Assembly (NCBI RefSeq): GCF_024347295.1 | Contig: NZ_AP025458.1 | Location: 372,001 to 436,000 of the forward strand | DNA from: Vibrio artabrorum | GTDB lineage: Bacteria > Pseudomonadota > Gammaproteobacteria > Enterobacterales > Vibrionaceae | Length of the DNA: 64,000 bases | Direction of reading: 5' to 3' | Shown: piece by piece, positions 1 through 64,000 of the stretch | Layout: every line of letters starts with the position of its first letter | Position numbering within the stretch: the first letter of the stretch is position 1 | The notes under the pieces: generated by a model | What the model saw: only the letters and a program-made list of their open reading frames with translations | Database searches by the model: none | What the model was told of the DNA's origin: nothing | Made by a program: the position numbers and the translations under genes

Positions 1-495
1 AGTCCAACCCATTGCGTCCATGACAACGCCCATGGTTGCACGGTCACCTGAACCTGGGTTACCTATGTTGACACGTTTGCCGGCGAGGTCAGCAACATTG
101 TTGATTCCAGAATCGGAACGAGCAATGATGTTGAACGGTTCTGTATGTAGAGAGAACATAGCGCGCAGCTTTTTGTACTCGCCCTGATCTTTGAACTTGC
201 TTGTTCCGTTGTAGCCATGGTATTGCCAGTCCGATTGAACAATACCAAAATCAAGTTCACCAGCACGGATGGTGTTAACGTTGTAGATAGAACCGCCTGT
301 CGACTCAACAGAACAGCGAATGTTATGGTCCTTACGGCCCTTGTTCACTAATTTACAAATGGCACCGCCAGTTGGGTAGTAAACACCCGTAACTGAACCG
401 GTACCAATTGTGATGAACTCTTGAGCGTTAACAGCGCCAGCGCCCATTACAGCAGCTGCAATAGCACCAACTTTGATAAGTTTGGTAAATGCCAT
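1..495 (-). CDS. TAXI-family TRAP transporter solute-binding protein (5' part)
   Basis: The first 165 codons are present; the gene runs off the left edge, so the C-terminal half is missing. The start is the ATG whose complement lies at 493-495, preceded by an AAGGAAGGGAAA-type ribosome site. Residues 1-24 form a Sec signal peptide ending AVNA, so the protein is periplasmic. The mature N-terminus carries the family signature [15 protein letters not shown], followed by the STGGS and FGIVQSD segments common in TAXI binding proteins. Known members capture a substrate, often glutamate or a dicarboxylate, for a fused 4TM-12TM TRAP permease; the substrate is not readable here. The permease gene would be expected beyond the left edge. 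Confidence 0.88.
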
Positions 496-839
496 GAATT
501 TCCCTTCCTTTATTCATTATTAACCCTGAAACAAGTGTAGTTGTTTCTGGAGTTTCCTATTTGGAAACGGCACCTTTTTCAATCCATGTGATGAAAAAGT
601 GGCTGGATAATAGCAAAATTTGGCAGGAAATTACTCAAATGTTAAAAAACATAGATAATAAATCTAGTGAGTGAGGCGGGGATATCGAGTCTGATTTGAT
701 AGTTAATTGTTTTAAATCAACAGGTTGGACTGTGTGACCAGCAAAAGGAGAAGATATTTCAGTCTGTGATCTGGGTCACGAAGTGAATGATTGGCTCATG
801 ACCCATTATTGTGATAAATGATTATGCAACCGTAAAAAA
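496..839. promoter_or_regulatory. Intergenic region with two GAAAC dyads and a CRP-like site
   Basis: There is no convincing gene in this 344-bp gap between two minus-strand genes. It should hold the promoter of the TRAP binding protein. Two adjacent inverted repeats are visible: GAAACAA-N6-TTGTTTC at 528-547 and GTTTCC-N5-GGAAAC at 552-568, both 30-75 bp upstream of the start codon. A CRP-like sequence TGTGATCTGGGTCACG lies at 765-780. The roles are inferred. Confidence 0.4.
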
Positions 840-1310
840 TTACCCAGCGTATTCAAACAGTTCGCATACTGAATCGAACAATTGCTTAGTCGTTACTGTT
901 AAGGTTGGGGTGATGAAGATGGTATCATCACCAGCGACGACGCCGAGTATGCCTTCCGACTTACCTAATGAGTCCAGTAAGCGAGCGATCAGTTGTGCCG
1001 CACCTGGTCCGGTATGTATGACAACCAAGGCATTATTGTGGTCAATATCTAACACTAACTCTCTTAGAGAACTAGAAACGGTTGGAACTCCTAGCTCAGC
1101 AGGCAGACAGTAAACCATCTCCATTTTGGCATTGCGTGTTCGAACAGCCCCAAATTTGGTTAACATACGCGAAACTTTAGACTGATTAATGCTCTCAAAA
1201 CCTTCGTGTTTTAGGGCATCAACAATTTCACCTTGTGAACCAAAACGTTCTTCTTTTAATAGCGATTTAAAAGCGCGAACTAAGTTGTCTTGTTTTTCTG
1301 TATTGCGCAT
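840..1310 (-). CDS. argR: Arginine repressor ArgR
   Basis: This 156-residue protein has the usual ArgR length. The N-terminal winged-helix domain (about residues 1-75) contains the recognition helix [13 protein letters not shown]. The C-terminal hexamerisation and arginine-binding domain contains AGDDTIFI, whose aspartate pair contacts arginine in the family. ArgR represses arginine biosynthesis and assists Xer recombination in relatives. It diverges from mdh, the same arrangement as in enterobacteria. The upstream region has ATTCA/TGCAT half sites resembling ARG boxes, which suggests autoregulation. Confidence 0.96.
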
Positions 1311-1642
1311 ATGTCATTCTTATTCATTAATAAAGATATCTGCATATTCTCGCATACATATTCAATTTTAGTCAAAGTATCCCATTAATTTGTTAGTTGT
1401 ATCACTGTAAATTTTTAATGGAATAATGTGTTATTTGTGATGACTTGTTTTGTTATTTCAGTTGATTATCGCCATAATACGAATTCGCTGTGTAGCACGA
1501 TTTTATTGACTTGCGCGAAGTCGCAAAGATAGCGTTAATTGATTGTAATCACTTTGTGATTATTATAGTTTTTTAATTTAAAGTTAGCTCAAAAATTACC
1601 CTACAAAGAACGTATAAGAAAAAGCCCTCAAGGAGAATAATA
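1311..1642. promoter_or_regulatory. argR-mdh divergent control region
   Basis: The 332-bp region carries promoters for both genes. Near argR, ATTCA and TGCAT half sites at about 1315-1375 resemble degenerate ARG boxes. Near mdh there is a perfect 17-bp dyad TAATCACTTTGTGATTA at 1546-1562 (7-bp arms, 3-bp centre) and a second dyad GACTT-GCGCG-AAGTC at about 1508-1522. The regulators are unknown; mdh in relatives responds to ArcA and carbon source. Confidence 0.4.
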
Positions 1643-2578
1643 ATGAAAGTAGCTGTTATTGGTGCCGCTGGTGGCATCGGTCAAGCCCTAGCCCTATTAC
1701 TTAAGAATCGTCTACCTGCTGGTTCAGATCTTGCTCTTTATGACATTGCACCGGTAACACCGGGTGTTGCTGCCGATCTTAGCCATATTCCAACGCCTGT
1801 TTCGATCAAAGGTTATGCAGGTGAAGATCCAACACCGGCACTAGAAGGTGCGGATGTGGTGTTGATCTCTGCGGGTGTGGCGCGTAAACCGGGTATGGAT
1901 CGCGCTGATCTTTTCAATGTAAATGCTGGTATTGTTAAATCCCTTGCAGAAAAAATTGCAGTTGTATGTCCAAACGCTTGCGTAGGTATTATCACGAACC
2001 CTGTAAACACAACGGTGCCAATTGCGGCTGAAGTACTGAAGAAAGCGGGCGTTTACGACAAGCGTCGTCTATTTGGTATTACCACTCTTGATGTCATTCG
2101 TTCTGAAACGTTCGTTGCTGAACTAAAAGACAAAGATCCAGGCGACATCCGTGTTCCTGTTATCGGTGGTCACTCAGGCGTAACGATTCTTCCTCTCCTT
2201 TCTCAAGTTGAAGGCGTCGAGTTCACTGACGAGGAAATCGCAGCATTAACGACTCGTATCCAAAATGCAGGTACGGAAGTCGTCGAAGCGAAAGCGGGTG
2301 GCGGTAGTGCGACACTGTCTATGGGTCAAGCAGCTTGTCGTTTTGGTCTTGCTCTAGTGAAAGCGCTTCAAGGTGAAGAGAACGTGATTGAATGTGCATA
2401 CGTTGAAGGTGAAGGCGAACACGCCCCATTCTTCGCTCAACCCGTTAAACTAGGCAAAGAGGGGGCAGAAGCGATCCTTAGCTACGGTGAACTGAGTGAC
2501 TTTGAGCGTAACGCATTAGACAGCATGCTGGAAACGTTAAATGGTGATATTGAGATTGGTGTAGAATTCGCGAAATAA
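1643..2578 (+). CDS. mdh: Malate dehydrogenase
   Basis: This NAD-dependent TCA-cycle enzyme interconverts malate and oxaloacetate in the cytoplasm. The protein has 311 residues, the length of the gammaproteobacterial Mdh. It begins with the Rossmann motif GAAGGIGQ. The substrate-binding arginines lie in VARKPGMDR (about residues 80-88), NPVN follows, and the active-site histidine is in [10 protein letters not shown] (about residue 177). AAGGAG precedes the ATG by about 8 bases. It is a single transcription unit closed by the hairpin at 2617-2643. Confidence 0.98.
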
Positions 2579-2616
2579 GCGGGACGCCTTTAAACTCAGC
2601 CAAAAAATGATGATTA

Positions 2617-2643
2617 AAAGCCGGTCTTGATGACCGGTTTTTT
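2617..2643 (+). terminator. mdh terminator
   Basis: The hairpin CCGGTC-TTGAT-GACCGG is followed by six T residues. It rules out upstream start codons for the next small gene, because those would lie inside this terminator. Confidence 0.85.
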
Positions 2644-2701
2644 GATCCTAGCATTCAAGTTGCTCGTATTTTCTTCTGTTATCGAGATGGAGGTGCAGCT
2701 T

Positions 2702-2893
2702 ATGGCGACGGTTACAAAAGGTATGAATGTTGAATATTTGGGGCGCTTAGGAAAAATATTAGTCATTGATGAGCAAGAGCAGTATGCCTTAGTAGAGACT
2801 TATCATGGACATGAGCAGTATGCAGTGCCAATGGAAGAGCTTGAAGAAATTGAAGCTCAATTACCGCTATCCTTGGAAGCGAGCCGGTATTGA
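2702..2893 (+). CDS. Small conserved-looking protein of unknown function
   Basis: This is a 63-residue acidic soluble protein. I chose the ATG at 2702 because GGAG stands 9 bases upstream and the longer frame would begin within the mdh terminator. The sequence has a beta-rich look (MNVEYLGRLGKILVIDEQ, then YALVETYHGHEQYAVPMEELEEI), resembling a small barrel-type domain, but I recognise no family. It has no signal peptide or membrane segment. A strong bidirectional terminator follows at 2921-2960. That it is real is supported by its ribosome site and its isolation between terminators; function is unknown. Confidence 0.6.
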   Translation: MATVTKGMNVEYLGRLGKILVIDEQEQYALVETYHGHEQYAVPMEELEEIEAQLPLSLEASRY

Positions 2894-2920
2894 AAGTCGC
2901 GGCAACACAAATGTTTGTTC

Positions 2921-2960
2921 AGAACTAAAAAAAGAGCTTAACGGCTCTTTTTTTAGTTCT
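2921..2960. terminator. Bidirectional terminator between the small gene and ispB
   Basis: There is a perfect inverted repeat with 17-bp arms: an A-rich arm ending AAAGAGC, the loop TTAACG, then GCTCTTT and a T-run. It serves converging transcripts from the small gene (plus) and ispB (minus). Confidence 0.9.
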
Positions 2961-3004
2961 CTATAGCACCGTGCTTCTAAGACGAGATGTTCATCTTTGC
3001 TTGG

Positions 3005-3976
3005 TTACTTACTGCGTTTTACTGCAAGGTGTGCGAGTGCGGTTAGCGCTTGCTTATATTCAGAGTCAGGCAGCACAGAAAGCTCAGCAATCGCTTTATC
3101 GGCTTCTTCATAGGCTTTATTGATGGTGTACTCTAACGAGCCTGTTTCTTTCATAACAGCCATAATGTCGTCGAGACGCTCCATGCCATTCGCTTTTTCA
3201 ATCGCCTCACGGATCATACTTGCTTGCTCTGGAGAACCATTGTGCATCGCATAAAGTAGAGGCAGTGTTGGTTTGCCTTCAGCAAGATCGTCACCAACGT
3301 TTTTACCCATCTCTTTACCATCAGCGGTGTAATCCATCACATCATCAATCAGTTGGAATGCGGTGCCTAAGAATTTCCCATAGTTTTGCATTGCGGTTTC
3401 AATTTCTGGGGATGATTCTGTCAGTATGGCACCGATTTGTGTCGCAGCTTCAAACAAACGTGCAGTCTTAGAATAAATGACCTGCATGTAGCTTTCTTCT
3501 GTGATGTCCGGGTTATTACAGTTCATCAATTGTTGAACTTCACCCTCGGCAATGACGTTTACTGCTTCACTCATGAGCTCCAGGATCCTTAATGATCCTA
3601 GCGTAGTCATCATTTGGAATGAGCGAGTGTAAATAAAGTCCCCGACCAAAACGCTAGCGGCATTACCGAAAGCTGCGTTAGCCGTTGCCTTTCCGCGTCT
3701 CATATCTGATTCGTCAACAACATCATCATGAAGCAGTGTCGCTGTATGAATAAATTCGATAAAGGCTGCGGAGGTGATATGAGCTTCACCTTGATAACCT
3801 AGAGCTCGAGCCGATAAAAGGACGAGCAAGGGGCGTAGGCGTTTTCCACCGCCACTAACGATATAAAAACCAAGCTGGTTGATTAAACTTACGTCAGAAT
3901 TAAGTTGAGTTTGAATTGTTTCATTCACTTTTGCCACATCATTGGCAGTAAGCGTTTGGATAGCTTTAAAATCCAT
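3005..3976 (-). CDS. ispB: Octaprenyl diphosphate synthase
   Basis: This trans-prenyltransferase extends farnesyl diphosphate with isopentenyl diphosphate to make the C40 side chain of ubiquinone and menaquinone. The 323-residue protein shows both aspartate-rich magnesium-binding motifs: LLHDDVVDESDMRRG (about residue 83) and QLIDDVMDYT (about residue 211). The GGGKRLRPLL motif near residue 45 binds the pyrophosphate. It diverges from rplU-rpmA, as in other gammaproteobacteria. Chain length cannot be proved from sequence, but the context supports IspB. Confidence 0.95.
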   Translation of the reverse strand: MDFKAIQTLTANDVAKVNETIQTQLNSDVSLINQLGFYIVSGGGKRLRPLLVLLSARALGYQGEAHITSAAFIEFIHTATLLHDDVVDESDMRRGKATANAAFGNAASVLVGDFIYTRSFQMMTTLGSLRILELMSEAVNVIAEGEVQQLMNCNNPDITEESYMQVIYSKTARLFEAATQIGAILTESSPEIETAMQNYGKFLGTAFQLIDDVMDYTADGKEMGKNVGDDLAEGKPTLPLLYAMHNGSPEQASMIREAIEKANGMERLDDIMAVMKETGSLEYTINKAYEEADKAIAELSVLPDSEYKQALTALAHLAVKRSK

Positions 3977-4094
3977 TGTTCATCCGGCTGAAGTTAGACC
4001 CTGTAAGGCTTATACGTTGTATTTAATTGTTGGATGATACACTAAAAAACATTGATTAATACATCGCTTAAAGGCATCATTGCCGCACTTTTCT

Positions 4095-4122
4095 TTGGCG
4101 AACAGGTTTTCGCCAATTTTTT
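4095..4122 (+). terminator. Orphan intrinsic terminator upstream of the rplU promoter
   Basis: TTGGCGAA-CAGGTT-TTCGCCAA is followed by six T residues. It points in the plus direction but no plus-strand gene ends here: the region upstream is the ispB promoter. It could end a short untranslated RNA starting around 4040 or an antisense transcript of ispB. Confidence 0.6.
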
Positions 4123-4133
4123 AAAAATATGGC

Positions 4134-4162
4134 TTGTCATAGCGGCATGATTCCCGTAGAAT
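4134..4162 (+). promoter_or_regulatory. rplU-rpmA promoter
   Basis: A near-consensus sigma-70 promoter: TTGTCA at 4134-4139, a 17-bp spacer, TAGAAT at 4157-4162. It lies 83 bp before the rplU start codon. Confidence 0.7.
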
Positions 4163-4244
4163 CTGCGCCCTATTGATTAGTTTAGCGCACACCCGAGTTG
4201 TACAATTAACAACCATAGGCTGTGCGGAAAAAGCGGAGTAAAAT

Positions 4245-4556
4245 ATGTACGCTGTTTTCCAATCTGGTGGCAAACAACACCGAGTAAGCGAAGGTCAAAC
4301 TCTTCGTTTAGAGAAATTAGACGTTGAAACTGGTGCAACTGTTGAATTTGATAAAGTTCTTCTTGTTGCTAACGGCGAAGAAATCGCTGTTGGTGCACCT
4401 CTTGTTGAAGGTGGCAAAGTGACTGCGGAAGTAGTACAACACGGTCGTGGCGATAAAGTTAAAATCGTTAAGTTCCGTCGTCGTAAGCACTCTCGTAAGC
4501 AAGCTGGTCACCGTCAGTGGTTCACAGAAGTGAAAATCACTGGCATTAACGCTTAA
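4245..4556 (+). CDS. rplU: 50S ribosomal protein L21
   Basis: This 103-residue protein has the exact family length and start [14 protein letters not shown]. It binds 23S rRNA in the large subunit together with L20. The basic C-terminal segment ([18 protein letters not shown]) is the rRNA-binding part. It is cotranscribed with rpmA, 19 bp downstream. Confidence 0.98.
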
Positions 4557-4575
4557 GTATTAGGAGAGTTTAACA

Positions 4576-4833
4576 ATGGCACATAAAAAAGCTGGCGGTT
4601 CTACTAATAACGGCCGCGATTCAGAAAGCAAACGTCTTGGTGTTAAGCGTTTTGGTGGTGAATCTGTTCTTGCAGGTAACATCATCGTTCGTCAACGTGG
4701 TACTAAATTCCACGCTGGCACAAACGTTGGCATCGGTAAAGACCATACTCTTTTCGCTCTTACTGAAGGTAAAGTGAAATTTGCAGTAAAAGGTCCTAAA
4801 AACCGCAAGTTTGTAAGCATCGAAGCTGAGTAA
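4576..4833 (+). CDS. rpmA: 50S ribosomal protein L27
   Basis: This 85-residue protein begins [20 protein letters not shown], the flexible N-terminal tail that reaches the peptidyl-transferase centre. It starts directly with this tail and has no cleavable N-terminal extension of the Firmicutes type. GGAG lies 8 bases before the ATG. It is the second gene of the rplU operon and is closed by the terminator at 4881-4908. Confidence 0.98.
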
Positions 4834-4880
4834 TTTAATCTTTTATAAGATTTTTATACTAGCTTTCAAGCTGAATTCAA

Positions 4881-4908
4881 AAGCCCTGCCGATTCGGCAG
4901 GGTTTTTT
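4881..4908 (+). terminator. rplU-rpmA terminator
   Basis: The hairpin CCCTGCC-GATTC-GGCAGGG is followed by a run of T residues. Confidence 0.9.
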
Positions 4909-5019
4909 ATTTATAACAAGAATAAAAAAGTAGACGCTCTGGCTTTGATTTTTGAGAAACGGTTTAGTTTTTAAAAAGCAGTACGCATAGAACCTCTCCT
5001 TATTTGTTCCTTGATTGCA

Positions 5020-5093
5020 GATCGACCTGGATCTTAGGTGATCGATCTACACTCGGATCTGCTAGAATTTATATCACTCCTTGGAGAGTGATA
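5020..5093 (+). promoter_or_regulatory. obgE promoter/leader with clustered GATC sites and a leader hairpin
   Basis: Five GATC (Dam) sites occur at 5020, 5030, 5040, 5044 and 5056; the first three are spaced by exactly 10 bp. They overlap the likely promoter (-10 TAGAAT at 5063-5068). A perfect hairpin TATCACTC-N6-GAGTGATA lies at 5072-5093, in the presumed leader 27 bp before the start codon. GCAGATC and GATCTGC form an outer dyad at 5018-5062. Confidence 0.45.
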
Positions 5094-5116
5094 ACGCAAC
5101 GTAAGTGCGGAGTTAA

Positions 5117-6292
<1,176 letters not shown>

Positions 6293-6330
6293 CATCTTTT
6301 ATAGACAATAGTTTGAACAATAAACATAAT

Positions 6331-6364
6331 AAAAAGAGCCTGAATTAGATTCTGGCTCTTTTTT
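6331..6364 (+). terminator. obgE terminator
   Basis: AAAGAGCC and GGCTCTTT form the stem, with an inner GAAT/ATTC pairing, followed by T residues. Confidence 0.85.
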
Positions 6365-6565
6365 GTCTGTGCTCAACAGAATTTGGCCTACTCACTCTCA
6401 GTAAGTGATTAGATATCGCCTGGAAAAGCACTCGAGAATAAGGTGGAAATTTTCGATACGTAGTAATTTTACGATCAAAAGTTCTCACGCAGTCACGAGT
6501 CTTAAAGCCCGCTAGAATGACCAGTTAATTTTATACGATTGGTATTATCTCAAGGATCAGAGATT

Positions 6566-7621
6566 ATGCACCTAAACCAGAAAATCTCCAATGTTGATGC
6601 GTTTATCTTTACCCACTACCGCATCATCCACGGAGTACGTATTGCGGTAGCGTTTGTTCTCACTTTAATTCTTGCGAATTATCTTGAGATTCCTGAACGA
6701 ACTTGGATTCTAATAACCCTATTTGTGGTGATAGGACCAATATCGTACCTAGGCAATGTTTTGCCAAGGGCTTGGCACCGTGTTCTCGGTACTTCTCTTG
6801 GAGCTGTGTCAGGGATCATCGGCATTGCGATCAGCCAATATTCGATGGTGCTAATGTACCTATGGTGTGCGGTGATTATCTTTCTTAGTGCTTATTTTGC
6901 GCTTGGCAAGCGACCATATGTTGGAATATTGATAGGCATTACCTTAGCTGTTACCCTTGGGGCTGTAAATGCCGATGTCGATGTGGCGATGTGGCGCGGC
7001 GTTGATGTGACAATAGGCTGTATTATTGCCGTATTGTTTTGCCTTATCTACCCACAGCGTGCTTTTATCCATTGGCGATTGCGCATCGCATATACCTTAA
7101 AAATATTTTCTAAAGTTTACCATCTCTCCTATTCTCCCAATGTGCTAGAAAAGCCCAATCTTGAGTCGTTTCAAAATACGCTTTTTAAAGAGATGACGAC
7201 TATCACGACTCTTACTTCACCATCAGCCAAAGAAACCAAACTCAAGCGGCAGTTGCTCGATGCTATCCAGATTCAGTTGCGTAATCTGCTAAGTACTATT
7301 GAACTCCTTAACCATTCTTATTGGAGTGACAGAGAAAGTCATTTGAATATGCTGTGGTCTAAATCGCTAAAACAGTGTCAGCAGCAAGTGGAGCAAGAGT
7401 TTGATGATCTGGCTTATTTAGTTGAAAAAGGTGAGGTTCGAGCTGGTGTTAGTATTGGGGAAACGGATGAAATCATTCGTGAATTAAAAGATATTATTGC
7501 TGAATTAGGCGGTGAAAAATCCAATATCTATGGCTATGTTTGGCTTAATCTCAAGCTTATTGAGGATCTTGGGAATCTTAAAAAATTACTGATCTTTGCC
7601 CTTAATCTTTCGTCAAAATGA
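6566..7621 (+). CDS. yeeA: FUSC-family inner membrane protein, YeeA-like
   Basis: The 351-residue membrane protein resembles E. coli YeeA in length and in shared segments (HYRI-HG-R-A-AF near residue 18, GPISYLGNVLPRA near residue 60, PQRAFIHWR near 180, and IYGYVWLN near the C-terminus). About six membrane helices fill residues 25-170 and a soluble helical domain follows. FUSC proteins include the aromatic-acid efflux component AaeB; YeeA itself has no established function. I moved the start to the ATG at 6566, which has AAGGA 9 bases upstream; a TTG 27 bases earlier is less likely. It stands alone between obgE and yjjP. Confidence 0.75.
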   Translation: MHLNQKISNVDAFIFTHYRIIHGVRIAVAFVLTLILANYLEIPERTWILITLFVVIGPISYLGNVLPRAWHRVLGTSLGAVSGIIGIAISQYSMVLMYLWCAVIIFLSAYFALGKRPYVGILIGITLAVTLGAVNADVDVAMWRGVDVTIGCIIAVLFCLIYPQRAFIHWRLRIAYTLKIFSKVYHLSYSPNVLEKPNLESFQNTLFKEMTTITTLTSPSAKETKLKRQLLDAIQIQLRNLLSTIELLNHSYWSDRESHLNMLWSKSLKQCQQQVEQEFDDLAYLVEKGEVRAGVSIGETDEIIRELKDIIAELGGEKSNIYGYVWLNLKLIEDLGNLKKLLIFALNLSSK

Positions 7622-7743
7622 TAAGTTCGTTTCGGCCTTCAATTTGGTTGTTCTGAATCAATTAATTTTGAATTATCATATTGTTTTATATGTAGACCTA
7701 ATAGAATCTTGTTTTTATTTTAAACAATTGTCAAAGAGATAGA

Positions 7744-8511
7744 ATGGAATCTAAACAACGCGCTGTTTCTCGCTTAATCGCTCAAGCTGGACAGATGTTG
7801 CATGCTCATGGAGCTGAAAGTGCGCTTATCGGCGGCATAATGGAGCGTATTGGCCTTGCCTGTGGTATGGATGAGGTCGAGGTATCACTCTCAGCAAGTT
7901 CACTGGTTGTGACCACTGTTACCCATGACCATTGCATGACCACGACTCGGCGTTGTCCCGATAGGGGCATCAATATGCGCGCTGTGACCGAAGTACAACG
8001 TATCTGCATCATGTTAGAAAAAGGCATCTTAGACTACGAACTTGCTCAACAGAAGCTGAATAAAATCACCCCAGAGCGTTACAATCGCTGGCTAGTGGTA
8101 TTTATGATTGGTTTATCTTGTGCTTCATTCAGTCATCTTGCAGGTGGCGACAGCGCTGTGTTTGCGATGACTTTTTTGGCTTCTTCTATCGGTATGATTG
8201 TCCGACAAGAGATAGGCCATCGTCACTTCAATCCGCTACTCAACTTTGCGACCACCGCTTTTGTTACTACCTTCATCTCAGCACAAGCTGTGGTATTTGA
8301 GATTGGCAACAGTCCAAATGTCGTAATGGCATCATCCGTTCTTATGTTGGTTCCCGGCTTTCCTTTAATTAACGCTGTAGCCGATGTATTGAAAGGGTAT
8401 ATCAATATGGGTATTGCTCGATTTGTGATGGGCAGTTTACTTACACTGGCAACTTGTCTCGGGATTGTTGCTGTGAGTCGTGTGTTAGGCATATTTGGGG
8501 TGACATTATGA
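7744..8511 (+). CDS. yjjP: ThrE-type exporter subunit YjjP
   Basis: This 255-residue protein belongs to the threonine/serine exporter family (DUF1212). The N-terminal soluble part (about 1-120) carries HGAESALI and the conserved RCPDRGINM segment; about five membrane helices follow to the C-terminus. In E. coli, YjjP and YjjB together export succinate. Here the stop codon overlaps the start of yjjB (ATGA), so the two are translationally coupled. The substrate in this organism is not shown by the sequence. Confidence 0.87.
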   Translation: MESKQRAVSRLIAQAGQMLHAHGAESALIGGIMERIGLACGMDEVEVSLSASSLVVTTVTHDHCMTTTRRCPDRGINMRAVTEVQRICIMLEKGILDYELAQQKLNKITPERYNRWLVVFMIGLSCASFSHLAGGDSAVFAMTFLASSIGMIVRQEIGHRHFNPLLNFATTAFVTTFISAQAVVFEIGNSPNVVMASSVLMLVPGFPLINAVADVLKGYINMGIARFVMGSLLTLATCLGIVAVSRVLGIFGVTL

Positions 8512-8984
8512 ACGATGCCTTTACTTTGCTTTTCGGTCTTATTGATGACATGTTTTTTGCGTCAATTCCAGCTATCGGTTTTGCTTTGGTTTTCAATGTG
8601 CCAAAGAGCGCGTTGTTTTATTGTGCGTTAGGTGGCGCGATTGGACACGGTTCACGTTATTTGATGATGCACTTTGGTATTCCAATCGAGTGGGCAACGT
8701 TTTTTGCCGCCACCACGGTTGGTATGATAGGAGTTCATTGGTCGCACAAAATTTTGGCACATCCTAAAGTCTTTACCGTTGCGGCATTGATACCCATGGT
8801 TCCGGGTGTGTTTGCCTTTAAGGCGATGATTGCAATGGTGGAGATTCACAGGGTGGGCTACACGCCTGAGTTACTGGCAATGTTGATGGAGAATTTTTTG
8901 AAATCGATGTTCATTATCGCAGGACTGGCAGTTGGCTTAGCGGTACCTGGGCTGTTATTCTACCGTCGTAGACCTATTGTCTAG
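8508..8984 (+). CDS. yjjB: ThrE-type exporter subunit YjjB
   Basis: This 158-residue integral membrane protein is the size of the small ThrE_2 half (DUF3815). It starts at the ATG overlapping the yjjP stop; a longer frame from 8454 lies wholly inside yjjP and is not credible. It has about four hydrophobic helices and the conserved PMVPGVFAFKAM segment. It should form one transporter with YjjP. Confidence 0.87.
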   Translation: MNDAFTLLFGLIDDMFFASIPAIGFALVFNVPKSALFYCALGGAIGHGSRYLMMHFGIPIEWATFFAATTVGMIGVHWSHKILAHPKVFTVAALIPMVPGVFAFKAMIAMVEIHRVGYTPELLAMLMENFLKSMFIIAGLAVGLAVPGLLFYRRRPIV

Positions 8985-9020
8985 CGTTAACTTTCTTTTT
9001 GGGGACAGGACTTTCGATTT

Positions 9021-9500
9021 ATGATCATCAGCATGATAGCGGCAATGGCAAACAACCGTGTAATTGGTAAAGATAATCAGATGCCTTGGCATTTACCTGC
9101 GGATTTTGCATGGTTTAAACGCTCAACCATGGGGAAACCAGTGGTGATGGGACGTAAGACCTACGACTCAATTGGACGTCCTTTACCGGGTCGATTGAAT
9201 GTTGTTATTAGCCGTGATGAAAGTTTAAAGATTGAAGGTGTGACTACGGTTACTTCGATTGAACAAGCTCTAGAGTTCGTCAGTGATGTTGATGAGGTAA
9301 TGATCATCGGTGGTGGTTCAATCTATGAAAGTTGTTTACCTAAAGCAGATAAACTCTATCTGACTTACATCGATTTTGATGTGGATGGTGATACCCAATT
9401 CCCAGACTGGGGAGAAGGTTGGAAGCGGAGTTTTAGTGAAACTTATCAAGCGGATGAGAAAAATAAACACAGCATGGAATTTGTTGTTTTAGAGCGCTAA
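9021..9500 (+). CDS. folA: Dihydrofolate reductase
   Basis: This enzyme reduces dihydrofolate to tetrahydrofolate with NADPH. The 159-residue protein matches chromosomal type I DHFR. Visible features are MIAAMANNRVIGKDNQMPWHLP (substrate site; the catalytic Asp is in ADFAWF), GRKTYDSIGRPLPGR (NADPH site) and IGGGSIYE. It is the likely trimethoprim target. It lies 36 bp after yjjB with GGGGACAGGA as ribosome site, so it may be read from the yjjPB transcript. Confidence 0.97.
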   Translation: MIISMIAAMANNRVIGKDNQMPWHLPADFAWFKRSTMGKPVVMGRKTYDSIGRPLPGRLNVVISRDESLKIEGVTTVTSIEQALEFVSDVDEVMIIGGGSIYESCLPKADKLYLTYIDFDVDGDTQFPDWGEGWKRSFSETYQADEKNKHSMEFVVLER

Positions 9501-9594
9501 TGTCTTATATTGGCTTGCTTTTTTGTTGTTGAGCAAGCCGGAATGGCTGCCGTCATATGGTGGCTACGTCGCGAACTATTGAATCAATGACGGT

Positions 9595-10404
9595 CTATTG
9601 AGTAATGGCATCTTGAGTAAAGTATTGTTTGTCTTCCCAACGAAGAGCCGTCAATTGTCCTCCCCAAACACATCCAGTATCTAAACCAATGACCTCTTTT
9701 CCTGAGTAACCCTCTAGCGCCGCCCAGTGCCCAAAGATAACCGTTTTATCGAGTTTTATACGCTGTGGAAGATCAAACCAAGGTACTAACGACTCTGTCG
9801 TGATCTCTTGCGGTGGAAGCTTACATGCCATGTCGAGTCGACCGTCAGTAAAGCAGAATCGCATTCTGGTCAGGCTGTTGATCGAATAGCGATAGCGCTC
9901 AATCCCTTCTAAGTCTTGATGCCATACCTCTGGCGTGTTGCTGTACATATTTTCGATAAGCCACGGCCATTGTTCGGATTTCAATAAGTCCGCAATTTCT
10001 CGACTTTCAATACGAGCTCGCTCTAGATCCCATTGAGGAGAGATTCCAGCATGAGACATCACAAATTCAGGATGCTCCTGAATTAATGGCTGTTGTCTTA
10101 ACCACTCAAATAACAACTCTCTATCTTCTGCATCGAGGATAGGCTGAGTCTTATCTTTGGGTTTTGCGGCAAAAAGGCCTAAGGAGATAGCAAGTAGATG
10201 CAGGTCATGATTGCCTAATACCACTTTTGCAGCGTGGCCAAGACTACGAATAAAACGCAGTGTCTCCAGAGATTTTGGACCACGAGCCACTAAGTCTCCG
10301 GCGACCCACAACGTATCTTGGTGTTTATCAAAGTTAATAGTTTCAAGCAGTAATTGAAGTTCGTCAAAGCAGCCTTGAATGTCTCCGACAATATAATTCG
10401 ACAC
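9595..10404 (-). CDS. apaH: Symmetrical bis(5'-nucleosyl)-tetraphosphatase
   Basis: This enzyme hydrolyses Ap4A to two ADP and also removes Np4-type RNA caps in E. coli. The 269-residue protein shows the metallophosphatase motifs in order: GDIQGC (residue 8), GDLVARGP (about 36), LGNHDLH (about 63), and later FGHWAALEGY. It is the last gene of the lptD operon, 28 bp after apaG. Confidence 0.96.
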   Translation of the reverse strand: MSNYIVGDIQGCFDELQLLLETINFDKHQDTLWVAGDLVARGPKSLETLRFIRSLGHAAKVVLGNHDLHLLAISLGLFAAKPKDKTQPILDAEDRELLFEWLRQQPLIQEHPEFVMSHAGISPQWDLERARIESREIADLLKSEQWPWLIENMYSNTPEVWHQDLEGIERYRYSINSLTRMRFCFTDGRLDMACKLPPQEITTESLVPWFDLPQRIKLDKTVIFGHWAALEGYSGKEVIGLDTGCVWGGQLTALRWEDKQYFTQDAITQ

Positions 10405-10432
10405 AGTAACTTCCTGTAGATGCTAAGGGTAA

Positions 10433-10813
10433 CTAATTAAGGATATTGGGTATAGCGAGTCTAAAAGGGCCAACTTCAGTGATGAAATCGATACCTTTGT
10501 TATCCGTCATAACATAATGACCTTGCATAACACCGACTGGGGTTTCGATGACGGTGCCGCTAGTGTAGGTGTATTCGTCTTGGGCTTCAATGACAGGTTG
10601 CTGTCCTACTACACCCTCACCTTCTATGGTGAGCTGTTTTCCGTTCGAATCAGTAATCAACCAGCGACGAGACATGAGCTGAACAGTCGTCTTACTGAGG
10701 TTTTTGATGGTAATAATGTAAGCGAAGAGGTAGCGATTCTTCGTTGGTTCAGATTGTTCCTCTATGTATTTAGAGTGAACTTGGCATTTGATACAAGGCG
10801 TAGATATATCCAT
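10433..10813 (-). CDS. apaG: ApaG protein
   Basis: This 126-residue protein has a single ApaG/DUF525 immunoglobulin-like beta domain. Signature segments are [18 protein letters not shown] and PVGVMQGHY. Its biochemical role is unsettled, though it is linked genetically to ApaH. I start it at the ATG read down from 10813 (MDISTPC), with AAAGGTG upstream. The frame remains open to 10909, but that extension would lie across the hairpin at 10877-10903 and has no counterpart in known ApaG proteins. Confidence 0.93.
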
Positions 10814-10876
10814 ATTCGCACCTTTTGCTGTCGGTAGGCTAAGGGAAGCGTTCCCTAAAAGTATGACATAGAAAAT

Positions 10877-10907
10877 AGGCTCCTCACCGAAGTGTAGGAG
10901 CCTTTTC
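10877..10907. terminator. Intercistronic hairpin between rsmA and apaG
   Basis: AGGCTCCT-N11-AGGAGCCT has T residues on both strands (TATTTTC after the stem in the operon direction). It looks like a partial terminator that could reduce apaGH expression relative to the upstream genes. Confidence 0.6.
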
Positions 10908-10909
10908 AA

Positions 10910-11725
10910 TTATTTGTCAGCGTTGTGACTGTCGTGCAACCAGTTTGCCATATCGACAAACTGTTCGAGCGTTAGATTTTCAGGGCGCATACCAGGGTTT
11001 ATCCCCAACTCTTCAAGAACTTCCTTGTCGATTAAGCTCTTGTAGCAGTTGCGCACGGTTTTACGGCGTTGGTTGAAGCCTTCACGACATACACGATCGA
11101 GCCACTTGAGATCTTTGGCCGGGTAAGGCAGCACTTCATAAGGCTGTAGGCGAACGACGGCTGAGTCTACTTTCGGTGGCGGAACAAAGGCTGTTGGCGG
11201 TACTTCTAACACAGGAGTGACTTTACAGTAATATTGAGCCATAACCGTTAGACGACCGTAAGCTTTAGTGCCAGGGCCTGCTGCTAATCGATTAACAACT
11301 TCTTTTTGAAGCATAAAGTGCATGTCTTGCACATCTTTATGGAACTCAAAAAGGTGGAACATCAAGGGTGTAGAGATGTTGTAGGGTAAGTTTCCGAAGA
11401 TACGTAGTTTGTTGTTTGGCTTAACAAGTTGTTCGAAATCGAACTTCATTGCATCGCCTTCATGGATCGTTAACTTTTCAGCAAGATCGGGGTGATTACG
11501 CAGACGTTCAGCCAGATCTCTATCCAGCTCAATCACTGTGAATTTATCAACAAGCTTGCCAACAGGTTCGGTAATCGCTCCAAGACCTGGGCCGATTTCG
11601 ACTAGGTTTTGACCTGGAAGTGGATTAATACTCGATACGATTCCATCAATAATGTACGGATCGTTAAGGAAGTTTTGACCAAAACGTTTACGCGCTTTGT
11701 GCCCTAAGTGGACATCATTTCTCAT
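10910..11725 (-). CDS. rsmA: 16S rRNA A1518/A1519 dimethyltransferase
   Basis: RsmA (KsgA) dimethylates two adjacent adenines near the 3' end of 16S rRNA and acts as a late 30S assembly checkpoint. At 271 residues it has the family length. Motifs: FGQNFLND (residues 14-21), the SAM-binding loop [13 protein letters not shown] (about 42-54) and the catalytic FGNLPYNIS (about 110). Its start overlaps the end of pdxA by 4 bases. Confidence 0.97.
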
Positions 11726-12720
11726 TGTTTTTTCTCTACTAATTCAATGGCGTGCGTGAGCGCTGTTCTAAAGCTCCCTGTATCGGCTTGGCCTTTTCCT
11801 GCCAAGTCTAAGGCGGTACCGTGATCGACGGATGTACGAATAAACGGTAAGCCAAGCGTGATGTTCACTGAGCGACCAAACCCTTTGTATTTTAATACTG
11901 GGAGTACTTGATCGTGATACATACCTAAAACAGCATCTGCATCTTGCAAATATTTTTCATTAAAGATGGTATCTGCTGGCAATGGGCCAACTAAATTAAT
12001 GCCATCTTTCAGACGAATTTTTTCTAGCGTAGGGGTGATGGTTTCTATCTCTTCACGCCCTAAACAACCGTCTTCACCTGCGTGTGGGTTTAATCCACAT
12101 ACGTAGATAGTTGGTTTCTCAATAGCAAATTTTTCAACCAAATCTTTATGCAGAATAGCAATGATTCGCTCTAGTCTGTCTTCGGTCACGGCTTGAGATA
12201 CATACGCTAGCGGGATGTGTGTTGTTACGAGAGCAACACGCAGCCCTTCTGTTGCCAACATCATTACCACGAGTGGCGTATTGGACTTCTCTGCAAAGAA
12301 CTCGGTATGGCCACTAAAAGCAACGCCAGCTCGGTTAATTACACCCTTGTGAACAGGGCCGGTGACAATAGCATCAAATTCATCATTCATACAGCCAATT
12401 GCTGCGGTTTCTAAAGTATTTAATACGTAATGACTGTTGGCTTCGTTGAGTTGGCCCGCAATGGTGGGTTCCGCGAGTGGAATGTGTTTCACAACCAGTG
12501 TGCCAGATTGTTGAGGCAACTTGGGAGAGGCGGGATCGTAATCCAACAACTCAACGTCAATCCCTAGCATTTTAGCTCGCTGAGCCAGCAAATTTTTATC
12601 GGCACAAACGACGAGTTGATGAGGCCAGCTCTCTTGAGATAGAGCCAGAGTTAAATCGGGACCGATCCCTGCGGGTTCACCGGCAGTAATGACAAGGCGT
12701 TTAGTTATCATCTTGGTCAC
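11722..12720 (-). CDS. pdxA: 4-hydroxythreonine-4-phosphate dehydrogenase
   Basis: PdxA oxidises 4-phosphohydroxy-L-threonine in vitamin B6 synthesis. The protein has 332 residues, or 329 if translation begins at the second ATG (down from 12711), which fits known N-termini better ([19 protein letters not shown]). The metal-binding histidines appear in [17 protein letters not shown] and [11 protein letters not shown]. It overlaps the end of surA by 11-20 bases and the start of rsmA by 4, showing tight coupling. Confidence 0.96.
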
Positions 12721-13996
12721 CTTTTACCATTTCAACGAAGGCACTGGCTCTTATTTCTTGTAGCCAAGCACCCACTTCTTCATTGAACTTACGATTAAAT
12801 AGGATTTGGTACGCTTTGTTTTTTAAAGCTGAATCGGTACGGTCAACTTGTCTGCGGTCTAATACTTCAACAATGTGCCAACCATGAACAGTTTTAAATG
12901 GCGCGCTGATTTTACCAGTAGGCAGAGTTTCTACTTGGTGTTTAAACTCGGGTACATATAAATCAGGGGTTTGATAGCCCAATTCTCCGTCTTGTACTGC
13001 AGAACCTGGATCTTGGCTGTATTGTTGCGCAAGTTCTCCAAAGGTCGCTTCTCCGGCATTGATGCGGCGTGTGATTTCTTCCAATTGTTCTTTCGCCCCT
13101 TCGTCACTTAAGATGACGGTTGGCTTAATCAAGATATGACGTGCATTCACTTCTGTTACAGCAACGGTTTCTAGGCCTTTCACATCTTCAATTTTCAGAA
13201 TATGGAAACCAGCACCACTTCGGAAAGGGCCAATGATGCTGCCTTTATTCTGCATTTTAATTTGGTCTGCAAAAATGGTTGGCATCTCTTCTTTACGCAT
13301 CCATCCCCAGTCGCCACCTTGTAGTGCCTTAGGGCCTTTTGAGTAAGTATATGCCATGGTATTAAAGTCTTTGCCGCTCTTGAGTTCTTTCACTAAATCG
13401 TCAGCTTGAGACTCTAACTCTTCTTTTGTTTGAGTGTCATTGAAGCGAAGCTGAATATGCCCAATTTTATATTGAACAGTTGCGTTAGTCTCTTGCGCTA
13501 AGATGTCGGCTAAGTTGTCAACTTCCGCAGGAAGGATGTTAATGCGGCGACGAACGAGAGCGTTACGCGCTTCACTGGCTGCAATCTCTTTTCTTACTTG
13601 TTCGCGAAACGCATTGTAACTTAGGCCTTCTTTGGCTACGGAGGCGGTGAGTTGATCGACCGTTTGGTTATTCTCTTTGGCAATCCCTTGAATGGCTTGA
13701 TCAAGTCGAGCGTCATCAATTCGAACGCCAATACGTTCCGCTTCTTGAGTTTGAATCGTGTCGATGATCAGTTTTTCTAAAACTTGCTCATTCAATACAT
13801 CTTGTGAGGGTAATGTTTGACCGTTTTTATTCGCGTTGGCACGCAGTGTCTTCATCGCGGTATCGATGTCACTTTGTAAGATCACGCCTTCGTTAACAAT
13901 AACTTTGACGCTATCGAGTTCAACTGGCGCGGCATAGCTTGTTGATAAAGTACAAGCGGCTGCGATAGTCATTAATGTGCGTTTCCACAATGTCAT
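12701..13996 (-). CDS. surA: Periplasmic chaperone SurA
   Basis: SurA escorts unfolded outer-membrane beta-barrels, including LptD, to the BAM complex. The 431-residue precursor has a signal peptide (1-22, ending SYA). After it come the N-terminal chaperone domain, two parvulin PpiC domains (about 170-275 and 280-385, with [12 protein letters not shown] and [13 protein letters not shown] signatures) and a C-terminal helix. It lies 43 bp downstream of lptD, a classic pairing of chaperone and client. Confidence 0.97.
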
Positions 13997-14039
13997 GAGT
14001 TGTCCTTTAAATTTACTGATGTTTTATCAATAAAGAAAA

Positions 14040-16397
14040 TTAGTTGTTTAAGAAAAATGGGCGACCGTAGCTCAGTGAGTTGTCAGCGCTGCTTCCACCG
14101 ATAGCACCAGAATCAGAACCGATGTTAGTACCAAAGCCAACAATACCGAAATTCACACTGAAGTTATTTTCATATTCAGGTGTCGTATTTGGATTACTAA
14201 TGTTATTTGTCAAACGGTTACTATAGGTAAAGCCGATATACCAACAATCCGATTTATAGTTAAGTCTCGCTAACCACTCGAGGTCTTCTTCTGTTGTTAA
14301 ATCATAGAAATATTGAGCACTGGCATTCCATTTCGGTGAAATTTGGTAAGCACCGAGTAAACCGGCTTGCGAGATACCTTCTTTCGTGATTGAACCAACC
14401 TTAAAATCAACGGTGTCTTCAATATACTCTTTGGTTACATAGCGGTAGTTGGTTTGTACGTAACCGCCCGCAAAGCGGTACTCTAACGTACTGTTGGCTA
14501 GCTGCATTGCTGATGTATCAATGTCGTACTGCAGCCCACCATGGTAGAACAAGGAATCATCGTAGTTAAAATCAACATCAACAGCCCAAGATGAATAGCT
14601 AGAGTTTTGTTTTGTATTATTTAGACTGTTTTGGGTATTGCTTGCTTTTGTATCTCGGTCGATATAAAAAATTTGGCCAAAGGAAATATTGAGACGTTCT
14701 CTATATTCATCGTCAAAAAAGCGAGATGACGCGCCATAGCTCACTTGGTTTGCTGAAGCAATACGGTCTACACCGCTGTATTTACGGCTTCGGAATAGAC
14801 CATAGTAATCCGTTTGCAGCAGTGTCGTATCGTAAAAACCAATGTTTTCTTGATTTTCTTTGGGTACATACAGGTACTGTACTTGAGGCTCAAGGGTTTG
14901 CGTGTAGTTGCCGACAATTTTTGTGTCGCGTTCTAAAACAATTCCGGCATGGCTTCGAAACTCTGGAATAACACGAAATGCCGTATCTTCTAATCCATAA
15001 TATGGGTTTGTTTCTGCTGTTCCTGATGTTGTATCGACACCATCAAGATCTTGTTGGTAGTAAGTGCCAAGCAGTCGAGCTTCTGTTGTCCAGGTTCCCC
15101 AAGTATTGCCGAATGGTATGGTTATACCTGGCTCAACATGGACACGAGTGGCCGATGGCTTACCCGAGGCATCAGTATCAAATTTTGAAATATGACTGAT
15201 GAGGTCGAAATCAAGGTGATCCATTACCTGAGGAGCATAATAGTTGTAGGCCACCTGCGGCATAAGGCGGTACGGCAAGTTATTATTTTTAGTCAGGATC
15301 TGGAAATCACGGACAAGTATTGACGCATCCCAGTTTTGAGTACGGTAGGTTGCTTGCCCTTCTTGAAGCAATTGACCATCTTCACGGTTACCAATACTGC
15401 TTGAGTTTACATCCGTGAAGTAATCGATATCACTGACTTTTGAATAATCGATTTCGAATAACCAAGATTGTTGGAATATTCCTGAGTGCTCAAGTTGCGC
15501 CCCCCAACGAGCTCCTTTGTCTTGGTATTTTTGGTCGTCAGGTAAATATTCAGATTTGATGCTACCTGAACCAAAGTCGTTTAAGTATCTGAACTTACTG
15601 TTTAGCTGAGTGCCACGCTCTTGCATGTACTTGAGCGTGGTTTCCAAGTCGTAGTTTGGTGCTAAGTTCCAATAAATGGGAACCTCTGCTTCAAAGCCAT
15701 CGCTCGAACCGTATGATACCGTAGGGTATAGAAAGCCTGTTTTACGCGTATCACCGATAGGTACCGTTAAGTAAGGTAAGTAAAAGATGGGAACACTTTG
15801 GATTTCAAAACGCGGATTATAAAAAGTGGCTTGCTCTTCGTTTTGGTCGACACTGATACTCGATGCTCTTAGGCGCCAAGCATTGTCACCGATAGGGCAA
15901 GAGGTAATGGAGCCATCTTCAATTTCATAAACCGCTTTCCCTGTTTTGGATACATAAACCGCGTCGCCTCGACCAGGTTCACAAAGGAATTCGTAATCGG
16001 TGTTTTCTAACGTTATGTCATTGGTCGTCAGATTATTGGTTGCTCTTTCTGACACGGACTTAATTTGACCATCACTAAAGTTCACATTGCCTTCAGCAAC
16101 AACGATATTTTCTTTTTGGTGTAGAGTAACATTGTCAGCAAGGATGGTTTTATTGCCTTGCGTAACTCTAACATCCCCTGAATACATGGCTTTATCACCA
16201 TTGATAGCTTCTAAGCGATCGGACTCAACATGAGCGGGCAGTTGTGTCTCGTTTTCTGCAGCGGGTTCGATCAAGCATTGATCTATAGAGGGCATTTCCT
16301 GCACACTACTATCGATGATGGTTTCGGCTTGAGTTGTCGGCACGCATAACGCTGTAGTTATAGATGCAGCTAACAAGGTGCGGGAAAAACATTGCAT
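14040..16397 (-). CDS. lptD: LPS-assembly protein LptD
   Basis: LptD is the outer-membrane barrel that, with LptE, inserts lipopolysaccharide into the outer leaflet. The 785-residue precursor has a 24-residue signal peptide ending TQA. An OstA-type jellyroll follows (about 45-200: [28 protein letters not shown]), then the large barrel to the end. Cysteines lie near residue 40, at about 138 and 168, and one in SDCWYIGF near the C-terminus; E. coli has a Cys-Cys pair at that last place, so the disulfide pattern may differ. It is the first gene of the operon reaching to apaH. Confidence 0.95.
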
Positions 16398-16501
16398 GAA
16401 GTTGAACTATCCTGTGTTACTAGATGAAGGGTTGATCTAGTATCAATCCAATTAATAAAGCATTTTCCTTATGATAAAGGAAATATTAGCATTCAGCACC
16501 A

Positions 16502-16528
16502 TCAGACAGCTGTACTCAGATAAAATTC
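16502..16528 (-). promoter_or_regulatory. Possible sigma-E promoter for lptD
   Basis: Read on the minus strand: GAATTT, a 16-bp spacer, TCTGA. This resembles the sigma-E consensus (GAACTT / TCTGA). Control of lptD by envelope stress is known in E. coli; here it is inferred from a single near-match. Confidence 0.4.
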
Positions 16529-16546
16529 ATAGATAGAGAACACATA

Positions 16547-17401
16547 ATGCAAATATTTGGCAAAATTTTGGGCGCTTTTTTTGGCTTTTTATTTGGGAAC
16601 ATCCCCGGTTTAGTTTTGGGCCTTTTTCTCGGGCATCAATTCGATAAGGCTCGCCGTTTAAATCAGTCGGGCTTTAATAGCTCTGGTTTTGGGCGTGGAC
16701 CAAACCAAGCGGAAAAACAGAACGAGTTCTTTACATCAGCATTTGCAGTAATGGGGCACGTTGCTAAAGCCAAAGGGCAGGTTACCCGAGAAGAGATTCA
16801 GCTCGCTTCTACCATGATGGAGCGAATGAATTTGCATGGTGAGCAACGTAAAGCCGCGCAAGATGCATTTCGTGATGGTAAAGAGGGGGATTTCCCGTTA
16901 AATGATGTGCTTGAGCGTGTCAAGATTTCATCGGGGGGGCGCTTTGACTTGCTGCAGTTCTTTTTAGAGCTTCAAGTCTCTGCGGCATTTGCTGATGGCA
17001 GTTTACATCCGAGTGAGCGTCAGGTCTTACACAGGATAGCGCAAGGGCTTGGGTTTTCTGCGGAGCAACTAGAACGACGTTTGCAAATGCAAGAAGCCGC
17101 CTTCCGCTTTCAACAGCAGGGAGGGAGCTTTGGAGGCCATCAAGGCCATGGTCAATCATCAGGCTGGCAGCAAGCTTCGCAACAAAATCAATTGGCAGAT
17201 GCGTATAAAGTTATTGGTGTGAGTGAAAATTCGGATGGTAAAGAGGTGAAGAAAGCCTACCGTAAACTGATGAATGAACATCACCCAGACAAGTTGATGG
17301 CGAAGGGCTTACCACCCGAAATGATGAACGTCGCGAAAGAAAAATCACAAGAAATTCAAAATGCTTATGACCTCATTAAGAAGGTCAAAGGCTTTAAGTA
17401 G
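16547..17401 (+). CDS. djlA: Co-chaperone DjlA
   Basis: DjlA is an inner-membrane DnaJ-like protein that stimulates DnaK and influences envelope signalling. The 284-residue protein has a glycine-rich N-terminal membrane segment (about 6-30), a TerB-like helical domain (about 60-190), a glutamine/glycine-rich linker (about 191-215) and a C-terminal J domain with the HPD motif in NEHHPDKLM (about 250). It diverges from lptD, the same arrangement as in E. coli. Confidence 0.95.
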   Translation: MQIFGKILGAFFGFLFGNIPGLVLGLFLGHQFDKARRLNQSGFNSSGFGRGPNQAEKQNEFFTSAFAVMGHVAKAKGQVTREEIQLASTMMERMNLHGEQRKAAQDAFRDGKEGDFPLNDVLERVKISSGGRFDLLQFFLELQVSAAFADGSLHPSERQVLHRIAQGLGFSAEQLERRLQMQEAAFRFQQQGGSFGGHQGHGQSSGWQQASQQNQLADAYKVIGVSENSDGKEVKKAYRKLMNEHHPDKLMAKGLPPEMMNVAKEKSQEIQNAYDLIKKVKGFK

Positions 17402-17539
17402 TCGACCGTTTTGAGTGATCCTGATTGTCATCAGATATTCTTTCGATCTTCTAATTAGGAATCAACAGTCGTGTTAAAGCCCTATCGAGCAAGAGGCCAT
17501 TGGTTAATAAAAACTTTCGCTTCTTTTTTGTTAGGGACT

Positions 17540-18334
17540 TTAGCGTGAGCGTTCGTTTGCTTGATTGAGTGACCAATCGTAGTCATAGCTGATTTTGTGC
17601 GTATTCGTGACGGGTTGAGTGCGATACAGATCTAAGTGTTGAAGGAGTTGTTGCTCTGTACCAAAATCCACTGCAAACCATTGGTAAATCGATGACAGTT
17701 GGAGTTTATTATTGGTCACCAGAACACCTTTGTTACTGTTTACAAATTCACGAGCGGCTTGCTCTAACAAGGGTTCTGTATTGTCTGAGGTAAAAGCGTC
17801 AGGTTGTAAGTTAGGGCAACCTAGGCTGGCACAGTTCACTGCATAATGCGTACGAGGATCTTGCCAAATCGGTCTTAGGATTCGGTGTTCAATGTCGTTG
17901 AGTGTCAATGATTTCTCGTTAACGACTACCACATCATCTCCCCACGGCCCGAAACTAAATAGTCCGCCAAGTTTAGTGATGGATTTGATCGGGTAGGCAT
18001 CAAGAATCAAATCGACAGTCACAGCGTTGTATAGATTAACCCAATAGGCATACTGTTCTGCTTTTGAATAGTTGAGCGGATTAAGCTGTTCTAACCTCTT
18101 GATATAATGCTTCAGCTTTGCCTTGTCTTCAGTGCTTACCGCTTGATAACGAACGAGAGCGTTTTGTCCTTGTTTTACTCGGTAACGGTCGAGGAATTGC
18201 TGCCAATCTTGATGAGATATCTGTTCTTGGTGGATTTCGTTGCTTTGATTCCAATATGGCCAAAGTTCGGATTTCGGCGCAGACCACGCAAAGGTCGAGA
18301 AAAGTAGGCTGACAATTAAAAGTAGTGGTTTCAT
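17540..18334 (-). CDS. DUF547 domain periplasmic protein
   Basis: The 264-residue precursor has a signal peptide (1-18, ending AWS-A). Residues 70-230 form a DUF547 domain, recognised by YWVNLYNAVTVDLIL and HYAVNCASLGCPNL, which includes two cysteines that may be functional. The function of the family is unknown. It is a single gene, convergent with djlA, with no partner in the neighbourhood that explains its role. Confidence 0.8.
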   Translation of the reverse strand: MKPLLLIVSLLFSTFAWSAPKSELWPYWNQSNEIHQEQISHQDWQQFLDRYRVKQGQNALVRYQAVSTEDKAKLKHYIKRLEQLNPLNYSKAEQYAYWVNLYNAVTVDLILDAYPIKSITKLGGLFSFGPWGDDVVVVNEKSLTLNDIEHRILRPIWQDPRTHYAVNCASLGCPNLQPDAFTSDNTEPLLEQAAREFVNSNKGVLVTNNKLQLSSIYQWFAVDFGTEQQLLQHLDLYRTQPVTNTHKISYDYDWSLNQANERSR

Positions 18335-18440
18335 GGCATTCTCCTGCTGACTGACTACTAAGACCTTATGCTTTACGATTTTCTTTCATGGTTCTTCAGT
18401 TAAATTACAGAGTTAAGTCTAATCAATATATTCAGCTAAA

Positions 18441-18468
18441 TAAAAAAGGTTGGCACTGGCCAACCTTT
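18441..18468 (-). terminator. leu operon terminator
   Basis: AAAGGTTGG-CACTGG-CCAACCTTT followed on the minus strand by a run of T. It ends the leuABCD transcript after leuD. Confidence 0.88.
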
Positions 18469-18490
18469 AGATTTATTCAGAAATGTCTGA

Positions 18491-19093
18491 TTATTTTAGG
18501 AAGCTAGGAATCTTAGCTTCAAACTCTGAGATCTTATCGGCGTGTTGAAGTGTCAGGCCGATATTATCTAAACCATTCAGTAAGCAATGACGACGGAACT
18601 CATCAATTTCAAACGAGTACTCTTTGCCATTCGCGCTCACTTTCATTGCTTCTAGATCAACCGTGATTTCTGCACCGTCATTCGCTTCGACGAATTGGAA
18701 TAGCTCATCCACCTCTTGCTCAGTCAATCGAACTGGCACCATTTGGTTGTTGATCGAGTTACCGTAGAAGATGTCGGCAAAGCTAGGTGCAATCATTACT
18801 TGGATACCGTAATCGGCAAGCGCCCAAGGTGCGTGTTCACGAGATGAGCCACAACCGAAGTTTTCACGAGCGAGAAGAATCGAAGCGCCTTGGTAGCGAG
18901 CTTTGTTCATCACAAATTCAGGGTTTGGCTGTTGGCCTGCGTCATCAAGGAAGCGCCAGTCGTGGAACAAGTGCTTACCAAAACCGATGCGGTTTACTTT
19001 CTGTAGAAACTGCTTTGGGATGATCGCATCTGTATCGATGTTGGCCGTATCTAGAGGAACGACTAATCCGGTGTGTTGTTGAAAACCTGACAT
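18491..19093 (-). CDS. leuD: 3-isopropylmalate dehydratase small subunit
   Basis: With LeuC, this subunit isomerises 2-isopropylmalate to 3-isopropylmalate in leucine synthesis. The 200-residue protein shows the swivel-domain signatures [11 protein letters not shown] and [14 protein letters not shown]. It is the last gene of the operon, 14 bp after leuC. Confidence 0.97.
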
Positions 19094-19107
19094 GTTAAAT
19101 CCTCTAA

Positions 19108-20520
19108 TTAAAGTTCACGAATATCGACAAAGTGGCCAGCGATTGCCGCTGCGGCTGCCATGGCTGGGCTAACTAGGTGCGTACGACCATCACGGCCTTG
19201 GCGACCTTCAAAGTTACGGTTTGATGTAGATGCGCAGCGCTCTTGTGGACCTAAACGGTCGTTGTTCATCGCAAGACACATAGAGCAACCCGGTAGGCGC
19301 CATTCAAAGCCTGCTTCGATGAAGATCTTATCTAGGCCTTCAGCTTCAGCTTGTGCTTTCACTTGTTCTGAACCTGGAACGATCAATGCCTGTACATGTT
19401 TTGCGACTTGGCGACCTTTCGCAACCGCGGCGGCGGCACGCATGTCTTCGATACGAGAGTTTGTACAAGAGCCAACGAACACTTTATCAACGTTGTAATC
19501 CGATAGAGATTTGCCTGCTTCAAGACCCATGTAAGCCAGCGCTTTTTCAGCCGACGCTTTTTCTACTGGGTCAGCGAAGCTTTCTGGTGCTGGGATTGGT
19601 GTGTCTACTGAGATAACCTGACCTGGGTTCGTGCCCCAAGTAACTTGTGGTTTGATATCAGCAGCTTCTAGCGTGACAACCGCATCGAAGGTTGCGTCAG
19701 CATCAGTTTTCAAGGTATTCCAATATTCGATTGCTGCTTCTAAGTCTTCGCCTTGTGGAGAGAACTTACGGCCTTTAATGTATTCGTATGTTGTAGCATC
19801 AGGCGCAATTAAACCCGCTTTTGCACCTAGCTCGATCGCCATATTACATACTGTCATACGCCCTTCCATCGTAAGGTCGGTAATGGCCTCACCACAGAAT
19901 TCAACCACGTAGCCAGTACCACCGGCAGCCGTTGTTTTACCGATGATCGCTAGCACGATATCTTTGGCTGTAATACCCGGAGCAACTTTGCCCTTAACTT
20001 CGATCTTCATGGTTTTCGCACGTGCCTGTTTTAGCGTTTGAGTCGCTAGAACGTGCTCAACTTCTGAAGTACCGATCCCAAATGCTAGTGAGCCAAATGC
20101 ACCGTGTGTCGCAGTGTGTGAATCACCACATACGATGGTCATGCCCGGTAGCGTAATGCCTAGCTCTGGGCCCATTACGTGCACAATACCTTGGTATTTG
20201 TGGTTTAGGTCGTAAAGCGTGACACCAAACTCTTCACAGTTCTTCGATAGCGTTTCCATTTGGATACGAGCCATCTCGCCAGATGCGTTGATGTCTTTAG
20301 TTTGGGTCGATACGTTGTGATCCATGGTCGCAAAAGTCTTACTAACTTGGCGAACTTTACGGCCTTTTTCACGTAAGCCATCAAAGGCTTGAGGTGATGT
20401 CACTTCGTGGACAAGGTGGCGATCGATATAAAGAATCGGGTTTTCACCTTCTGCTGCTACTGCAACGTGCGCGTCATACACTTTTTCGTATAAGGTTTTG
20501 GCTTGCTGGTTTGTCGACAT
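19108..20520 (-). CDS. leuC: 3-isopropylmalate dehydratase large subunit
   Basis: This aconitase-family subunit carries the 4Fe-4S cluster: cysteines appear in VGSCTNSR and [13 protein letters not shown]. The substrate segment [12 protein letters not shown] is also present. I chose the ATG down from 20520 (MSTNQQ), which has AAGGAAG upstream and gives 470 residues, close to other LeuC proteins; the frame is open a further 48 bases without a better ribosome site. An unusual 116-bp gap with a hairpin separates it from leuB. Confidence 0.97.
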
Positions 20521-20562
20521 AGCTTTTCTTCCTTGGGAGCATCCGTCCCAGTGTTTGTTTCT

Positions 20563-20594
20563 AGCCAAGTCGTGCTGTTTAAGCTGACTTGGCT
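20563..20594 (-). promoter_or_regulatory. leuB-leuC intercistronic hairpin
   Basis: AGCCAAGTC and GACTTGGCT form a 9-bp stem around a 14-base loop. It is not followed by a strong T-run, so it may be an RNA stability or processing element rather than a terminator. A smaller GGGA/TCCC stem lies just before the leuC ribosome site. Confidence 0.45.
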
Positions 20595-20636
20595 TGATAT
20601 TATTTTATGTACTGGCTTCTTATCAGAGCATCCAGT

Positions 20637-21737
<1,101 letters not shown>

Positions 21738-21825
21738 TTAATTCTTGTTGCTGAGCTCATTAGCTCGTTTTAAATTTTGTCCCTAAAGCCAACAACATTG
21801 GCTCTAGGGCTCTGTTATTGTGTGA

Positions 21826-23373
21826 TCAAACGGTCACAATTTTTTGCTGCTTTATTTCTTCGATGGTGTCTGCGCGTTGAATGCTATTAATAACGTGCAA
21901 TAGTGCTTGACCAGAGGCTTCAACAATATCGGTAGAAACGCCCGTACCATGGTATTTACGGCCTTTATAATTAGCAATAATATCCGCTTGTCCTAAGCCA
22001 TCTTCACCTTCGCCTTTCGCGGTCAGATCGAATTTATCCAATGCGATGTCGTAACCTGTTAGGCGATAGATGCATTGATACAAAGCATCAACCGGACCAT
22101 TACCGACAGCCGCTTCGCATTTTTCTTCATCACCACATTGCAGCTTGATACTGGTGGTCGACATTACACTACCAGATTGTACGCTTAGGTAGTTAAGTTT
22201 ATAGAAGTCGTCTTCATCTCGTAGATTTGCGAAGTGCATTAATGCTTCTAAGTCGTAATCGAACACTTGGCCTTTACGATCAGCCAGCTTCAAAAAGTCT
22301 TCGTATAATGAATCTAGATTGTACTCATTGTCTTTATAACCCATTGCATCCATGTGGCTCTTGACGGCAGCACGACCACTGCGACTGGTTAGGTTGAGTG
22401 CTTTATTCTTCAAACCAATCGACTCGGGAGTCATGATCTCGTAAGTGTTCTTGTTTTTAAGCATGCCATCTTGGTGAATACCTGAGGAGTGGCTAAATGC
22501 ATTCGCACCTACGATTGCTTTATTGTCCTGGATTGGCATGTGGCAAAGTTGGCTAACCAATTTGCTGGTACGGTGAATTTCTTGATGATTTAAACCGGTA
22601 TGGACACCTAAAAGCTCTTGACGCGTTTTGATGATCATCGCAATTTCTTCTAAAGAACAGTTACCCGCGCGTTCACCTATCCCATTGATCGTACCTTCAA
22701 TTTGGCGAGCACCAGCTTGTACAGCCGCAATTGAATTTGCAACGGACATGCCCAAATCATCATGGCAGTGAACCGAGATGATCGCTTGGTCGATGTTTGG
22801 TACGCGATTGAATAGTGTTTGGATAATGCCACCAAACTCATTCGGAACAGTGTAGCCAACGGTGTCAGGAATGTTGATGGTTTTTGCGCCTGCGTTAATT
22901 GCCGCTTCAACCATGCGACATAGGTTATCAATTGGCGTACGTCCGGCATCTTCACAAGAGAATTCAACATCGTCCGTATAGTTACGAGCGTGTTTCACGG
23001 CTTTAACGGCCATTTCTACCACGTCGTCGTAGCTACGGCGTAATTTGTCTTGTACATGAACCGTTGATGTTGAAATGAAGGTGTGAATACGAAACTGCTC
23101 GGCGACTTTTAGTGCTTCTGCAGCCGCGTCGATATCTTTCGCTACGGCGCGAGAAAGGGCGCAGATACGACTGTCTTTAATGTTCTTAGCAATGGTTTGT
23201 ACTGACTCAAAATCGCCTGGCGATGAGACTGGGAAACCCGCTTCGATAACATCGACACCCAGTCTCTCAAGTGCATAAGCGATCTGTAACTTCTCTTTTA
23301 CCGTAAGGCTTGCTGCCAACGCTTGCTCGCCATCACGTAAGGTCGTATCAAAAATTATTACTTGATCGTTCAT
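21826..23373 (-). CDS. leuA: 2-isopropylmalate synthase
   Basis: LeuA condenses acetyl-CoA with 2-oxoisovalerate, the committed and leucine-inhibited step. The 515-residue protein has the catalytic TIM barrel ([11 protein letters not shown] at residues 8-18, [13 protein letters not shown] around 202) and the C-terminal regulatory domain (about 390-515). AAGGAAG precedes the ATG. It follows the leader peptide and attenuator at 23456-23572. Confidence 0.97.
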
Positions 23374-23455
23374 GGGTGCTTCCTTATATCGATAATGAAT
23401 CGATTGCTATCCAAATTATTATTAAGAATGATGTTCTTTTAAAAGTGGCAGTTAC

Positions 23456-23481
23456 AAAAAAACCCGCTTAGTGCGGGTTTT
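23456..23481 (-). terminator. leu attenuator
   Basis: On the minus strand, AAAACCCGC-ACTAA-GCGGGTTTT followed by T residues forms an intrinsic terminator 28 bases after the leuL stop codon and about 80 bases before leuA. Its place after a leucine-rich leader frame supports attenuation. Confidence 0.8.
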
Positions 23482-23509
23482 AATATTTGTGTCGTTCTTG
23501 ACCCACAAC

Positions 23510-23572
23510 TTACCCGCGCGATTGGTTCACGATAAGGAGTAGTTTCAGAAGTCGAGAAGAAGAAAAAATCAT
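23510..23572 (-). CDS. leuL: leu operon leader peptide
   Basis: A 20-codon reading frame not long enough for usual gene calling. It encodes a peptide with the segment RLLKLLLIV: five leucines within six positions, the hallmark of a leucine attenuator. Ribosome stalling at these codons when leucyl-tRNA is scarce would prevent formation of the terminator at 23456-23481. A strong promoter stands about 35 bases upstream. No good Shine-Dalgarno is visible, which is a reservation. Confidence 0.8.
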   Translation of the reverse strand: MIFSSSRLLKLLLIVNQSRG

Positions 23573-23606
23573 GACACAAATATCCGTAAATAAACTGTTA
23601 ACACCA

Positions 23607-23635
23607 TATTTACCGCAATTTATTCTGAGCGTCAA
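23607..23635 (-). promoter_or_regulatory. leuLABCD promoter
   Basis: On the minus strand: -35 TTGACG (23630-23635), a 17-bp spacer, -10 TAAATA (23607-23612). This places the transcription start just before leuL. Confidence 0.7.
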
Positions 23636-23841
23636 ACAAGAAAATCCAATATCAGCGTGCATTGGCAACGTTTTGTTTTGGTTTATGCTGCTTTACATTG
23701 CTTTGTTGGCTAAATCATCTGATTGGTGGTTTTGTATTGGGGGGTTAGTTTATCGTTTGGCTTATGTGCAGGTTAAAACTTTGTAGTAAATCTTTTTGAT
23801 GGAACGATTCACCCCAAAAATCACAAGCGTAACCCCATTAA

Positions 23842-23857
23842 TTAATCAATTGATTAA
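23842..23857. promoter_or_regulatory. Distal operator for the TetR regulator
   Basis: Perfect palindrome TTAATCAATTGATTAA. It shares the form TTAATCA-N2-TGATTAA with the proximal site; the two centres are 63 bp apart, six turns of DNA. Confidence 0.6.
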
Positions 23858-23894
23858 ATAGTGAGTAATTAATCTTCTATTGTTACGCCTGTTT

Positions 23895-23930
23895 ATCTCT
23901 ATAATTAATCAGATGATTAATTATAGAGAT
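23895..23930. promoter_or_regulatory. Proximal operator for the TetR regulator
   Basis: A perfect 36-bp palindrome: ATCTCTATAATTAATCA, two centre bases GA, then its exact complement inverted. It ends 10 bp before the TetR start codon, so a bound repressor would block the promoter or leader of the efflux operon. Confidence 0.7.
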
Positions 23931-23941
23931 GGATTTCTGCC

Positions 23942-24601
23942 ATGACGGCACGAAAAGCGGGGCGACCTCAAAAGAACTTAGATGTTCGACAGTTATTGGT
24001 TGAGCATGCTCGCGATCTGTTTGTTGTTCAGCCGTACGACAAGGTCTCGACGCGCCTGATTGCTGAGCGTGCAGGTGTCAACATTGCGATGATCCGTTAT
24101 TACTTTGGCAGTAAGGCCGGGTTGTTTGAAGCGATGCTACGTGAAACCTTACGACCGATGCAATTGCAGATGCAAAGATTGGTTGAAGAAAGCAGTCATG
24201 AGAACTTTCTTGATTTAATGCGGACTTACTACAAAGAGATGGTCAAGGTGCCGAAGTTTCCACGCTTGATTGCCCAAGTGATGAATATGCCTCCCTCTGA
24301 AGTGCAAAGAGAGTTGCTCGAAAAGGTTTTCCTCGATGTCGCCAAGCCAGCCCAAGATGTCATTTTTGAAAAGTTGGTTGAACAAGGCATCTTAAAACAG
24401 AACATGGATCCAACATTGTGCCGTGTTTCGTACGTAAGCTTGATGGTGTTTCCTTTCATCGCTCCGCCGCCTTTATTGGCAATCCATGGTATTGAGATTA
24501 ATGAAGAATTTCTTAATCGTTTAATCGAACACAACATTCAACTGATGACCGAAGGCTTTATCAACGCACCGAGCCCTTCTTCCGTGCAGGAACAAAGATA
24601 A
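23942..24601 (+). CDS. TetR-family transcriptional regulator
   Basis: The 219-residue protein has an N-terminal helix-turn-helix (about 25-70, STRLIAERAGVNIAMIRYYFGSK), here with the variant IRYYFG in place of the common LYYHF. The C-terminal ligand domain is helical and of unknown specificity. Its stop codon overlaps the start of the adaptor gene by one base, so regulator and pump are one operon. Two related palindromes just upstream suggest that it represses its own transcription. The inducing ligand cannot be read from the sequence. Confidence 0.88.
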   Translation: MTARKAGRPQKNLDVRQLLVEHARDLFVVQPYDKVSTRLIAERAGVNIAMIRYYFGSKAGLFEAMLRETLRPMQLQMQRLVEESSHENFLDLMRTYYKEMVKVPKFPRLIAQVMNMPPSEVQRELLEKVFLDVAKPAQDVIFEKLVEQGILKQNMDPTLCRVSYVSLMVFPFIAPPPLLAIHGIEINEEFLNRLIEHNIQLMTEGFINAPSPSSVQEQR

Positions 24602-25938
24602 TGAAAATAAATAAAAAACGCCTCTTCTTTCCAGCACTTGCGGTTGGTGTTATTGGCCTTGTCGTCGCGATTAACTTGAAACCGGATCTTCCAACCAAAC
24701 CTGCGGGTGATAGAGCCCGCTTAGTTGATACCGTAAGCCTAGAGCAACAACTGATAGCGCCGTTAGTGGTTGGCTTTGGCAAAGTGGTGCCGAAAGTCGA
24801 ATGGAAAGCGATTGCTGAGGTGACTGGACAAATCGTGTATCGACATCCAGATCTTGAAAAAGGCCAGGTGATCCCTGCGGGAACGGTCGTGCTCAAGGTT
24901 GATCCATTGGATTACGAATTGAAATTGATACAAGCAGAGGCGGATCTAACATCAAGCCAAACTTCGCTAGCGAAATTGAATCAAGAAGAAGATAACCTCA
25001 ATCAGACTCTTAAGATCGAAAAGAATCGCTTAGTGATCAGCAATAAAGAGCTACAGCGTAAGCAGGATCTGCGTAAGAAAGGGCTGACTTCTCAGTCTGA
25101 TGTCGATCTCCAACAACAAAGCGCGTTGTCTCAGCAGAAGCTAGTGTTGGACATTACTAACCAAATGGCTTTGATACCCGACGAAAAGCGCGTCGCGGAA
25201 GCGGTGATTAAAGTGAATGAATCTAAAGTTAAAGAGGCGCAACGCTCTTTGGACAAGACGATCGTGACCTTGCCGAGAACGATGCGAATTGCTCAGGTTG
25301 ATATCGAACAAAATCAAGTCGTTAATCTTCAGCAAGAAATGTTTGTGGCTCACGGGATTAATGTCATGGAAGTGGAGGCACAACTTTCTATTCACGATAT
25401 GCAAACCTTAGTCTCAAGTTTTGTTCAATTTCCTCGTGATGCCACAGGTATCCCTAATCTTTATGAAGCTCCGATTAAGGCGAGTATTCAGTTGAGCAGT
25501 GGCAACCTGAACCTTAGCTGGCCTGCGAAGGTGGCAAGAATTAGCGAAACGGTTGATGAAAAGCAAGCCACGGCGGGGATTATTCTCGAGATCGCTCAAG
25601 ATTACTCGCAATTACAACCTGACAGCGCAACGCCTCTGGTCAACGGCATGTTTGTCAAAGCTGAGATTGAAGGTGTCGCTAATCTGAGTTGGGTGGTTCC
25701 AGAGCGAGCACTGCACGGTGATAAGGTTTACCTGATGGATGACAGTCAGCACTTGCAAGTGGTGAGTGTTGAAGTGCTTTATCGCCGAGATAACCAAGTT
25801 ATCGTGGATGGTGAGTTGCATGAGGGGGATAAGTTAATTCTTAATGATGTTCTGCCTGCGATTCAAGGCATGCTACTCAAAGAATCTGTCCCTGAAACTA
25901 TTGGTTTGGTTGATGATAAGCAAGAGAGTTCTCTATGA
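24601..25938 (+). CDS. RND efflux periplasmic adaptor subunit
   Basis: This 445-residue membrane-fusion protein has an N-terminal membrane anchor (about 8-26). A lipoyl half domain, a long coiled-coil hairpin (about 105-220, rich in Q, K, E and L), and beta-barrel and membrane-proximal domains follow (WVVPERALHGDKVYLMDD). It would link the RND pump to an outer-membrane channel such as TolC; no channel gene is present here. It overlaps the pump gene by 4 bases. Confidence 0.9.
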   Translation: MKINKKRLFFPALAVGVIGLVVAINLKPDLPTKPAGDRARLVDTVSLEQQLIAPLVVGFGKVVPKVEWKAIAEVTGQIVYRHPDLEKGQVIPAGTVVLKVDPLDYELKLIQAEADLTSSQTSLAKLNQEEDNLNQTLKIEKNRLVISNKELQRKQDLRKKGLTSQSDVDLQQQSALSQQKLVLDITNQMALIPDEKRVAEAVIKVNESKVKEAQRSLDKTIVTLPRTMRIAQVDIEQNQVVNLQQEMFVAHGINVMEVEAQLSIHDMQTLVSSFVQFPRDATGIPNLYEAPIKASIQLSSGNLNLSWPAKVARISETVDEKQATAGIILEIAQDYSQLQPDSATPLVNGMFVKAEIEGVANLSWVVPERALHGDKVYLMDDSQHLQVVSVEVLYRRDNQVIVDGELHEGDKLILNDVLPAIQGMLLKESVPETIGLVDDKQESSL

Positions 25939-28900
25939 TACGGTTTTTCTCTCGACATCCAACTGCTGCCAATTTGTTGATGCTTGGGTTGTTGATCTTG
26001 GGTATAAGCTCACTATCAACCATCAAACGTGAAACCTTTCCTGCCTATGACCCGCCTTATATTATGGCTGCAATCGTGTATCCCGGAGCATCACCACAAG
26101 AAGTGGAAGAGAGCTTGTGTGTGCGAATGGAAGATGCCGTCGATGGGTTAGCTAACATTGAAGAGACAAAGTGTGAGGCGACTGAAGGCAGTGCACGGCT
26201 CATTCTGAAACTCAATGAGAAAGCGGATATTGGCCGAATGCTGGTGGACGTACAAACTCAGATTAACTCGATCAATGACTTTCCAACTGAGATTGAATCC
26301 CCAGTTGTCAAAGAACTGGATTGGAACGAACCGGTTGTTGATGTTGCTATTACCGCTGAAACCTCTTGGCCGGAACTTAAGGCGTACGCGGAAGATCTTA
26401 AGCGCACCATGAAGCGTGACTACGATGTTTCTTTGGTGGAAGTCAGTGGTTTTTCTGCTCATCAGTATCGTGTAGAACTGGATATTCAAGCCATTCGTCA
26501 GTTGGGCTTAAGTGTTGGAGATATCGCCGATCAAATTGGCCGTCAAAATGTAAAACTACCGAGTGGTAACGTTGAAACGCCAGACAAAAACTTCCTGATT
26601 CGGTTTGACGAAAGACGAATTACACCGGTTGAGCTGGAAAGTATCGTGGTTGGATCGGCGCCGAATGGCTCAGTGATCCGTTTAAGGGACATAGCCAAAA
26701 TAACCGACCGCTTTGAGTTGGATGAACAGAAGGTGTTATTTGATGGCAAGCCTTCGGCGCTGCTTAAGATCAGTAAAAACAAAGAAGACGATGCGCTGCG
26801 AATCAAAGAGAACGTAACGCGATTCGTTGAGGATCAAAGCGCGATTGCCCCTGATGGCGTGACGCTACAAATGACCAACGATCTCTCTTCTGTACTTTGG
26901 GATCGTCTAACCATGATGGTGAGCAATGGCTGGCAAGGTATTGTGCTGGTTTTCGCAACCATGTGGCTGTTCTTCAGCTTACGTTATTCGTTTTGGGTGG
27001 CGGCGGGGTTGCCGGTGGCCTTCCTTGGTGGTCTGTTCTTAATGGCCAACCTTGGTTTGTCGATCAACATTATGTCATTAGTCGGGTTGTTGATGGCAAT
27101 CGGTATTATGATGGATGACGCCATCGTTATCGCCGAATCGATAGCGTCCCATTTAGACCGGGGGCAGAGCGTAGATGATGCGGTGTACAACGGCGTTAAC
27201 AAAGTGCTTCCCGGAGTACTGTCTTCTTTCCTAACCACGGTGTGTATTTTCGGTAGCTTACTGTTTCTTGATGGCGAGATGGGCGCGGTGCTTAAGGCTG
27301 TTCCTCAAGTCTTGATTTTGGTGCTGTCGTTGAGCTTGATTGAAGCCTTCCTGATTCTACCTAATCACCTATCCCATTCTTTACACAAAGAAAAAAATGA
27401 CAAGCCAGCGCTGCGCTTTAAGGTTGTGTTACTTGAGAAATTCGAGAACTTTCGTAATACCACTTTGATGAACATGGTTGAGAAAGTCGTGACATTTCGT
27501 TATGCCTTTATGGGGGGAGTAATAACGTTGTTGTTACTTTCGGTCGCCTTGATTGCTGGTGGTGTTGTTAAGTTCCAACCTTTCCCTGAACTGGATGGTG
27601 ATATTGCCGAGGCGCGTATCATTCTTCCGCCGGGCGCATCATTGTCTCAAACTGAAAAAGTGGTCGATAAAATTGTTGCGTCGGCTGAGCGTTTGAACAA
27701 GCAATGGAGCGAAGAGGTTGAGGAAGGTAATACACTGGTCGAGCATATCACCAGCCAATTCAATGCCAACGCTGATGCCAATGAGTCTGGCCCGCACTTA
27801 GCCACAGTTCGCTTAGATTTGCGCGGAGCAGAGAGCCGTAATACGGTTATCGATGACTTCCTTGATGCATGGCGAGAGGATATTGGCGACTTAGCGGATC
27901 CGATTTCGTTGGTGTTCAAGCAACCGACCATGGGGCCGGGCGGTCGTGCTATCGAGATCCGCGCCAAACACGATGACCTGAGTGCGTTGAAATCTGCTTC
28001 TTTGGATATTCAGGAGTACCTTAATCAGTTTGATGGGGTGCATGGCGTGCTTGATGACATGCGCATGGGTAAAGAAGAGATCTTGGTGAAGCTGCGCTCT
28101 GGAGCTGAAACCTACAATGTGAATGGCCAGATGATTGCGTCTCAGTTACGAGCGGCTTTCTTTGGGCAAACGGCGGATGAGATTCAAATTGGGGCTGAAA
28201 ATATTTCGATTGAGGTTCGCCTTAATAAAAAGCAAGCAGGGGATTTACAGCAACTGGCCAACTTCCCGATCATAACTCCTGATGGCAGTCAGATCCCGTT
28301 AGCGACTTTAGCGACATTGGATTTTCAACGTAACTACGTACGAATCCAGCGCATTGATGGGATGAGAACGATCAGTATCTTTGGTGATATTGATAATAAG
28401 AAGGCCAGTTCTTCAGCGATTTTAGCTCAGTTCCAAAAAGAGGAAGCAGCCAAGCTAACGAAAAAATACCCGGGGTTGCGTTTTGATTTCGAAGGGGAGA
28501 CCAAGGATACGGCTAAGACTGGAACCTCGATGGGCAAAGGATTCTTGCTCGGCTTATTCGGCGTATTTGCGATTCTTAGCTACCAGTTCAGAAGCTACTT
28601 AGAGCCTGTGGTCGTGATGTTGGCGATTCCACTCGCTTTTATTGGTGTGGTCGTTGGTCACTGGATACTTGGCCACGCTTTGAGTATGCCAAGCATGATG
28701 GGCTTTGTATCACTCGCAGGTATAGTGGTTAATGATTCTATTTTGTTGGTGCAGTATATACGTCATCACATTGATGAAGGGGACAGTGTGCATGATTCGG
28801 TGGTGAAAGCCAGTCGTGAGCGTTTTCGTGCGGTATTTTTGACGTCGATGACCACTGCTGCAGGTTTGCTGCCTTTGTTAACGGAAACCAGTTTACAAGC

Positions 28901-29042
28901 TCAGGTTATTCAACCCTTGGTGATCTCGATAGTTTTTGGAATATTTGCTTCTACTTTGTTGGTGCTATTTATGATTCCAGCGGCCTACGCGATATTGGCT
29001 GATTTCGGTTTGGTGAAAAAGCACCAGCCACTCACGCTCTAG
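25935..29042 (+). CDS. RND family efflux permease
   Basis: This 1035-residue inner-membrane proton antiporter shows the RND pattern: TM1 at about 8-27, a large periplasmic loop, TM2-6 (about 335-480), a second loop, and TM8-12 at the end. The proton-relay aspartates are in TM4 (GIMMDDAIVIAES, about 392-404). The start FFSRHPTAANLLMLGLLI and the loop segment YPGASPQEVEE are usual. The family exports drugs, detergents or metabolites; substrate range is unknown. The adaptor-pump pair resembles HAE1-type pumps of marine gammaproteobacteria. Confidence 0.92.
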   Translation: MIRFFSRHPTAANLLMLGLLILGISSLSTIKRETFPAYDPPYIMAAIVYPGASPQEVEESLCVRMEDAVDGLANIEETKCEATEGSARLILKLNEKADIGRMLVDVQTQINSINDFPTEIESPVVKELDWNEPVVDVAITAETSWPELKAYAEDLKRTMKRDYDVSLVEVSGFSAHQYRVELDIQAIRQLGLSVGDIADQIGRQNVKLPSGNVETPDKNFLIRFDERRITPVELESIVVGSAPNGSVIRLRDIAKITDRFELDEQKVLFDGKPSALLKISKNKEDDALRIKENVTRFVEDQSAIAPDGVTLQMTNDLSSVLWDRLTMMVSNGWQGIVLVFATMWLFFSLRYSFWVAAGLPVAFLGGLFLMANLGLSINIMSLVGLLMAIGIMMDDAIVIAESIASHLDRGQSVDDAVYNGVNKVLPGVLSSFLTTVCIFGSLLFLDGEMGAVLKAVPQVLILVLSLSLIEAFLILPNHLSHSLHKEKNDKPALRFKVVLLEKFENFRNTTLMNMVEKVVTFRYAFMGGVITLLLLSVALIAGGVVKFQPFPELDGDIAEARIILPPGASLSQTEKVVDKIVASAERLNKQWSEEVEEGNTLVEHITSQFNANADANESGPHLATVRLDLRGAESRNTVIDDFLDAWREDIGDLADPISLVFKQPTMGPGGRAIEIRAKHDDLSALKSASLDIQEYLNQFDGVHGVLDDMRMGKEEILVKLRSGAETYNVNGQMIASQLRAAFFGQTADEIQIGAENISIEVRLNKKQAGDLQQLANFPIITPDGSQIPLATLATLDFQRNYVRIQRIDGMRTISIFGDIDNKKASSSAILAQFQKEEAAKLTKKYPGLRFDFEGETKDTAKTGTSMGKGFLLGLFGVFAILSYQFRSYLEPVVVMLAIPLAFIGVVVGHWILGHALSMPSMMGFVSLAGIVVNDSILLVQYIRHHIDEGDSVHDSVVKASRERFRAVFLTSMTTAAGLLPLLTETSLQAQVIQPLVISIVFGIFASTLLVLFMIPAAYAILADFGLVKKHQPLTL

Positions 29043-29611
29043 AATCTACGTTTGTTCGCGGATATTAAAGACGGAAAAGTCATCGAGCAAATAGAGCGGC
29101 CTAAAGTTGCTTTATTTTGACGTGGGCCTTATTCATCCACCGTTATTCACGTGGAAAATAAACGCGTTCAATGGGTATTTTAGTCAATAAGTGAGCGAAT
29201 CAAGATGACTTTAGGAAAAAATTTTTGCGGCAAAGTAGACTTTGCTTGTTATGGATTACCTACCTGATGCATAAGTCGTGCTTATCAATGGTAGGCATGA
29301 CCTAGATAGGCTCAATAGTTGATGGACGATATGAGTAAAAGAGGCAATCGTTAAACTAACCGCAGGAAAATTCATAAAAATGGCGTTTTATATTTTTTTA
29401 TAAATAGCTATGTATTTGATTTTTATTATCTTGTTTAATATAAATATAAAATTAAGTGATTATTTATCAATCTTATTGGTGGCTAGAGATGCATTGGTTA
29501 ATAGTAATGGAAAGTTAGGAATCATCGATCTGGTAAATATAAGAATTACTGGTTATCTATTCCCTCACAATTATCAATTTAATGCTGTCGAATCGACAAG
29601 AGGCTACTTGA
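29043..29611. promoter_or_regulatory. AT-rich region upstream of leuO
   Basis: A 569-bp gap without a credible gene. The part from about 29380 to 29480 is very rich in A and T (runs such as ATATTTTTTTATAAAT), the kind of DNA bound by H-NS and LeuO. I infer that it is the leuO control region. No clear terminator for the pump gene is visible. A reading frame at 29410-29682 lacks a ribosome site and overlaps leuO. Confidence 0.5.
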
Positions 29612-30571
29612 ATGTTAGAGAAAAAAGACGCAATGAGTGCTATTGCAAGCTACAGAATGGAAAGCACTTTGCGTGGCGTTGACTTAAATCTTTTGACTGT
29701 CTTTGATGCAGTAATGCAAGAACAGAATATTACGCGAGCCGCTCATAATTTGGGGATGTCTCAACCTGCCGTAAGTAACGCTGTGGCTCGCCTAAAAGTG
29801 ATGTTTAATGACGAACTATTCATGCGTCAAGGTCGTGGTATTCAACCGACTCAACGTGCTCGTCAGTTGTTTGGGCCAATTCGCCAAGCACTACAGTTAG
29901 TACGCAACGAACTACCAAGTTCGGTGTTCTCTCCAGAGTCATCTTCTCGTCAGTTTAAACTGGCTATTTGCAGCCCTTGTGACATGCGTTTTGCACCTAA
30001 GATTATGTCGACAATCAACGAACAAGCACCAAGCGTTAAACTGCATATGGATGCCGAGTTTGACCGTCAACTTTCTGAGCGTATGCGTTATCAAGAAATT
30101 GACTTCGTTATTGATTATGCTCGATTTGATGAACAAGGTTTCTCAAGCACTGAAATTTTCCAAGATGAATTGGTTGTGGTTGCTTCCGCTTTTCACCCTC
30201 GTATTAACAGTGAAGTGACAGCAGCAGAATTACATAATGAAAAGCATGCAAAACTGTCTCGTATTCATGGTCAACGTAGCTTCTCTGAACAGGCTTACCG
30301 CGACTTAGATTGTATGCCTTTTTATGAAGGTACCAGCTTGAGTAACGTTCTTTACGTTGTCGGTCAGTCTGAACTTGTTACGATTGCACCTCGCTGGATG
30401 GTAGAACATGCAGCAAACAAAGAGCAGCTACAGATTCTGGATTTCCCATTCGATAATGCGGCGATTTCCGGCTTTCTAAGTTGGCATGAATCAAGTGAAA
30501 AGGACAAAGGACACATTTGGTTACGAGATCAATTAATGATGATCTGTGGCGAAGTCGTTGCTCTTAACTAA
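29612..30571 (+). CDS. leuO: LysR-type regulator LeuO
   Basis: The 319-residue LysR protein begins with an N-terminal extension, then the DNA-binding helix-turn-helix (about 22-80: LRGVDLNLLTVFDAVMQEQN and MSQPAVSNAVARLK). A periplasmic-binding-fold effector domain follows. In enterobacteria and Vibrio, LeuO antagonises H-NS and responds to stress and cyclic dipeptides. Its place between the leu operon and ilvIH supports the name, although the RND cassette separates it from leuA. AGAGG lies 8-10 bases before the ATG. Confidence 0.92.
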   Translation: MLEKKDAMSAIASYRMESTLRGVDLNLLTVFDAVMQEQNITRAAHNLGMSQPAVSNAVARLKVMFNDELFMRQGRGIQPTQRARQLFGPIRQALQLVRNELPSSVFSPESSSRQFKLAICSPCDMRFAPKIMSTINEQAPSVKLHMDAEFDRQLSERMRYQEIDFVIDYARFDEQGFSSTEIFQDELVVVASAFHPRINSEVTAAELHNEKHAKLSRIHGQRSFSEQAYRDLDCMPFYEGTSLSNVLYVVGQSELVTIAPRWMVEHAANKEQLQILDFPFDNAAISGFLSWHESSEKDKGHIWLRDQLMMICGEVVALN

Positions 30572-30590
30572 GCCTTAATTCTATGATTTA

Positions 30591-30627
30591 TAAGCCCTTA
30601 ACTAGGTTTCTAGCTAAGGGCTTTTTT
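30591..30627 (+). terminator. leuO terminator
   Basis: AAGCCCTTA and TAAGGGCTT form the stem, followed by T residues; an inner CTAG pairing extends it. Confidence 0.88.
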
Positions 30628-30771
30628 ATGTTAACAATCGGGGAAAGTATAAAATGCGAGGTGAGATGTACTATTACTGATAACTTAGAACTTCGTCAGT
30701 TGCCTTTTTTATGATCGAAGGTACACTTGTGCGCTCAAAAAAGCTTGCAGGTGTAAGCCAAAGGTAAAGAG

Positions 30772-32580
30772 ATGGCCTATTTAGATTTTCATATTGTAAA
30801 AAGACTTCGTGACCAAATAGCCCAAGGTGGCAACCGTACAGCGTTGAAGCACAAAGTCGACAATGTATGGCAAGGTATTAGTTGGGAGCAGTTTGGACAG
30901 CAGATTGATACGCTTTCATTAGCGCTATTAGCCCAAGAGTTGAGAGTTCAAGATAAGATCGGTATCTTCTCAAATAATATGCCTCAGTGGACGGTGGCCG
31001 ATTTTGCCTCTTTACAAGCTCGTCTTGTTACAGTGCCTATTTATCCAACAAATACTGCAGCGCAGTCTTCTTATATCATTCAGAATGCCGATGTGAAGGT
31101 CTTATTTGTCGGTGAGCAATCTCAGTTTGATGCGGCGGTTAGCCTGTTTGAAGAGTGCGAGCAGCTAGACATTGTTGTGGCTATGTCAGATGACATCGAC
31201 CTGCAAGGACACAGCTTTGCCGTATCTTGGAATGACTTCATGGCGCGTGGCGTTAAAGCACAACAAGCCGAACTTGATGTGCGTCTTGCTGATGCAAGCA
31301 TGGACGACTTACTGACTCTTATCTATACCTCGGGTACCACCGGTCAGCCAAAAGGTGTCATGCTTGATTACTCTAATATTGGTTATCAGTTAGAGGGGCA
31401 CGATGAGCGTCTAAGCTTAAGCCAAGATGATGTGTCATTATGCTTTTTACCTTTATCGCACGTATTTGAACGTGCTTGGACTTTCTACGTTCTCTATAAA
31501 GGTGCAACCAACTGTTATTTGCAAGACACAATGCAAGTACGTGATGCTCTAAGTGATGTGAAACCAACCGTAATGTGTGCGGTTCCACGCTTTTACGAGA
31601 AGATTTTCTCTGCGATTCACGAGAAGGTATCCAAAGCGCCATTTCTTCGTAAGGTGGTATTTACTTGGGCGGTGAATATGGGAGCTAAACTCTCGGTTTG
31701 TCACCAACAAGGGCGCACACCATCATTGATGCTGAAAAAAAGTCATGCGCTAGCCGATAAGCTTGTGCTATCTAAACTGCGAGCTCTACTCGGCGGTAAC
31801 ATCAACTTCATGCCATGTGGTGGCGCGAAGCTTGATGAAACCATTGGTCGCTTTTTTCATGCTATTGGCATCAATGTAAAACTGGGCTACGGCATGACAG
31901 AAACCACGGCGACGGTGTCATGTTGGGATGATCGTTGTTTTAATCCTGACTCTATCGGCATGTCTATGCCGGGCGCAGAAGTGAAAATTGGTGCTAAGGA
32001 TGAAATTCTTGTCCGAGGCCCGATGGTGATGCGCGGTTACTATAAAATGCCCGAAGAAACTGAAAAAACATTTGATGAGCATGGTTTCCTAAAAACTGGC
32101 GATGCGGGCCATTTTGATGAGAATGGTAACCTGTTTATTACCGATCGTATTAAAGAGTTGATGAAAACATCAGGCGGCAAGTATATTGCACCGCAAGTGG
32201 TAGAAGGGGCGATCGGTAAAGATCACTTTATTGAACAAATTGCCGTTATTGCTGACACGCGCAAATTCGTTTCTGCATTGATTGTCCCTTGTTATGACTC
32301 GCTAGAAGAGTATGCAAAAGAACTGAATATTAAGTATCACGATCGCGTTGAATTGATTAAGCATCACCAAATTGTGGAGATGCTGGAGAAGCGCGTGAAT
32401 GGGCTGCAACAAGAGTTGGCTAAGTTTGAACAAGTGAAGAAGTTCAAACTGTTACCCAAAGCATTTTCTATGGATGATGGCGAACTGACACCGACTCAAA
32501 AATTGCGTCGTAAAGTTATCAACGACAAGTATCAAGATGAAATCGAAGAAATGTATACTGAAAAGCCTAAAGATAAGTAG
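30772..32580 (+). CDS. Long-chain acyl-CoA synthetase (AMP-forming)
   Basis: The 602-residue cytosolic enzyme belongs to the adenylate-forming family and is of the FAA1 (long) type. The phosphate loop is [14 protein letters not shown] (about 184-197). [12 protein letters not shown] (about 370) is the ATP-site motif. [20 protein letters not shown] contains the hinge aspartate. It would activate fatty acids as acyl-CoA through acyl-AMP; chain length is not determined. AAAGG precedes the ATG. It lies between leuO and ilvI, with a terminator on each side, so it is an independent unit. Confidence 0.88.
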
Positions 32581-32607
32581 TTTTTAGGTGAGATAAATGC
32601 TCAGTTG

Positions 32608-32657
32608 TTTGAAAATCCCTCTACGAATGTGATTGCATTTTTAGGGGGATTTTTTAT
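32608..32657 (+). terminator. Acyl-CoA synthetase terminator
   Basis: AATCCCTCT pairs with AGGGGGATT (one wobble) around a long loop and is followed by six T residues. Confidence 0.7.
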
Positions 32658-33040
32658 ATCTGATGATTTATCGCAATGTGCGAGAGCGCACATCCCAACG
32701 ATCGCTTTCTATGGGTTTATTATGTAATTTTTTATTATTAAGTGCTTTTTTTTATTCTCTTTCTAGTTGTTAAGGCTGTCTTTTTGATTTTGTTTGGTTT
32801 TTGTTTGATGGTTGTCTGTTTGATGCTGGTTGTTTCCACTATTGCTTGTTAGTGGGTGTTAGACCGAGTGATAATAAAGCGTTAAAGTTGTTTCGTATTA
32901 CTGATTGTTGTTATCACGACAGACAGTCATAGCCGAGAAAGTGAAAATATTTCGAATTAGGCTACGAATAAGCCCTAGACTATGTAAAACCAGCCCAACA
33001 TGTTCACCAAATGTGATTGGAAACTGGTGAGGAGAGTAAT
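32658..33040 (+). promoter_or_regulatory. ilvIH upstream region
   Basis: This 383-bp T-rich region has no gene that I can support. It includes a small hairpin TGTGCG-AGAG-CGCACA near 32676-32691 and a repeated TGTTTGATG at about 32800-32825. The position fits an Lrp-controlled promoter as in E. coli ilvIH, but no binding site was verified. Confidence 0.35.
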
Positions 33041-34780
33041 ATGACAACAAAACCTGAAACAGCAATGTTATCTGGCGCTGAGATGGTGGTGCAGTCTCTG
33101 ATTGAAGAAGGTGTAGAACAAATCTTTGGTTACCCAGGAGGATCTGTACTTGATATTTATGATGCACTGCATGCTAAAACCGACGAAATTAAGCACGTAT
33201 TAGTACGCCACGAACAAGCTGCTACTCATATGGCTGATGGTTATACCCGTTCTACCGGTAAGCCGGGTGTGGTTCTGGTCTGTTCTGGTCCTGGTGCGAC
33301 CAATACCGTTACTGGTATTGCAACGGCCTATATGGACTCAATCCCAATGATTGTTATTTCTGGTAACGTACCAAATAACCTGATTGGTAACGACGCCTTC
33401 CAAGAGTGTGACATCGTGGGGGTATCACGCCCTATCGTTAAACACAGCTTCTTGGTTAAGAAAGCGGAAGATATCCCAGACGTCGTTAAAAAAGCATTCT
33501 ATATTTCAACGACAGGACGACCTGGTCCTGTGGTTATTGATTTGCCTAAAGATATTCTCAATCCACAAATCAAGCTTCCTTATGACTACCCAGAAACGAT
33601 TAAAATGCGTTCGTATAATCCAACGCTTACGGGTCATAAAGGACAGATCAAAAAGGCACTAAAAGCACTTCTTGATGCGAAAAAACCGGTCCTTTACGTC
33701 GGTGGTGGTGCGGTAATTTCTGAGGCAGATAAGCCGCTGTTAAAATTAGCAGAGGCACTGAATTTACCCGTGGTAAGTACCTTAATGGGGCTTGGCGCTT
33801 TCCCTGGTACCCATAAAAACGCCTTGGGTATGTTGGGTATGCATGGCTTGTATGAAGCCAACATGGCGATGCACAATGCAGACTTGATCTTTGGTATTGG
33901 CGTACGTTTCGACGACCGTACCACCAACAACTTAGACAAGTACTGCCCTGATGCGAAGATCATGCACATTGATATCGATCCATCTTCTATCTCGAAGAAC
34001 GTGAAAGTAGATCTACCGATTGTTGGCTCTGCGGAAAAAGTACTAGAGAGCATGGTGAATCTGCTGGTTGAGCAAGGTGGAACCAATGACGCACAAGCGG
34101 TGGAAAGTTGGTGGAGTGAAATCCAGCAATGGCAAGAACGCGATTGTTTAGCCTATGACAAATCTTCTGAGCGGATCAAGCCACAGCAGGTTATTGAAAC
34201 ACTGTATAAAGTAACCAATGGCGATGCCTATGTTGCTTCGGATGTTGGTCAACATCAAATGTTTGCTGCGCTATACTACCCGTTCGATAAACCACGTCGC
34301 TGGATTAACTCTGGTGGCTTAGGCACGATGGGCTTTGGTCTACCTGCCGGTATGGGCGTTAAGTTTGCCAAACCCAACGAAGAAGTCGTTGTTGTCACTG
34401 GTGACGGCAGTATCCAAATGAATATCCAAGAGCTATCAACTGCGTTGCAATACAATATTCCGGTTAAAATTATTAACCTTAACAACCGTTTCTTAGGAAT
34501 GGTAAAGCAGTGGCAAGATATTGTTTATCAAGGTCGTCACTCTAACTCATATATGGACTCTGTTCCTGATTTCGCGGCGATTGCAGAGGCTTATGGTCAT
34601 GTTGGCATGCGTATTTCATCTCCAGATGAATTGGAATCAGGCTTGGAAAAAGCATTAGCAATGAAAGATCGTCTGGTATTTGTCGACATCAGTGTTGATG
34701 ACACCGAGCACGTTTACCCAATGCAAATAAAAGGCGAGGGTATGGATAACATGTGGCTAAGCAAAACGGAGAGAACATAA
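33041..34780 (+). CDS. ilvI: Acetolactate synthase large subunit
   Basis: This thiamine-diphosphate enzyme makes 2-acetolactate or 2-aceto-2-hydroxybutyrate for valine, leucine and isoleucine. It has 579 residues from the ATG at 33041, which has GGAGAG 5 bases upstream; a TTG 24 bases earlier is less likely. Landmarks are [14 protein letters not shown], the catalytic glutamate in [12 protein letters not shown] (about 56), and the ThDP/Mg motif [12 protein letters not shown] (about 448). It is closest to IlvI of E. coli. Its partner ilvH follows one base after the stop codon. Confidence 0.97.
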
Positions 34781-34781
34781 T

Positions 34782-35276
34782 ATGAGACACATCATTTCAC
34801 TATTAATGGAAAACCAACCTGGTGCACTTTCTCGAGTGGTTGGTTTGTTTTCTCAGCGTGGCTACAACATCGAATCTTTGAATGTATCCCCAACGGATGA
34901 TCCAACGCTTTCTCGTCTGAACGTGACCACTAATTCTAGCGAAATGCAGCTTGAACAAATCCAGAAACAGCTCCACAAGCTGATTGATGTACTTAAGGTA
35001 CAAGAGGTTTCTGAGTTTGAGCATCTCGAACGTGAATTGTTGATGATCAAGGTACGAGCAAGCGGTTTTGCTCGTGCTGAAGTGAAACGTACCGCTGATA
35101 TTTTCCGTGGCCAGATAGTCGATGTAACGGCTTCGCAATATACCGTTCAAATGGCGGGCACCAGTGAGAAGCTGGATGCTTTTATTCAAGCCTTATCTGA
35201 AGTAACCGAAGTGCTTGAAGTGGCTCGCAGTGGTGTTGTGGGGATCGCACGAGGTGAGCGAGCCTTAAAAGCCTAA
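34782..35276 (+). CDS. ilvH: Acetolactate synthase small subunit
   Basis: The 164-residue regulatory subunit begins with an ACT domain (MENQPGALSRVVGLFSQRGY, residues 8-27) that binds valine for feedback inhibition. The C-terminal domain includes AGTSEKLDAFIQAL. It is coupled to ilvI and followed by a strong terminator. Confidence 0.97.
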   Translation: MRHIISLLMENQPGALSRVVGLFSQRGYNIESLNVSPTDDPTLSRLNVTTNSSEMQLEQIQKQLHKLIDVLKVQEVSEFEHLERELLMIKVRASGFARAEVKRTADIFRGQIVDVTASQYTVQMAGTSEKLDAFIQALSEVTEVLEVARSGVVGIARGERALKA

Positions 35277-35357
35277 GTTGACTCGTCCAGTATTGAGTAA
35301 ATTGAAGGTGATTATTTGAAATGGTTATTTCGAATATAACGTGTTTTAGTCGCTTCT

Positions 35358-35386
35358 AAGCCGCTTTTAAAAGCGGCTTTTATTTT
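35358..35386 (+). terminator. ilvIH terminator
   Basis: The palindrome AAGCCGCTTT-TAAA-AGCGGCTT is followed by TTATTTTG. Confidence 0.85.
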
Positions 35387-35438
35387 GTTCATTTTCTAGG
35401 GTGCTATAATCGGTACTCTCTTTTTTCCCGAGCTAGTA

Positions 35439-37319
35439 ATGCGAAACAAAAAAGCCATCTTAACATTACTGATCATCTCAATCACACTCTGTTCAGCGGT
35501 CGCTCTTTATTACTTACAGCGATACAAAGAAGTCAAACAGCAGAGTTTTGATTATTCGGCGATACAAGCTGTCCATCAGCTCGTGTATGCCAAACGAGAT
35601 TATGACCTGATTAAGACCCAATTGGTCTCCGTCATGGGGTTGCTCAGTCACAGTCAGAGCCTTGTTAATTTTGCGATATCGCCATCTGAACAAACCAAAA
35701 GCTTACTCGAAGAGGTTTGGCAATCTGTACTTGTTAATCAGAAATGGTATCGACAGATTTATCTTTTAGACACCACTGGTCAAGAACGCGTTCGAGTCAA
35801 TTACTCTGTAGACACAGGGAATGTCACGATCCCTCAACAGTTACAAGATAAGTCGGATTCCAACTATTTCCAACACGCTCAAGACCTAGAAAGCGAGCAG
35901 ATTGGTGGTTGGGGGATTGAGCTTGATGCGGAGAATGGAGAGTTAACCTTCCCTTATATGCCTGCAATCCGTGTATTTACCCCCGTAGAAACCGCAGGTA
36001 AGCGAGTGGGGTATCTTGTTATTAACCTTGATATTATGGATTTATCGTCACGTATTAGCTTTTCTCCGGATAATGATCTTAGAGCGGAAGTACTTAATGA
36101 GGCTGGCTATTACATATCGAGTAGCGACAGCGGCAAGCTATTTGGTGACTCTATTCCAGAAAGAAAGTCGTACAACCTGAAGAACATCGCACCGAAGACA
36201 TGGGAATTGATGTCGAATGAGCCGGCTGGACATGTTTTCGAAGATGGGAATTTGTTTGCGTTTAATACGGTTACGCTCGCTAACAATCAAAAGGTTCATC
36301 TGCTGATTCAACTTAATCAGGAGCAACTGATGAAGCGAGCTGAGCGTGACCTGAATGATCTCGTTCATGAAGAGATGATCGTTCTGTTTACGGTGCTGGT
36401 TTTTGCCTTTCCGTTTGCCTATTTTGTGACGCATTGTCGACGCCGACGTCTAGAGAGTAAGTTGGCACGCGCTGCATTAAGCGGGATGTCGGCCGTGATG
36501 ATCTCTGATAAGCACCATCGAACTATGATGATCAATAGCGAATTTGAAAATATGACGGGTTACAGCAAAAGCCAAGTCATCGGGCATAATGCCTTGCAGT
36601 TACTTCTGGAAAACACCGATCAGGAGCTTTCTAGTGACTCAATTTGGCAAAACCTTGAGCAAGAAGTATGGGAAGCAGAGGTTCTGTGTAAGAACAAATA
36701 TCGCATTCCATTTACTGCCATCATGAGAATTCAGGCGGTTCAAAACAACGCCGGAAGGATCAGCTACTATATAACATCCTTAGTGGATATTACCGTAAGA
36801 AAACAGCTTGAAGTTCGCCTACGTTTTTTAAGTGAGAGAGACTCTTTGAGCAACCTTTGGAACCGAAGAAAGTTCGAAAAACAGTTAGCGTACTACGCTC
36901 GATTGATTGAGCATTCCCCTAATGAGGCCACGACTTGTTTGGCTTTGGTTGATATCGATAACTTTAAGCGAATTAATGACGAGCTTGGTCACGATGAAGG
37001 TGATCGTGTGATAGCGGGTGTTGCTCAGCTCTTACAGAACAGCCTTCGCAGTACCGATTTCGTGGCTAGGGTAGGTGGCGAGGAATTTGCACTCCTGATG
37101 CCGCATACCTCATTGCCTGAAGCGAAGCGCATACTGGAACGCCTACGCATTGAGATAGAGCTAACCGCGGGCACTAAAGTAACAGTGAGCATCGGATTCA
37201 CGGATTTGACGAGTAACACTACTCGTTCATACAAATGCGCGGATGTTGGGCTCTATCAATCGAAATCTTCTGGGCGTAATACCGTTTCTATGTATCCAAG
37301 TCATGCTGATGTTGCTTAA
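35439..37319 (+). CDS. Membrane-bound diguanylate cyclase (sensor-PAS-GGDEF)
   Basis: The 626-residue protein has TM1 at 8-25, a periplasmic Cache-like sensor (about 30-300), TM2 at about 308-330, a PAS domain (about 342-450) and a GGDEF domain (about 460-620). The catalytic site is VGGEEFALLM, so it should make cyclic di-GMP. RSTD stands five residues before it and matches the inhibitory RxxD I-site. LVDIDNFKRINDELGHDEGD is the metal and substrate region. The ligand is unknown. A TATAAT at 35405-35410 probably serves as its -10 element, giving a short leader. Confidence 0.9.
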   Translation: MRNKKAILTLLIISITLCSAVALYYLQRYKEVKQQSFDYSAIQAVHQLVYAKRDYDLIKTQLVSVMGLLSHSQSLVNFAISPSEQTKSLLEEVWQSVLVNQKWYRQIYLLDTTGQERVRVNYSVDTGNVTIPQQLQDKSDSNYFQHAQDLESEQIGGWGIELDAENGELTFPYMPAIRVFTPVETAGKRVGYLVINLDIMDLSSRISFSPDNDLRAEVLNEAGYYISSSDSGKLFGDSIPERKSYNLKNIAPKTWELMSNEPAGHVFEDGNLFAFNTVTLANNQKVHLLIQLNQEQLMKRAERDLNDLVHEEMIVLFTVLVFAFPFAYFVTHCRRRRLESKLARAALSGMSAVMISDKHHRTMMINSEFENMTGYSKSQVIGHNALQLLLENTDQELSSDSIWQNLEQEVWEAEVLCKNKYRIPFTAIMRIQAVQNNAGRISYYITSLVDITVRKQLEVRLRFLSERDSLSNLWNRRKFEKQLAYYARLIEHSPNEATTCLALVDIDNFKRINDELGHDEGDRVIAGVAQLLQNSLRSTDFVARVGGEEFALLMPHTSLPEAKRILERLRIEIELTAGTKVTVSIGFTDLTSNTTRSYKCADVGLYQSKSSGRNTVSMYPSHADVA

Positions 37320-37619
37320 CGTTTTATCGATCCGGCTTCTATGTTTTATTCGAAATCGCATTGTTGAGCGAGCGATATCACAAAATTCATACAGTTAGAC
37401 TAAAGTCTAATGTCGGTACTAATTTGAGCTAAAATAAATGATAAGTAAACGACATTGTTTCAGATTGCATCACGCTAAGCCCTATACAAAATAGAGTGTT
37501 GAGCCGATGTAAAGGACGATACTGTTTGGCCCTTATCAATAATTTGACTGGCAGCCATCATGAAGTTCGCTGAAGCAAGAGTTTAAGGGATCATACTGTC
37601 TGGTTAAAAGAGGCGTGGT
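37320..37619. other. Intergenic region after the diguanylate cyclase
   Basis: I see no gene here. A 16-bp palindrome TTAGACTAAAGTCTAA lies at 37395-37410. No clear terminator follows the cyclase gene. Confidence 0.4.
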
Positions 37620-37751
37620 ATGTTTGTCGATTTTTTAGTGAGGTTAACTATAGGTGCATTAGCGGTTCTTGGCTTTCAACTTAGCGCGTTGTATTTTTTA
37701 CCTATGGTTGTGCTGCTCAATACTCATCACAAAGAGTTTTTTGGGTGGTAG
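37620..37751 (+). CDS. Possible 43-residue membrane peptide
   Basis: This short frame has an ATG with AGAGG 6 bases upstream. It encodes a peptide with one long hydrophobic segment (about residues 9-33, TIGALAVLGFQLSALYFLPM), typical of small inner-membrane proteins, and a charged C-terminal tail (NTHHKEFFGW). I recognise no homologue. It faces pykF across a terminator. The ribosome site and single membrane segment favour a real gene; length limits certainty. Confidence 0.45.
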   Translation: MFVDFLVRLTIGALAVLGFQLSALYFLPMVVLLNTHHKEFFGW

Positions 37752-37832
37752 TTCTGTGAATCAAAAGGGTGTGCGCTTTTGTTTATGTTGACGGCGCTGC
37801 GCATTGGCCATTTAGGAACGTTTTTTTCATAA

Positions 37833-37861
37833 AAAAAAGAGGGCCGAAGCCCTCTTTTCTA
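37833..37861. terminator. pykF terminator
   Basis: GAGGGC-CGAA-GCCCTC with A residues on the left and T residues on the right, so it works in both directions; the minus-strand U-tract is longer. It ends pykF and possibly the small peptide gene. Confidence 0.88.
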
Positions 37862-37883
37862 TTTTATACGAATCGGTTCATTG

Positions 37884-39296
37884 TTATAGAACGTGAACAG
37901 ATGCTGTATTTGTCGTACCAGAAGCAACTAGGGCACCAGATACCATCACTACGATGTCGCCTTTGTTACCTAGACCTGATTGTAGAGCAATCTCTTTACC
38001 GTTGATGTAGAAAGCGTCAGTGCTTTCAATTGAATCAACAAGAACTGGCTTAACACCTTTAGTTAGTACAAGCTGTGCAGCAGTCTTAGCGTTAGTCGTC
38101 AGCGCTAGAATGTTGGCTGTTGGGAAGTACTTACGTACTGAACGTGCAGACTTGCCGCCGTCAGTTGCTACCACAATTAGAGGAGCAGCTAGTTTTTCAG
38201 CTGTATCCACTGCGCCTTTACATACAGCTTCAGTGATGCGTAGACGTGGGCTGTCTAGACGAGAACCCAGTTCAGCTTTAAGAGCAGAATCAGTACGGTT
38301 TGCGATTTGAGCCATGATAGTCACAGCTTCAACTGGGTACTTACCTTTAGCCGTTTCACCAGAAAGCATTACTGCATCCGTACCATCCATGATTGCGTTC
38401 GCAACATCACCCGCTTCAGCACGAGTTGGACGTGGGTTGCTGATCATAGAGTCAAGCATTTGAGTTGCAGTGATAACCATCTTACGTGCGCGGTTACACT
38501 TCTCGATCATCATCTTCTGAGCGAAGATTACTTCTTCTGCTGGGATTTCAACACCTAGGTCACCACGAGCAACCATGATGCCGTCAGACGCTTCAAGGAT
38601 TGAATCGAAGTTATCTACACCTTCTTGGTTTTCAATCTTAGAAATGATGTGGATGCTCTCGCCGCCGTTAGCGTTTAGAAGTTCACGGATTTCTTTCACA
38701 TCGTCTTCTTTACGGATGAAAGAAGCCGCTACGAAATCAACGCCTTGCTCACAGCCAAACTTAAGGTCAGCTTTGTCTTTTTCAGAAAGCGCTGGAAGTT
38801 GAACAGAAACGCCAGGAAGGTTAACACCTTTGTTTTCGCCTAGAGCACCGTTGTTAAGAACTTTACACTTAACTTCAGTGTCTGTGGTTGCGATAACTTC
38901 CATTTCGATCAGGCCGTCATCAACAAGAATCGTGTTACCCGCAGATAAGTCTTTCGCGAAACCTAGGTAAGTTACGGCTACTACGTCTTTGTTACCAACA
39001 ACTGTAGCATCAGTTGTGAAAGTGAACTCTTGACCAGCTACTAGATCTACGTCGTTACCATCTTCAAGTTTGATAGTACGGATTTCTGGACCTTTAGTAT
39101 CTAGAAGGATAGCAAGTTGCTCACCTTTGTTTTCCATTACTTTACGGAAGTTCGCGATACGAGTGCCGTGCTCTGCGAAATCACCGTGAGAGAAGTTAAG
39201 ACGCATAACGTTCATGCCAGCATCTACTAGTTCAGTTAGCTTCTCTACAGATTCAGTTTTAGGGCCAATCGTACATACGATTTTGGTCTTTTTCAT
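37884..39296 (-). CDS. pykF: Pyruvate kinase I
   Basis: This enzyme makes pyruvate and ATP from phosphoenolpyruvate. The 470-residue protein is of the short PykF type, allosterically activated by fructose 1,6-bisphosphate in relatives. Landmarks are [12 protein letters not shown] (4-15), [12 protein letters not shown], the catalytic ISKIENQEG (about 217) and [12 protein letters not shown] (about 240). A strong dyad lies about 200 bp upstream. Confidence 0.96.
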
Positions 39297-39726
39297 GGAA
39301 GGTACTCTCCGGTAAGTATTGTTACAATTTCAAATTTATTTAAGTTCTGAAGAATTGGTCCGCTACATCAACATTTTGTGCCTGTTGTGTAAAAGCGCGG
39401 GACTTCCAATATGTCCTTCAGAGTTGTAAGTCTTTCATCAATTTTAGTCATTTTATGACCAAAATATTTTGATTCAATATCGGTTTTCTGTGACTTACCC
39501 CACTATATAGGGGGTAAGTTGCAAAAAAATAACAGTCAGTTTTGTAATTTTTTTTCTTTTCGGGTGCGGATTCTACCACCTAATGAGTTCAATATCACGG
39601 CTTAACAATTGTCTTAGGACAAGGTTTTATCGCTATTTATTAATTTTTTGGATCGAAATAAATGGACTAAATAGTTTCGTTGTAACTATAATAAGTTTCA
39701 CATCGAAACATTATGGTCTTTTATAA
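39297..39726. promoter_or_regulatory. pykF / DeoR-type regulator divergent control region
   Basis: The 430-bp gap has no gene. A hairpin-like dyad ACTTACCCC-N9-GGGGTAAGT is at 39493-39519. On the regulator side, GTTTCG (39674-39679) and CGAAAC (39704-39709) are inverted copies, and CGAAACGAAAC recurs at 39731-39741 within the first codons. These may be autoregulatory sites of the DeoR-type protein; the dyad near pykF is unexplained. Confidence 0.4.
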
Positions 39727-40497
39727 ATGTCGAAACGAAACACTCAGCTCAGAAGACATGCAATTTCACAGCTAGTGAACGAAAAGGGGGAGGTTAGTGT
39801 TGATGAGTTATCCGCTAAATTCGAAACCTCTGAAGTCACTATTAGAAAGGATTTGGCGTCTTTGGAAACAAACGGTCAACTCTTACGCCGTTATGGTGGT
39901 GCGATTTCGTTACCGAAAGAAGTGGTCAACGAAGAGTTGGGTTATAAGGTTTCGAATCGAAAGGTTTTGTTGGCAAAAGCCGCTGCAGATTTAATTCGCG
40001 ACCATAACCGTATTGTGATCGATAGTGGTAGTACTACGGGGGCCCTAATTCAGCAGCTTAATGCCAAGCGTGGTTTGGTTGTTATGACCAACTCATTGCA
40101 CGTTGCGAATGCGCTTAATGAGCTTGAAAGTGAGCCGACGTTATTGATGACTGGCGGCACGTGGGATACCCATTCGGACTCTTTCCAAGGCAAAGTCGCA
40201 GAGTCAGTGTTGCGTGCTTACGATTTTGACCAACTATTTATTGGGGCTGATGGTATCGACCTTGATAGAGGCACAACCACGTTTAACGAACTGGTTGGCC
40301 TGAGCAAAGTAATGGCTGAAGTATCACGAGAAGTGATCGTGATGGTTGAGTCGGAAAAAGTGGGACGAAAGATCCCGAACTTAGAGCTGGCATGGGAACA
40401 CATTGACATCTTAATTACCGATACAGACTTGGGCGAAGAATCTAAAGCAAGTATCGAATCACATGATGTTCGCGTGATCCTGACTGATCCAGCGTAA
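39727..40497 (+). CDS. DeoR/GlpR-family sugar regulator
   Basis: The 256-residue protein has the N-terminal DeoR helix-turn-helix (about 6-60, GEVSVDELSAKFETSEVTIRKDLASLE) and a C-terminal sugar-phosphate sensor (DSGSTTGALIQQL, then GADGIDLDRGTTTFNE). It stands 107 bp upstream of glmS in the same direction, so control of amino-sugar synthesis by a hexosamine phosphate is plausible, but this is inferred from position. In Vibrio this regulator commonly accompanies glmS. Confidence 0.85.
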   Translation: MSKRNTQLRRHAISQLVNEKGEVSVDELSAKFETSEVTIRKDLASLETNGQLLRRYGGAISLPKEVVNEELGYKVSNRKVLLAKAAADLIRDHNRIVIDSGSTTGALIQQLNAKRGLVVMTNSLHVANALNELESEPTLLMTGGTWDTHSDSFQGKVAESVLRAYDFDQLFIGADGIDLDRGTTTFNELVGLSKVMAEVSREVIVMVESEKVGRKIPNLELAWEHIDILITDTDLGEESKASIESHDVRVILTDPA

Positions 40498-40604
40498 AAA
40501 CAAATTTAAATATTATGCATTTCCCTTCCTATAATTGATCTTAATAAAGATATGGCCTTTGCTTGCTGCCAATAGGAATAAAACAACATTGATGGAGTGA
40601 AACT

Positions 40605-42437
40605 ATGTGTGGAATTGTTGGTGCAGTAGCACAGCGTGACGTCGCCGAAATCTTGGTCGAAGGCCTTCGCCGTCTAGAATACCGTGGCTACGATTCAGCA
40701 GGTGTTGCTGTTGTTGATACCGAATCGAACCTAACTCGTGTGCGCCGCCTAGGTAAAGTACAAGAGCTCGCTGACGCGGTAGAAGAGCAACAGGTGATTG
40801 GCGGTACCGGTATTGCTCATACACGTTGGGCGACACACGGTGAACCGTCTGAAGCGAACGCACATCCACACATGTCGGGTGATATTGCCGTGGTACACAA
40901 TGGTATCATCGAAAACCACGAAGCACTGCGCGCTCTGCTGCAAGAACGTGGCTACGTGTTTACTTCACAAACGGATACCGAAGTGATTGCTCACTTAGTG
41001 GAGTGGGAACGTCGCACTTCAGCTTCTTTGCTTGAAGCGCTACAGAAAACGGCAAAACAGTTAGACGGTGCTTACGGTACGGTTGTTATTGATCGCAAAG
41101 ATCCTAGCCGTATTGTTGTGGCCCGTTCTGGTAGCCCTATTGTGATCGGTTTTGGCGTCGGTGAGAACTTTCTTGCCTCTGACCAGTTAGCGCTGCTAAA
41201 CGTCACTCGTCGCTTTATGTACCTAGAAGAGGGCGATGTGGCTGAAGTGACTCGTCGTGATGTAACGGTATTTGATAGTGTGGGTGAGCGTGTTGAGCGT
41301 GAAATTGTTGAATCAAACGTAGAACACGATGCCGGTGATAAAGGCCAATATCGTCACTTCATGCAGAAAGAGATCTTTGAGCAACCCACTGCGTTAATCA
41401 ACACGATGGAAGGTCGTATCTCTGACTCATCAGTTATCACTAACGCGATTGGCGTTAAAGCGGAAGCGATCCTAAGCAAGGTTGAACATGTGCAGATCAT
41501 CGCATGTGGTACGTCTTACAATTCAGGCATGGCAGCGCGTTACTGGTTTGAGTCTTTAGCTGGTGTAAGCTGTGATGTCGAGATCGCCTCTGAATTCCGC
41601 TATCGTGATTTCGTTGTTCGCCCGAATAGCCTACTGGTGACTCTGTCTCAGTCTGGGGAAACCGCGGATACGCTAGCTGCGCTTCGTCTTGCAAAAGAGA
41701 AGGGTTACATGTCAGCAATGACCATCTGTAACGTTGCGGGTTCTTCGCTGGTTCGTGAATCTGATTTTGCCTTCATGACTCGCGCAGGCACAGAGATCGG
41801 CGTGGCTTCGACGAAAGCTTTCACCACTCAACTCGCCGCAATGCTGATGATGGTCACGTCAATGGGTCGCCTACAAGGTCGCATCAATGAACAGAAAGAA
41901 GCAGAGATCGTTCAAGCACTTCATCAACTGCCTGCTGATATCGAGAAAGCACTCGCGTTTGACAAAGAGATAGAAGCGCTAGCACCCGATTTTGCTGATA
42001 AGCACCACACACTGTTCTTGGGGCGTGGTGAGTTCTACCCAATCGCAATGGAAGCATCTCTTAAACTGAAAGAGATCTCTTACATCCACGCAGAAGCATA
42101 CGCAGCGGGTGAGCTTAAGCATGGTCCTTTGGCGCTTATCGATGCCGATATGCCTGTGGTGGTTATTGCACCAAGCAACGACTTACTAGAGAAGCTGAAA
42201 TCGAACGTTGAAGAAGTACGTGCTCGTGGTGGACTACTTTACGTATTCGCTGATGAAGACGCTGGCTTTGAAAGTGATGAGAACATGAAGATCATCAAGA
42301 TGCCTCACGTTAGTGAGGTAATAGCACCTATCTACTACACCGTCCCGATGCAGCTGCTGTCTTATCATGTCGCGTTAATCAAAGGTACCGACGTTGACCA
42401 ACCTCGTAACCTTGCGAAAGCAGTAACGGTTGAGTAA
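40605..42437 (+). CDS. glmS: Glutamine--fructose-6-phosphate aminotransferase
   Basis: GlmS makes glucosamine 6-phosphate from fructose 6-phosphate and glutamine for cell-wall and LPS synthesis. The 610-residue protein begins MCGIVGAV, where Cys1 is the glutaminase nucleophile after Met removal. The two SIS isomerase domains follow ([19 protein letters not shown]), and the C-terminus ends [13 protein letters not shown]. The 3' end of this gene is the known recognition sequence of the Tn7 protein TnsD and is intact here. A Tn7-like terminus begins 25 bp downstream. Confidence 0.98.
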
Positions 42438-42470
42438 GTCTAGATTATCTGAGAAGTAGATTGTACGAGA

Positions 42471-42530
42471 GTATTAAAGTCTCATACTAAGTATTAAAGT
42501 GTCATACTAAGGGATAAAGTATCATACTAA
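42471..42530 (+). repeat. Three tandem 20-bp repeats (TnsB-like sites) in the right end
   Basis: The units GTATTAAAGTCTCATACTAA, GTATTAAAGTGTCATACTAA and GGGATAAAGTATCATACTAA lie head to tail without gaps. The invariant core is TAAAGT-N-TCATACTAA. From memory, the Tn7 right-end site contains ATAAAGTCTTAAACT; the first unit agrees with it in the same register from the TGT terminus. Confidence 0.8.
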
Positions 42531-42565
42531 AAAGGCAGCGAAGATTCGATCTCGCTGCCTTTTTG
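42531..42565. terminator. Terminator inside the right end of the island
   Basis: AAAGGCAGCG and CGCTGCCTTT form a 10-bp stem around a 12-base loop, followed by T residues. It now ends glmS transcription, because the presumed original glmS terminator is displaced to 51524. Confidence 0.8.
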
Positions 42566-42823
42566 CTGTTTGCTCTAGCGCGTTTTTGCCCCAAAACGTG
42601 TCATCTTGATTTGAGACCGGTGAATCCAGCAAGAATTTGCCCAATTTTTTCTAATGTCGGGCTAAGTTTGGGAAATGTTTTGGACAGGCGGTGCCTCTAA
42701 CTTAACCTCAGTTATCGAGTATAGTAATAGCTTAGGTTTAACTTAGACAATCAGTCCAAAAAAAACGCCCGCATCCACTGTGTCAGATTTAAGTACAAAT
42801 TAACAGGGACCACTTTTGAAACG
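42566..42823. other. Non-coding part of the island
   Basis: I see no gene in this 258-bp stretch and no recognisable fragment of tnsA, which in Tn7 begins just inside this end. Confidence 0.4.
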
Positions 42824-42847
42824 AAAAAAAGCCCCAATTGGGGCTTT
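42824..42847 (-). terminator. Terminator of the glucoside operon
   Basis: AAAGCCCC-AATT-GGGGCTTT followed on the minus strand by a T-run. It ends the operon after the Gfo/Idh/MocA gene. Confidence 0.85.
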
Positions 42848-42874
42848 GCTAAAACTGTTCGGGGGTAGGAGCAG

Positions 42875-43864
42875 TTATTTGGCGTCACAAGAGAAGGCAA
42901 TACCTGCACTTAATCGTGCCTGCTCGATGACGTTCATCACGGAAACCGAATGGTTTAGGTGTTGGTAACATTGTTCCAGATCCTGTTCTCGGAACAGACG
43001 CTCAAAGCCTTGAAACTCTTCGACCATGTGATTCTCATGATCAGCTTCATCAAACATTTCTGTATGGTCTCCGCACACAAACGTTACTCTTGGGCAGAAG
43101 TTTGTCGCTCCTTCAACCTTAATGTAGCCTTTCTCACCCTGAATAATGGCAAAGTTTGGGCTAGTTGAGTCTTTTGCTGCTGCACATGATGCGATGAAAC
43201 TAGGGTATTTAAGGGTGCAAATACCCGAAGTATCGATGCCGTTGTGCCCTTGATTCGCTAGGTAGTGCACATCGCTTGGCGTACCAAACAGCCCCATCAC
43301 AAAATGAATGTTGTAGACATTTAAATCGTACAGGGCACCACCTGATAGCTCAGGACTAAAAGCAGGAAGAACATTGCCGTCTTTGTACTGAGGGTAGCGA
43401 CTCGAAAACTGGGAGAAATTACACTGCACCAGTTTAATATCACCAAGCTCACCGATCTTTTCTTGAACATATCGGTAGTTTCTAAAGTGCAGCAGTGTGA
43501 TGGCTTCAAACAAGTACAAGCGCTTTTCCACTGCCATACTTGCCAACTCTCTACTTTCACTCGCTAACGATGTAAAAGGCTTCTCACAGATAACGTTCTT
43601 GTTTGCTTCAAGCGCTTTTTTGGTGAACGCATAATGCAGGCTATTGATGATACCAATATACACAGCATCGATTGATTCGTCAGCCAAGAAGTCATCGTAA
43701 TCGGTGTATACCGTTTCAATAGCGTATTTCTCAGCGAGCTCTTCTGCAATCTGGCGCTCTTTTTCAAGAACACAGATCGCAGACACAGTAATTTCATCAA
43801 TCTTCAGAAGTGCTTCTAAGCAGACTTTTACGATACCGCCTGCACCCACGATTCCAAGTTTCAT
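42875..43864 (-). CDS. Gfo/Idh/MocA-family oxidoreductase
   Basis: The 329-residue NAD(P)-dependent enzyme starts KLGIVGAGGIVKVCLEAL (Rossmann fold). It contains the family signature CEKPFTS (about 93-99) and the substrate-domain segment LSGGALYDLNVYNIHF. The start down from 43864 has GGAGAG upstream; the frame extends 57 bases further without support and would overlap the preceding gene. In sugar clusters such enzymes often oxidise or reduce a ring hydroxyl, for example making 3-keto sugars. It is the last gene of the operon, 13 bp after the MDR gene. Confidence 0.85.
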   Translation of the reverse strand: MKLGIVGAGGIVKVCLEALLKIDEITVSAICVLEKERQIAEELAEKYAIETVYTDYDDFLADESIDAVYIGIINSLHYAFTKKALEANKNVICEKPFTSLASESRELASMAVEKRLYLFEAITLLHFRNYRYVQEKIGELGDIKLVQCNFSQFSSRYPQYKDGNVLPAFSPELSGGALYDLNVYNIHFVMGLFGTPSDVHYLANQGHNGIDTSGICTLKYPSFIASCAAAKDSTSPNFAIIQGEKGYIKVEGATNFCPRVTFVCGDHTEMFDEADHENHMVEEFQGFERLFREQDLEQCYQHLNHSVSVMNVIEQARLSAGIAFSCDAK

Positions 43865-43877
43865 TATTGCTCTCCTG

Positions 43878-44897
43878 TTACAGCTGAGTCCAGTCGAATG
43901 CGACGCACTTGTAGTTATCACGATCTTCCATCAAGCCTTGATAGCCTTGCATTGCATCACGAGGAGACAGGATATGACTGATGTAGTCTTCTGCTTTCAA
44001 ACGACCATCTTTCAGACAATCGACGATGTACTGCATATTGCGCTCTACACACATGCGTGAGCCTTCTTGCTCGTAAAATGGATACAAACCATTGTATGCA
44101 CCCTTAACGGTCAACATGCGCATGTGAATGCGATTAAGAATGGCGGTAACATTACCTTGATGCTCGGCACGTGGAGAGCCGCTCAAAATCACCTGACCAT
44201 TGAATGCAGCACAGTTAACTGCAGTTTCGATCGCAGGCGATACCCCTGCGACATCGATGGCAATATCAACGCCGCGACCATTTGTTAACGCCATGACTTC
44301 AGATTCTTGATGCTCTGGTGCACAGCTAACAGCGTGCTGAATGCCGATTCTTTTCGCGTCTTCGGTACGAGAAGCGACAGGATCAATGGCAATGACTTTT
44401 GCACCGGCGAGTTGCAGAAGCTTTGCGGTAATAAGACCGATAGTGCCAAGCCCAAATACAGCCGCAGTGTCACCAAGTTTGATGTCAGCGATAGCAACAC
44501 CATTCATCGATATAGAGGCTAGGTAAACCAGAGCCGCTTGCTCCAAAGTCAGCTCTGGATCGACTTTAAGGATAAGCTCTAGATTGCGTCCGTTGTGCTC
44601 GAAACGTTGGAACTGTTTGTGAGGGCCGTTGAACATAACTCGGTCACCAATTTCGATGTCAGATAAGTCATCGCCTTTTTCAACGACTTCGCCAACGGAA
44701 ATATAGCCAGTGTAGAGCGGGTACTCGATACCTTTTTTAATACCATACACTCGAGATAGTTCAGTTCCGGCACTAATTAGTGACATCTCATTCTTAATGA
44801 TGGCTTCATTTGATTTTAGATTAGAGTCATCAAGTTGTTCATTTAATAGTTGTACGTCTTTTAAGCCAATAAGCTTTACGTTATATGTATCTCTCAT
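43878..44897 (-). CDS. MDR-superfamily dehydrogenase lacking the usual zinc ligands
   Basis: The 339-residue protein has the medium-chain dehydrogenase fold, with the NAD-binding motif GLGTIGLITAK at about 148-158. The N-terminal catalytic zinc cysteine of CGTD-type enzymes is replaced: the sequence reads SAGTELSRVYG. The GHE motif is replaced by TGYISVGEVV, and no structural-zinc cysteine cluster is present. It thus resembles the AGTE-type oxidoreductases found in unusual sugar or cyclitol metabolism. It lies between the PTS gene and the Gfo/Idh gene; the two redox enzymes may act in sequence on the sugar. Confidence 0.82.
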   Translation of the reverse strand: MRDTYNVKLIGLKDVQLLNEQLDDSNLKSNEAIIKNEMSLISAGTELSRVYGIKKGIEYPLYTGYISVGEVVEKGDDLSDIEIGDRVMFNGPHKQFQRFEHNGRNLELILKVDPELTLEQAALVYLASISMNGVAIADIKLGDTAAVFGLGTIGLITAKLLQLAGAKVIAIDPVASRTEDAKRIGIQHAVSCAPEHQESEVMALTNGRGVDIAIDVAGVSPAIETAVNCAAFNGQVILSGSPRAEHQGNVTAILNRIHMRMLTVKGAYNGLYPFYEQEGSRMCVERNMQYIVDCLKDGRLKAEDYISHILSPRDAMQGYQGLMEDRDNYKCVAFDWTQL

Positions 44898-44961
44898 AAC
44901 TTACCTCAAAAAATTTAAATTTTATAAGGGAGGAGGGTCTCCTCCCTGAAATTTGGATTGT

Positions 44962-46503
44962 CTAGGCTTCTAAACCTAACGCGTCACACATTTTCTCTTT
45001 ATAGGTTTCTACATGCATGCCAATGATAATTTGAACATTATTGCCATTAACAACGACGCCAGTTTGTTTACCTTTCTCTATCTCTAACTTATTAATTAAC
45101 TGTGGGTTTTTAACTTGAACACGTAATCGAGTAAAACAGTTTCCAACGGTTTCGATATTTTCTTGTCCACCTAAGCCAGCAATAAAGTGTTTCACATCTG
45201 AATTGTCGCTGACGGCACTTTTAATTACGTCCTCATTGGAGACTTCTTGGTCTTGGAATATGTCGATATTTCTCTTTTTAATGATCCATACTGTTGGCAA
45301 ATACCATAGTGGCATCATCAAAATACCGATCAATACAGTGAAGTGAGCCTTCGTTAAACTTAACGGCATCGCAATATTGGTAATAATCAGGTCAATAATA
45401 CCATTTGGCATATAAGTGCTAACGCCAAGCATGTAGGTAATACTGTCTGCAATACCGCCAACAAGTCCGTAGATAAACCAGATTGATGGTGCAATGAAGA
45501 TGTATAAGAAGTGTAATGGCTCAAGAATACCCGTACCTACCGCTACCGCTAAGCTCGGAATAATGATGCTCTTAGCGTAGGCTTTCTTCTCTTTGGGTGC
45601 AGTGCGGATAAAAGCAGCTGCGATAGCTAAAGAACCAAACACTTTAGTCAGACCGAAGCTCACATACTTAATCGATGGATCTAGCTTTGTGATCTCATTC
45701 GCATGCGACATCTCAGCAAGGAAGATGGTTTGCGCACCATGAATCACTTCGCCGCCAACCTCTGCAGTACCGCCTAGAGGTGTGTAGAAGAAGGACATCC
45801 ATAACGGGTGATGTAGACCTGTTGGGATTAGCCAGAAGTTCCATGCGGTGTAGTTAAAGATTCCGAACACACCTGAAGTCTCAATCAACGAAGCTAAGCT
45901 GTTGATTATATTGTTCATCGGTGGCCAGAAGTAACATGCAGAGATAGCAAGTACAGCGGTAATTGGAATCATTAGAATAAATACAAAGCGAGAGCCTTCA
46001 TAGATTCTAAAATACGCACCAAACGTCAAGCCTTGGTATTTATTATGCAACCAACCGACTAAGATCCCCATTAGCATGCCGAGAATAACGCCCATGTCGA
46101 CAACTTGGAAACCGAGTACCATTGTTTGACCAGTACCGTATAAACCAGCGATACCTTTTTCTGCTAACATATTGTTATTAGTCAGATAAGTATTGTTGGC
46201 AACCAAAAAGAATAGGAATGATATAAGCGCGGTTATAGCAGCATCAACCTTTTTCTTTTGTGCAAGTGCTGCAGCCAAACCCATACAAAATATAATTGGA
46301 AGATTGCCAAGCATCCCAAACATCATTGACATAATCATGTCGCCGATAGAAATAATGAAGCTAGGCATAAACTCCATTCTCATAATTGCCGCAACAGCCA
46401 TTGCTGTACCCATTACGGCAATAAAAAGAATAACCTGTATCGCTGCTCTGGAGAACTTTTGCGTCGCCTCCTTGACATTGTATCGTAGGGCAGAGGTATT
46501 CAT
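44962..46503 (-). CDS. PTS transporter EIIBC, alpha-glucoside type
   Basis: The 513-residue inner-membrane permease takes up and phosphorylates a sugar. An EIIC domain with about ten helices fills residues 20-420 (FWLIPTGLHHPLWMSFF and GILEPLHFLYIF are typical of the glucose/maltose class). A linker and the EIIB domain follow, with the phosphorylated cysteine in GNCFTRLRVQV (about residue 456). EIIA is absent and must come from elsewhere, as is common for this class. AAGGATAA precedes the ATG. It lies 13 bp downstream of the GH4 gene. Pairing with a GH4 6-phospho-alpha-glucosidase points to maltose-like or sucrose-isomer substrates. Confidence 0.88.
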   Translation of the reverse strand: MNTSALRYNVKEATQKFSRAAIQVILFIAVMGTAMAVAAIMRMEFMPSFIISIGDMIMSMMFGMLGNLPIIFCMGLAAALAQKKKVDAAITALISFLFFLVANNTYLTNNNMLAEKGIAGLYGTGQTMVLGFQVVDMGVILGMLMGILVGWLHNKYQGLTFGAYFRIYEGSRFVFILMIPITAVLAISACYFWPPMNNIINSLASLIETSGVFGIFNYTAWNFWLIPTGLHHPLWMSFFYTPLGGTAEVGGEVIHGAQTIFLAEMSHANEITKLDPSIKYVSFGLTKVFGSLAIAAAFIRTAPKEKKAYAKSIIIPSLAVAVGTGILEPLHFLYIFIAPSIWFIYGLVGGIADSITYMLGVSTYMPNGIIDLIITNIAMPLSLTKAHFTVLIGILMMPLWYLPTVWIIKKRNIDIFQDQEVSNEDVIKSAVSDNSDVKHFIAGLGGQENIETVGNCFTRLRVQVKNPQLINKLEIEKGKQTGVVVNGNNVQIIIGMHVETYKEKMCDALGLEA

Positions 46504-46516
46504 TTTATTATCCTTG

Positions 46517-47845
46517 TTACTTATTAAACTGAGGTAAATAACGTCTGTTTTCTTCAAGAATGTCTTCAACGATCGCTTTCGCCTTGGGTACATTGACCAC
46601 AGTGCGGTTTAAAGTGAGGGCGTTGATGAGTTTTTGCTTGCTACCTTCATACCAAGCGTCAACCACGAGCTTTTCGTAGCCGAGCTGGCTTTCAATCATG
46701 GCTTTTTGGAATGTTGGTATCTTACCGACGCTTAGAGCTTTCGGCCCACTGCTCGTTAGCAAGCTTGGGACTTCAACCATCGCGTCTTCTTGAATATTTG
46801 AGATAGCTCCGTTATTTGGAACAATGACTAGGTAGGTTTCGTACAAATTGTAAGCAAGAGATGCTGCGACTCGAACCATGTAACGACCATGAATATCAGC
46901 GTGTAGCTCTTCTTGAGCCGTGCTGTTGGCGGAAATGACGCGCTGGCAAAGGTCAAAGACACGTTTTTCTCGCCCATTAATGACCTGGCGTGCACGCGTA
47001 TTGTTGATGTCCTCTTTCGCGGCCATTTTTTCAGGGTACAGATAGTACTGTAGGTAGGTGTTTGGTAGGTACTCTGGGTTGTCACGAAGCATCGTTTGCA
47101 TGTTCTTAAACGTTGCTTGCCATGATGGGTCATTGACGATTTCAGAATCTACCGCTTTGATACCCTCATTAAGAATCACGTCCTTAATACGGTTTGTAAG
47201 ATCTTTACCATGTCGGTTTTTAATGCCGGTAAACCAGCCGTAATGGTTGAGTCCGAAGTACTCAGGGACTAGATCCCAGATCTCGCAGCCAAGGATTTGA
47301 GCATAGCTGACCATAATAGCCGCAGGCATATCACAGATATTGAGGATCTTTTTATCTGTCGGGAATTCACGATTGAGAGCCTCTGCTACGATCGCTGCAG
47401 GATTTGTGTAGTTCAGGATCCATGCGTCTGGACACTGTTTTCGGATATCGTTGATGATTTCAATCATGTCACCGATTGAGCGAAGACCATAAGCCATGCC
47501 ACCTGGACCACAGGTCTCTTGGCCAACACAACCGTGCGCAAGAGGGATTTGCTCATCACGCTCACGCATTTGTAAGCCGCCGCTACGGATTTGGATGAAG
47601 AAAAAGTCGCTATCTTTGAATGCTTCTTCTTTGTTTGTGGTGTAGTGAAACTCTTCTACTTCTGGGTAACGTTCTTTTAATAGGATCTTTGTCGCTTCGG
47701 CGTTAAGTGCCTGACGTTCTGCATCAGTATCATAAAAAGTGATCTTTTTTAGCGGAAATGTCTCTTTTTCAGCGATCAAACTCATGATCATACCGATAGT
47801 GTATGTGCTGCCAGCGCCTACGATAGTAAGGTTTTGTTTCTTCAT
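46517..47845 (-). CDS. GH4 family 6-phospho-alpha-glucosidase
   Basis: The 442-residue protein belongs to glycoside hydrolase family 4, which cleaves by an NAD- and Mn-dependent redox mechanism at C3. It starts NLTIVGAGSTYTIGMIMSL (NAD site). The metal ligands are expected in NICDMP (cysteine, about residue 170) and GLNHYGWF (histidine, about 202). The CGPGGMAYGLRSIGDM segment is like that of GlvA, MalH and AglB proteins, so phosphorylated alpha-glucosides are the likely substrates. I start it down from 47845 with AGG upstream. It is the first gene of the operon. Confidence 0.87.
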   Translation of the reverse strand: MKKQNLTIVGAGSTYTIGMIMSLIAEKETFPLKKITFYDTDAERQALNAEATKILLKERYPEVEEFHYTTNKEEAFKDSDFFFIQIRSGGLQMRERDEQIPLAHGCVGQETCGPGGMAYGLRSIGDMIEIINDIRKQCPDAWILNYTNPAAIVAEALNREFPTDKKILNICDMPAAIMVSYAQILGCEIWDLVPEYFGLNHYGWFTGIKNRHGKDLTNRIKDVILNEGIKAVDSEIVNDPSWQATFKNMQTMLRDNPEYLPNTYLQYYLYPEKMAAKEDINNTRARQVINGREKRVFDLCQRVISANSTAQEELHADIHGRYMVRVAASLAYNLYETYLVIVPNNGAISNIQEDAMVEVPSLLTSSGPKALSVGKIPTFQKAMIESQLGYEKLVVDAWYEGSKQKLINALTLNRTVVNVPKAKAIVEDILEENRRYLPQFNK

Positions 47846-48052
47846 TTCTGAACCTATTGGATGTCGATTAAGTACGTTAAATGTATTCTTTAAGTGGATA
47901 CATTTAAAGTACATTTAAAAGCGCAAGTTCAAAAAACAACCCTAGATCACATAAATATATGCATTTATAGATTGGTAACGGCTATATGTACTCTTTGTTG
48001 AATCAAAAGTACTATTAATGTATTCTTTGGGGAAATTCAACGAGGCGATATC
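47846..48052. promoter_or_regulatory. Operator region of the glucoside operon and its GntR regulator
   Basis: A dyad AAATGTAT-N11-ATACATTT lies at 47879-47905. The 12-mer AATGTATTCTTT occurs twice exactly (47880-47891 and 48017-48028), with a variant ATGTACTCTTT at 47986-47996 and an inverted AAAGTACAT at 47906-47914. One set is near each start codon, fitting repression of both genes by the adjacent regulator. A CRP half site (TAGATCACATAAA) is near 47943-47955. Confidence 0.6.
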
Positions 48053-48778
48053 ATGAGTAAACACCTCTACATTAGAGTTTCGGAAGTACTAGAACAAAGA
48101 ATTGCCGATAAAACCTATCCTCGGGATTCGTTATTACCTACCGAACAAGAGCTGCAAGAAGAGTTTGGCGTAAGCCGAGCGACCATTAGAAACGCGATGA
48201 AGATGCTAGTTGAAAAAGACCTCGTCCATCGAGTGCGTGGTGATGGCACTTACATCAAATCGGTTAAGACGCAGCATGATGCATTGAGTCACTCTGGGTT
48301 TACGGAAGAAGTTGAGCTGCAGGGCGGTAAGGCTTCAACTCGTATACTTTCATTTCAACTTCAAGAAGCAGACGAATATGTGGCGCAAAAACTGGATGTC
48401 GTGGCAGGCGATCAAGTCTATTTCATTAAGCGTATTCGAATGATTAATGATGTGCCTGAGGTGTTAGAGCACAGCTATATGCCTTTTGCGTTGTTCCCAG
48501 ACTTGTCTGTAGAAACGATTCAAAACTCGAAATACCAATATATCGAGCATAAACTTGGTCATAAAATCAAACACAGCCGAGAAAAAGTGTACGCAGAAGG
48601 TATATCTGCAGAGGATTCAAAGCCTTTGAAGCTGAAAAGCGGTACTCCAACATTGTGTGTAGAAACGATTGGTGTACTTGAAGATGGTACTATCTTTGAC
48701 TTTGCCATTAATCGATTTAGTTTGAAGCAGTATTCTTTCGAATATACATCTCCACGAAGTAAAATTATTCAGCAGTAA
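48053..48778 (+). CDS. GntR/HutC-type regulator with UTRA domain
   Basis: The 241-residue protein has an N-terminal GntR winged helix (about 5-70: LPTEQELQEEFGVSRATIRN) and a C-terminal UTRA effector domain (about 90-235), which binds small molecules such as sugar phosphates. It diverges from the GH4-PTS operon and is probably its local repressor, induced by the phosphorylated substrate; similar to TreR and related regulators of PTS sugars. Confidence 0.88.
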   Translation: MSKHLYIRVSEVLEQRIADKTYPRDSLLPTEQELQEEFGVSRATIRNAMKMLVEKDLVHRVRGDGTYIKSVKTQHDALSHSGFTEEVELQGGKASTRILSFQLQEADEYVAQKLDVVAGDQVYFIKRIRMINDVPEVLEHSYMPFALFPDLSVETIQNSKYQYIEHKLGHKIKHSREKVYAEGISAEDSKPLKLKSGTPTLCVETIGVLEDGTIFDFAINRFSLKQYSFEYTSPRSKIIQQ

Positions 48779-48847
48779 TAACCGTTTTAATGTAGTGGCT
48801 GAGTGATTTTGGCCACTCGAATTGAAGTGATCTGTACCATCAATACC

Positions 48848-48931
48848 GGACACTAAGCGAGGTGATTTTCCATACCTTTTAATAAGTCATGCTTTGCTTA
48901 ATTAGCTATCTTGCTAAAACGGAAGTGTCCA
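48848..48931. repeat. Probable IS3-type remnant with both ends
   Basis: GGACACTAAGCGAGGTGA at 48848 resembles the left end plus leader of the intact IS3 element (TGGACACT ... GAGGTGA). GTGTCCA at 48925-48931 matches its right terminus. The ends are only 84 bp apart, so the body is deleted, or this is a miniature derivative. Confidence 0.45.
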
Positions 48932-49085
48932 GAGACTTGATGGCGGGGTATGAAACACGAAAATGCCCCAAACCGTTTTAGAGAGCACCTTCTTTTCGAT
49001 AAGACAGGTTAATGGGCTTAGATTTGATTCACCTTAATAACCCGCATATTATTGACTACCAAGGATAAAATCAGTCGAGTAAATT

Positions 49086-50282
49086 ATGGATTTTGGAAAA
49101 TATAAAGAAACAAGGCATCTCAAGCCTCTCCAAATACCTAATAAGGAACAACTACTTCTCGATGTGTCCAACATTGAAGACAGCTTCACAGGAAGGTCTG
49201 ACGCTAGTATTGCAAACACCTTCATCTTTGAAGCAAGTCATCTGATTGTTAATGCTCTTGCTTTGTTCGAACTGGGATATTTTGATTGTGCGTTCTACTC
49301 TCTGCGTCAGTCATTAGAAGCCGCAATGACGATGATGTATCTCTATGATTCCGAGGAAGATGTTAGAAAAAAAGAGCTAGAGAAATGGAGAACCGAACAA
49401 CATTTTCCAATGTATGCAGGTATGACTAAATACTTGGAATCGAATGAGAGCGAATTTAAGGATATCAAAAGCAAACTTTCAGCATTTTTTGAAGAAACAG
49501 AGAAAGTTAAAAAGCGTCTCAATAAGTACGTCCACAAACAGGGCTTTGATAAGTTATACGCTAGTAGAAATAACCCATTAAGTCGAATCAAAGGCAAGTT
49601 TGATGATGTCGAGTTTATTAATGAATTTGACGGATATGTTGTGAGCTGTATTGGAACTGTAGCAGTAATGAGGTTAGCGATAGATCCAATGCCTGTGCTA
49701 CTCAACGATGAAGAGATCTACGCTAGAACTGGCGACACAATTACTTATCCATACTCTGATGAGTTTATTGAAAAATACATCGGTTTTGATGCAATTGAGA
49801 AGTACAAGCGAACATCAATGTATACACAGCACTACGACAATTTTATGCAAGAAGAGAAGCAAAATGAAGCCGTAAGCTGTGTGATCAAAGACAAGTTTGT
49901 TGATGTAAGAAGAGCAGATGAAATTCTAAATCAAGGTCATCTTTTGCCACAAGCTGCATTACTAGGTGTTATTGCTCTCGAAAATATTGAGAGTGTAACC
50001 AAGTTTTATACTTGCGGAGGATTTATGATGTACTTCTCAAATAGAGATTCGCTCAGACAGAAGCTTGAGTGGGACTCTCGGCAATTTAATAATTTTCTGG
50101 AAACAAATCCTAGCACTAATCAACCATTTGATGAGGTGTTCATATCAGCATTCAAGCTACCAGAAGGTGAGATTTTCCTTGAGCATAATCAAGAAATTAC
50201 GGCAAACGACATTTACAATATTGAACATATTATCGGCTCATTTGAGAATGATCCGCACCAAAAGTTTTGGACACTGAGTTAA
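49086..50282 (+). CDS. Protein of unknown function, 3' end replaced by an IS
   Basis: The 398-residue frame has no signal peptide or membrane helix. The N-terminal half looks all-helical (FDCAFYSLRQSLEAAMTMMYL, about 75-95) and contains RLNKYVH (about 139-145), which fits the Rx4-6H pattern of HEPN nucleases; this is a suggestion, not an assignment. The C-terminal half is of unknown fold. The IS3 left end begins exactly at codon 395, so the last four residues (WTLS) and the stop codon come from the IS; the natural C-terminus is lost. No clear ribosome site precedes the ATG (AAGGAT is about 20 bases away). It lies between two IS ends inside the island. Confidence 0.6.
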   Translation: MDFGKYKETRHLKPLQIPNKEQLLLDVSNIEDSFTGRSDASIANTFIFEASHLIVNALALFELGYFDCAFYSLRQSLEAAMTMMYLYDSEEDVRKKELEKWRTEQHFPMYAGMTKYLESNESEFKDIKSKLSAFFEETEKVKKRLNKYVHKQGFDKLYASRNNPLSRIKGKFDDVEFINEFDGYVVSCIGTVAVMRLAIDPMPVLLNDEEIYARTGDTITYPYSDEFIEKYIGFDAIEKYKRTSMYTQHYDNFMQEEKQNEAVSCVIKDKFVDVRRADEILNQGHLLPQAALLGVIALENIESVTKFYTCGGFMMYFSNRDSLRQKLEWDSRQFNNFLETNPSTNQPFDEVFISAFKLPEGEIFLEHNQEITANDIYNIEHIIGSFENDPHQKFWTLS

Positions 50283-50310
50283 GTGAGTACAATCACTAAC
50301 GAGGTGAACA

Positions 50311-50595
50311 ATGACAACTAAGAAAATACGAATCAAACATGCTCCTGAATTTAAAGCTGAAGCACTTAAGTTAGCAGAGAAAGTGGGGGTCGCTGCGGCT
50401 GCACGGCAGCTATCGTTATATGAATCCCAGATCTATGGATGGCGTAAAGCCGTCAAAAAAGACGCGAAAGTCAGTGATAGAGAAAGAGAGCTCGCCACCG
50501 AAAATGCCAAACTCAAACGATTATTGGCAGAGCAAGCTGAAGAGCTAGATATCGTAAAAAAGGCCGCCACCTACTTCGCGAAAAATCTAAAGTAG
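50311..50595 (+). CDS. IS3-family transposase OrfA
   Basis: This 94-residue protein has a helix-turn-helix (about 8-50: HAPEFKAEALKLAEKVGVAAAARQL) followed by a leucine zipper-like coiled coil (about 55-90), the usual OrfA layout. GAGGTGA precedes the ATG. The sequence A AAA AAG at 50556-50562, in the zero frame, is the standard -1 slippery site. The -1 frame is open from there into OrfB, so a fused OrfAB transposase is expected. Confidence 0.92.
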   Translation: MTTKKIRIKHAPEFKAEALKLAEKVGVAAAARQLSLYESQIYGWRKAVKKDAKVSDRERELATENAKLKRLLAEQAEELDIVKKAATYFAKNLK

Positions 50596-50609
50596 ATTGC
50601 TATGAGTTT

Positions 50610-51461
50610 ATGCTCAAACACCTTATGCAATATAGGATTGTCCGTATGGCTAAGGTGTTTGGGGTTTCTCGAAGTGGGTTTTATTACTGGATTGATAATC
50701 GCAATAAAGTCACTCAACGAAACGAGCACCGCAAGCAACTTGATATCAAAGTTCGCGAAGTCTTTGATGATAAAAAGGAACGTGATGGTGCAAGGCGTAT
50801 TCAAAAAGAACTTGAAGAAAATGGTAATAAGCACGATGTAAAAACCATCGCCGCGAGCATGAAGCGTCAGGGACTCGTTGCGAAGGCCGCCCGTAAGTTC
50901 AAAAGCACGACAGACAGTAAGCATAGGCTTCCCGTTGCCCCGAACTTGCTTGACCAAGACTTTAATGCGACAGCCCCAAATCAAAAATGGGCTGGAGATA
51001 TCACCTATCTCGCGACTAGCGAAGGCTGGATGTATTTAGCTGTTATTATCGACCTGTATTCACGGCAAGTCGTTGGTTGGTCAATGAGTACAAGAATGAC
51101 CGCAACTCTTGTCTGTGATGCGCTATCAATGGCTTTGTTCCGCAGAGGCATGCCAGAAGGAATGATTATCCATAGTGATAGAGGCAGCCAATATTGCTCA
51201 AAAGACTACCGAGACTTAATCGCAGCTCATAATTTAAAACAAAGTATGAGTAGGAAGGGAAATTGCTGGGATAACGCCTGTGTTGAAAGCTTTTTCCACA
51301 CAATGAAAGTAGAAGCCATCCAATACGAGCCGATAATGACGCGAGAAGAGATGCGCCAAGCGCTTTTTGAATATATCGAAGTTGATTATAATCGAACAAG
51401 AAGGCACAGTGCTCTTGGGTATCTAAGCCCAGTTAACTTTGAAAAACAATATGTCGCTTAA
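50610..51461 (+). CDS. IS3-family transposase OrfB (DDE catalytic part)
   Basis: OrfB has 283 residues if read from its own ATG, and is in the -1 frame relative to OrfA. It has an HTH_21 segment (VFDDKKERDGARRIQKEL) and an rve integrase core with the three acidic residues visible: D in WAGDITYL, D in IHSDRGSQY and E in NACVESFFHTMK. The frame is intact, so the element may still be active. It is normally made as a frameshift fusion with OrfA. Confidence 0.93.
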   Translation: MLKHLMQYRIVRMAKVFGVSRSGFYYWIDNRNKVTQRNEHRKQLDIKVREVFDDKKERDGARRIQKELEENGNKHDVKTIAASMKRQGLVAKAARKFKSTTDSKHRLPVAPNLLDQDFNATAPNQKWAGDITYLATSEGWMYLAVIIDLYSRQVVGWSMSTRMTATLVCDALSMALFRRGMPEGMIIHSDRGSQYCSKDYRDLIAAHNLKQSMSRKGNCWDNACVESFFHTMKVEAIQYEPIMTREEMRQALFEYIEVDYNRTRRHSALGYLSPVNFEKQYVA

Positions 51462-51490
51462 TGCGGTGTCCAGTCTGACTGGAGCAGATC

Positions 51491-51514
51491 ATGGGACTTT
51501 ATTACTCGTGTACA
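51491..51514 (-). repeat. Left terminal repeat of the Tn7-like island
   Basis: Read inward it begins TGTACACGAGTAATAAAGTC and continues CCAT. It agrees with the right terminus at 20 of 24 positions, including the AATAAAGTC-like core of the TnsB-type site. Only 42 bp of this end remain before the IS3 element, so further sites may have been lost. Confidence 0.7.
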
Positions 51515-51523
51515 AGATAATAG

Positions 51524-51550
51524 AAAGCCCATCTCGTGATGGGCTTTTTG
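51524..51550. terminator. Terminator, probably the original glmS terminator
   Basis: AAAGCCCATC-TCGT-GATGGGCTTT followed by TT on the plus strand. With the island removed it would lie about 40 bases after the glmS stop codon. It also serves metY from the other side. Confidence 0.8.
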
Positions 51551-51577
51551 TGTCTGTAGCTTAAAGCAGTGGCGTCA

Positions 51578-52846
51578 TTAAGCGCTCAGTGCTTGCTCTA
51601 GGTCAGCCAAGATATCGTCAATGTGTTCAATACCTACTGAGAGGCGAATCATCTCTGGTGATACACCGGCTTGTTTTTGTTCAGCTTCGCTTAGTTGACG
51701 GTGTGTCGTCGAAGCAGGGTGACAAGCGAGAGATTTCGCATCACCAATGTTGACCAAGCGTTTGAAGATTTGCAGTGCATCGTAAAAACGAACCCCGGCT
51801 TCGTAACCATCTTTTAAGCCAAAAGATAAAATCGCAGATGGTTTACCCTGCATGTACTTTTCGGCGAGTGGGTAGAATTCTGAATCAGGTAGGCCAGCGT
51901 AACTCACCCAACTGACTTTCTCGTGTTGCTTAAGGTATTCCGCTACTTTCAAGGCGTTCTCTGTGTGTCGCTCCATACGCAGCGATAGCGTCTCCAAACC
52001 TTGCATCAGCATGAAAGCATTCATGGGTGACAGTGCAGCACCTGTATTGCGTAGGGGAACGGTTCTAGCACGACCAATAAACGCAGCCTCACCAAAGGCC
52101 TCGGTATACACCACACCATGGTAAGAAGGCTCTGGCTGATTAAATACAGGGAAGCGGTCCTTGTGCTGTGCCCATGGGAATTTGCCTGAATCGACAATCA
52201 CGCCACCTAACGTTGTACCGTGACCACCCACGTATTTGGTTAGTGAATGCACCACGATGTCGGCCCCAAAATCGATAGGTTTACACAGCACGGGTGTGGC
52301 CACCGTGTTATCGACAATCACAGGCACACCTTGTGCGTGAGCAAGTTCTGCAACACGCTCTAAGTCGATAATATTACCTGCTGGGTTACCAATACTTTCA
52401 CAGTAAACCGCCTTGGTTTTTTCATCGATCAGCGCTGCTAAGCTTTCTGGTTTGTCATCTTTAGCAAAGCGAACTTCAATCCCTTGGTTTGGCAGCATGT
52501 GAGCAAATAGAGTGTAAGTACCGCCGTAAAGCTGAGGTGTTGAAACTATGTTGTCACCGATTTGAGCCAATGTTTGAATCGCATAGTTGATTGCTGCACT
52601 GCCCGCACTCACGACCAAACCAGCAATCCCACCTTCTAAGGCAGCCATACGTTTTTCTAGCACATCATTGGTTGGGTTCATTATGCGAGTGTAGATATTA
52701 CCTGGTACCGCAAGGTTGAAGAGGTCAGCACCGTGTTGTGCATCATCGAATTCGTAAGCAACGGTTTGGTAGATTGGTGTGGCAACCGATTTGGTTGTTG
52801 GATCAGTTTCGTAACCGAAGTGAATCGAGAGTGTTTCGTCTTTCAT
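51578..52846 (-). CDS. metY: O-acetylhomoserine aminocarboxypropyltransferase
   Basis: This PLP-dependent enzyme uses sulfide and O-acetylhomoserine to form homocysteine (direct sulfhydrylation), and some members also show cysteine synthase activity. At 422 residues it is typical of MetY, longer than MetB or MetC. The PLP lysine is in HSLTKYVGGHG (about residue 207), and ALEGGIAGLVVSAGSAA and IVDNTVATP are cofactor-binding segments. It is monocistronic and convergent with the island. Confidence 0.92.
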   Translation of the reverse strand: MKDETLSIHFGYETDPTTKSVATPIYQTVAYEFDDAQHGADLFNLAVPGNIYTRIMNPTNDVLEKRMAALEGGIAGLVVSAGSAAINYAIQTLAQIGDNIVSTPQLYGGTYTLFAHMLPNQGIEVRFAKDDKPESLAALIDEKTKAVYCESIGNPAGNIIDLERVAELAHAQGVPVIVDNTVATPVLCKPIDFGADIVVHSLTKYVGGHGTTLGGVIVDSGKFPWAQHKDRFPVFNQPEPSYHGVVYTEAFGEAAFIGRARTVPLRNTGAALSPMNAFMLMQGLETLSLRMERHTENALKVAEYLKQHEKVSWVSYAGLPDSEFYPLAEKYMQGKPSAILSFGLKDGYEAGVRFYDALQIFKRLVNIGDAKSLACHPASTTHRQLSEAEQKQAGVSPEMIRLSVGIEHIDDILADLEQALSA

Positions 52847-52989
52847 GAGTCTTCCCTGAACGATTGAATAGTCTGTGTACTTTTATATTGCCGATTTTTT
52901 TATAAAAGAAAAGCATCTTTAGTCAAATAGAGGGAACTCGATGAGAGAGTCAGATCGTTGATCGAGAAGGTGCAGAGCTAGAAAAGCAA

Positions 52990-53026
52990 AAAGCCAGAGC
53001 AGTGTAAACTGTTCTGGCTTTTCTAA
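52990..53026 (-). terminator. tRNA-Ile2 terminator
   Basis: AAAGCCAGA and TCTGGCTTT form the stem with an inner CAG/CTG pair, followed on the minus strand by T residues, directly after the tRNA. Confidence 0.8.
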
Positions 53027-53028
53027 TT

Positions 53029-53104
53029 TGGTGGCCCCTCCCAGATTTGAACTGGGGACCGAACGATTATGAGTCGTGCGCTCTAACCACTGAGCTAAGG
53101 GGCC
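53029..53104 (-). tRNA. ileX: tRNA-Ile2 (anticodon CAT, lysidine-modified)
   Basis: The 76-nt gene folds as a tRNA: acceptor GGCCCCT/AGGGGCC, D arm with GTGGTTAGAG, anticodon loop CTCATAA, T loop TTCAAAT, and encoded CCA. The CAT anticodon with this acceptor sequence matches the AUA-reading isoleucine tRNA whose C34 becomes lysidine, not a methionine tRNA. Confidence 0.93.
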
Positions 53105-53115
53105 GTAGGGCATAG

Positions 53116-53144
53116 ATTATAGGGGAAGCGTTCAATGGTGTCTA
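53116..53144 (-). promoter_or_regulatory. tRNA-Ile2 promoter
   Basis: On the minus strand: TAGACA (53139-53144), 17-bp spacer, consensus TATAAT (53116-53121), 12 bp before the tRNA. The -35 box lies within a 12-bp palindrome GTGTCTAGACAC (53138-53149). Confidence 0.7.
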
Positions 53145-53199
53145 GACACTATAGGGGCCAATTCCGCTTACATCTTAGCCACTTAAATCATGCAGGCAC

Positions 53200-53227
53200 A
53201 AAAAAGGTGAGCCAACGCTCACCTTTT
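53200..53227 (-). terminator. rpoD operon terminator
   Basis: GGTGAGC-CAAC-GCTCACC with a T-run on the minus strand, 42 bp after rpoD. Confidence 0.88.
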
Positions 53228-53268
53228 ATTCTGCATGCTTAAATATTAACCCGCATTCAAGCGTGTGA

Positions 53269-55113
53269 TTACTCGTCTAGGAAGCTACGCAGAGTTTCTG
53301 AGCGGCTTGGGTGACGAAGTTTACGCAATGCTTTTGCTTCAATCTGACGGATACGTTCACGAGTTACGTCGAACTGCTTACCCACTTCTTCAAGAGTGTG
53401 GTCAGTGTTCATGTCGATACCGAAACGCATACGCAGTACTTTAGCTTCACGAGGAGTCAGGCCAGCAAGAACGTCTTTAGTTGCACCACGTAGGCTGGTG
53501 GCCGTTGCAGAGTCTAAAGGAAGCTCGAGAGTGGTATCCTCGATGAAATCACCTAGGTGCGAATCTTCGTCGTCACCGATTGGTGTCTCCATTGAGATTG
53601 GCTCTTTAGCGATTTTCAGTACTTTACGGATCTTATCTTCCGGCATTTGCATGCGTTCAGCCAGTTCTTCCGGAAGTGGTTCACGGCCCATCTCTTGTAG
53701 CATTTGACGAGAGATACGGTTTAGTTTGTTGATCGTTTCGATCATGTGAACCGGGATACGGATAGTACGAGCTTGGTCGGCAATTGAACGAGTGATTGCT
53801 TGACGGATCCACCACGTAGCGTAAGTCGAGAACTTGTAACCACGACGGTATTCAAACTTATCTACGGCTTTCATCAGACCAATGTTACCTTCTTGGATGA
53901 GATCCAAGAATTGTAAACCACGGTTTGTGTACTTTTTAGCAATCGAGATTACTAGACGTAAGTTCGCTTCAACCATCTCTTTCTTCGCACGACGAGCTTT
54001 CGCTTCACCGATAGACATACGACGGCTAATATCTTTGATGCTTTGAACTGTCAGAGACGTTTCACGTTCGATCATATCCAGTTTTTGGATAGAACGGCGA
54101 ATGTCGTGCTCGTTACGTTTGATTTTTTCTACGTATGGCTTGTCTGAAGCAAGCACTTCATCCAACCACGCTTCGCTTGATTCGTTGCCTGTAAATAGGG
54201 CAATGAATGATTTCTTCGGCATTTTAGCGTACTCAACCGTTTGACGCATGATCAGGCGTTCTTGAGTACGTACACGATCCATTGAAGTGCGAAGTTCATT
54301 GACTAGGTAATCAAACTGTTTTGGTGTTAGACGGAACTCTTTGAATACGTCTTGCATCATTGTTGTTGCAATCGTGGCTTTCGGGCTTTCGTGGCCGTAT
54401 TCATTGATCGCTAGCTGACGGTTTTGGTAGCTGGTGCGAAGTGCTGTAAACTTCTCTAGAGCAAGCTCAGGATCAATACCTGTATCTTCTTCTTCCGCTT
54501 CCTCGTCGTCTTCCGCTTCTTCTTCGTCTTCGTCGTCTAGATCTGTTTCAGCCAGTTCTGAACCGATGTGTGTTGCCGTTGGTGCAGCCGTGCCATCGTC
54601 GTCTGGGTCAACAAAGCCATTAATTAGGTCGGTTAAGCGAATTTCTTCTGCTTGTACGCGATCAAACTGTTCCAGAATGTATGGAATGGTACCTGGGTAC
54701 TCAGCCACAGAGAGTTGAACAGTATTGATGCCATCTTCAATGCGTTTAGCAATATCGATCTCGCCTTCACGAGTCAGTAGCTCAACGGTACCCATTTCAC
54801 GCATATACATACGAACAGGGTCAGTAGTTCGGCCAATTTCGCTCTCTACGCTGGAAAGCGCAGCAGCAGCAGCTTCAGCTGCATCTTCATCTATATTGGC
54901 ATCGTCATCATTCAGCGCAAGATCATCAGCATCAGGCGCAGTTTCAACTACCTTGATACCCATGTCGTTAATCATTTGAATGATGTCTTCTACCTGTTCA
55001 GAATCCACGATTTCTGCAGGTAGGTGGTCGTTTACTTCGGCGTAGGTCAGATAGCCTTGTTCCTTGCCTTTAATAACAAGTAATTTTAGCTGTGACTGCG
55101 GATTTTGATCCAT
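53269..55113 (-). CDS. rpoD: RNA polymerase sigma-70 factor RpoD
   Basis: This is the main housekeeping sigma factor. The 614-residue protein has region 1.1 (1-80), region 1.2 ([11 protein letters not shown]), a non-conserved segment with a very acidic run (about 195-215), and region 2 ([27 protein letters not shown], then [13 protein letters not shown]). Regions 3 and 4 include the final helix-turn-helix [14 protein letters not shown]. It closes the rpsU-yqeY-dnaG-rpoD operon. Confidence 0.98.
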
Positions 55114-55212
55114 AGATGATATCCAACTTCAGGTCTGGTGAAGGATGTTGCATTCTCAAATGCAAACCAATTATGTTAACAAATTTATTAAATGCTGACT
55201 AATCAAACAGGG

Positions 55213-56964
55213 TTACGCTTTTAGATCTCGCATTAAAGCGAGTAGCTCCCTTTTTTCTTCGGCTGATAAACCGACACTTCTTGCTTTGGCCTGCAGGTTT
55301 TCAATTTGTTTTTCAACGCACTGGGCAAGGATATTGTCCAATGAATCTAAAAATATGTCTTCTTGGTTGTCTTCGTCGAGGGGGATTTCCCAGCTCGCAA
55401 GACGAGACAGAAGAGCCTCATGTTTATTTTCTCGCCAATGTTCTAATAATTGGCCTGTGCTGATATGGGGATTCACTCGGCAGATATCAAGTACTTCGAC
55501 GAATAAACTTAATCCAGGTAGTGGTAACCCCTTAATGCTTGATAAATCCGGTATCATATCAGCATAGCTCGGATTTTGGATAAGCAAAGCAATAACCTCA
55601 CGCATTGGCGTGCGCTTAAGCTCTTTATGCGGTTGAGGTGCCGGGTTCTTTGTGTGAACGCGAGCACGTCTCAATTGATTATCAAATCCAGTCCGCTCAT
55701 CGAGCAGTTTTTCGAGCAGCTCTTGGAAGTAAACGTCTGGGATTTTGTTAATCAAAGCGCTGGCGTGTGCACGCAGTGCTGATTTCCCTTCCGTTGTTCC
55801 TAAGTTTAGTTTATGCAGTTCGATGAGGTTATCAAACAAGTAAGTCGAGAGCGGCGTCGCATTTTGCACGAGTTGTTCAAACGCGCTTTTGCCGTGTTCT
55901 CTTATATAACTATCAGGGTCTTCGCCATCCGGCAAAAATAGAAACTTTAATGTATTACCTGTTTTTAGAAACTCTAATGCGTTTTCTAATGCACGCCACG
56001 CTGCCTCTTTACCCGCTCGGTCACCGTCATAACAACAAACCACGGTGTTGGTTTGTCGGAACAACAATTGAACGTGATCACCCGTGGTTGAGGTGCCCAG
56101 TGACGCGACAGAGTAATCGACACCGTATTGTGCCAGAGCAACGACATCCATGTAACCTTCAACCACAAGTATCTGAGGCGGTTCACGGTAGGCTTGCATC
56201 ACTTCATAAAGACCGTAAAGCTCTTTGCCTTTATGAAAGATAGGGGTTTCTGGTGAGTTGAGATATTTCGGTGTGCCGTCTTCTAATACACGACCGCCAA
56301 ATCCAATCACTCGGCCACGGCGATCACGAATTGGAAACATCACGCGGCCACGGAATCGATCGTATCGGTTGCCTTTATCGTTCTCGATTAACATGCCACC
56401 AGTAACCAGCATGTCTTGGGCTTCTTTTTGTTGCCCAAAGTTTTTACGAACAAGGTCCCACTCGTCGGCCACGTAACCAATACCAAACTTCTGGACGATT
56501 TCGCCAGAGAGCCCACGATTCTTTAGGTACTCAATCGCTGGTTTGTTGCTTGATATCTTAAGTTGTGAGCGATAAAAGTTGCTGATGCCGCCCATTAAGT
56601 CATAGAGATTACGTTTTTGTTCGCTGTTGGCTCTGGGTGTTGTCGATATTTCACCGCTGCGTTGCTCTCTTGGGACCTCTAACCCTAGAAATGAAGCAAG
56701 TTCTTCAATCGCTTCCACGAAATCGAGGCGTTCGAACTCCATCATGAAGTCGATAGCATTGCCGTGCACGCCACAGCCAAAGCAGTGATAAAACTGTTTT
56801 TCTTGGCTTACGCTGAAAGAGGGGGTTTTCTCGTTGTGAAATGGGCAACAAGCACCGTAGTTTTTGCCTTTTTTCTTAAGTTTCACGCGTGCGTCCACAA
56901 TATCGACAATGTCGAGACGCGCTAGGAGATCATCGATGAAACTACGCGGGATGTGTCCTGCCAT
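55213..56964 (-). CDS. dnaG: DNA primase
   Basis: DnaG makes RNA primers at the replication fork. The 583-residue protein has the CHC2 zinc finger (CPFHNEKTPSF and FHCFGCGV-like YHCFGCGVHG, about 40-65), the TOPRIM core (LVVEGYMDVVALAQYG at about 262, CYDGDRAGKEA at about 307) and the C-terminal DnaB-binding domain (about 440-583). It lies between yqeY and rpoD. Confidence 0.97.
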   Translation of the reverse strand: MAGHIPRSFIDDLLARLDIVDIVDARVKLKKKGKNYGACCPFHNEKTPSFSVSQEKQFYHCFGCGVHGNAIDFMMEFERLDFVEAIEELASFLGLEVPREQRSGEISTTPRANSEQKRNLYDLMGGISNFYRSQLKISSNKPAIEYLKNRGLSGEIVQKFGIGYVADEWDLVRKNFGQQKEAQDMLVTGGMLIENDKGNRYDRFRGRVMFPIRDRRGRVIGFGGRVLEDGTPKYLNSPETPIFHKGKELYGLYEVMQAYREPPQILVVEGYMDVVALAQYGVDYSVASLGTSTTGDHVQLLFRQTNTVVCCYDGDRAGKEAAWRALENALEFLKTGNTLKFLFLPDGEDPDSYIREHGKSAFEQLVQNATPLSTYLFDNLIELHKLNLGTTEGKSALRAHASALINKIPDVYFQELLEKLLDERTGFDNQLRRARVHTKNPAPQPHKELKRTPMREVIALLIQNPSYADMIPDLSSIKGLPLPGLSLFVEVLDICRVNPHISTGQLLEHWRENKHEALLSRLASWEIPLDEDNQEDIFLDSLDNILAQCVEKQIENLQAKARSVGLSAEEKRELLALMRDLKA

Positions 56965-57030
56965 AAAACCTTAGAAAAATACACTAACTGGGAGTGTGGG
57001 TAATAATAGTTTGAATGGGTTACAGATACA

Positions 57031-57067
57031 AACAAGCCGTGCGTTCCGAAGGATTGCACGGCTTGTT
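57031..57067 (-). terminator. Intercistronic attenuating hairpin before dnaG
   Basis: AACAAGCCGTGC and GCACGGCTTGTT form a perfect 12-bp stem with a 13-base loop, in the 119-bp gap between yqeY and dnaG. In E. coli a partial terminator between rpsU and dnaG keeps primase low; this looks like the counterpart. Confidence 0.6.
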
Positions 57068-57083
57068 GCAATTTGATTTGGGA

Positions 57084-57527
57084 TTAAGCGAGTTTAGAAC
57101 GAACTAAACCACTAACTTTCCCCATATCTGCACGCCCTTGAATTTGTGGTTTCAAGATAGCCATTACTTTACCCATGTCTTGCATGCCCGCAGGTTGAGC
57201 TTCAGAAATTGCGCTATCAAGTAGTGCAATGACTTCTGCTTCCGTTAGCGGTTGAGGCATAAAGCCTTCAAGTACCGTAATTTCTGCTTTTTCCACGTCA
57301 GCAAGATCTTGACGATTTGCTGATTCATATTGAGCAACAGAATCGCGACGTTGCTTAACCATTTTAACTAATACAGCAAGAATGTCGTCGTCGTTCAGAG
57401 TGATCCGTTCGTCAACTTCACGTTGCTTGATTGCTGAAAGAGCTAAGCGGATAGTGCCAAGGCGCGGTTTGTCCTTGGCTTTCATCGCTAATTTTTGCTC
57501 TTCTTTGAGTTGTTCAATAAGAGCCAT
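57084..57527 (-). CDS. yqeY: GatB/YqeY domain protein
   Basis: The 147-residue helical protein belongs to the YqeY family, related to the tail domain of the GatB amidotransferase subunit. It starts LIEQLKEEQKLAMKAKDKPRL and ends MGKVSGLVRSKL, as in other members. Its exact role is unknown; a tRNA-linked function has been proposed from the GatB similarity. It lies 25 bp after rpsU, inside the macromolecular synthesis operon, where E. coli has no such gene. Confidence 0.92.
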   Translation of the reverse strand: MALIEQLKEEQKLAMKAKDKPRLGTIRLALSAIKQREVDERITLNDDDILAVLVKMVKQRRDSVAQYESANRQDLADVEKAEITVLEGFMPQPLTEAEVIALLDSAISEAQPAGMQDMGKVMAILKPQIQGRADMGKVSGLVRSKLA

Positions 57528-57552
57528 AACTCAGTCCTTATGGATTAAGTTA

Positions 57553-57768
57553 TTAGTACAGGCGAACGCGACGTGCGTTTTCGCGAGCTAGCTTCTTAGC
57601 GTGACGCTTTTGAGCTGCTGCTTTAGCGCGTTTGCGAACTGTAGTTGGCTTTTCGTAATGCTCACGACGACGCACTTCAGAAAGGATACCTGCTTTTTCA
57701 CAAGAGCGCTTGAAACGACGTAGTGCAACGTCGAACGGTTCGTTTTCACGTACTTTAACTATTGGCAT
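57553..57768 (-). CDS. rpsU: 30S ribosomal protein S21
   Basis: This 71-residue basic protein matches S21 ([21 protein letters not shown]). It helps initiation by supporting the anti-Shine-Dalgarno region of 16S rRNA. It heads the operon with yqeY, dnaG and rpoD and diverges from tsaD. Confidence 0.98.
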
Positions 57769-58026
57769 ATGCCTTTCACCTCAGGGGTTATTCATTATCG
57801 CTGGTCATTCAGTACCAAATCAGAGAAGTTACCCATCGAGCTAACTCTCTATTCGCGTTTGGCCATTAACCAGCTTGATCAAAAATGGTGCGGAATTTTA
57901 ATCCGATCACAGTGGCTTTGTAAAGCACTTTGTCGATTATAGTCTGTACAATATTTGTTTGAAGCGCTTAGGCAGGGTAATATTGCGTTAATTTCCCATT
58001 TTAGACGAAAGCGTGCCGAGAAAATT

Positions 58027-59043
58027 ATGCGCATTATTGGTATTGAAACCTCTTGTGATGAAACAGGAATCGCGATTTATGATGATGAGCAAGGGCTGCT
58101 TTCTCATCAATTATATAGCCAAGTAAAGCTGCACGCCGATTACGGTGGTGTGGTGCCTGAGCTAGCTTCGCGTGACCACGTGAAAAAAACAATTCCTCTG
58201 ATTAAAGCGGCATTAGCGGAAGCGAATCTGACCTCGAAAGGCATTGATGGTGTGGCTTACACCGCTGGCCCGGGGTTGGTGGGTGCACTGCTTGTAGGTG
58301 CAACGATTGGTCGTAGTATTGCTTATGCGTGGGGCGTGCCTGCTGTGCCTGTTCACCATATGGAAGGTCACCTGCTTGCGCCAATGTTAGAAGATAACCC
58401 ACCTCCATTCCCATTTGTGGCTCTGCTGGTTTCTGGCGGCCATACCATGATGGTCGAAGTGAAAGGTATTGGTGAATACCGAATCCTTGGTGAGTCGATT
58501 GATGATGCCGCGGGTGAAGCGTTTGATAAAACCGCGAAACTGATGGGCTTAGATTACCCTGGTGGTCCACTGCTATCTCGCTTGGCAGAAAAAGGCACTC
58601 CGGGTCGTTTTAAGTTCCCGCGCCCAATGACCGATCGTCCGGGTTTAGATATGAGCTTTTCTGGTCTGAAGACGTTCGCAGCGAATACCATTCGCGACAA
58701 CGATAATGATGACCAAACGCGTGCTGATATCGCCTACGCGTTCCAAGAAGCGGTTTGTGCAACCTTAGTCATCAAGTGTAAACGCGCCTTGGTAGAAACG
58801 GGCATGAAACGTATAGTGATTGCTGGCGGTGTAAGTGCCAACAAACAACTGCGTGTTGAGCTTGAAGCTCTTGCCAAGAAAATCGGTGGTGAGGTGTACT
58901 ACCCACGCACAGAATTCTGTACAGATAATGGTGCGATGATCGCTTATGCGGGTATGCAGCGCTTGAAGAATGGCGAAACAGCGGATTTATCCGTTCACGC
59001 CACACCGCGTTGGCCCATTGACCAACTAGAGCCAATTGCGTAA
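58027..59043 (+). CDS. tsaD: tRNA N6-threonylcarbamoyladenosine transferase TsaD
   Basis: TsaD transfers the threonylcarbamoyl group to A37 of ANN-decoding tRNAs together with TsaB, TsaE and TsaC. I start it at 58027 ([13 protein letters not shown]), giving 338 residues, the usual length; an in-frame ATG at 57955 adds 24 residues that have no counterpart. The iron ligands are in HMEGHLLAP (about 111-115) and the ATP site includes [10 protein letters not shown]. It diverges from rpsU, as in E. coli. Confidence 0.97.
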
Positions 59044-59062
59044 TTGGCTATAGTGTTTCGAT

Positions 59063-59089
59063 AAACGGTCGCTTGGTGCGGCCGTTTTT
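59063..59089 (+). terminator. tsaD terminator
   Basis: AACGGTCGC and GCGGCCGTT form the stem with one mismatch, followed by T residues. Confidence 0.75.
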
Positions 59090-59145
59090 ATATATTGTTG
59101 CTTTATCAGCTTAACGATGTTCGTAGATAGATATTAGGGAAGAAA

Positions 59146-59961
59146 ATGAATCACTTTACTGTAGATAATCAGTCAATGACCTACCTCGATGAAGGTCAAG
59201 GTCCAGTTGTTGTATTCGGTCACAGCTATCTTTGGGATAGTGCGATGTGGAAGCCACAGATCGAAGCATTAAAGACTCAGTATCGCTGTATTGTTCCAGA
59301 GCTTTGGTCACATGGTGAATCTCAATCGGCACCCACTTCGATGCGTAACTTGAAAGATTATGCTCAGCACGTTTTGGCTCTGCTTGATCATTTAGAGATC
59401 GAAGACTTCTCAGTGGTTGGACTATCGGTTGGCGGTATGTGGGGGGCTGAGTTAGCAGAATTAGCTCCCGCCCGCATTAAGTCATTAGTACTGATGGATA
59501 CTTTCGTTGGTCTCGAACCAGAAGTGGCTCATACGAAATACTTCAGTATGTTGGATACCATCACTCAAACCAAGACGGTTCCTCAACCAATTGTTGAAGC
59601 GGTTGTGCCATTGTTCTTCGCGAATGATGCTCAAACTCAGACTCCGGCTTTAGTCGAAGGTTTTACTCAGCAGTTGTCACAACTTGAGGGGGAGAGAGCT
59701 GAAGAGGTGGCGCGCATCGGTCGCATGGTCTTTGGTCGTCGAGACATGATTGAAGCGATAGAGAGTTTTGCATTGCCCGTTTTGATAGCGGTAGGACAAG
59801 AAGATAAACCACGTCCGGCACTGGAGTCATACTTAATGCATGATTGCATAACAGGCAGTGAATTGGTGGTGATTCCAGGGGCTGGTCATATTAGCTCGTT
59901 AGAGCAACCCGAGTTTGTGAACACCATGCTGAAGACGTTTTTAGATAAACATCTGCTGTAA
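59146..59961 (+). CDS. Alpha/beta-fold hydrolase
   Basis: The 271-residue cytosolic protein has the alpha/beta hydrolase layout. The oxyanion region is FGHSYLWD, the nucleophile serine sits in VGLSVGGMWG (about 93), the acid is likely D in VGQEDKPRP (about 220) and the histidine is in PGAGHISSLEQPEF (about 249). The substrate is unknown; family members include esterases and dehalogenases. It is a single gene convergent with plsY. Confidence 0.82.
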   Translation: MNHFTVDNQSMTYLDEGQGPVVVFGHSYLWDSAMWKPQIEALKTQYRCIVPELWSHGESQSAPTSMRNLKDYAQHVLALLDHLEIEDFSVVGLSVGGMWGAELAELAPARIKSLVLMDTFVGLEPEVAHTKYFSMLDTITQTKTVPQPIVEAVVPLFFANDAQTQTPALVEGFTQQLSQLEGERAEEVARIGRMVFGRRDMIEAIESFALPVLIAVGQEDKPRPALESYLMHDCITGSELVVIPGAGHISSLEQPEFVNTMLKTFLDKHLL

Positions 59962-60031
59962 GCACTTAAAGAGCGAATAGTATTGATCAATCAGATTGAC
60001 GTCGATTCAAACGCATCTCGGTTTAAAATGT

Positions 60032-60067
60032 TCGGCTTAAGCATCAACGTTTAAGCCGATTTTTTTT
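60032..60067 (+). terminator. Terminator overlapping the plsY 3' end
   Basis: TCGGCTTAA-N10-TTAAGCCGA followed by eight or more T residues. The right arm includes the plsY stop codon. Confidence 0.85.
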
Positions 60068-60647
60068 GTCCGAGTTTTGGTTCACTGCCATCAAGTAGTC
60101 GACGGATATTTTGATGATGGCGTAGCACAATCAAACAACACAACATGGCAACGGGCAGAGTATATTGTGGTTTGACGAGCCAAGCGTAAAACGGAGCAAG
60201 GAGCACGGTAACCAGTGCGGCTAGAGAAGAGTAACGAAATAGAAACGCCACAATCAACCAAGTTGCCATGAGCATACCGGTTAAGTCGAACCCAATTGGG
60301 GCGATGGCTCCGAGAGCGGTTGCCACGCCTTTCCCCCCTTTGAAGTGGAAGAATATCGGATACATATGCCCTAGACACGCGGCAATGGCGACAACCCCTA
60401 AAATGATTGGAGCGATATTGAGATAATAGCCAAGCCATACAGGAATGGTGCCTTTAAGCATGTCACACAACAATACAGAAGCCGCTGCGCCTTTACCGCC
60501 GACACGCAGAACATTGGTGGCGCCAGGGTTATTCGAACCCACCGTTCTCGGGTCAGGAAGTCTTAAGATTCGGCATATCAAGACCGCACTAGAGATTGAA
60601 CCTAGCAAATAGGCTGCAATGATCATGATTAGTGCCAATGGGGTCAT
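60051..60647 (-). CDS. plsY: Acyl-phosphate glycerol-3-phosphate acyltransferase
   Basis: PlsY acylates glycerol 3-phosphate at position 1 using acyl-phosphate, the first step of phospholipid synthesis by the PlsX/PlsY route. The 198-residue membrane protein has about five helices and the two signature loops: [15 protein letters not shown] (about 38-52) and [14 protein letters not shown] (about 99). It diverges from folB, an arrangement shared with E. coli. Confidence 0.96.
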
Positions 60648-60785
60648 GTCTTTCCTTAAACGGTTATAAGCCTAACGATGGGAAAATAATGCTCAATCCA
60701 AGAGTAATTGATATCATATCTCGAATTACGCAAATAATACGTTTTTTTCCCCAATATGGGTATCCGACCTCTAAAAGGACAAGTC

Positions 60786-61145
60786 ATGGCGCTGGATAAA
60801 GTTTTCATTGAACAGCTAGAAGTAATTACAACGATCGGTGTTTACGATTGGGAACAAGAGATTAAACAAAAACTGGTGCTTGATATTGAAATGGCTCATG
60901 ACAATCGCCCTGCGGGCAAAAGTGATGACGTGGTCGATGCGTTGGATTACTCAACGGTGAGTACTGCCGTGCTTGACCATATTGCGAATGGCCGATTCTT
61001 ATTGGTTGAACGTGTGGCAGAAGAAGTCGCGGAATTGATCATGACTCAGTTCTCTGTGCCTTGGATTAAAATCCGCTTGGCAAAACCGGGCGCAGTACCA
61101 CAAGCGAAAGCGGTAGGCGTGATCATTGAACGAGGTCAAGCATGA
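60786..61145 (+). CDS. folB: Dihydroneopterin aldolase
   Basis: FolB converts 7,8-dihydroneopterin to 6-hydroxymethyl-dihydropterin in folate synthesis and can epimerise the substrate. I start it at 60786 (MALDKVF), with AAGGA upstream, giving 119 residues; a frame from 60756 has no support. Key segments are TTIGVYDWEQE and LVERVAEEVAELI. It overlaps folK by 4 bases. Confidence 0.96.
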   Translation: MALDKVFIEQLEVITTIGVYDWEQEIKQKLVLDIEMAHDNRPAGKSDDVVDALDYSTVSTAVLDHIANGRFLLVERVAEEVAELIMTQFSVPWIKIRLAKPGAVPQAKAVGVIIERGQA

Positions 61146-61624
61146 CAATAGCCTATGTTGGTGTTGGCACGAACATAGACCGCGACAAGCATGCAAGGGT
61201 GGCATGGACAGAGCTTCAATCGTTAGGGATTAACCTCAAATGCTCTAAAATCTATCACTGTGAGCCTGTGGGGTTTATAAGCTACCCGTTTTATAACTTT
61301 GTCATAGAACTCGATACCTCACTCTCACTGACTGAATTTTCCCAGCAGCTGCGTAACATTGAGTTTAAATGGGGTCGCTCTCAAGATGCACATAAACTCC
61401 AAGATCGAACGCTCGATCTTGATGTGGTGTTGTTTGGAGAGGTGGTGTCTGAACGTGATCCAGAACTGCCTCGCAGTGATATATTTAAATATCCTTTTGT
61501 AACACAACCACTTTATGATCTCTGTCCAGCGAGAGTGATCCCGCAGGACGGAAGAACCGTGGATGAAATATGGCAGAAGATGCAATCATTAGACTCGCTC
61601 TCTGTCGTAGATATAAAACTATAA
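61142..61624 (+). CDS. folK: Hydroxymethyldihydropterin pyrophosphokinase
   Basis: FolK transfers pyrophosphate from ATP to 6-hydroxymethyl-dihydropterin, the step after FolB. The 160-residue protein shows GVGTNIDRDKHAR, the aromatic pair in PFYNFVIELDT, and the metal-binding RTLDLDVVLFG. The overlap with folB and the consecutive reactions make a two-step folate operon. Confidence 0.94.
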   Translation: MTIAYVGVGTNIDRDKHARVAWTELQSLGINLKCSKIYHCEPVGFISYPFYNFVIELDTSLSLTEFSQQLRNIEFKWGRSQDAHKLQDRTLDLDVVLFGEVVSERDPELPRSDIFKYPFVTQPLYDLCPARVIPQDGRTVDEIWQKMQSLDSLSVVDIKL

Positions 61625-61639
61625 TTTTTAAGGTGAGTC

Positions 61640-62443
61640 ATGAGTTATTTTGAAGCGTTTATGCTGGCGTTGGTGCAAGGCTTTACTGAATTTCTACCTA
61701 TCTCCAGCTCAGCACACTTAATTCTACCTTCTGCTGTTTTAGGTTGGGAAGACCAAGGCTTGGCTTTTGATGTTGCGGTTCATGTTGGTACTTTAGCTGC
61801 TGTGATCATCTATTTCCGCACAGAAGTGGTGTCTCTTCTGAGCGCTTTCTTTGGTTCGGTATTTAAGGGCGATCGCAGTAAAGAAGCGAAGCTGGCGTGG
61901 ATGATCATTCTCGCGACGATTCCTGCGTGTATCTTTGGTTTGTTGATGAAAGATATTGTTGAGCTTTACTTACGTAGTGCGTGGGTGATTGCGACGACAA
62001 CGATTATCTTTGGTCTCTTGCTTTGGTGGGTGGATAAGAACTCAAGCTTGCGTGATGACGAATATCAAGCGGGTTGGAAAAAGGCGCTGTTTATTGGCCT
62101 TGCTCAAGCCATGGCGATCATTCCGGGTACGTCTCGTTCTGGTGCCACCATTACCGCCGCGCTTTATCTGGGTTTCACTCGTGAAGCCGCCGCTCGATTC
62201 TCTTTTCTCATGTCTATTCCTATCATCATGTTAGCAGGGGGTTACTTAGGTCTGAAGCTAGTAACCAGTGGTGATCCTGTTCATGTGGGCACCTTAATCA
62301 CGGGGATCGTGGTATCTTTCATTAGTGCTTATATCTGTATTCACTTCTTTTTGAAGCTTATCTCACGTATGGGTATGACACCGTTTGTTATCTACCGTCT
62401 GATCCTTGGTTGTGGTCTGTTTGCTTTCTTGATGATGCAGTAA
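61640..62443 (+). CDS. uppP: Undecaprenyl-diphosphatase
   Basis: UppP (BacA) dephosphorylates undecaprenyl diphosphate to recycle the cell-wall lipid carrier; it can give bacitracin resistance when overexpressed. The 267-residue membrane protein has the two catalytic motifs [13 protein letters not shown] (about 17-29) and [10 protein letters not shown] (about 170). It lies 15 bp after folK, so it is likely in the same transcript. Confidence 0.97.
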
Positions 62444-62500
62444 CCGTGATGACGTAATTAAATGCTGTTACGTAGACCAATTGTTCGTCCTACCGATTGA

Positions 62501-62533
62501 AACGGAAAAACCCGCTTAGTGGCGGGTTTTTTA
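62501..62533. terminator. uppP / cca bidirectional terminator
   Basis: AAAACCCGC and GCGGGTTT with TTAGTG loop, flanked by A on the left and T on the right; it serves the converging uppP and cca transcripts. Confidence 0.85.
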
Positions 62534-62559
62534 ATGCATGATAATCAGCGTTATGAAGA

Positions 62560-63795
62560 TCAATGCGTTGCGAGTTCTGATAGCGCTTTTTCAATGACGA
62601 CAGCTCTACGTTGCTCTTGTTCTTCTCGAATATCTTTACCTTGAAAACCATCGGCTATGATCGCTTTCACCTCGACTTGAAGCGCTGCTTGGTAAGCGAC
62701 TTCAAAACGCGCTTTTTGAGGGTAAGGCAGATCTTCTAACCCTTTTCGGCCGGCGTGGTCAGCTTGGCAGCAAAGCAGTATATCGTTGAGCCTATCTGGC
62801 TTACGCCAAACATCGAACTTGTTGAGAATCTTGAGAAAAGTGGTTGGCTTGAGCTCTTCTGCACGATGGATATTAGAATGCTGCTCGCACACTAATAGCG
62901 CTAGATCTCTAAACTCATTGGGGATTCTGACTCGTTCACATAGCTTTTTGATGATATTAACACCGGTGTGGCAGTGCATTTTGTGGCTCGGCCATTCACT
63001 TTCTGGCGTGACGCCCTTACCTAAATCGTGCACTTGAGCGGCAAAGCGTACTGGCAGCGATGGACTTAAGCGTGCGGCTTGTTGAGCAACCATCAACGTG
63101 TGAATGCCCGTGTCGACTTCAGGGTGCCATTTCTCAGGTTGAGGGACGCCAAAGAGAGCGTCAATTTCGGGTAATACAACCGCTAATGCCCCACATTCTC
63201 TCAGTACGGAGAGGAATACTTCTGGGTGTGGTGTACTCAGCGACTTATGCCACTCTTGCCAAACTCGTTCGGCGGTAAGATGTGTCAGCTCACCGGATTG
63301 GACTATCTCACTCATCATATCCATGGTTTCAGGGGCAACCGTGAAGTTGAGATGGTGAAGTTTGGCAGCGAAGCGAGCCACACGCAGTACGCGAAGAGGG
63401 TCTTCAACAAAAGCGTCCGAAACGTGTCTTAAAACACGATCGGAGAGATCTTGCTGGCCATGGTAAGGATCGTAAAGTTGACCTTTATCATCTTGAGCGA
63501 TGGCGTTAATGGTCAGATCTCGGCGCATCAGGTCTTCTTCCAAACTGACGTCTGGAGCAAAGTAACACTCGAAGCCGGTATAACCGGAACCGGATTTTCT
63601 CTCAGTGCGAGCCAGTGCGTGTTCTTCTTTGGTTTTTGGGTGTAGGAATACGGGGAAATCTTTGCCCACCGCAGTAAAACCAAGGTTTTCCATCTCTTGA
63701 GGGGAACTCCCCACCACGACCCAATCTCTATCATAACTGTCGATATTGAGCAGCTTATCTCGTACTGCTCCACCGACGAGATAGCGCTGTAGCAC
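62560..63795 (-). CDS. cca: CCA-adding tRNA nucleotidyltransferase
   Basis: Cca adds or repairs the 3' CCA of tRNAs. The nucleotidyltransferase motifs [12 protein letters not shown] and DRDWVVVG are at the N-terminus, and the HD phosphohydrolase domain (HDLGKG, about 250) follows, as in the gammaproteobacterial type. The start is uncertain: the GTG down from 63795 gives 411 residues, the family length, but has a weak ribosome site. A TTG 33 bases upstream has a good GAGGTG, and the frame is open to 63876. Confidence 0.92.
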
Positions 63796-63912
63796 TCGCT
63801 CTTGTGGGCGGCCATCGAATATTTGCAACGTATCACCTCGAAATGTTTTATCACTGCTGGACTTTACTGCAAGCAATGGTACTTTCCATTAACCGTAATT
63901 ATAGGGCAGCAC

Positions 63913-64000
63913 ATGTATAAGGAATATTTTGGCTTCGTTGAGATGCCATTTTCGATTGTACCAAATTCTCGCTATTTGTTTTTGAGTCAGCGTCATCAAG
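63913..64000 (+). CDS. ExeA/GspA-like AAA ATPase (5' end only)
   Basis: Only 29 codons are present. They read YKEYFGFVEMPFSIVPNSRY and LFLSQRHQ, the conserved N-terminus of the ATPases ExeA/GspA and MshM. Known relatives near cca in Vibrio are GspA, which helps assemble the type II secretin, so GspA is more likely than MshM. The Walker motifs lie beyond the window. Confidence 0.65.
   Translation, partial: MYKEYFGFVEMPFSIVPNSRYLFLSQRHQ

Follow-up and report, generated by a model that had tools for sequence, protein, structure and literature searches.

At 42462..51514 of the window, that is, of the whole 64-kb stretch of DNA analyzed here, an island of ~9 kb adjoins glmS, has Tn7-type ends and carries mostly sugar-use genes. 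The locus raises the question how such an element came to lie there and whether it can still move. Tn7 has TGT and ACA ends, inserts with its right end next to glmS and contains multiple TnsB sites per end, and Tn7 biology is known mainly from elements with their own transposition genes. The initial annotation had read the island at attTn7 as a Tn7-type element, either decayed or non-autonomous, a reading supported by its borders, its ends and the missing TnsB. That TnsABCD moved it here from another place, as also proposed, is possible and not firmer than that, since loss of the tns genes at the present site may also explain their absence.

The island interrupts the attTn7 site

The TGT terminus starts at the 25th base past the glmS stop codon (42435-42437), as initially annotated and as in Tn7-type elements that target glmS. 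The comparison with related genomes that had been proposed revealed an uninterrupted site, at exactly the borders of the island, in 19 of the 29 best glmS relatives (...TAGATAA..AAGCCCAT..; 17 fit the search pattern, L011 differs by one base, and L013 was read separately). Nine of the remaining ten have a different intergenic region, and in one (L023) a similar end occupies the site. The target duplication of the island, TAGAT / AGAT(A), retains four of five bases compared to the 5-bp duplication of Tn7-type elements.

Table 1 Features of the island and its flanks (window coordinates)
Feature	Position	Strand	Basis or remark
glmS	40605..42437	+	ORF; attTn7 recognition gene through its 3' end; anchor in comparisons
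Target duplication, left copy TAGAT	42457..42461		Uninterrupted TAGATAA site in relatives
Right transposon end	42462..42529	+	TGT and three contiguous 20-bp TnsB-type sites (42470, 42490, 42510)
Terminator-like hairpin AAAAAGGCAGCGA/TCGCTGCCTTTTT	42529..42564	+	Direct folding
PTS/GH4 operon module	42823..48777		Alignment to non-glmS locus of Vibrio genome G058
GFO/IDH/MocA-family oxidoreductase	42875..43864	-	PF01408
Zinc-type alcohol dehydrogenase family protein	43878..44897	-	PF00107
PTS EIIBC, maltose/glucose type	44962..46503	-	PF02378, PF00367; below NCBIfam cut-offs
Family 4 glycoside hydrolase	46517..47845	-	PF02056, PF11975
GntR/UTRA regulator	48053..48778	+	PF07702, PF00392
398-aa protein of unknown function	49086..50282	+	Last codons supplied by IS3
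IS3-family insertion sequence	50268..51472	+	orfA 50311-50595, orfB 50610-51461
Left transposon end remnant	51473..51514	-	Terminal site only, ends ACA; match and site matrix
Target duplication, right copy AGAT	51515..51518		4 of 5 bases
Native glmS terminator	51524..51547		9 kb away from glmS through insertion

A three-site right end and a truncated left end

The near end contains three contiguous 20-bp repeats (42470-42529), predicted TnsB-type sites that score 28.9, 28.3, and 25.2 bits against 15.8 bits for the best background in the 64 kb, with a site matrix built from 16 sites including the first two of this array. The array occurs once in its own genome, where six scattered single matches with 2-3 mismatches were found versus three for a control, so that the ends are not genome-wide repeats; the initial annotation had named such repeats as contradicting its reading. 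In public genomes the array-type pattern was found at 63 loci, 41 of them beside glmS, and a scan of viral contigs yielded 7 stretches.

The annotated inverted copy, which closes in ACA at 51514 and matches the near end in 20 of 24 bases, indeed surpasses every other match on either strand of the window (runner-up 17 of 24). By the site matrix this far-end site alone reaches 15.6 bits, no better than background, and its support comes from the 20/24 match, the border, and an identity of 23 of 24 bases with the left end of a V. thalassae element. Where three spaced left-end sites would be expected, one weak site is followed by the IS3 copy, and the second and third sites are absent from 51473..51514 according to the site matrix. 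The expectation of multiple TnsB sites per end thus holds for the right end with its three sites and fails for the far end. The IS3 copy left a single weak far-end site and has thereby probably stranded the island. For six Vibrio members sited at glmS, ~18 kb of each was read and no left end was found at a 17-bit cut-off.

The IS3 copy adjoining the far end had been missed in the initial annotation. It is bounded by TGGACAC/GTGTCCA, and no target duplication was seen.

Direct folding assigned the hairpin behind the right-end sites -21.9 kcal/mol, compared to -7.3 ± 2.5 for mononucleotide shuffles; a terminator scan of the + strand did not list it, and an Rfam scan of 40400-53000 gave nothing at the gathering threshold. 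Such a hairpin is common to most tns-less members of the family and to the closest autonomous ones (the L042 element is without it), and the island shares with the tns-less elements the order of right-end sites followed by hairpin, with no TnsA-E homolog inside. The shared hairpin suggests a way in which an element inserting behind an essential gene might not leave this gene without a terminator.

Transposition genes and cargo

A profile search did not find a TnsB of the island's family in the own genome. The profile was positive in three of three control genomes, whose TnsB are part of the profile, and also in G149, whose TnsB is outside it. Pfam models for TnsA, TnsC, and TniQ were negative in the own genome, a weak search in which the controls were silent as well. 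In agreement with the initial annotation, tblastn with TnsA-E found no homolog in the island, and the sole match in the window, a weak one to TnsC (E 0.097), lies outside it. Lacking tnsABC together with tnsD or tnsE, and with no TnsB found in its genome, the island is not an autonomous Tn7-type transposon today.

Across 5,961 aligned positions the operon module has 93.2% identity with a locus away from glmS in another Vibrio genome, G058, and it is probably regulated by the GntR/UTRA gene. Relatives with the same genes and no border had been named as evidence against the island; as the operon of G058 occurs at another locus without the island borders, this case favours acquisition and does not count against the border. 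A V. maritimus plasmid was rejected as donor, since the match covers part of the GFO gene (annotated as hypothetical protein) and showed no donor element. The 398-aa protein has its nearest four relatives at 387-393 aa and 84-88% identity, and PF18928 is listed for some of its homologs in the protein database; among 227 genomes of the genus only the protein itself was retrieved at E ≤ 1e-40. The suggestion that the island contains a possible defence gene was not upheld, as PADLOC, Pfam, and NCBIfam all returned no family for this gene.

Related elements with and without tns genes

In other gammaproteobacteria the same right end fronts autonomous TnsABCDE elements as well as elements without tns genes. 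Twelve of the tns-less kind, 0.7-11.5 kb long (L130, L117, L118, L119, L120, L122, L128, the pP9014 element, L121, L042, L206 inner, and G084 element 1) possess both ends and a perfect 5-bp duplication, and none of them gave a tblastn match to TnsA-E. Because perfect duplications flank these elements, they were presumably mobilized in trans by TnsABC with TnsD or TnsE. A direct precedent for the island is G084 element 1 from another Vibrio, which lies at glmS, measures 10,631 bp and is flanked by ATTGT twice. The V. thalassae element (5,715 bp, tns-less, with CAAGG twice) resembles the island at both ends, with 89% identity over 95 nt at the right end. Left-end sites are located at 0, +66, and +121 in nine of the twelve elements and within one base of these positions in the autonomous G149, G041, and pPp47. 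One tns-less element sits within the tnsD of an autonomous-type element.

A resident helper does not account for the tns-less members: of the 18 host genomes, one had a TnsB above 1,000 bits (G149, which is an autonomous member itself), five plasmids had no TnsB at all, and of 230 plasmids carrying a TnsB homolog a single one was >60% identical.

How the island arose

From the ends, the border, the operon shared with another Vibrio, the IS3 copy and the lack of a detected TnsB we infer that a tns-less element with ends of the TnsABCDE (Tn7-type) family inserted at attTn7 and was damaged later by IS3, an account to which we assign a probability of about 0.5. TnsABC and TnsD would have been supplied from elsewhere, and the arriving element would already have carried the PTS/GH4 sugar operon and the 398-aa gene. 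Its right end may have supplied a replacement terminator for glmS, since the native one came to lie 9 kb away through the insertion. A later IS3 copy at the left end would then have removed the second and third TnsB sites, and the element is now probably immobile. Besides the ends, the three sites and the border, the twelve tns-less elements with duplications, G084 element 1, the likeness to the V. thalassae element, the shared left-end spacing and the tns-less element in tnsD argue for this sequence of events. It is weakened by the duplication, which is one base short, by the failure of resident helpers to account for the tns-less members, and by the finding that complete tns-less ends at glmS occur in one genome only (G084; G141 and G150 have partial left ends).

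The left end of the island is also cut about where the nearest autonomous members hold tnsABCDE, which makes a loss of these genes in place nearly as likely. What arrived may have been a complete, autonomous TnsABCDE transposon, with its cargo between the right end and tnsA, from which an IS3-mediated adjacent deletion took tnsABCDE and, along with it, the second and third left-end sites; we regard this as a serious possibility at somewhat below even odds. tnsE lies within ~3 kb of the left end in G149, G041, and the Proteus plasmid pPp47, this gene order recurs in G088 (for which no left end was found), and the IS3 copy of the island is on the left-end side without a target duplication. The closest right end, that of G104 (92.4% over 132 nt), moreover belongs to an element with an IS3-like element where tnsAB would be expected and with tnsC, tnsD, and a split tnsE still in place. 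No fragment of a tns gene is left, however, and such a deletion must have stopped at the 398-aa gene, which is nearly complete up to the IS3 copy; the V. thalassae element, alike at both ends, is tns-less and has an intact duplication. That the two ends stem from separate insertions at one site, for instance from Tn7-type elements that were stacked and then lost their inner ends, is very unlikely: G084 has a tandem insertion at glmS with two consecutive right ends, and the duplication of the island is off by one base, but a single event suffices for the TGTAC termini, which both ends share, and for the empty site, and the single V. thalassae element resembles both ends. A metabolic island next to chance matches or to common intergenic repeats, without any transposition, would fit the background-level score of the far-end site; this reading is contradicted by the empty sites in relatives, the three contiguous sites, their single occurrence in the genome and the frequent position of the array pattern next to glmS, and can practically be dismissed.

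Implications

The island resembles other apparently helper-dependent elements on marine bacterial chromosomes and plasmids. We consider it fairly probable that a widespread class of Tn7 satellites exists, of which the island is a stranded member. These would be tns-less, share a right-end module of contiguous TnsB-type sites, usually with a terminator hairpin, and spaced left-end sites, and depend on TnsABC acting in trans, with TnsD guiding them to glmS and TnsE or a different selector to plasmids and other locations. Since their parents hold cargo between the right end and tnsA, such elements would form readily. Our literature search found no paper on such a satellite family. If this is true, Tn7 satellites would escape surveys that start from tnsB; a large survey of Tn7 cargo, as described in the source, sought ends no farther than 125 kb from a tnsB (PMC8649781). 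Should tns-less elements with intact Tn7-type ends form a standing population, part of the gene traffic mediated by Tn7 would be uncounted, among it restriction-type, metabolic, and beta-lactamase-like cargo of both chromosomes and plasmids, and autonomous Tn7-type elements would serve as helpers with parasites of their own.

Comparison with known systems

The island resembles Tn7 and its glmS-targeting TnsABCDE relatives in its TGT/ACA ends, the clustered right-end sites and the distance of the right end from the glmS stop. Intact relatives have 5-bp duplications and TnsABCDE, and the nearest autonomous ones with both ends (G149 and pPp47) hold cargo between the right end and tnsA, whereas in the island no tns genes were found and the left end is one site. 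CRISPR-associated Tn7-like transposons also have Tn7-type ends; unlike these, the island has no cas gene among the eight proteins scanned. In Acinetobacter variabilis, a Tn7-family remnant at glmS is described in which the loss of the other end is attributed to an IS-mediated deletion (PMC12904642). That remnant, as described there, kept its tns genes and lacks one end, whereas the island kept both outermost ends and lacks the tns genes. TIMEs are described as Tn3-derived miniature elements with inverted repeats, 5-6 bp duplications and varied passengers that occur on plasmids (PMC4133298). To the extent of that description, they share with the present elements the non-autonomous state, the ends of an autonomous transposon family, duplications, varied passengers and plasmid-borne members, but depend on Tn3-family ends and transposase, whereas the elements described here have asymmetric Tn7-type ends and attTn7 as one target.

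Ends and insertion border of the island

The TGT terminus of the island begins at 42462 in the window sequence, where glmS ends at 42437, and is followed by three contiguous 20-bp direct repeats (42470–42529) and then by a hairpin with perfect 13-bp arms. Read inward, the far terminus has 20 of 24 bases in common with the near one and is the top match on both window strands; the runner-up reaches 17 of 24. Both the terminus behind glmS and its inverted copy, as proposed in the initial annotation, were thus reproduced. In a 20-bp site matrix the near sites scored 28.9, 28.3, and 25.2 bits versus 15.8 for the best background match, scores that are somewhat inflated because two of the 16 sites behind the matrix came from the window itself. 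The far-end site scored only 15.6 bits versus the same 15.8; the far end is identified by its match to the near end, the border, and the relatives, not by the matrix score.

Of the 29 top-ranking relatives in a comparison of glmS 3' DNA, 19 run uninterrupted through TAGATAA into the terminator found at window position 51524 (17 fit the search pattern, L011 is one base off, and L013 was assigned by direct reading). Of the other ten loci, nine differ in the intergene, and L023 has a similar end in the site. The uninterrupted sites place the insertion at 42462–51514, and the empty sites anticipated at exactly these borders were indeed seen. The target duplication (TAGAT on the left, AGAT on the right) is one base under the expected 5 bp.

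Hairpin behind the right end

Right ends (n = 29) were gathered by a pattern that included the left hairpin arm, so that part of this arm's conservation comes from selection; no constraint was placed on the right arm. Across 15 distinct arm pairs, 5 of 12 positions were invariant, the outermost pair was often broken, and one position alternated between T-A (9 pairs) and A-T (4, including the window), with two unpaired. The window hairpin has a fold energy of −21.9 kcal/mol versus −7.3 ± 2.5 for shuffles, close to the −22.5 of the displaced native terminator. We infer that the hairpin serves as a replacement terminator for glmS. No hairpin was present in the tns-less element L042, and at locus L082 the sites run straight into other sequence.

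Distribution of the right end

A near-end query against plasmids matched 32 records. Among the 20 matches listed, the first (V. maritimus) was a cargo match and the following 19 were confined to query bases 1–165, the right-end region. All five plasmid records examined contained three contiguous 20-bp units; in those from P. rettgeri and Acinetobacter, one unit is degenerate. On a V. gangliei plasmid (L039, 20001–22377), a right end of this kind directly adjoins an integron integrase and qnrVC7; a left end was not identified there.

Public genomes, one for each species, were scanned with a pattern, which yielded 63 loci with a right-end array, 41 of them with the glmS end beside it. A TnsA homolog occurred in 31, in many cases ~100 bp from the right end; other loci have a conserved hairpin and neither tnsA nor tnsB in the stretch covered, at most 8 kb. 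Within Vibrio, the site-plus-hairpin signature (≤2 mismatches) was found in 47 of 148 genomes versus 5 for the reversed control pattern. By manual comparison of positions, it lay within ~110 bp of glmS in 15 of the 147 genomes with a glmS match, including the window genome. Six glmS-sited Vibrio members showed no left end within the ~18 kb read when scored at 17 bits, so decay at the glmS site may be common.

Elements without tns genes

Twelve elements are bounded by both ends and flanked by a perfect 5-bp duplication, and in none of them did tblastn with TnsA–E of the Vibrio genome G149 find a homolog. L130, L120, and L122 each offer two possible TGT starts, of which the one giving a duplication was chosen; L116 and L127 lack a terminal site and were left unscored for duplication. 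The duplication is imperfect in the window element, and no matching one flanks the outer, autonomous-type element of L206, whose annotated tnsD is split by the inner tns-less element.

Tns-less elements with perfect duplications, and the IS3-family element of the window (L-numbers, loci from public genomes or plasmids; G084, a Vibrio genome)
Feature	Location	Position	Length (bp)	Target duplication
L130			11,509	TCATG
L117			3,029	ATAAC
L118			2,426	GCTTA
L119			3,676	TTAAG
L120			2,285	CCAAG
L122			2,369	GTATC
L128	V. gangliei plasmid		1,480	TGAGT
pP9014 element	Photobacterium plasmid, NC_012919		5,778	ATCGT
L121	V. thalassae		5,715	CAAGG
L042			729	AGAAT
L206 inner element	Shewanella khirikhana plasmid	16282–19032	2,751	TGTGC
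G084 element 1	G084		10,631	ATTGT
IS3-family element	inside island, beside far end	50268–51472		none

With the thresholds used, left-end sites lie at 0, +66, and +121 in nine of the twelve, at 0 and +110 in L122, and at 0 and +122 in L042; the pP9014 element has the terminal site only. Genes for restriction-modification, for a PD-(D/E)XK nuclease, and for a beta-lactamase-like protein are among the cargo. The 282-aa beta-lactamase-like gene occurs in both L128 (550–1398) and the pP9014 element, with identical first 50 residues. In G084, two such elements stand in tandem behind glmS (L202, 7100–17860), separated by a 5-bp duplication plus two bases; for the outer element, no left end was found. 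At glmS of genome G141 (L199, 574–2835), a right end is faced at ~2.2 kb by a pair of left-end-like sites 55 bp apart. No TnsA–E homolog was found there, and the locus may be another tns-less element at glmS whose left terminus is damaged.

Autonomous relatives and helper distribution

Pfam identifies the full TnsA–E set in G149 (TnsB via its Mu-type C-terminal domain and the profile). All five proteins, 85–95% identical to those of G149, also occur in genomes G088 and G041 and on the Proteus penneri conjugative plasmid pPp47. Complete elements measure 24,351 bp in G149 (duplication AATTT) and 28,513 bp in pPp47 (CTAGG). Cargo of 9–18 kb separates the right end from tnsA in G149, G088, and pPp47, and tnsE lies at most ~3 kb from the left end in G149, G041, and pPp47; the stretch covered in G041 starts 2.8 kb before tnsA and reaches the left end, and no left end was found for G088. 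A lone site just upstream of tnsA in G088, G041, and pPp47 suggests that cargo went into an older right end. In pPp47, the interval between tnsE and the left end holds caspase-family and TIR-domain genes (L204, 2484–3852). Conjugating plasmids and replication structures are the targets to which TnsE directs Tn7 (PMC10293859 and PMC11406308), and such targeting could explain the plasmid-borne members.

Eighteen genomes with this right end, taken from the array loci, and five plasmids were checked with a TnsB profile. Only G149 exceeded 1,000 bits; seven genomes had lower-scoring homologs (43 to 689 bits), and neither the other ten (E ≤ 0.001) nor the five plasmids had any. Of the 230 plasmids that have a TnsB homolog (E ≤ 1e-50), pPp47 was >95% identical and 229 were under 60%. 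TnsB of the family (E ≤ 1e-100) occurred in 10 of 148 genus genomes and in two of the 15 glmS-sited ones, G088 and G013 (identical with G149). A genome-wide search for tns genes had been suggested initially; for TnsB of this family, it returned nothing from the window genome at that threshold. A matching helper is therefore rarely resident now, so that either transient helpers or a loss of the helper genes has to be assumed.

Cargo and history of the window island

The cargo block at 42823–48777 (oxidoreductase, dehydrogenase, PTS EIIBC, GH4, GntR) shares 93.2% identity with contig C39 of genome G058 over 5,961 positions, and the 18 kb read there contained no site of 17 bits. The glmS segments of the two genomes are only 81% identical. 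The difference points to acquisition of the operon by horizontal transfer. GH4 and GntR relatives lie near glmS in three other Vibrio genomes (G053, G127, and G034), of which only G053 (locus L123) has a right end of this kind. A short stretch at 48846–48930 with two IS3-like ends (GGACAC...GTGTCC) is perhaps a relic.

The second nearest right end to that of the window (84.5% over 116 nt; 89% over the best 95) belongs to the V. thalassae element, which is itself tns-less and has a left end with 23 of 24 bases in common with the window. We give a probability of about one half to the reading that the island would have reached attTn7 already without tns genes. The nearest right end (92.4% over 132 nt) is that of G104, at glmS, which keeps tnsC, tnsD, and a split tnsE; an IS3-like element occupies the expected tnsAB position. 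In the window the far terminus stood as first described, and the IS3-family element beside it had gone unmentioned. This element supplies the end of a 398-aa gene and leaves 42 bp of the left end beyond it, so left-end sites 2 and 3 were probably lost there. That the tns genes were lost in place along with these sites is a credible alternative, to which we assign somewhat less than even odds.

Comparison with known systems

It is generally known that decayed islands occur at attTn7. No non-autonomous Tn7-type family appeared in the titles or abstract openings of the literature searched, which covered few subscription papers. A Tn7 cargo survey scanned around tnsB (PMC8649781), and tns-less elements far from any tnsB would therefore escape it. 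The nearest analogue of the tns-less Tn7-type elements is the TIME family of Tn3 (PMC4133298).
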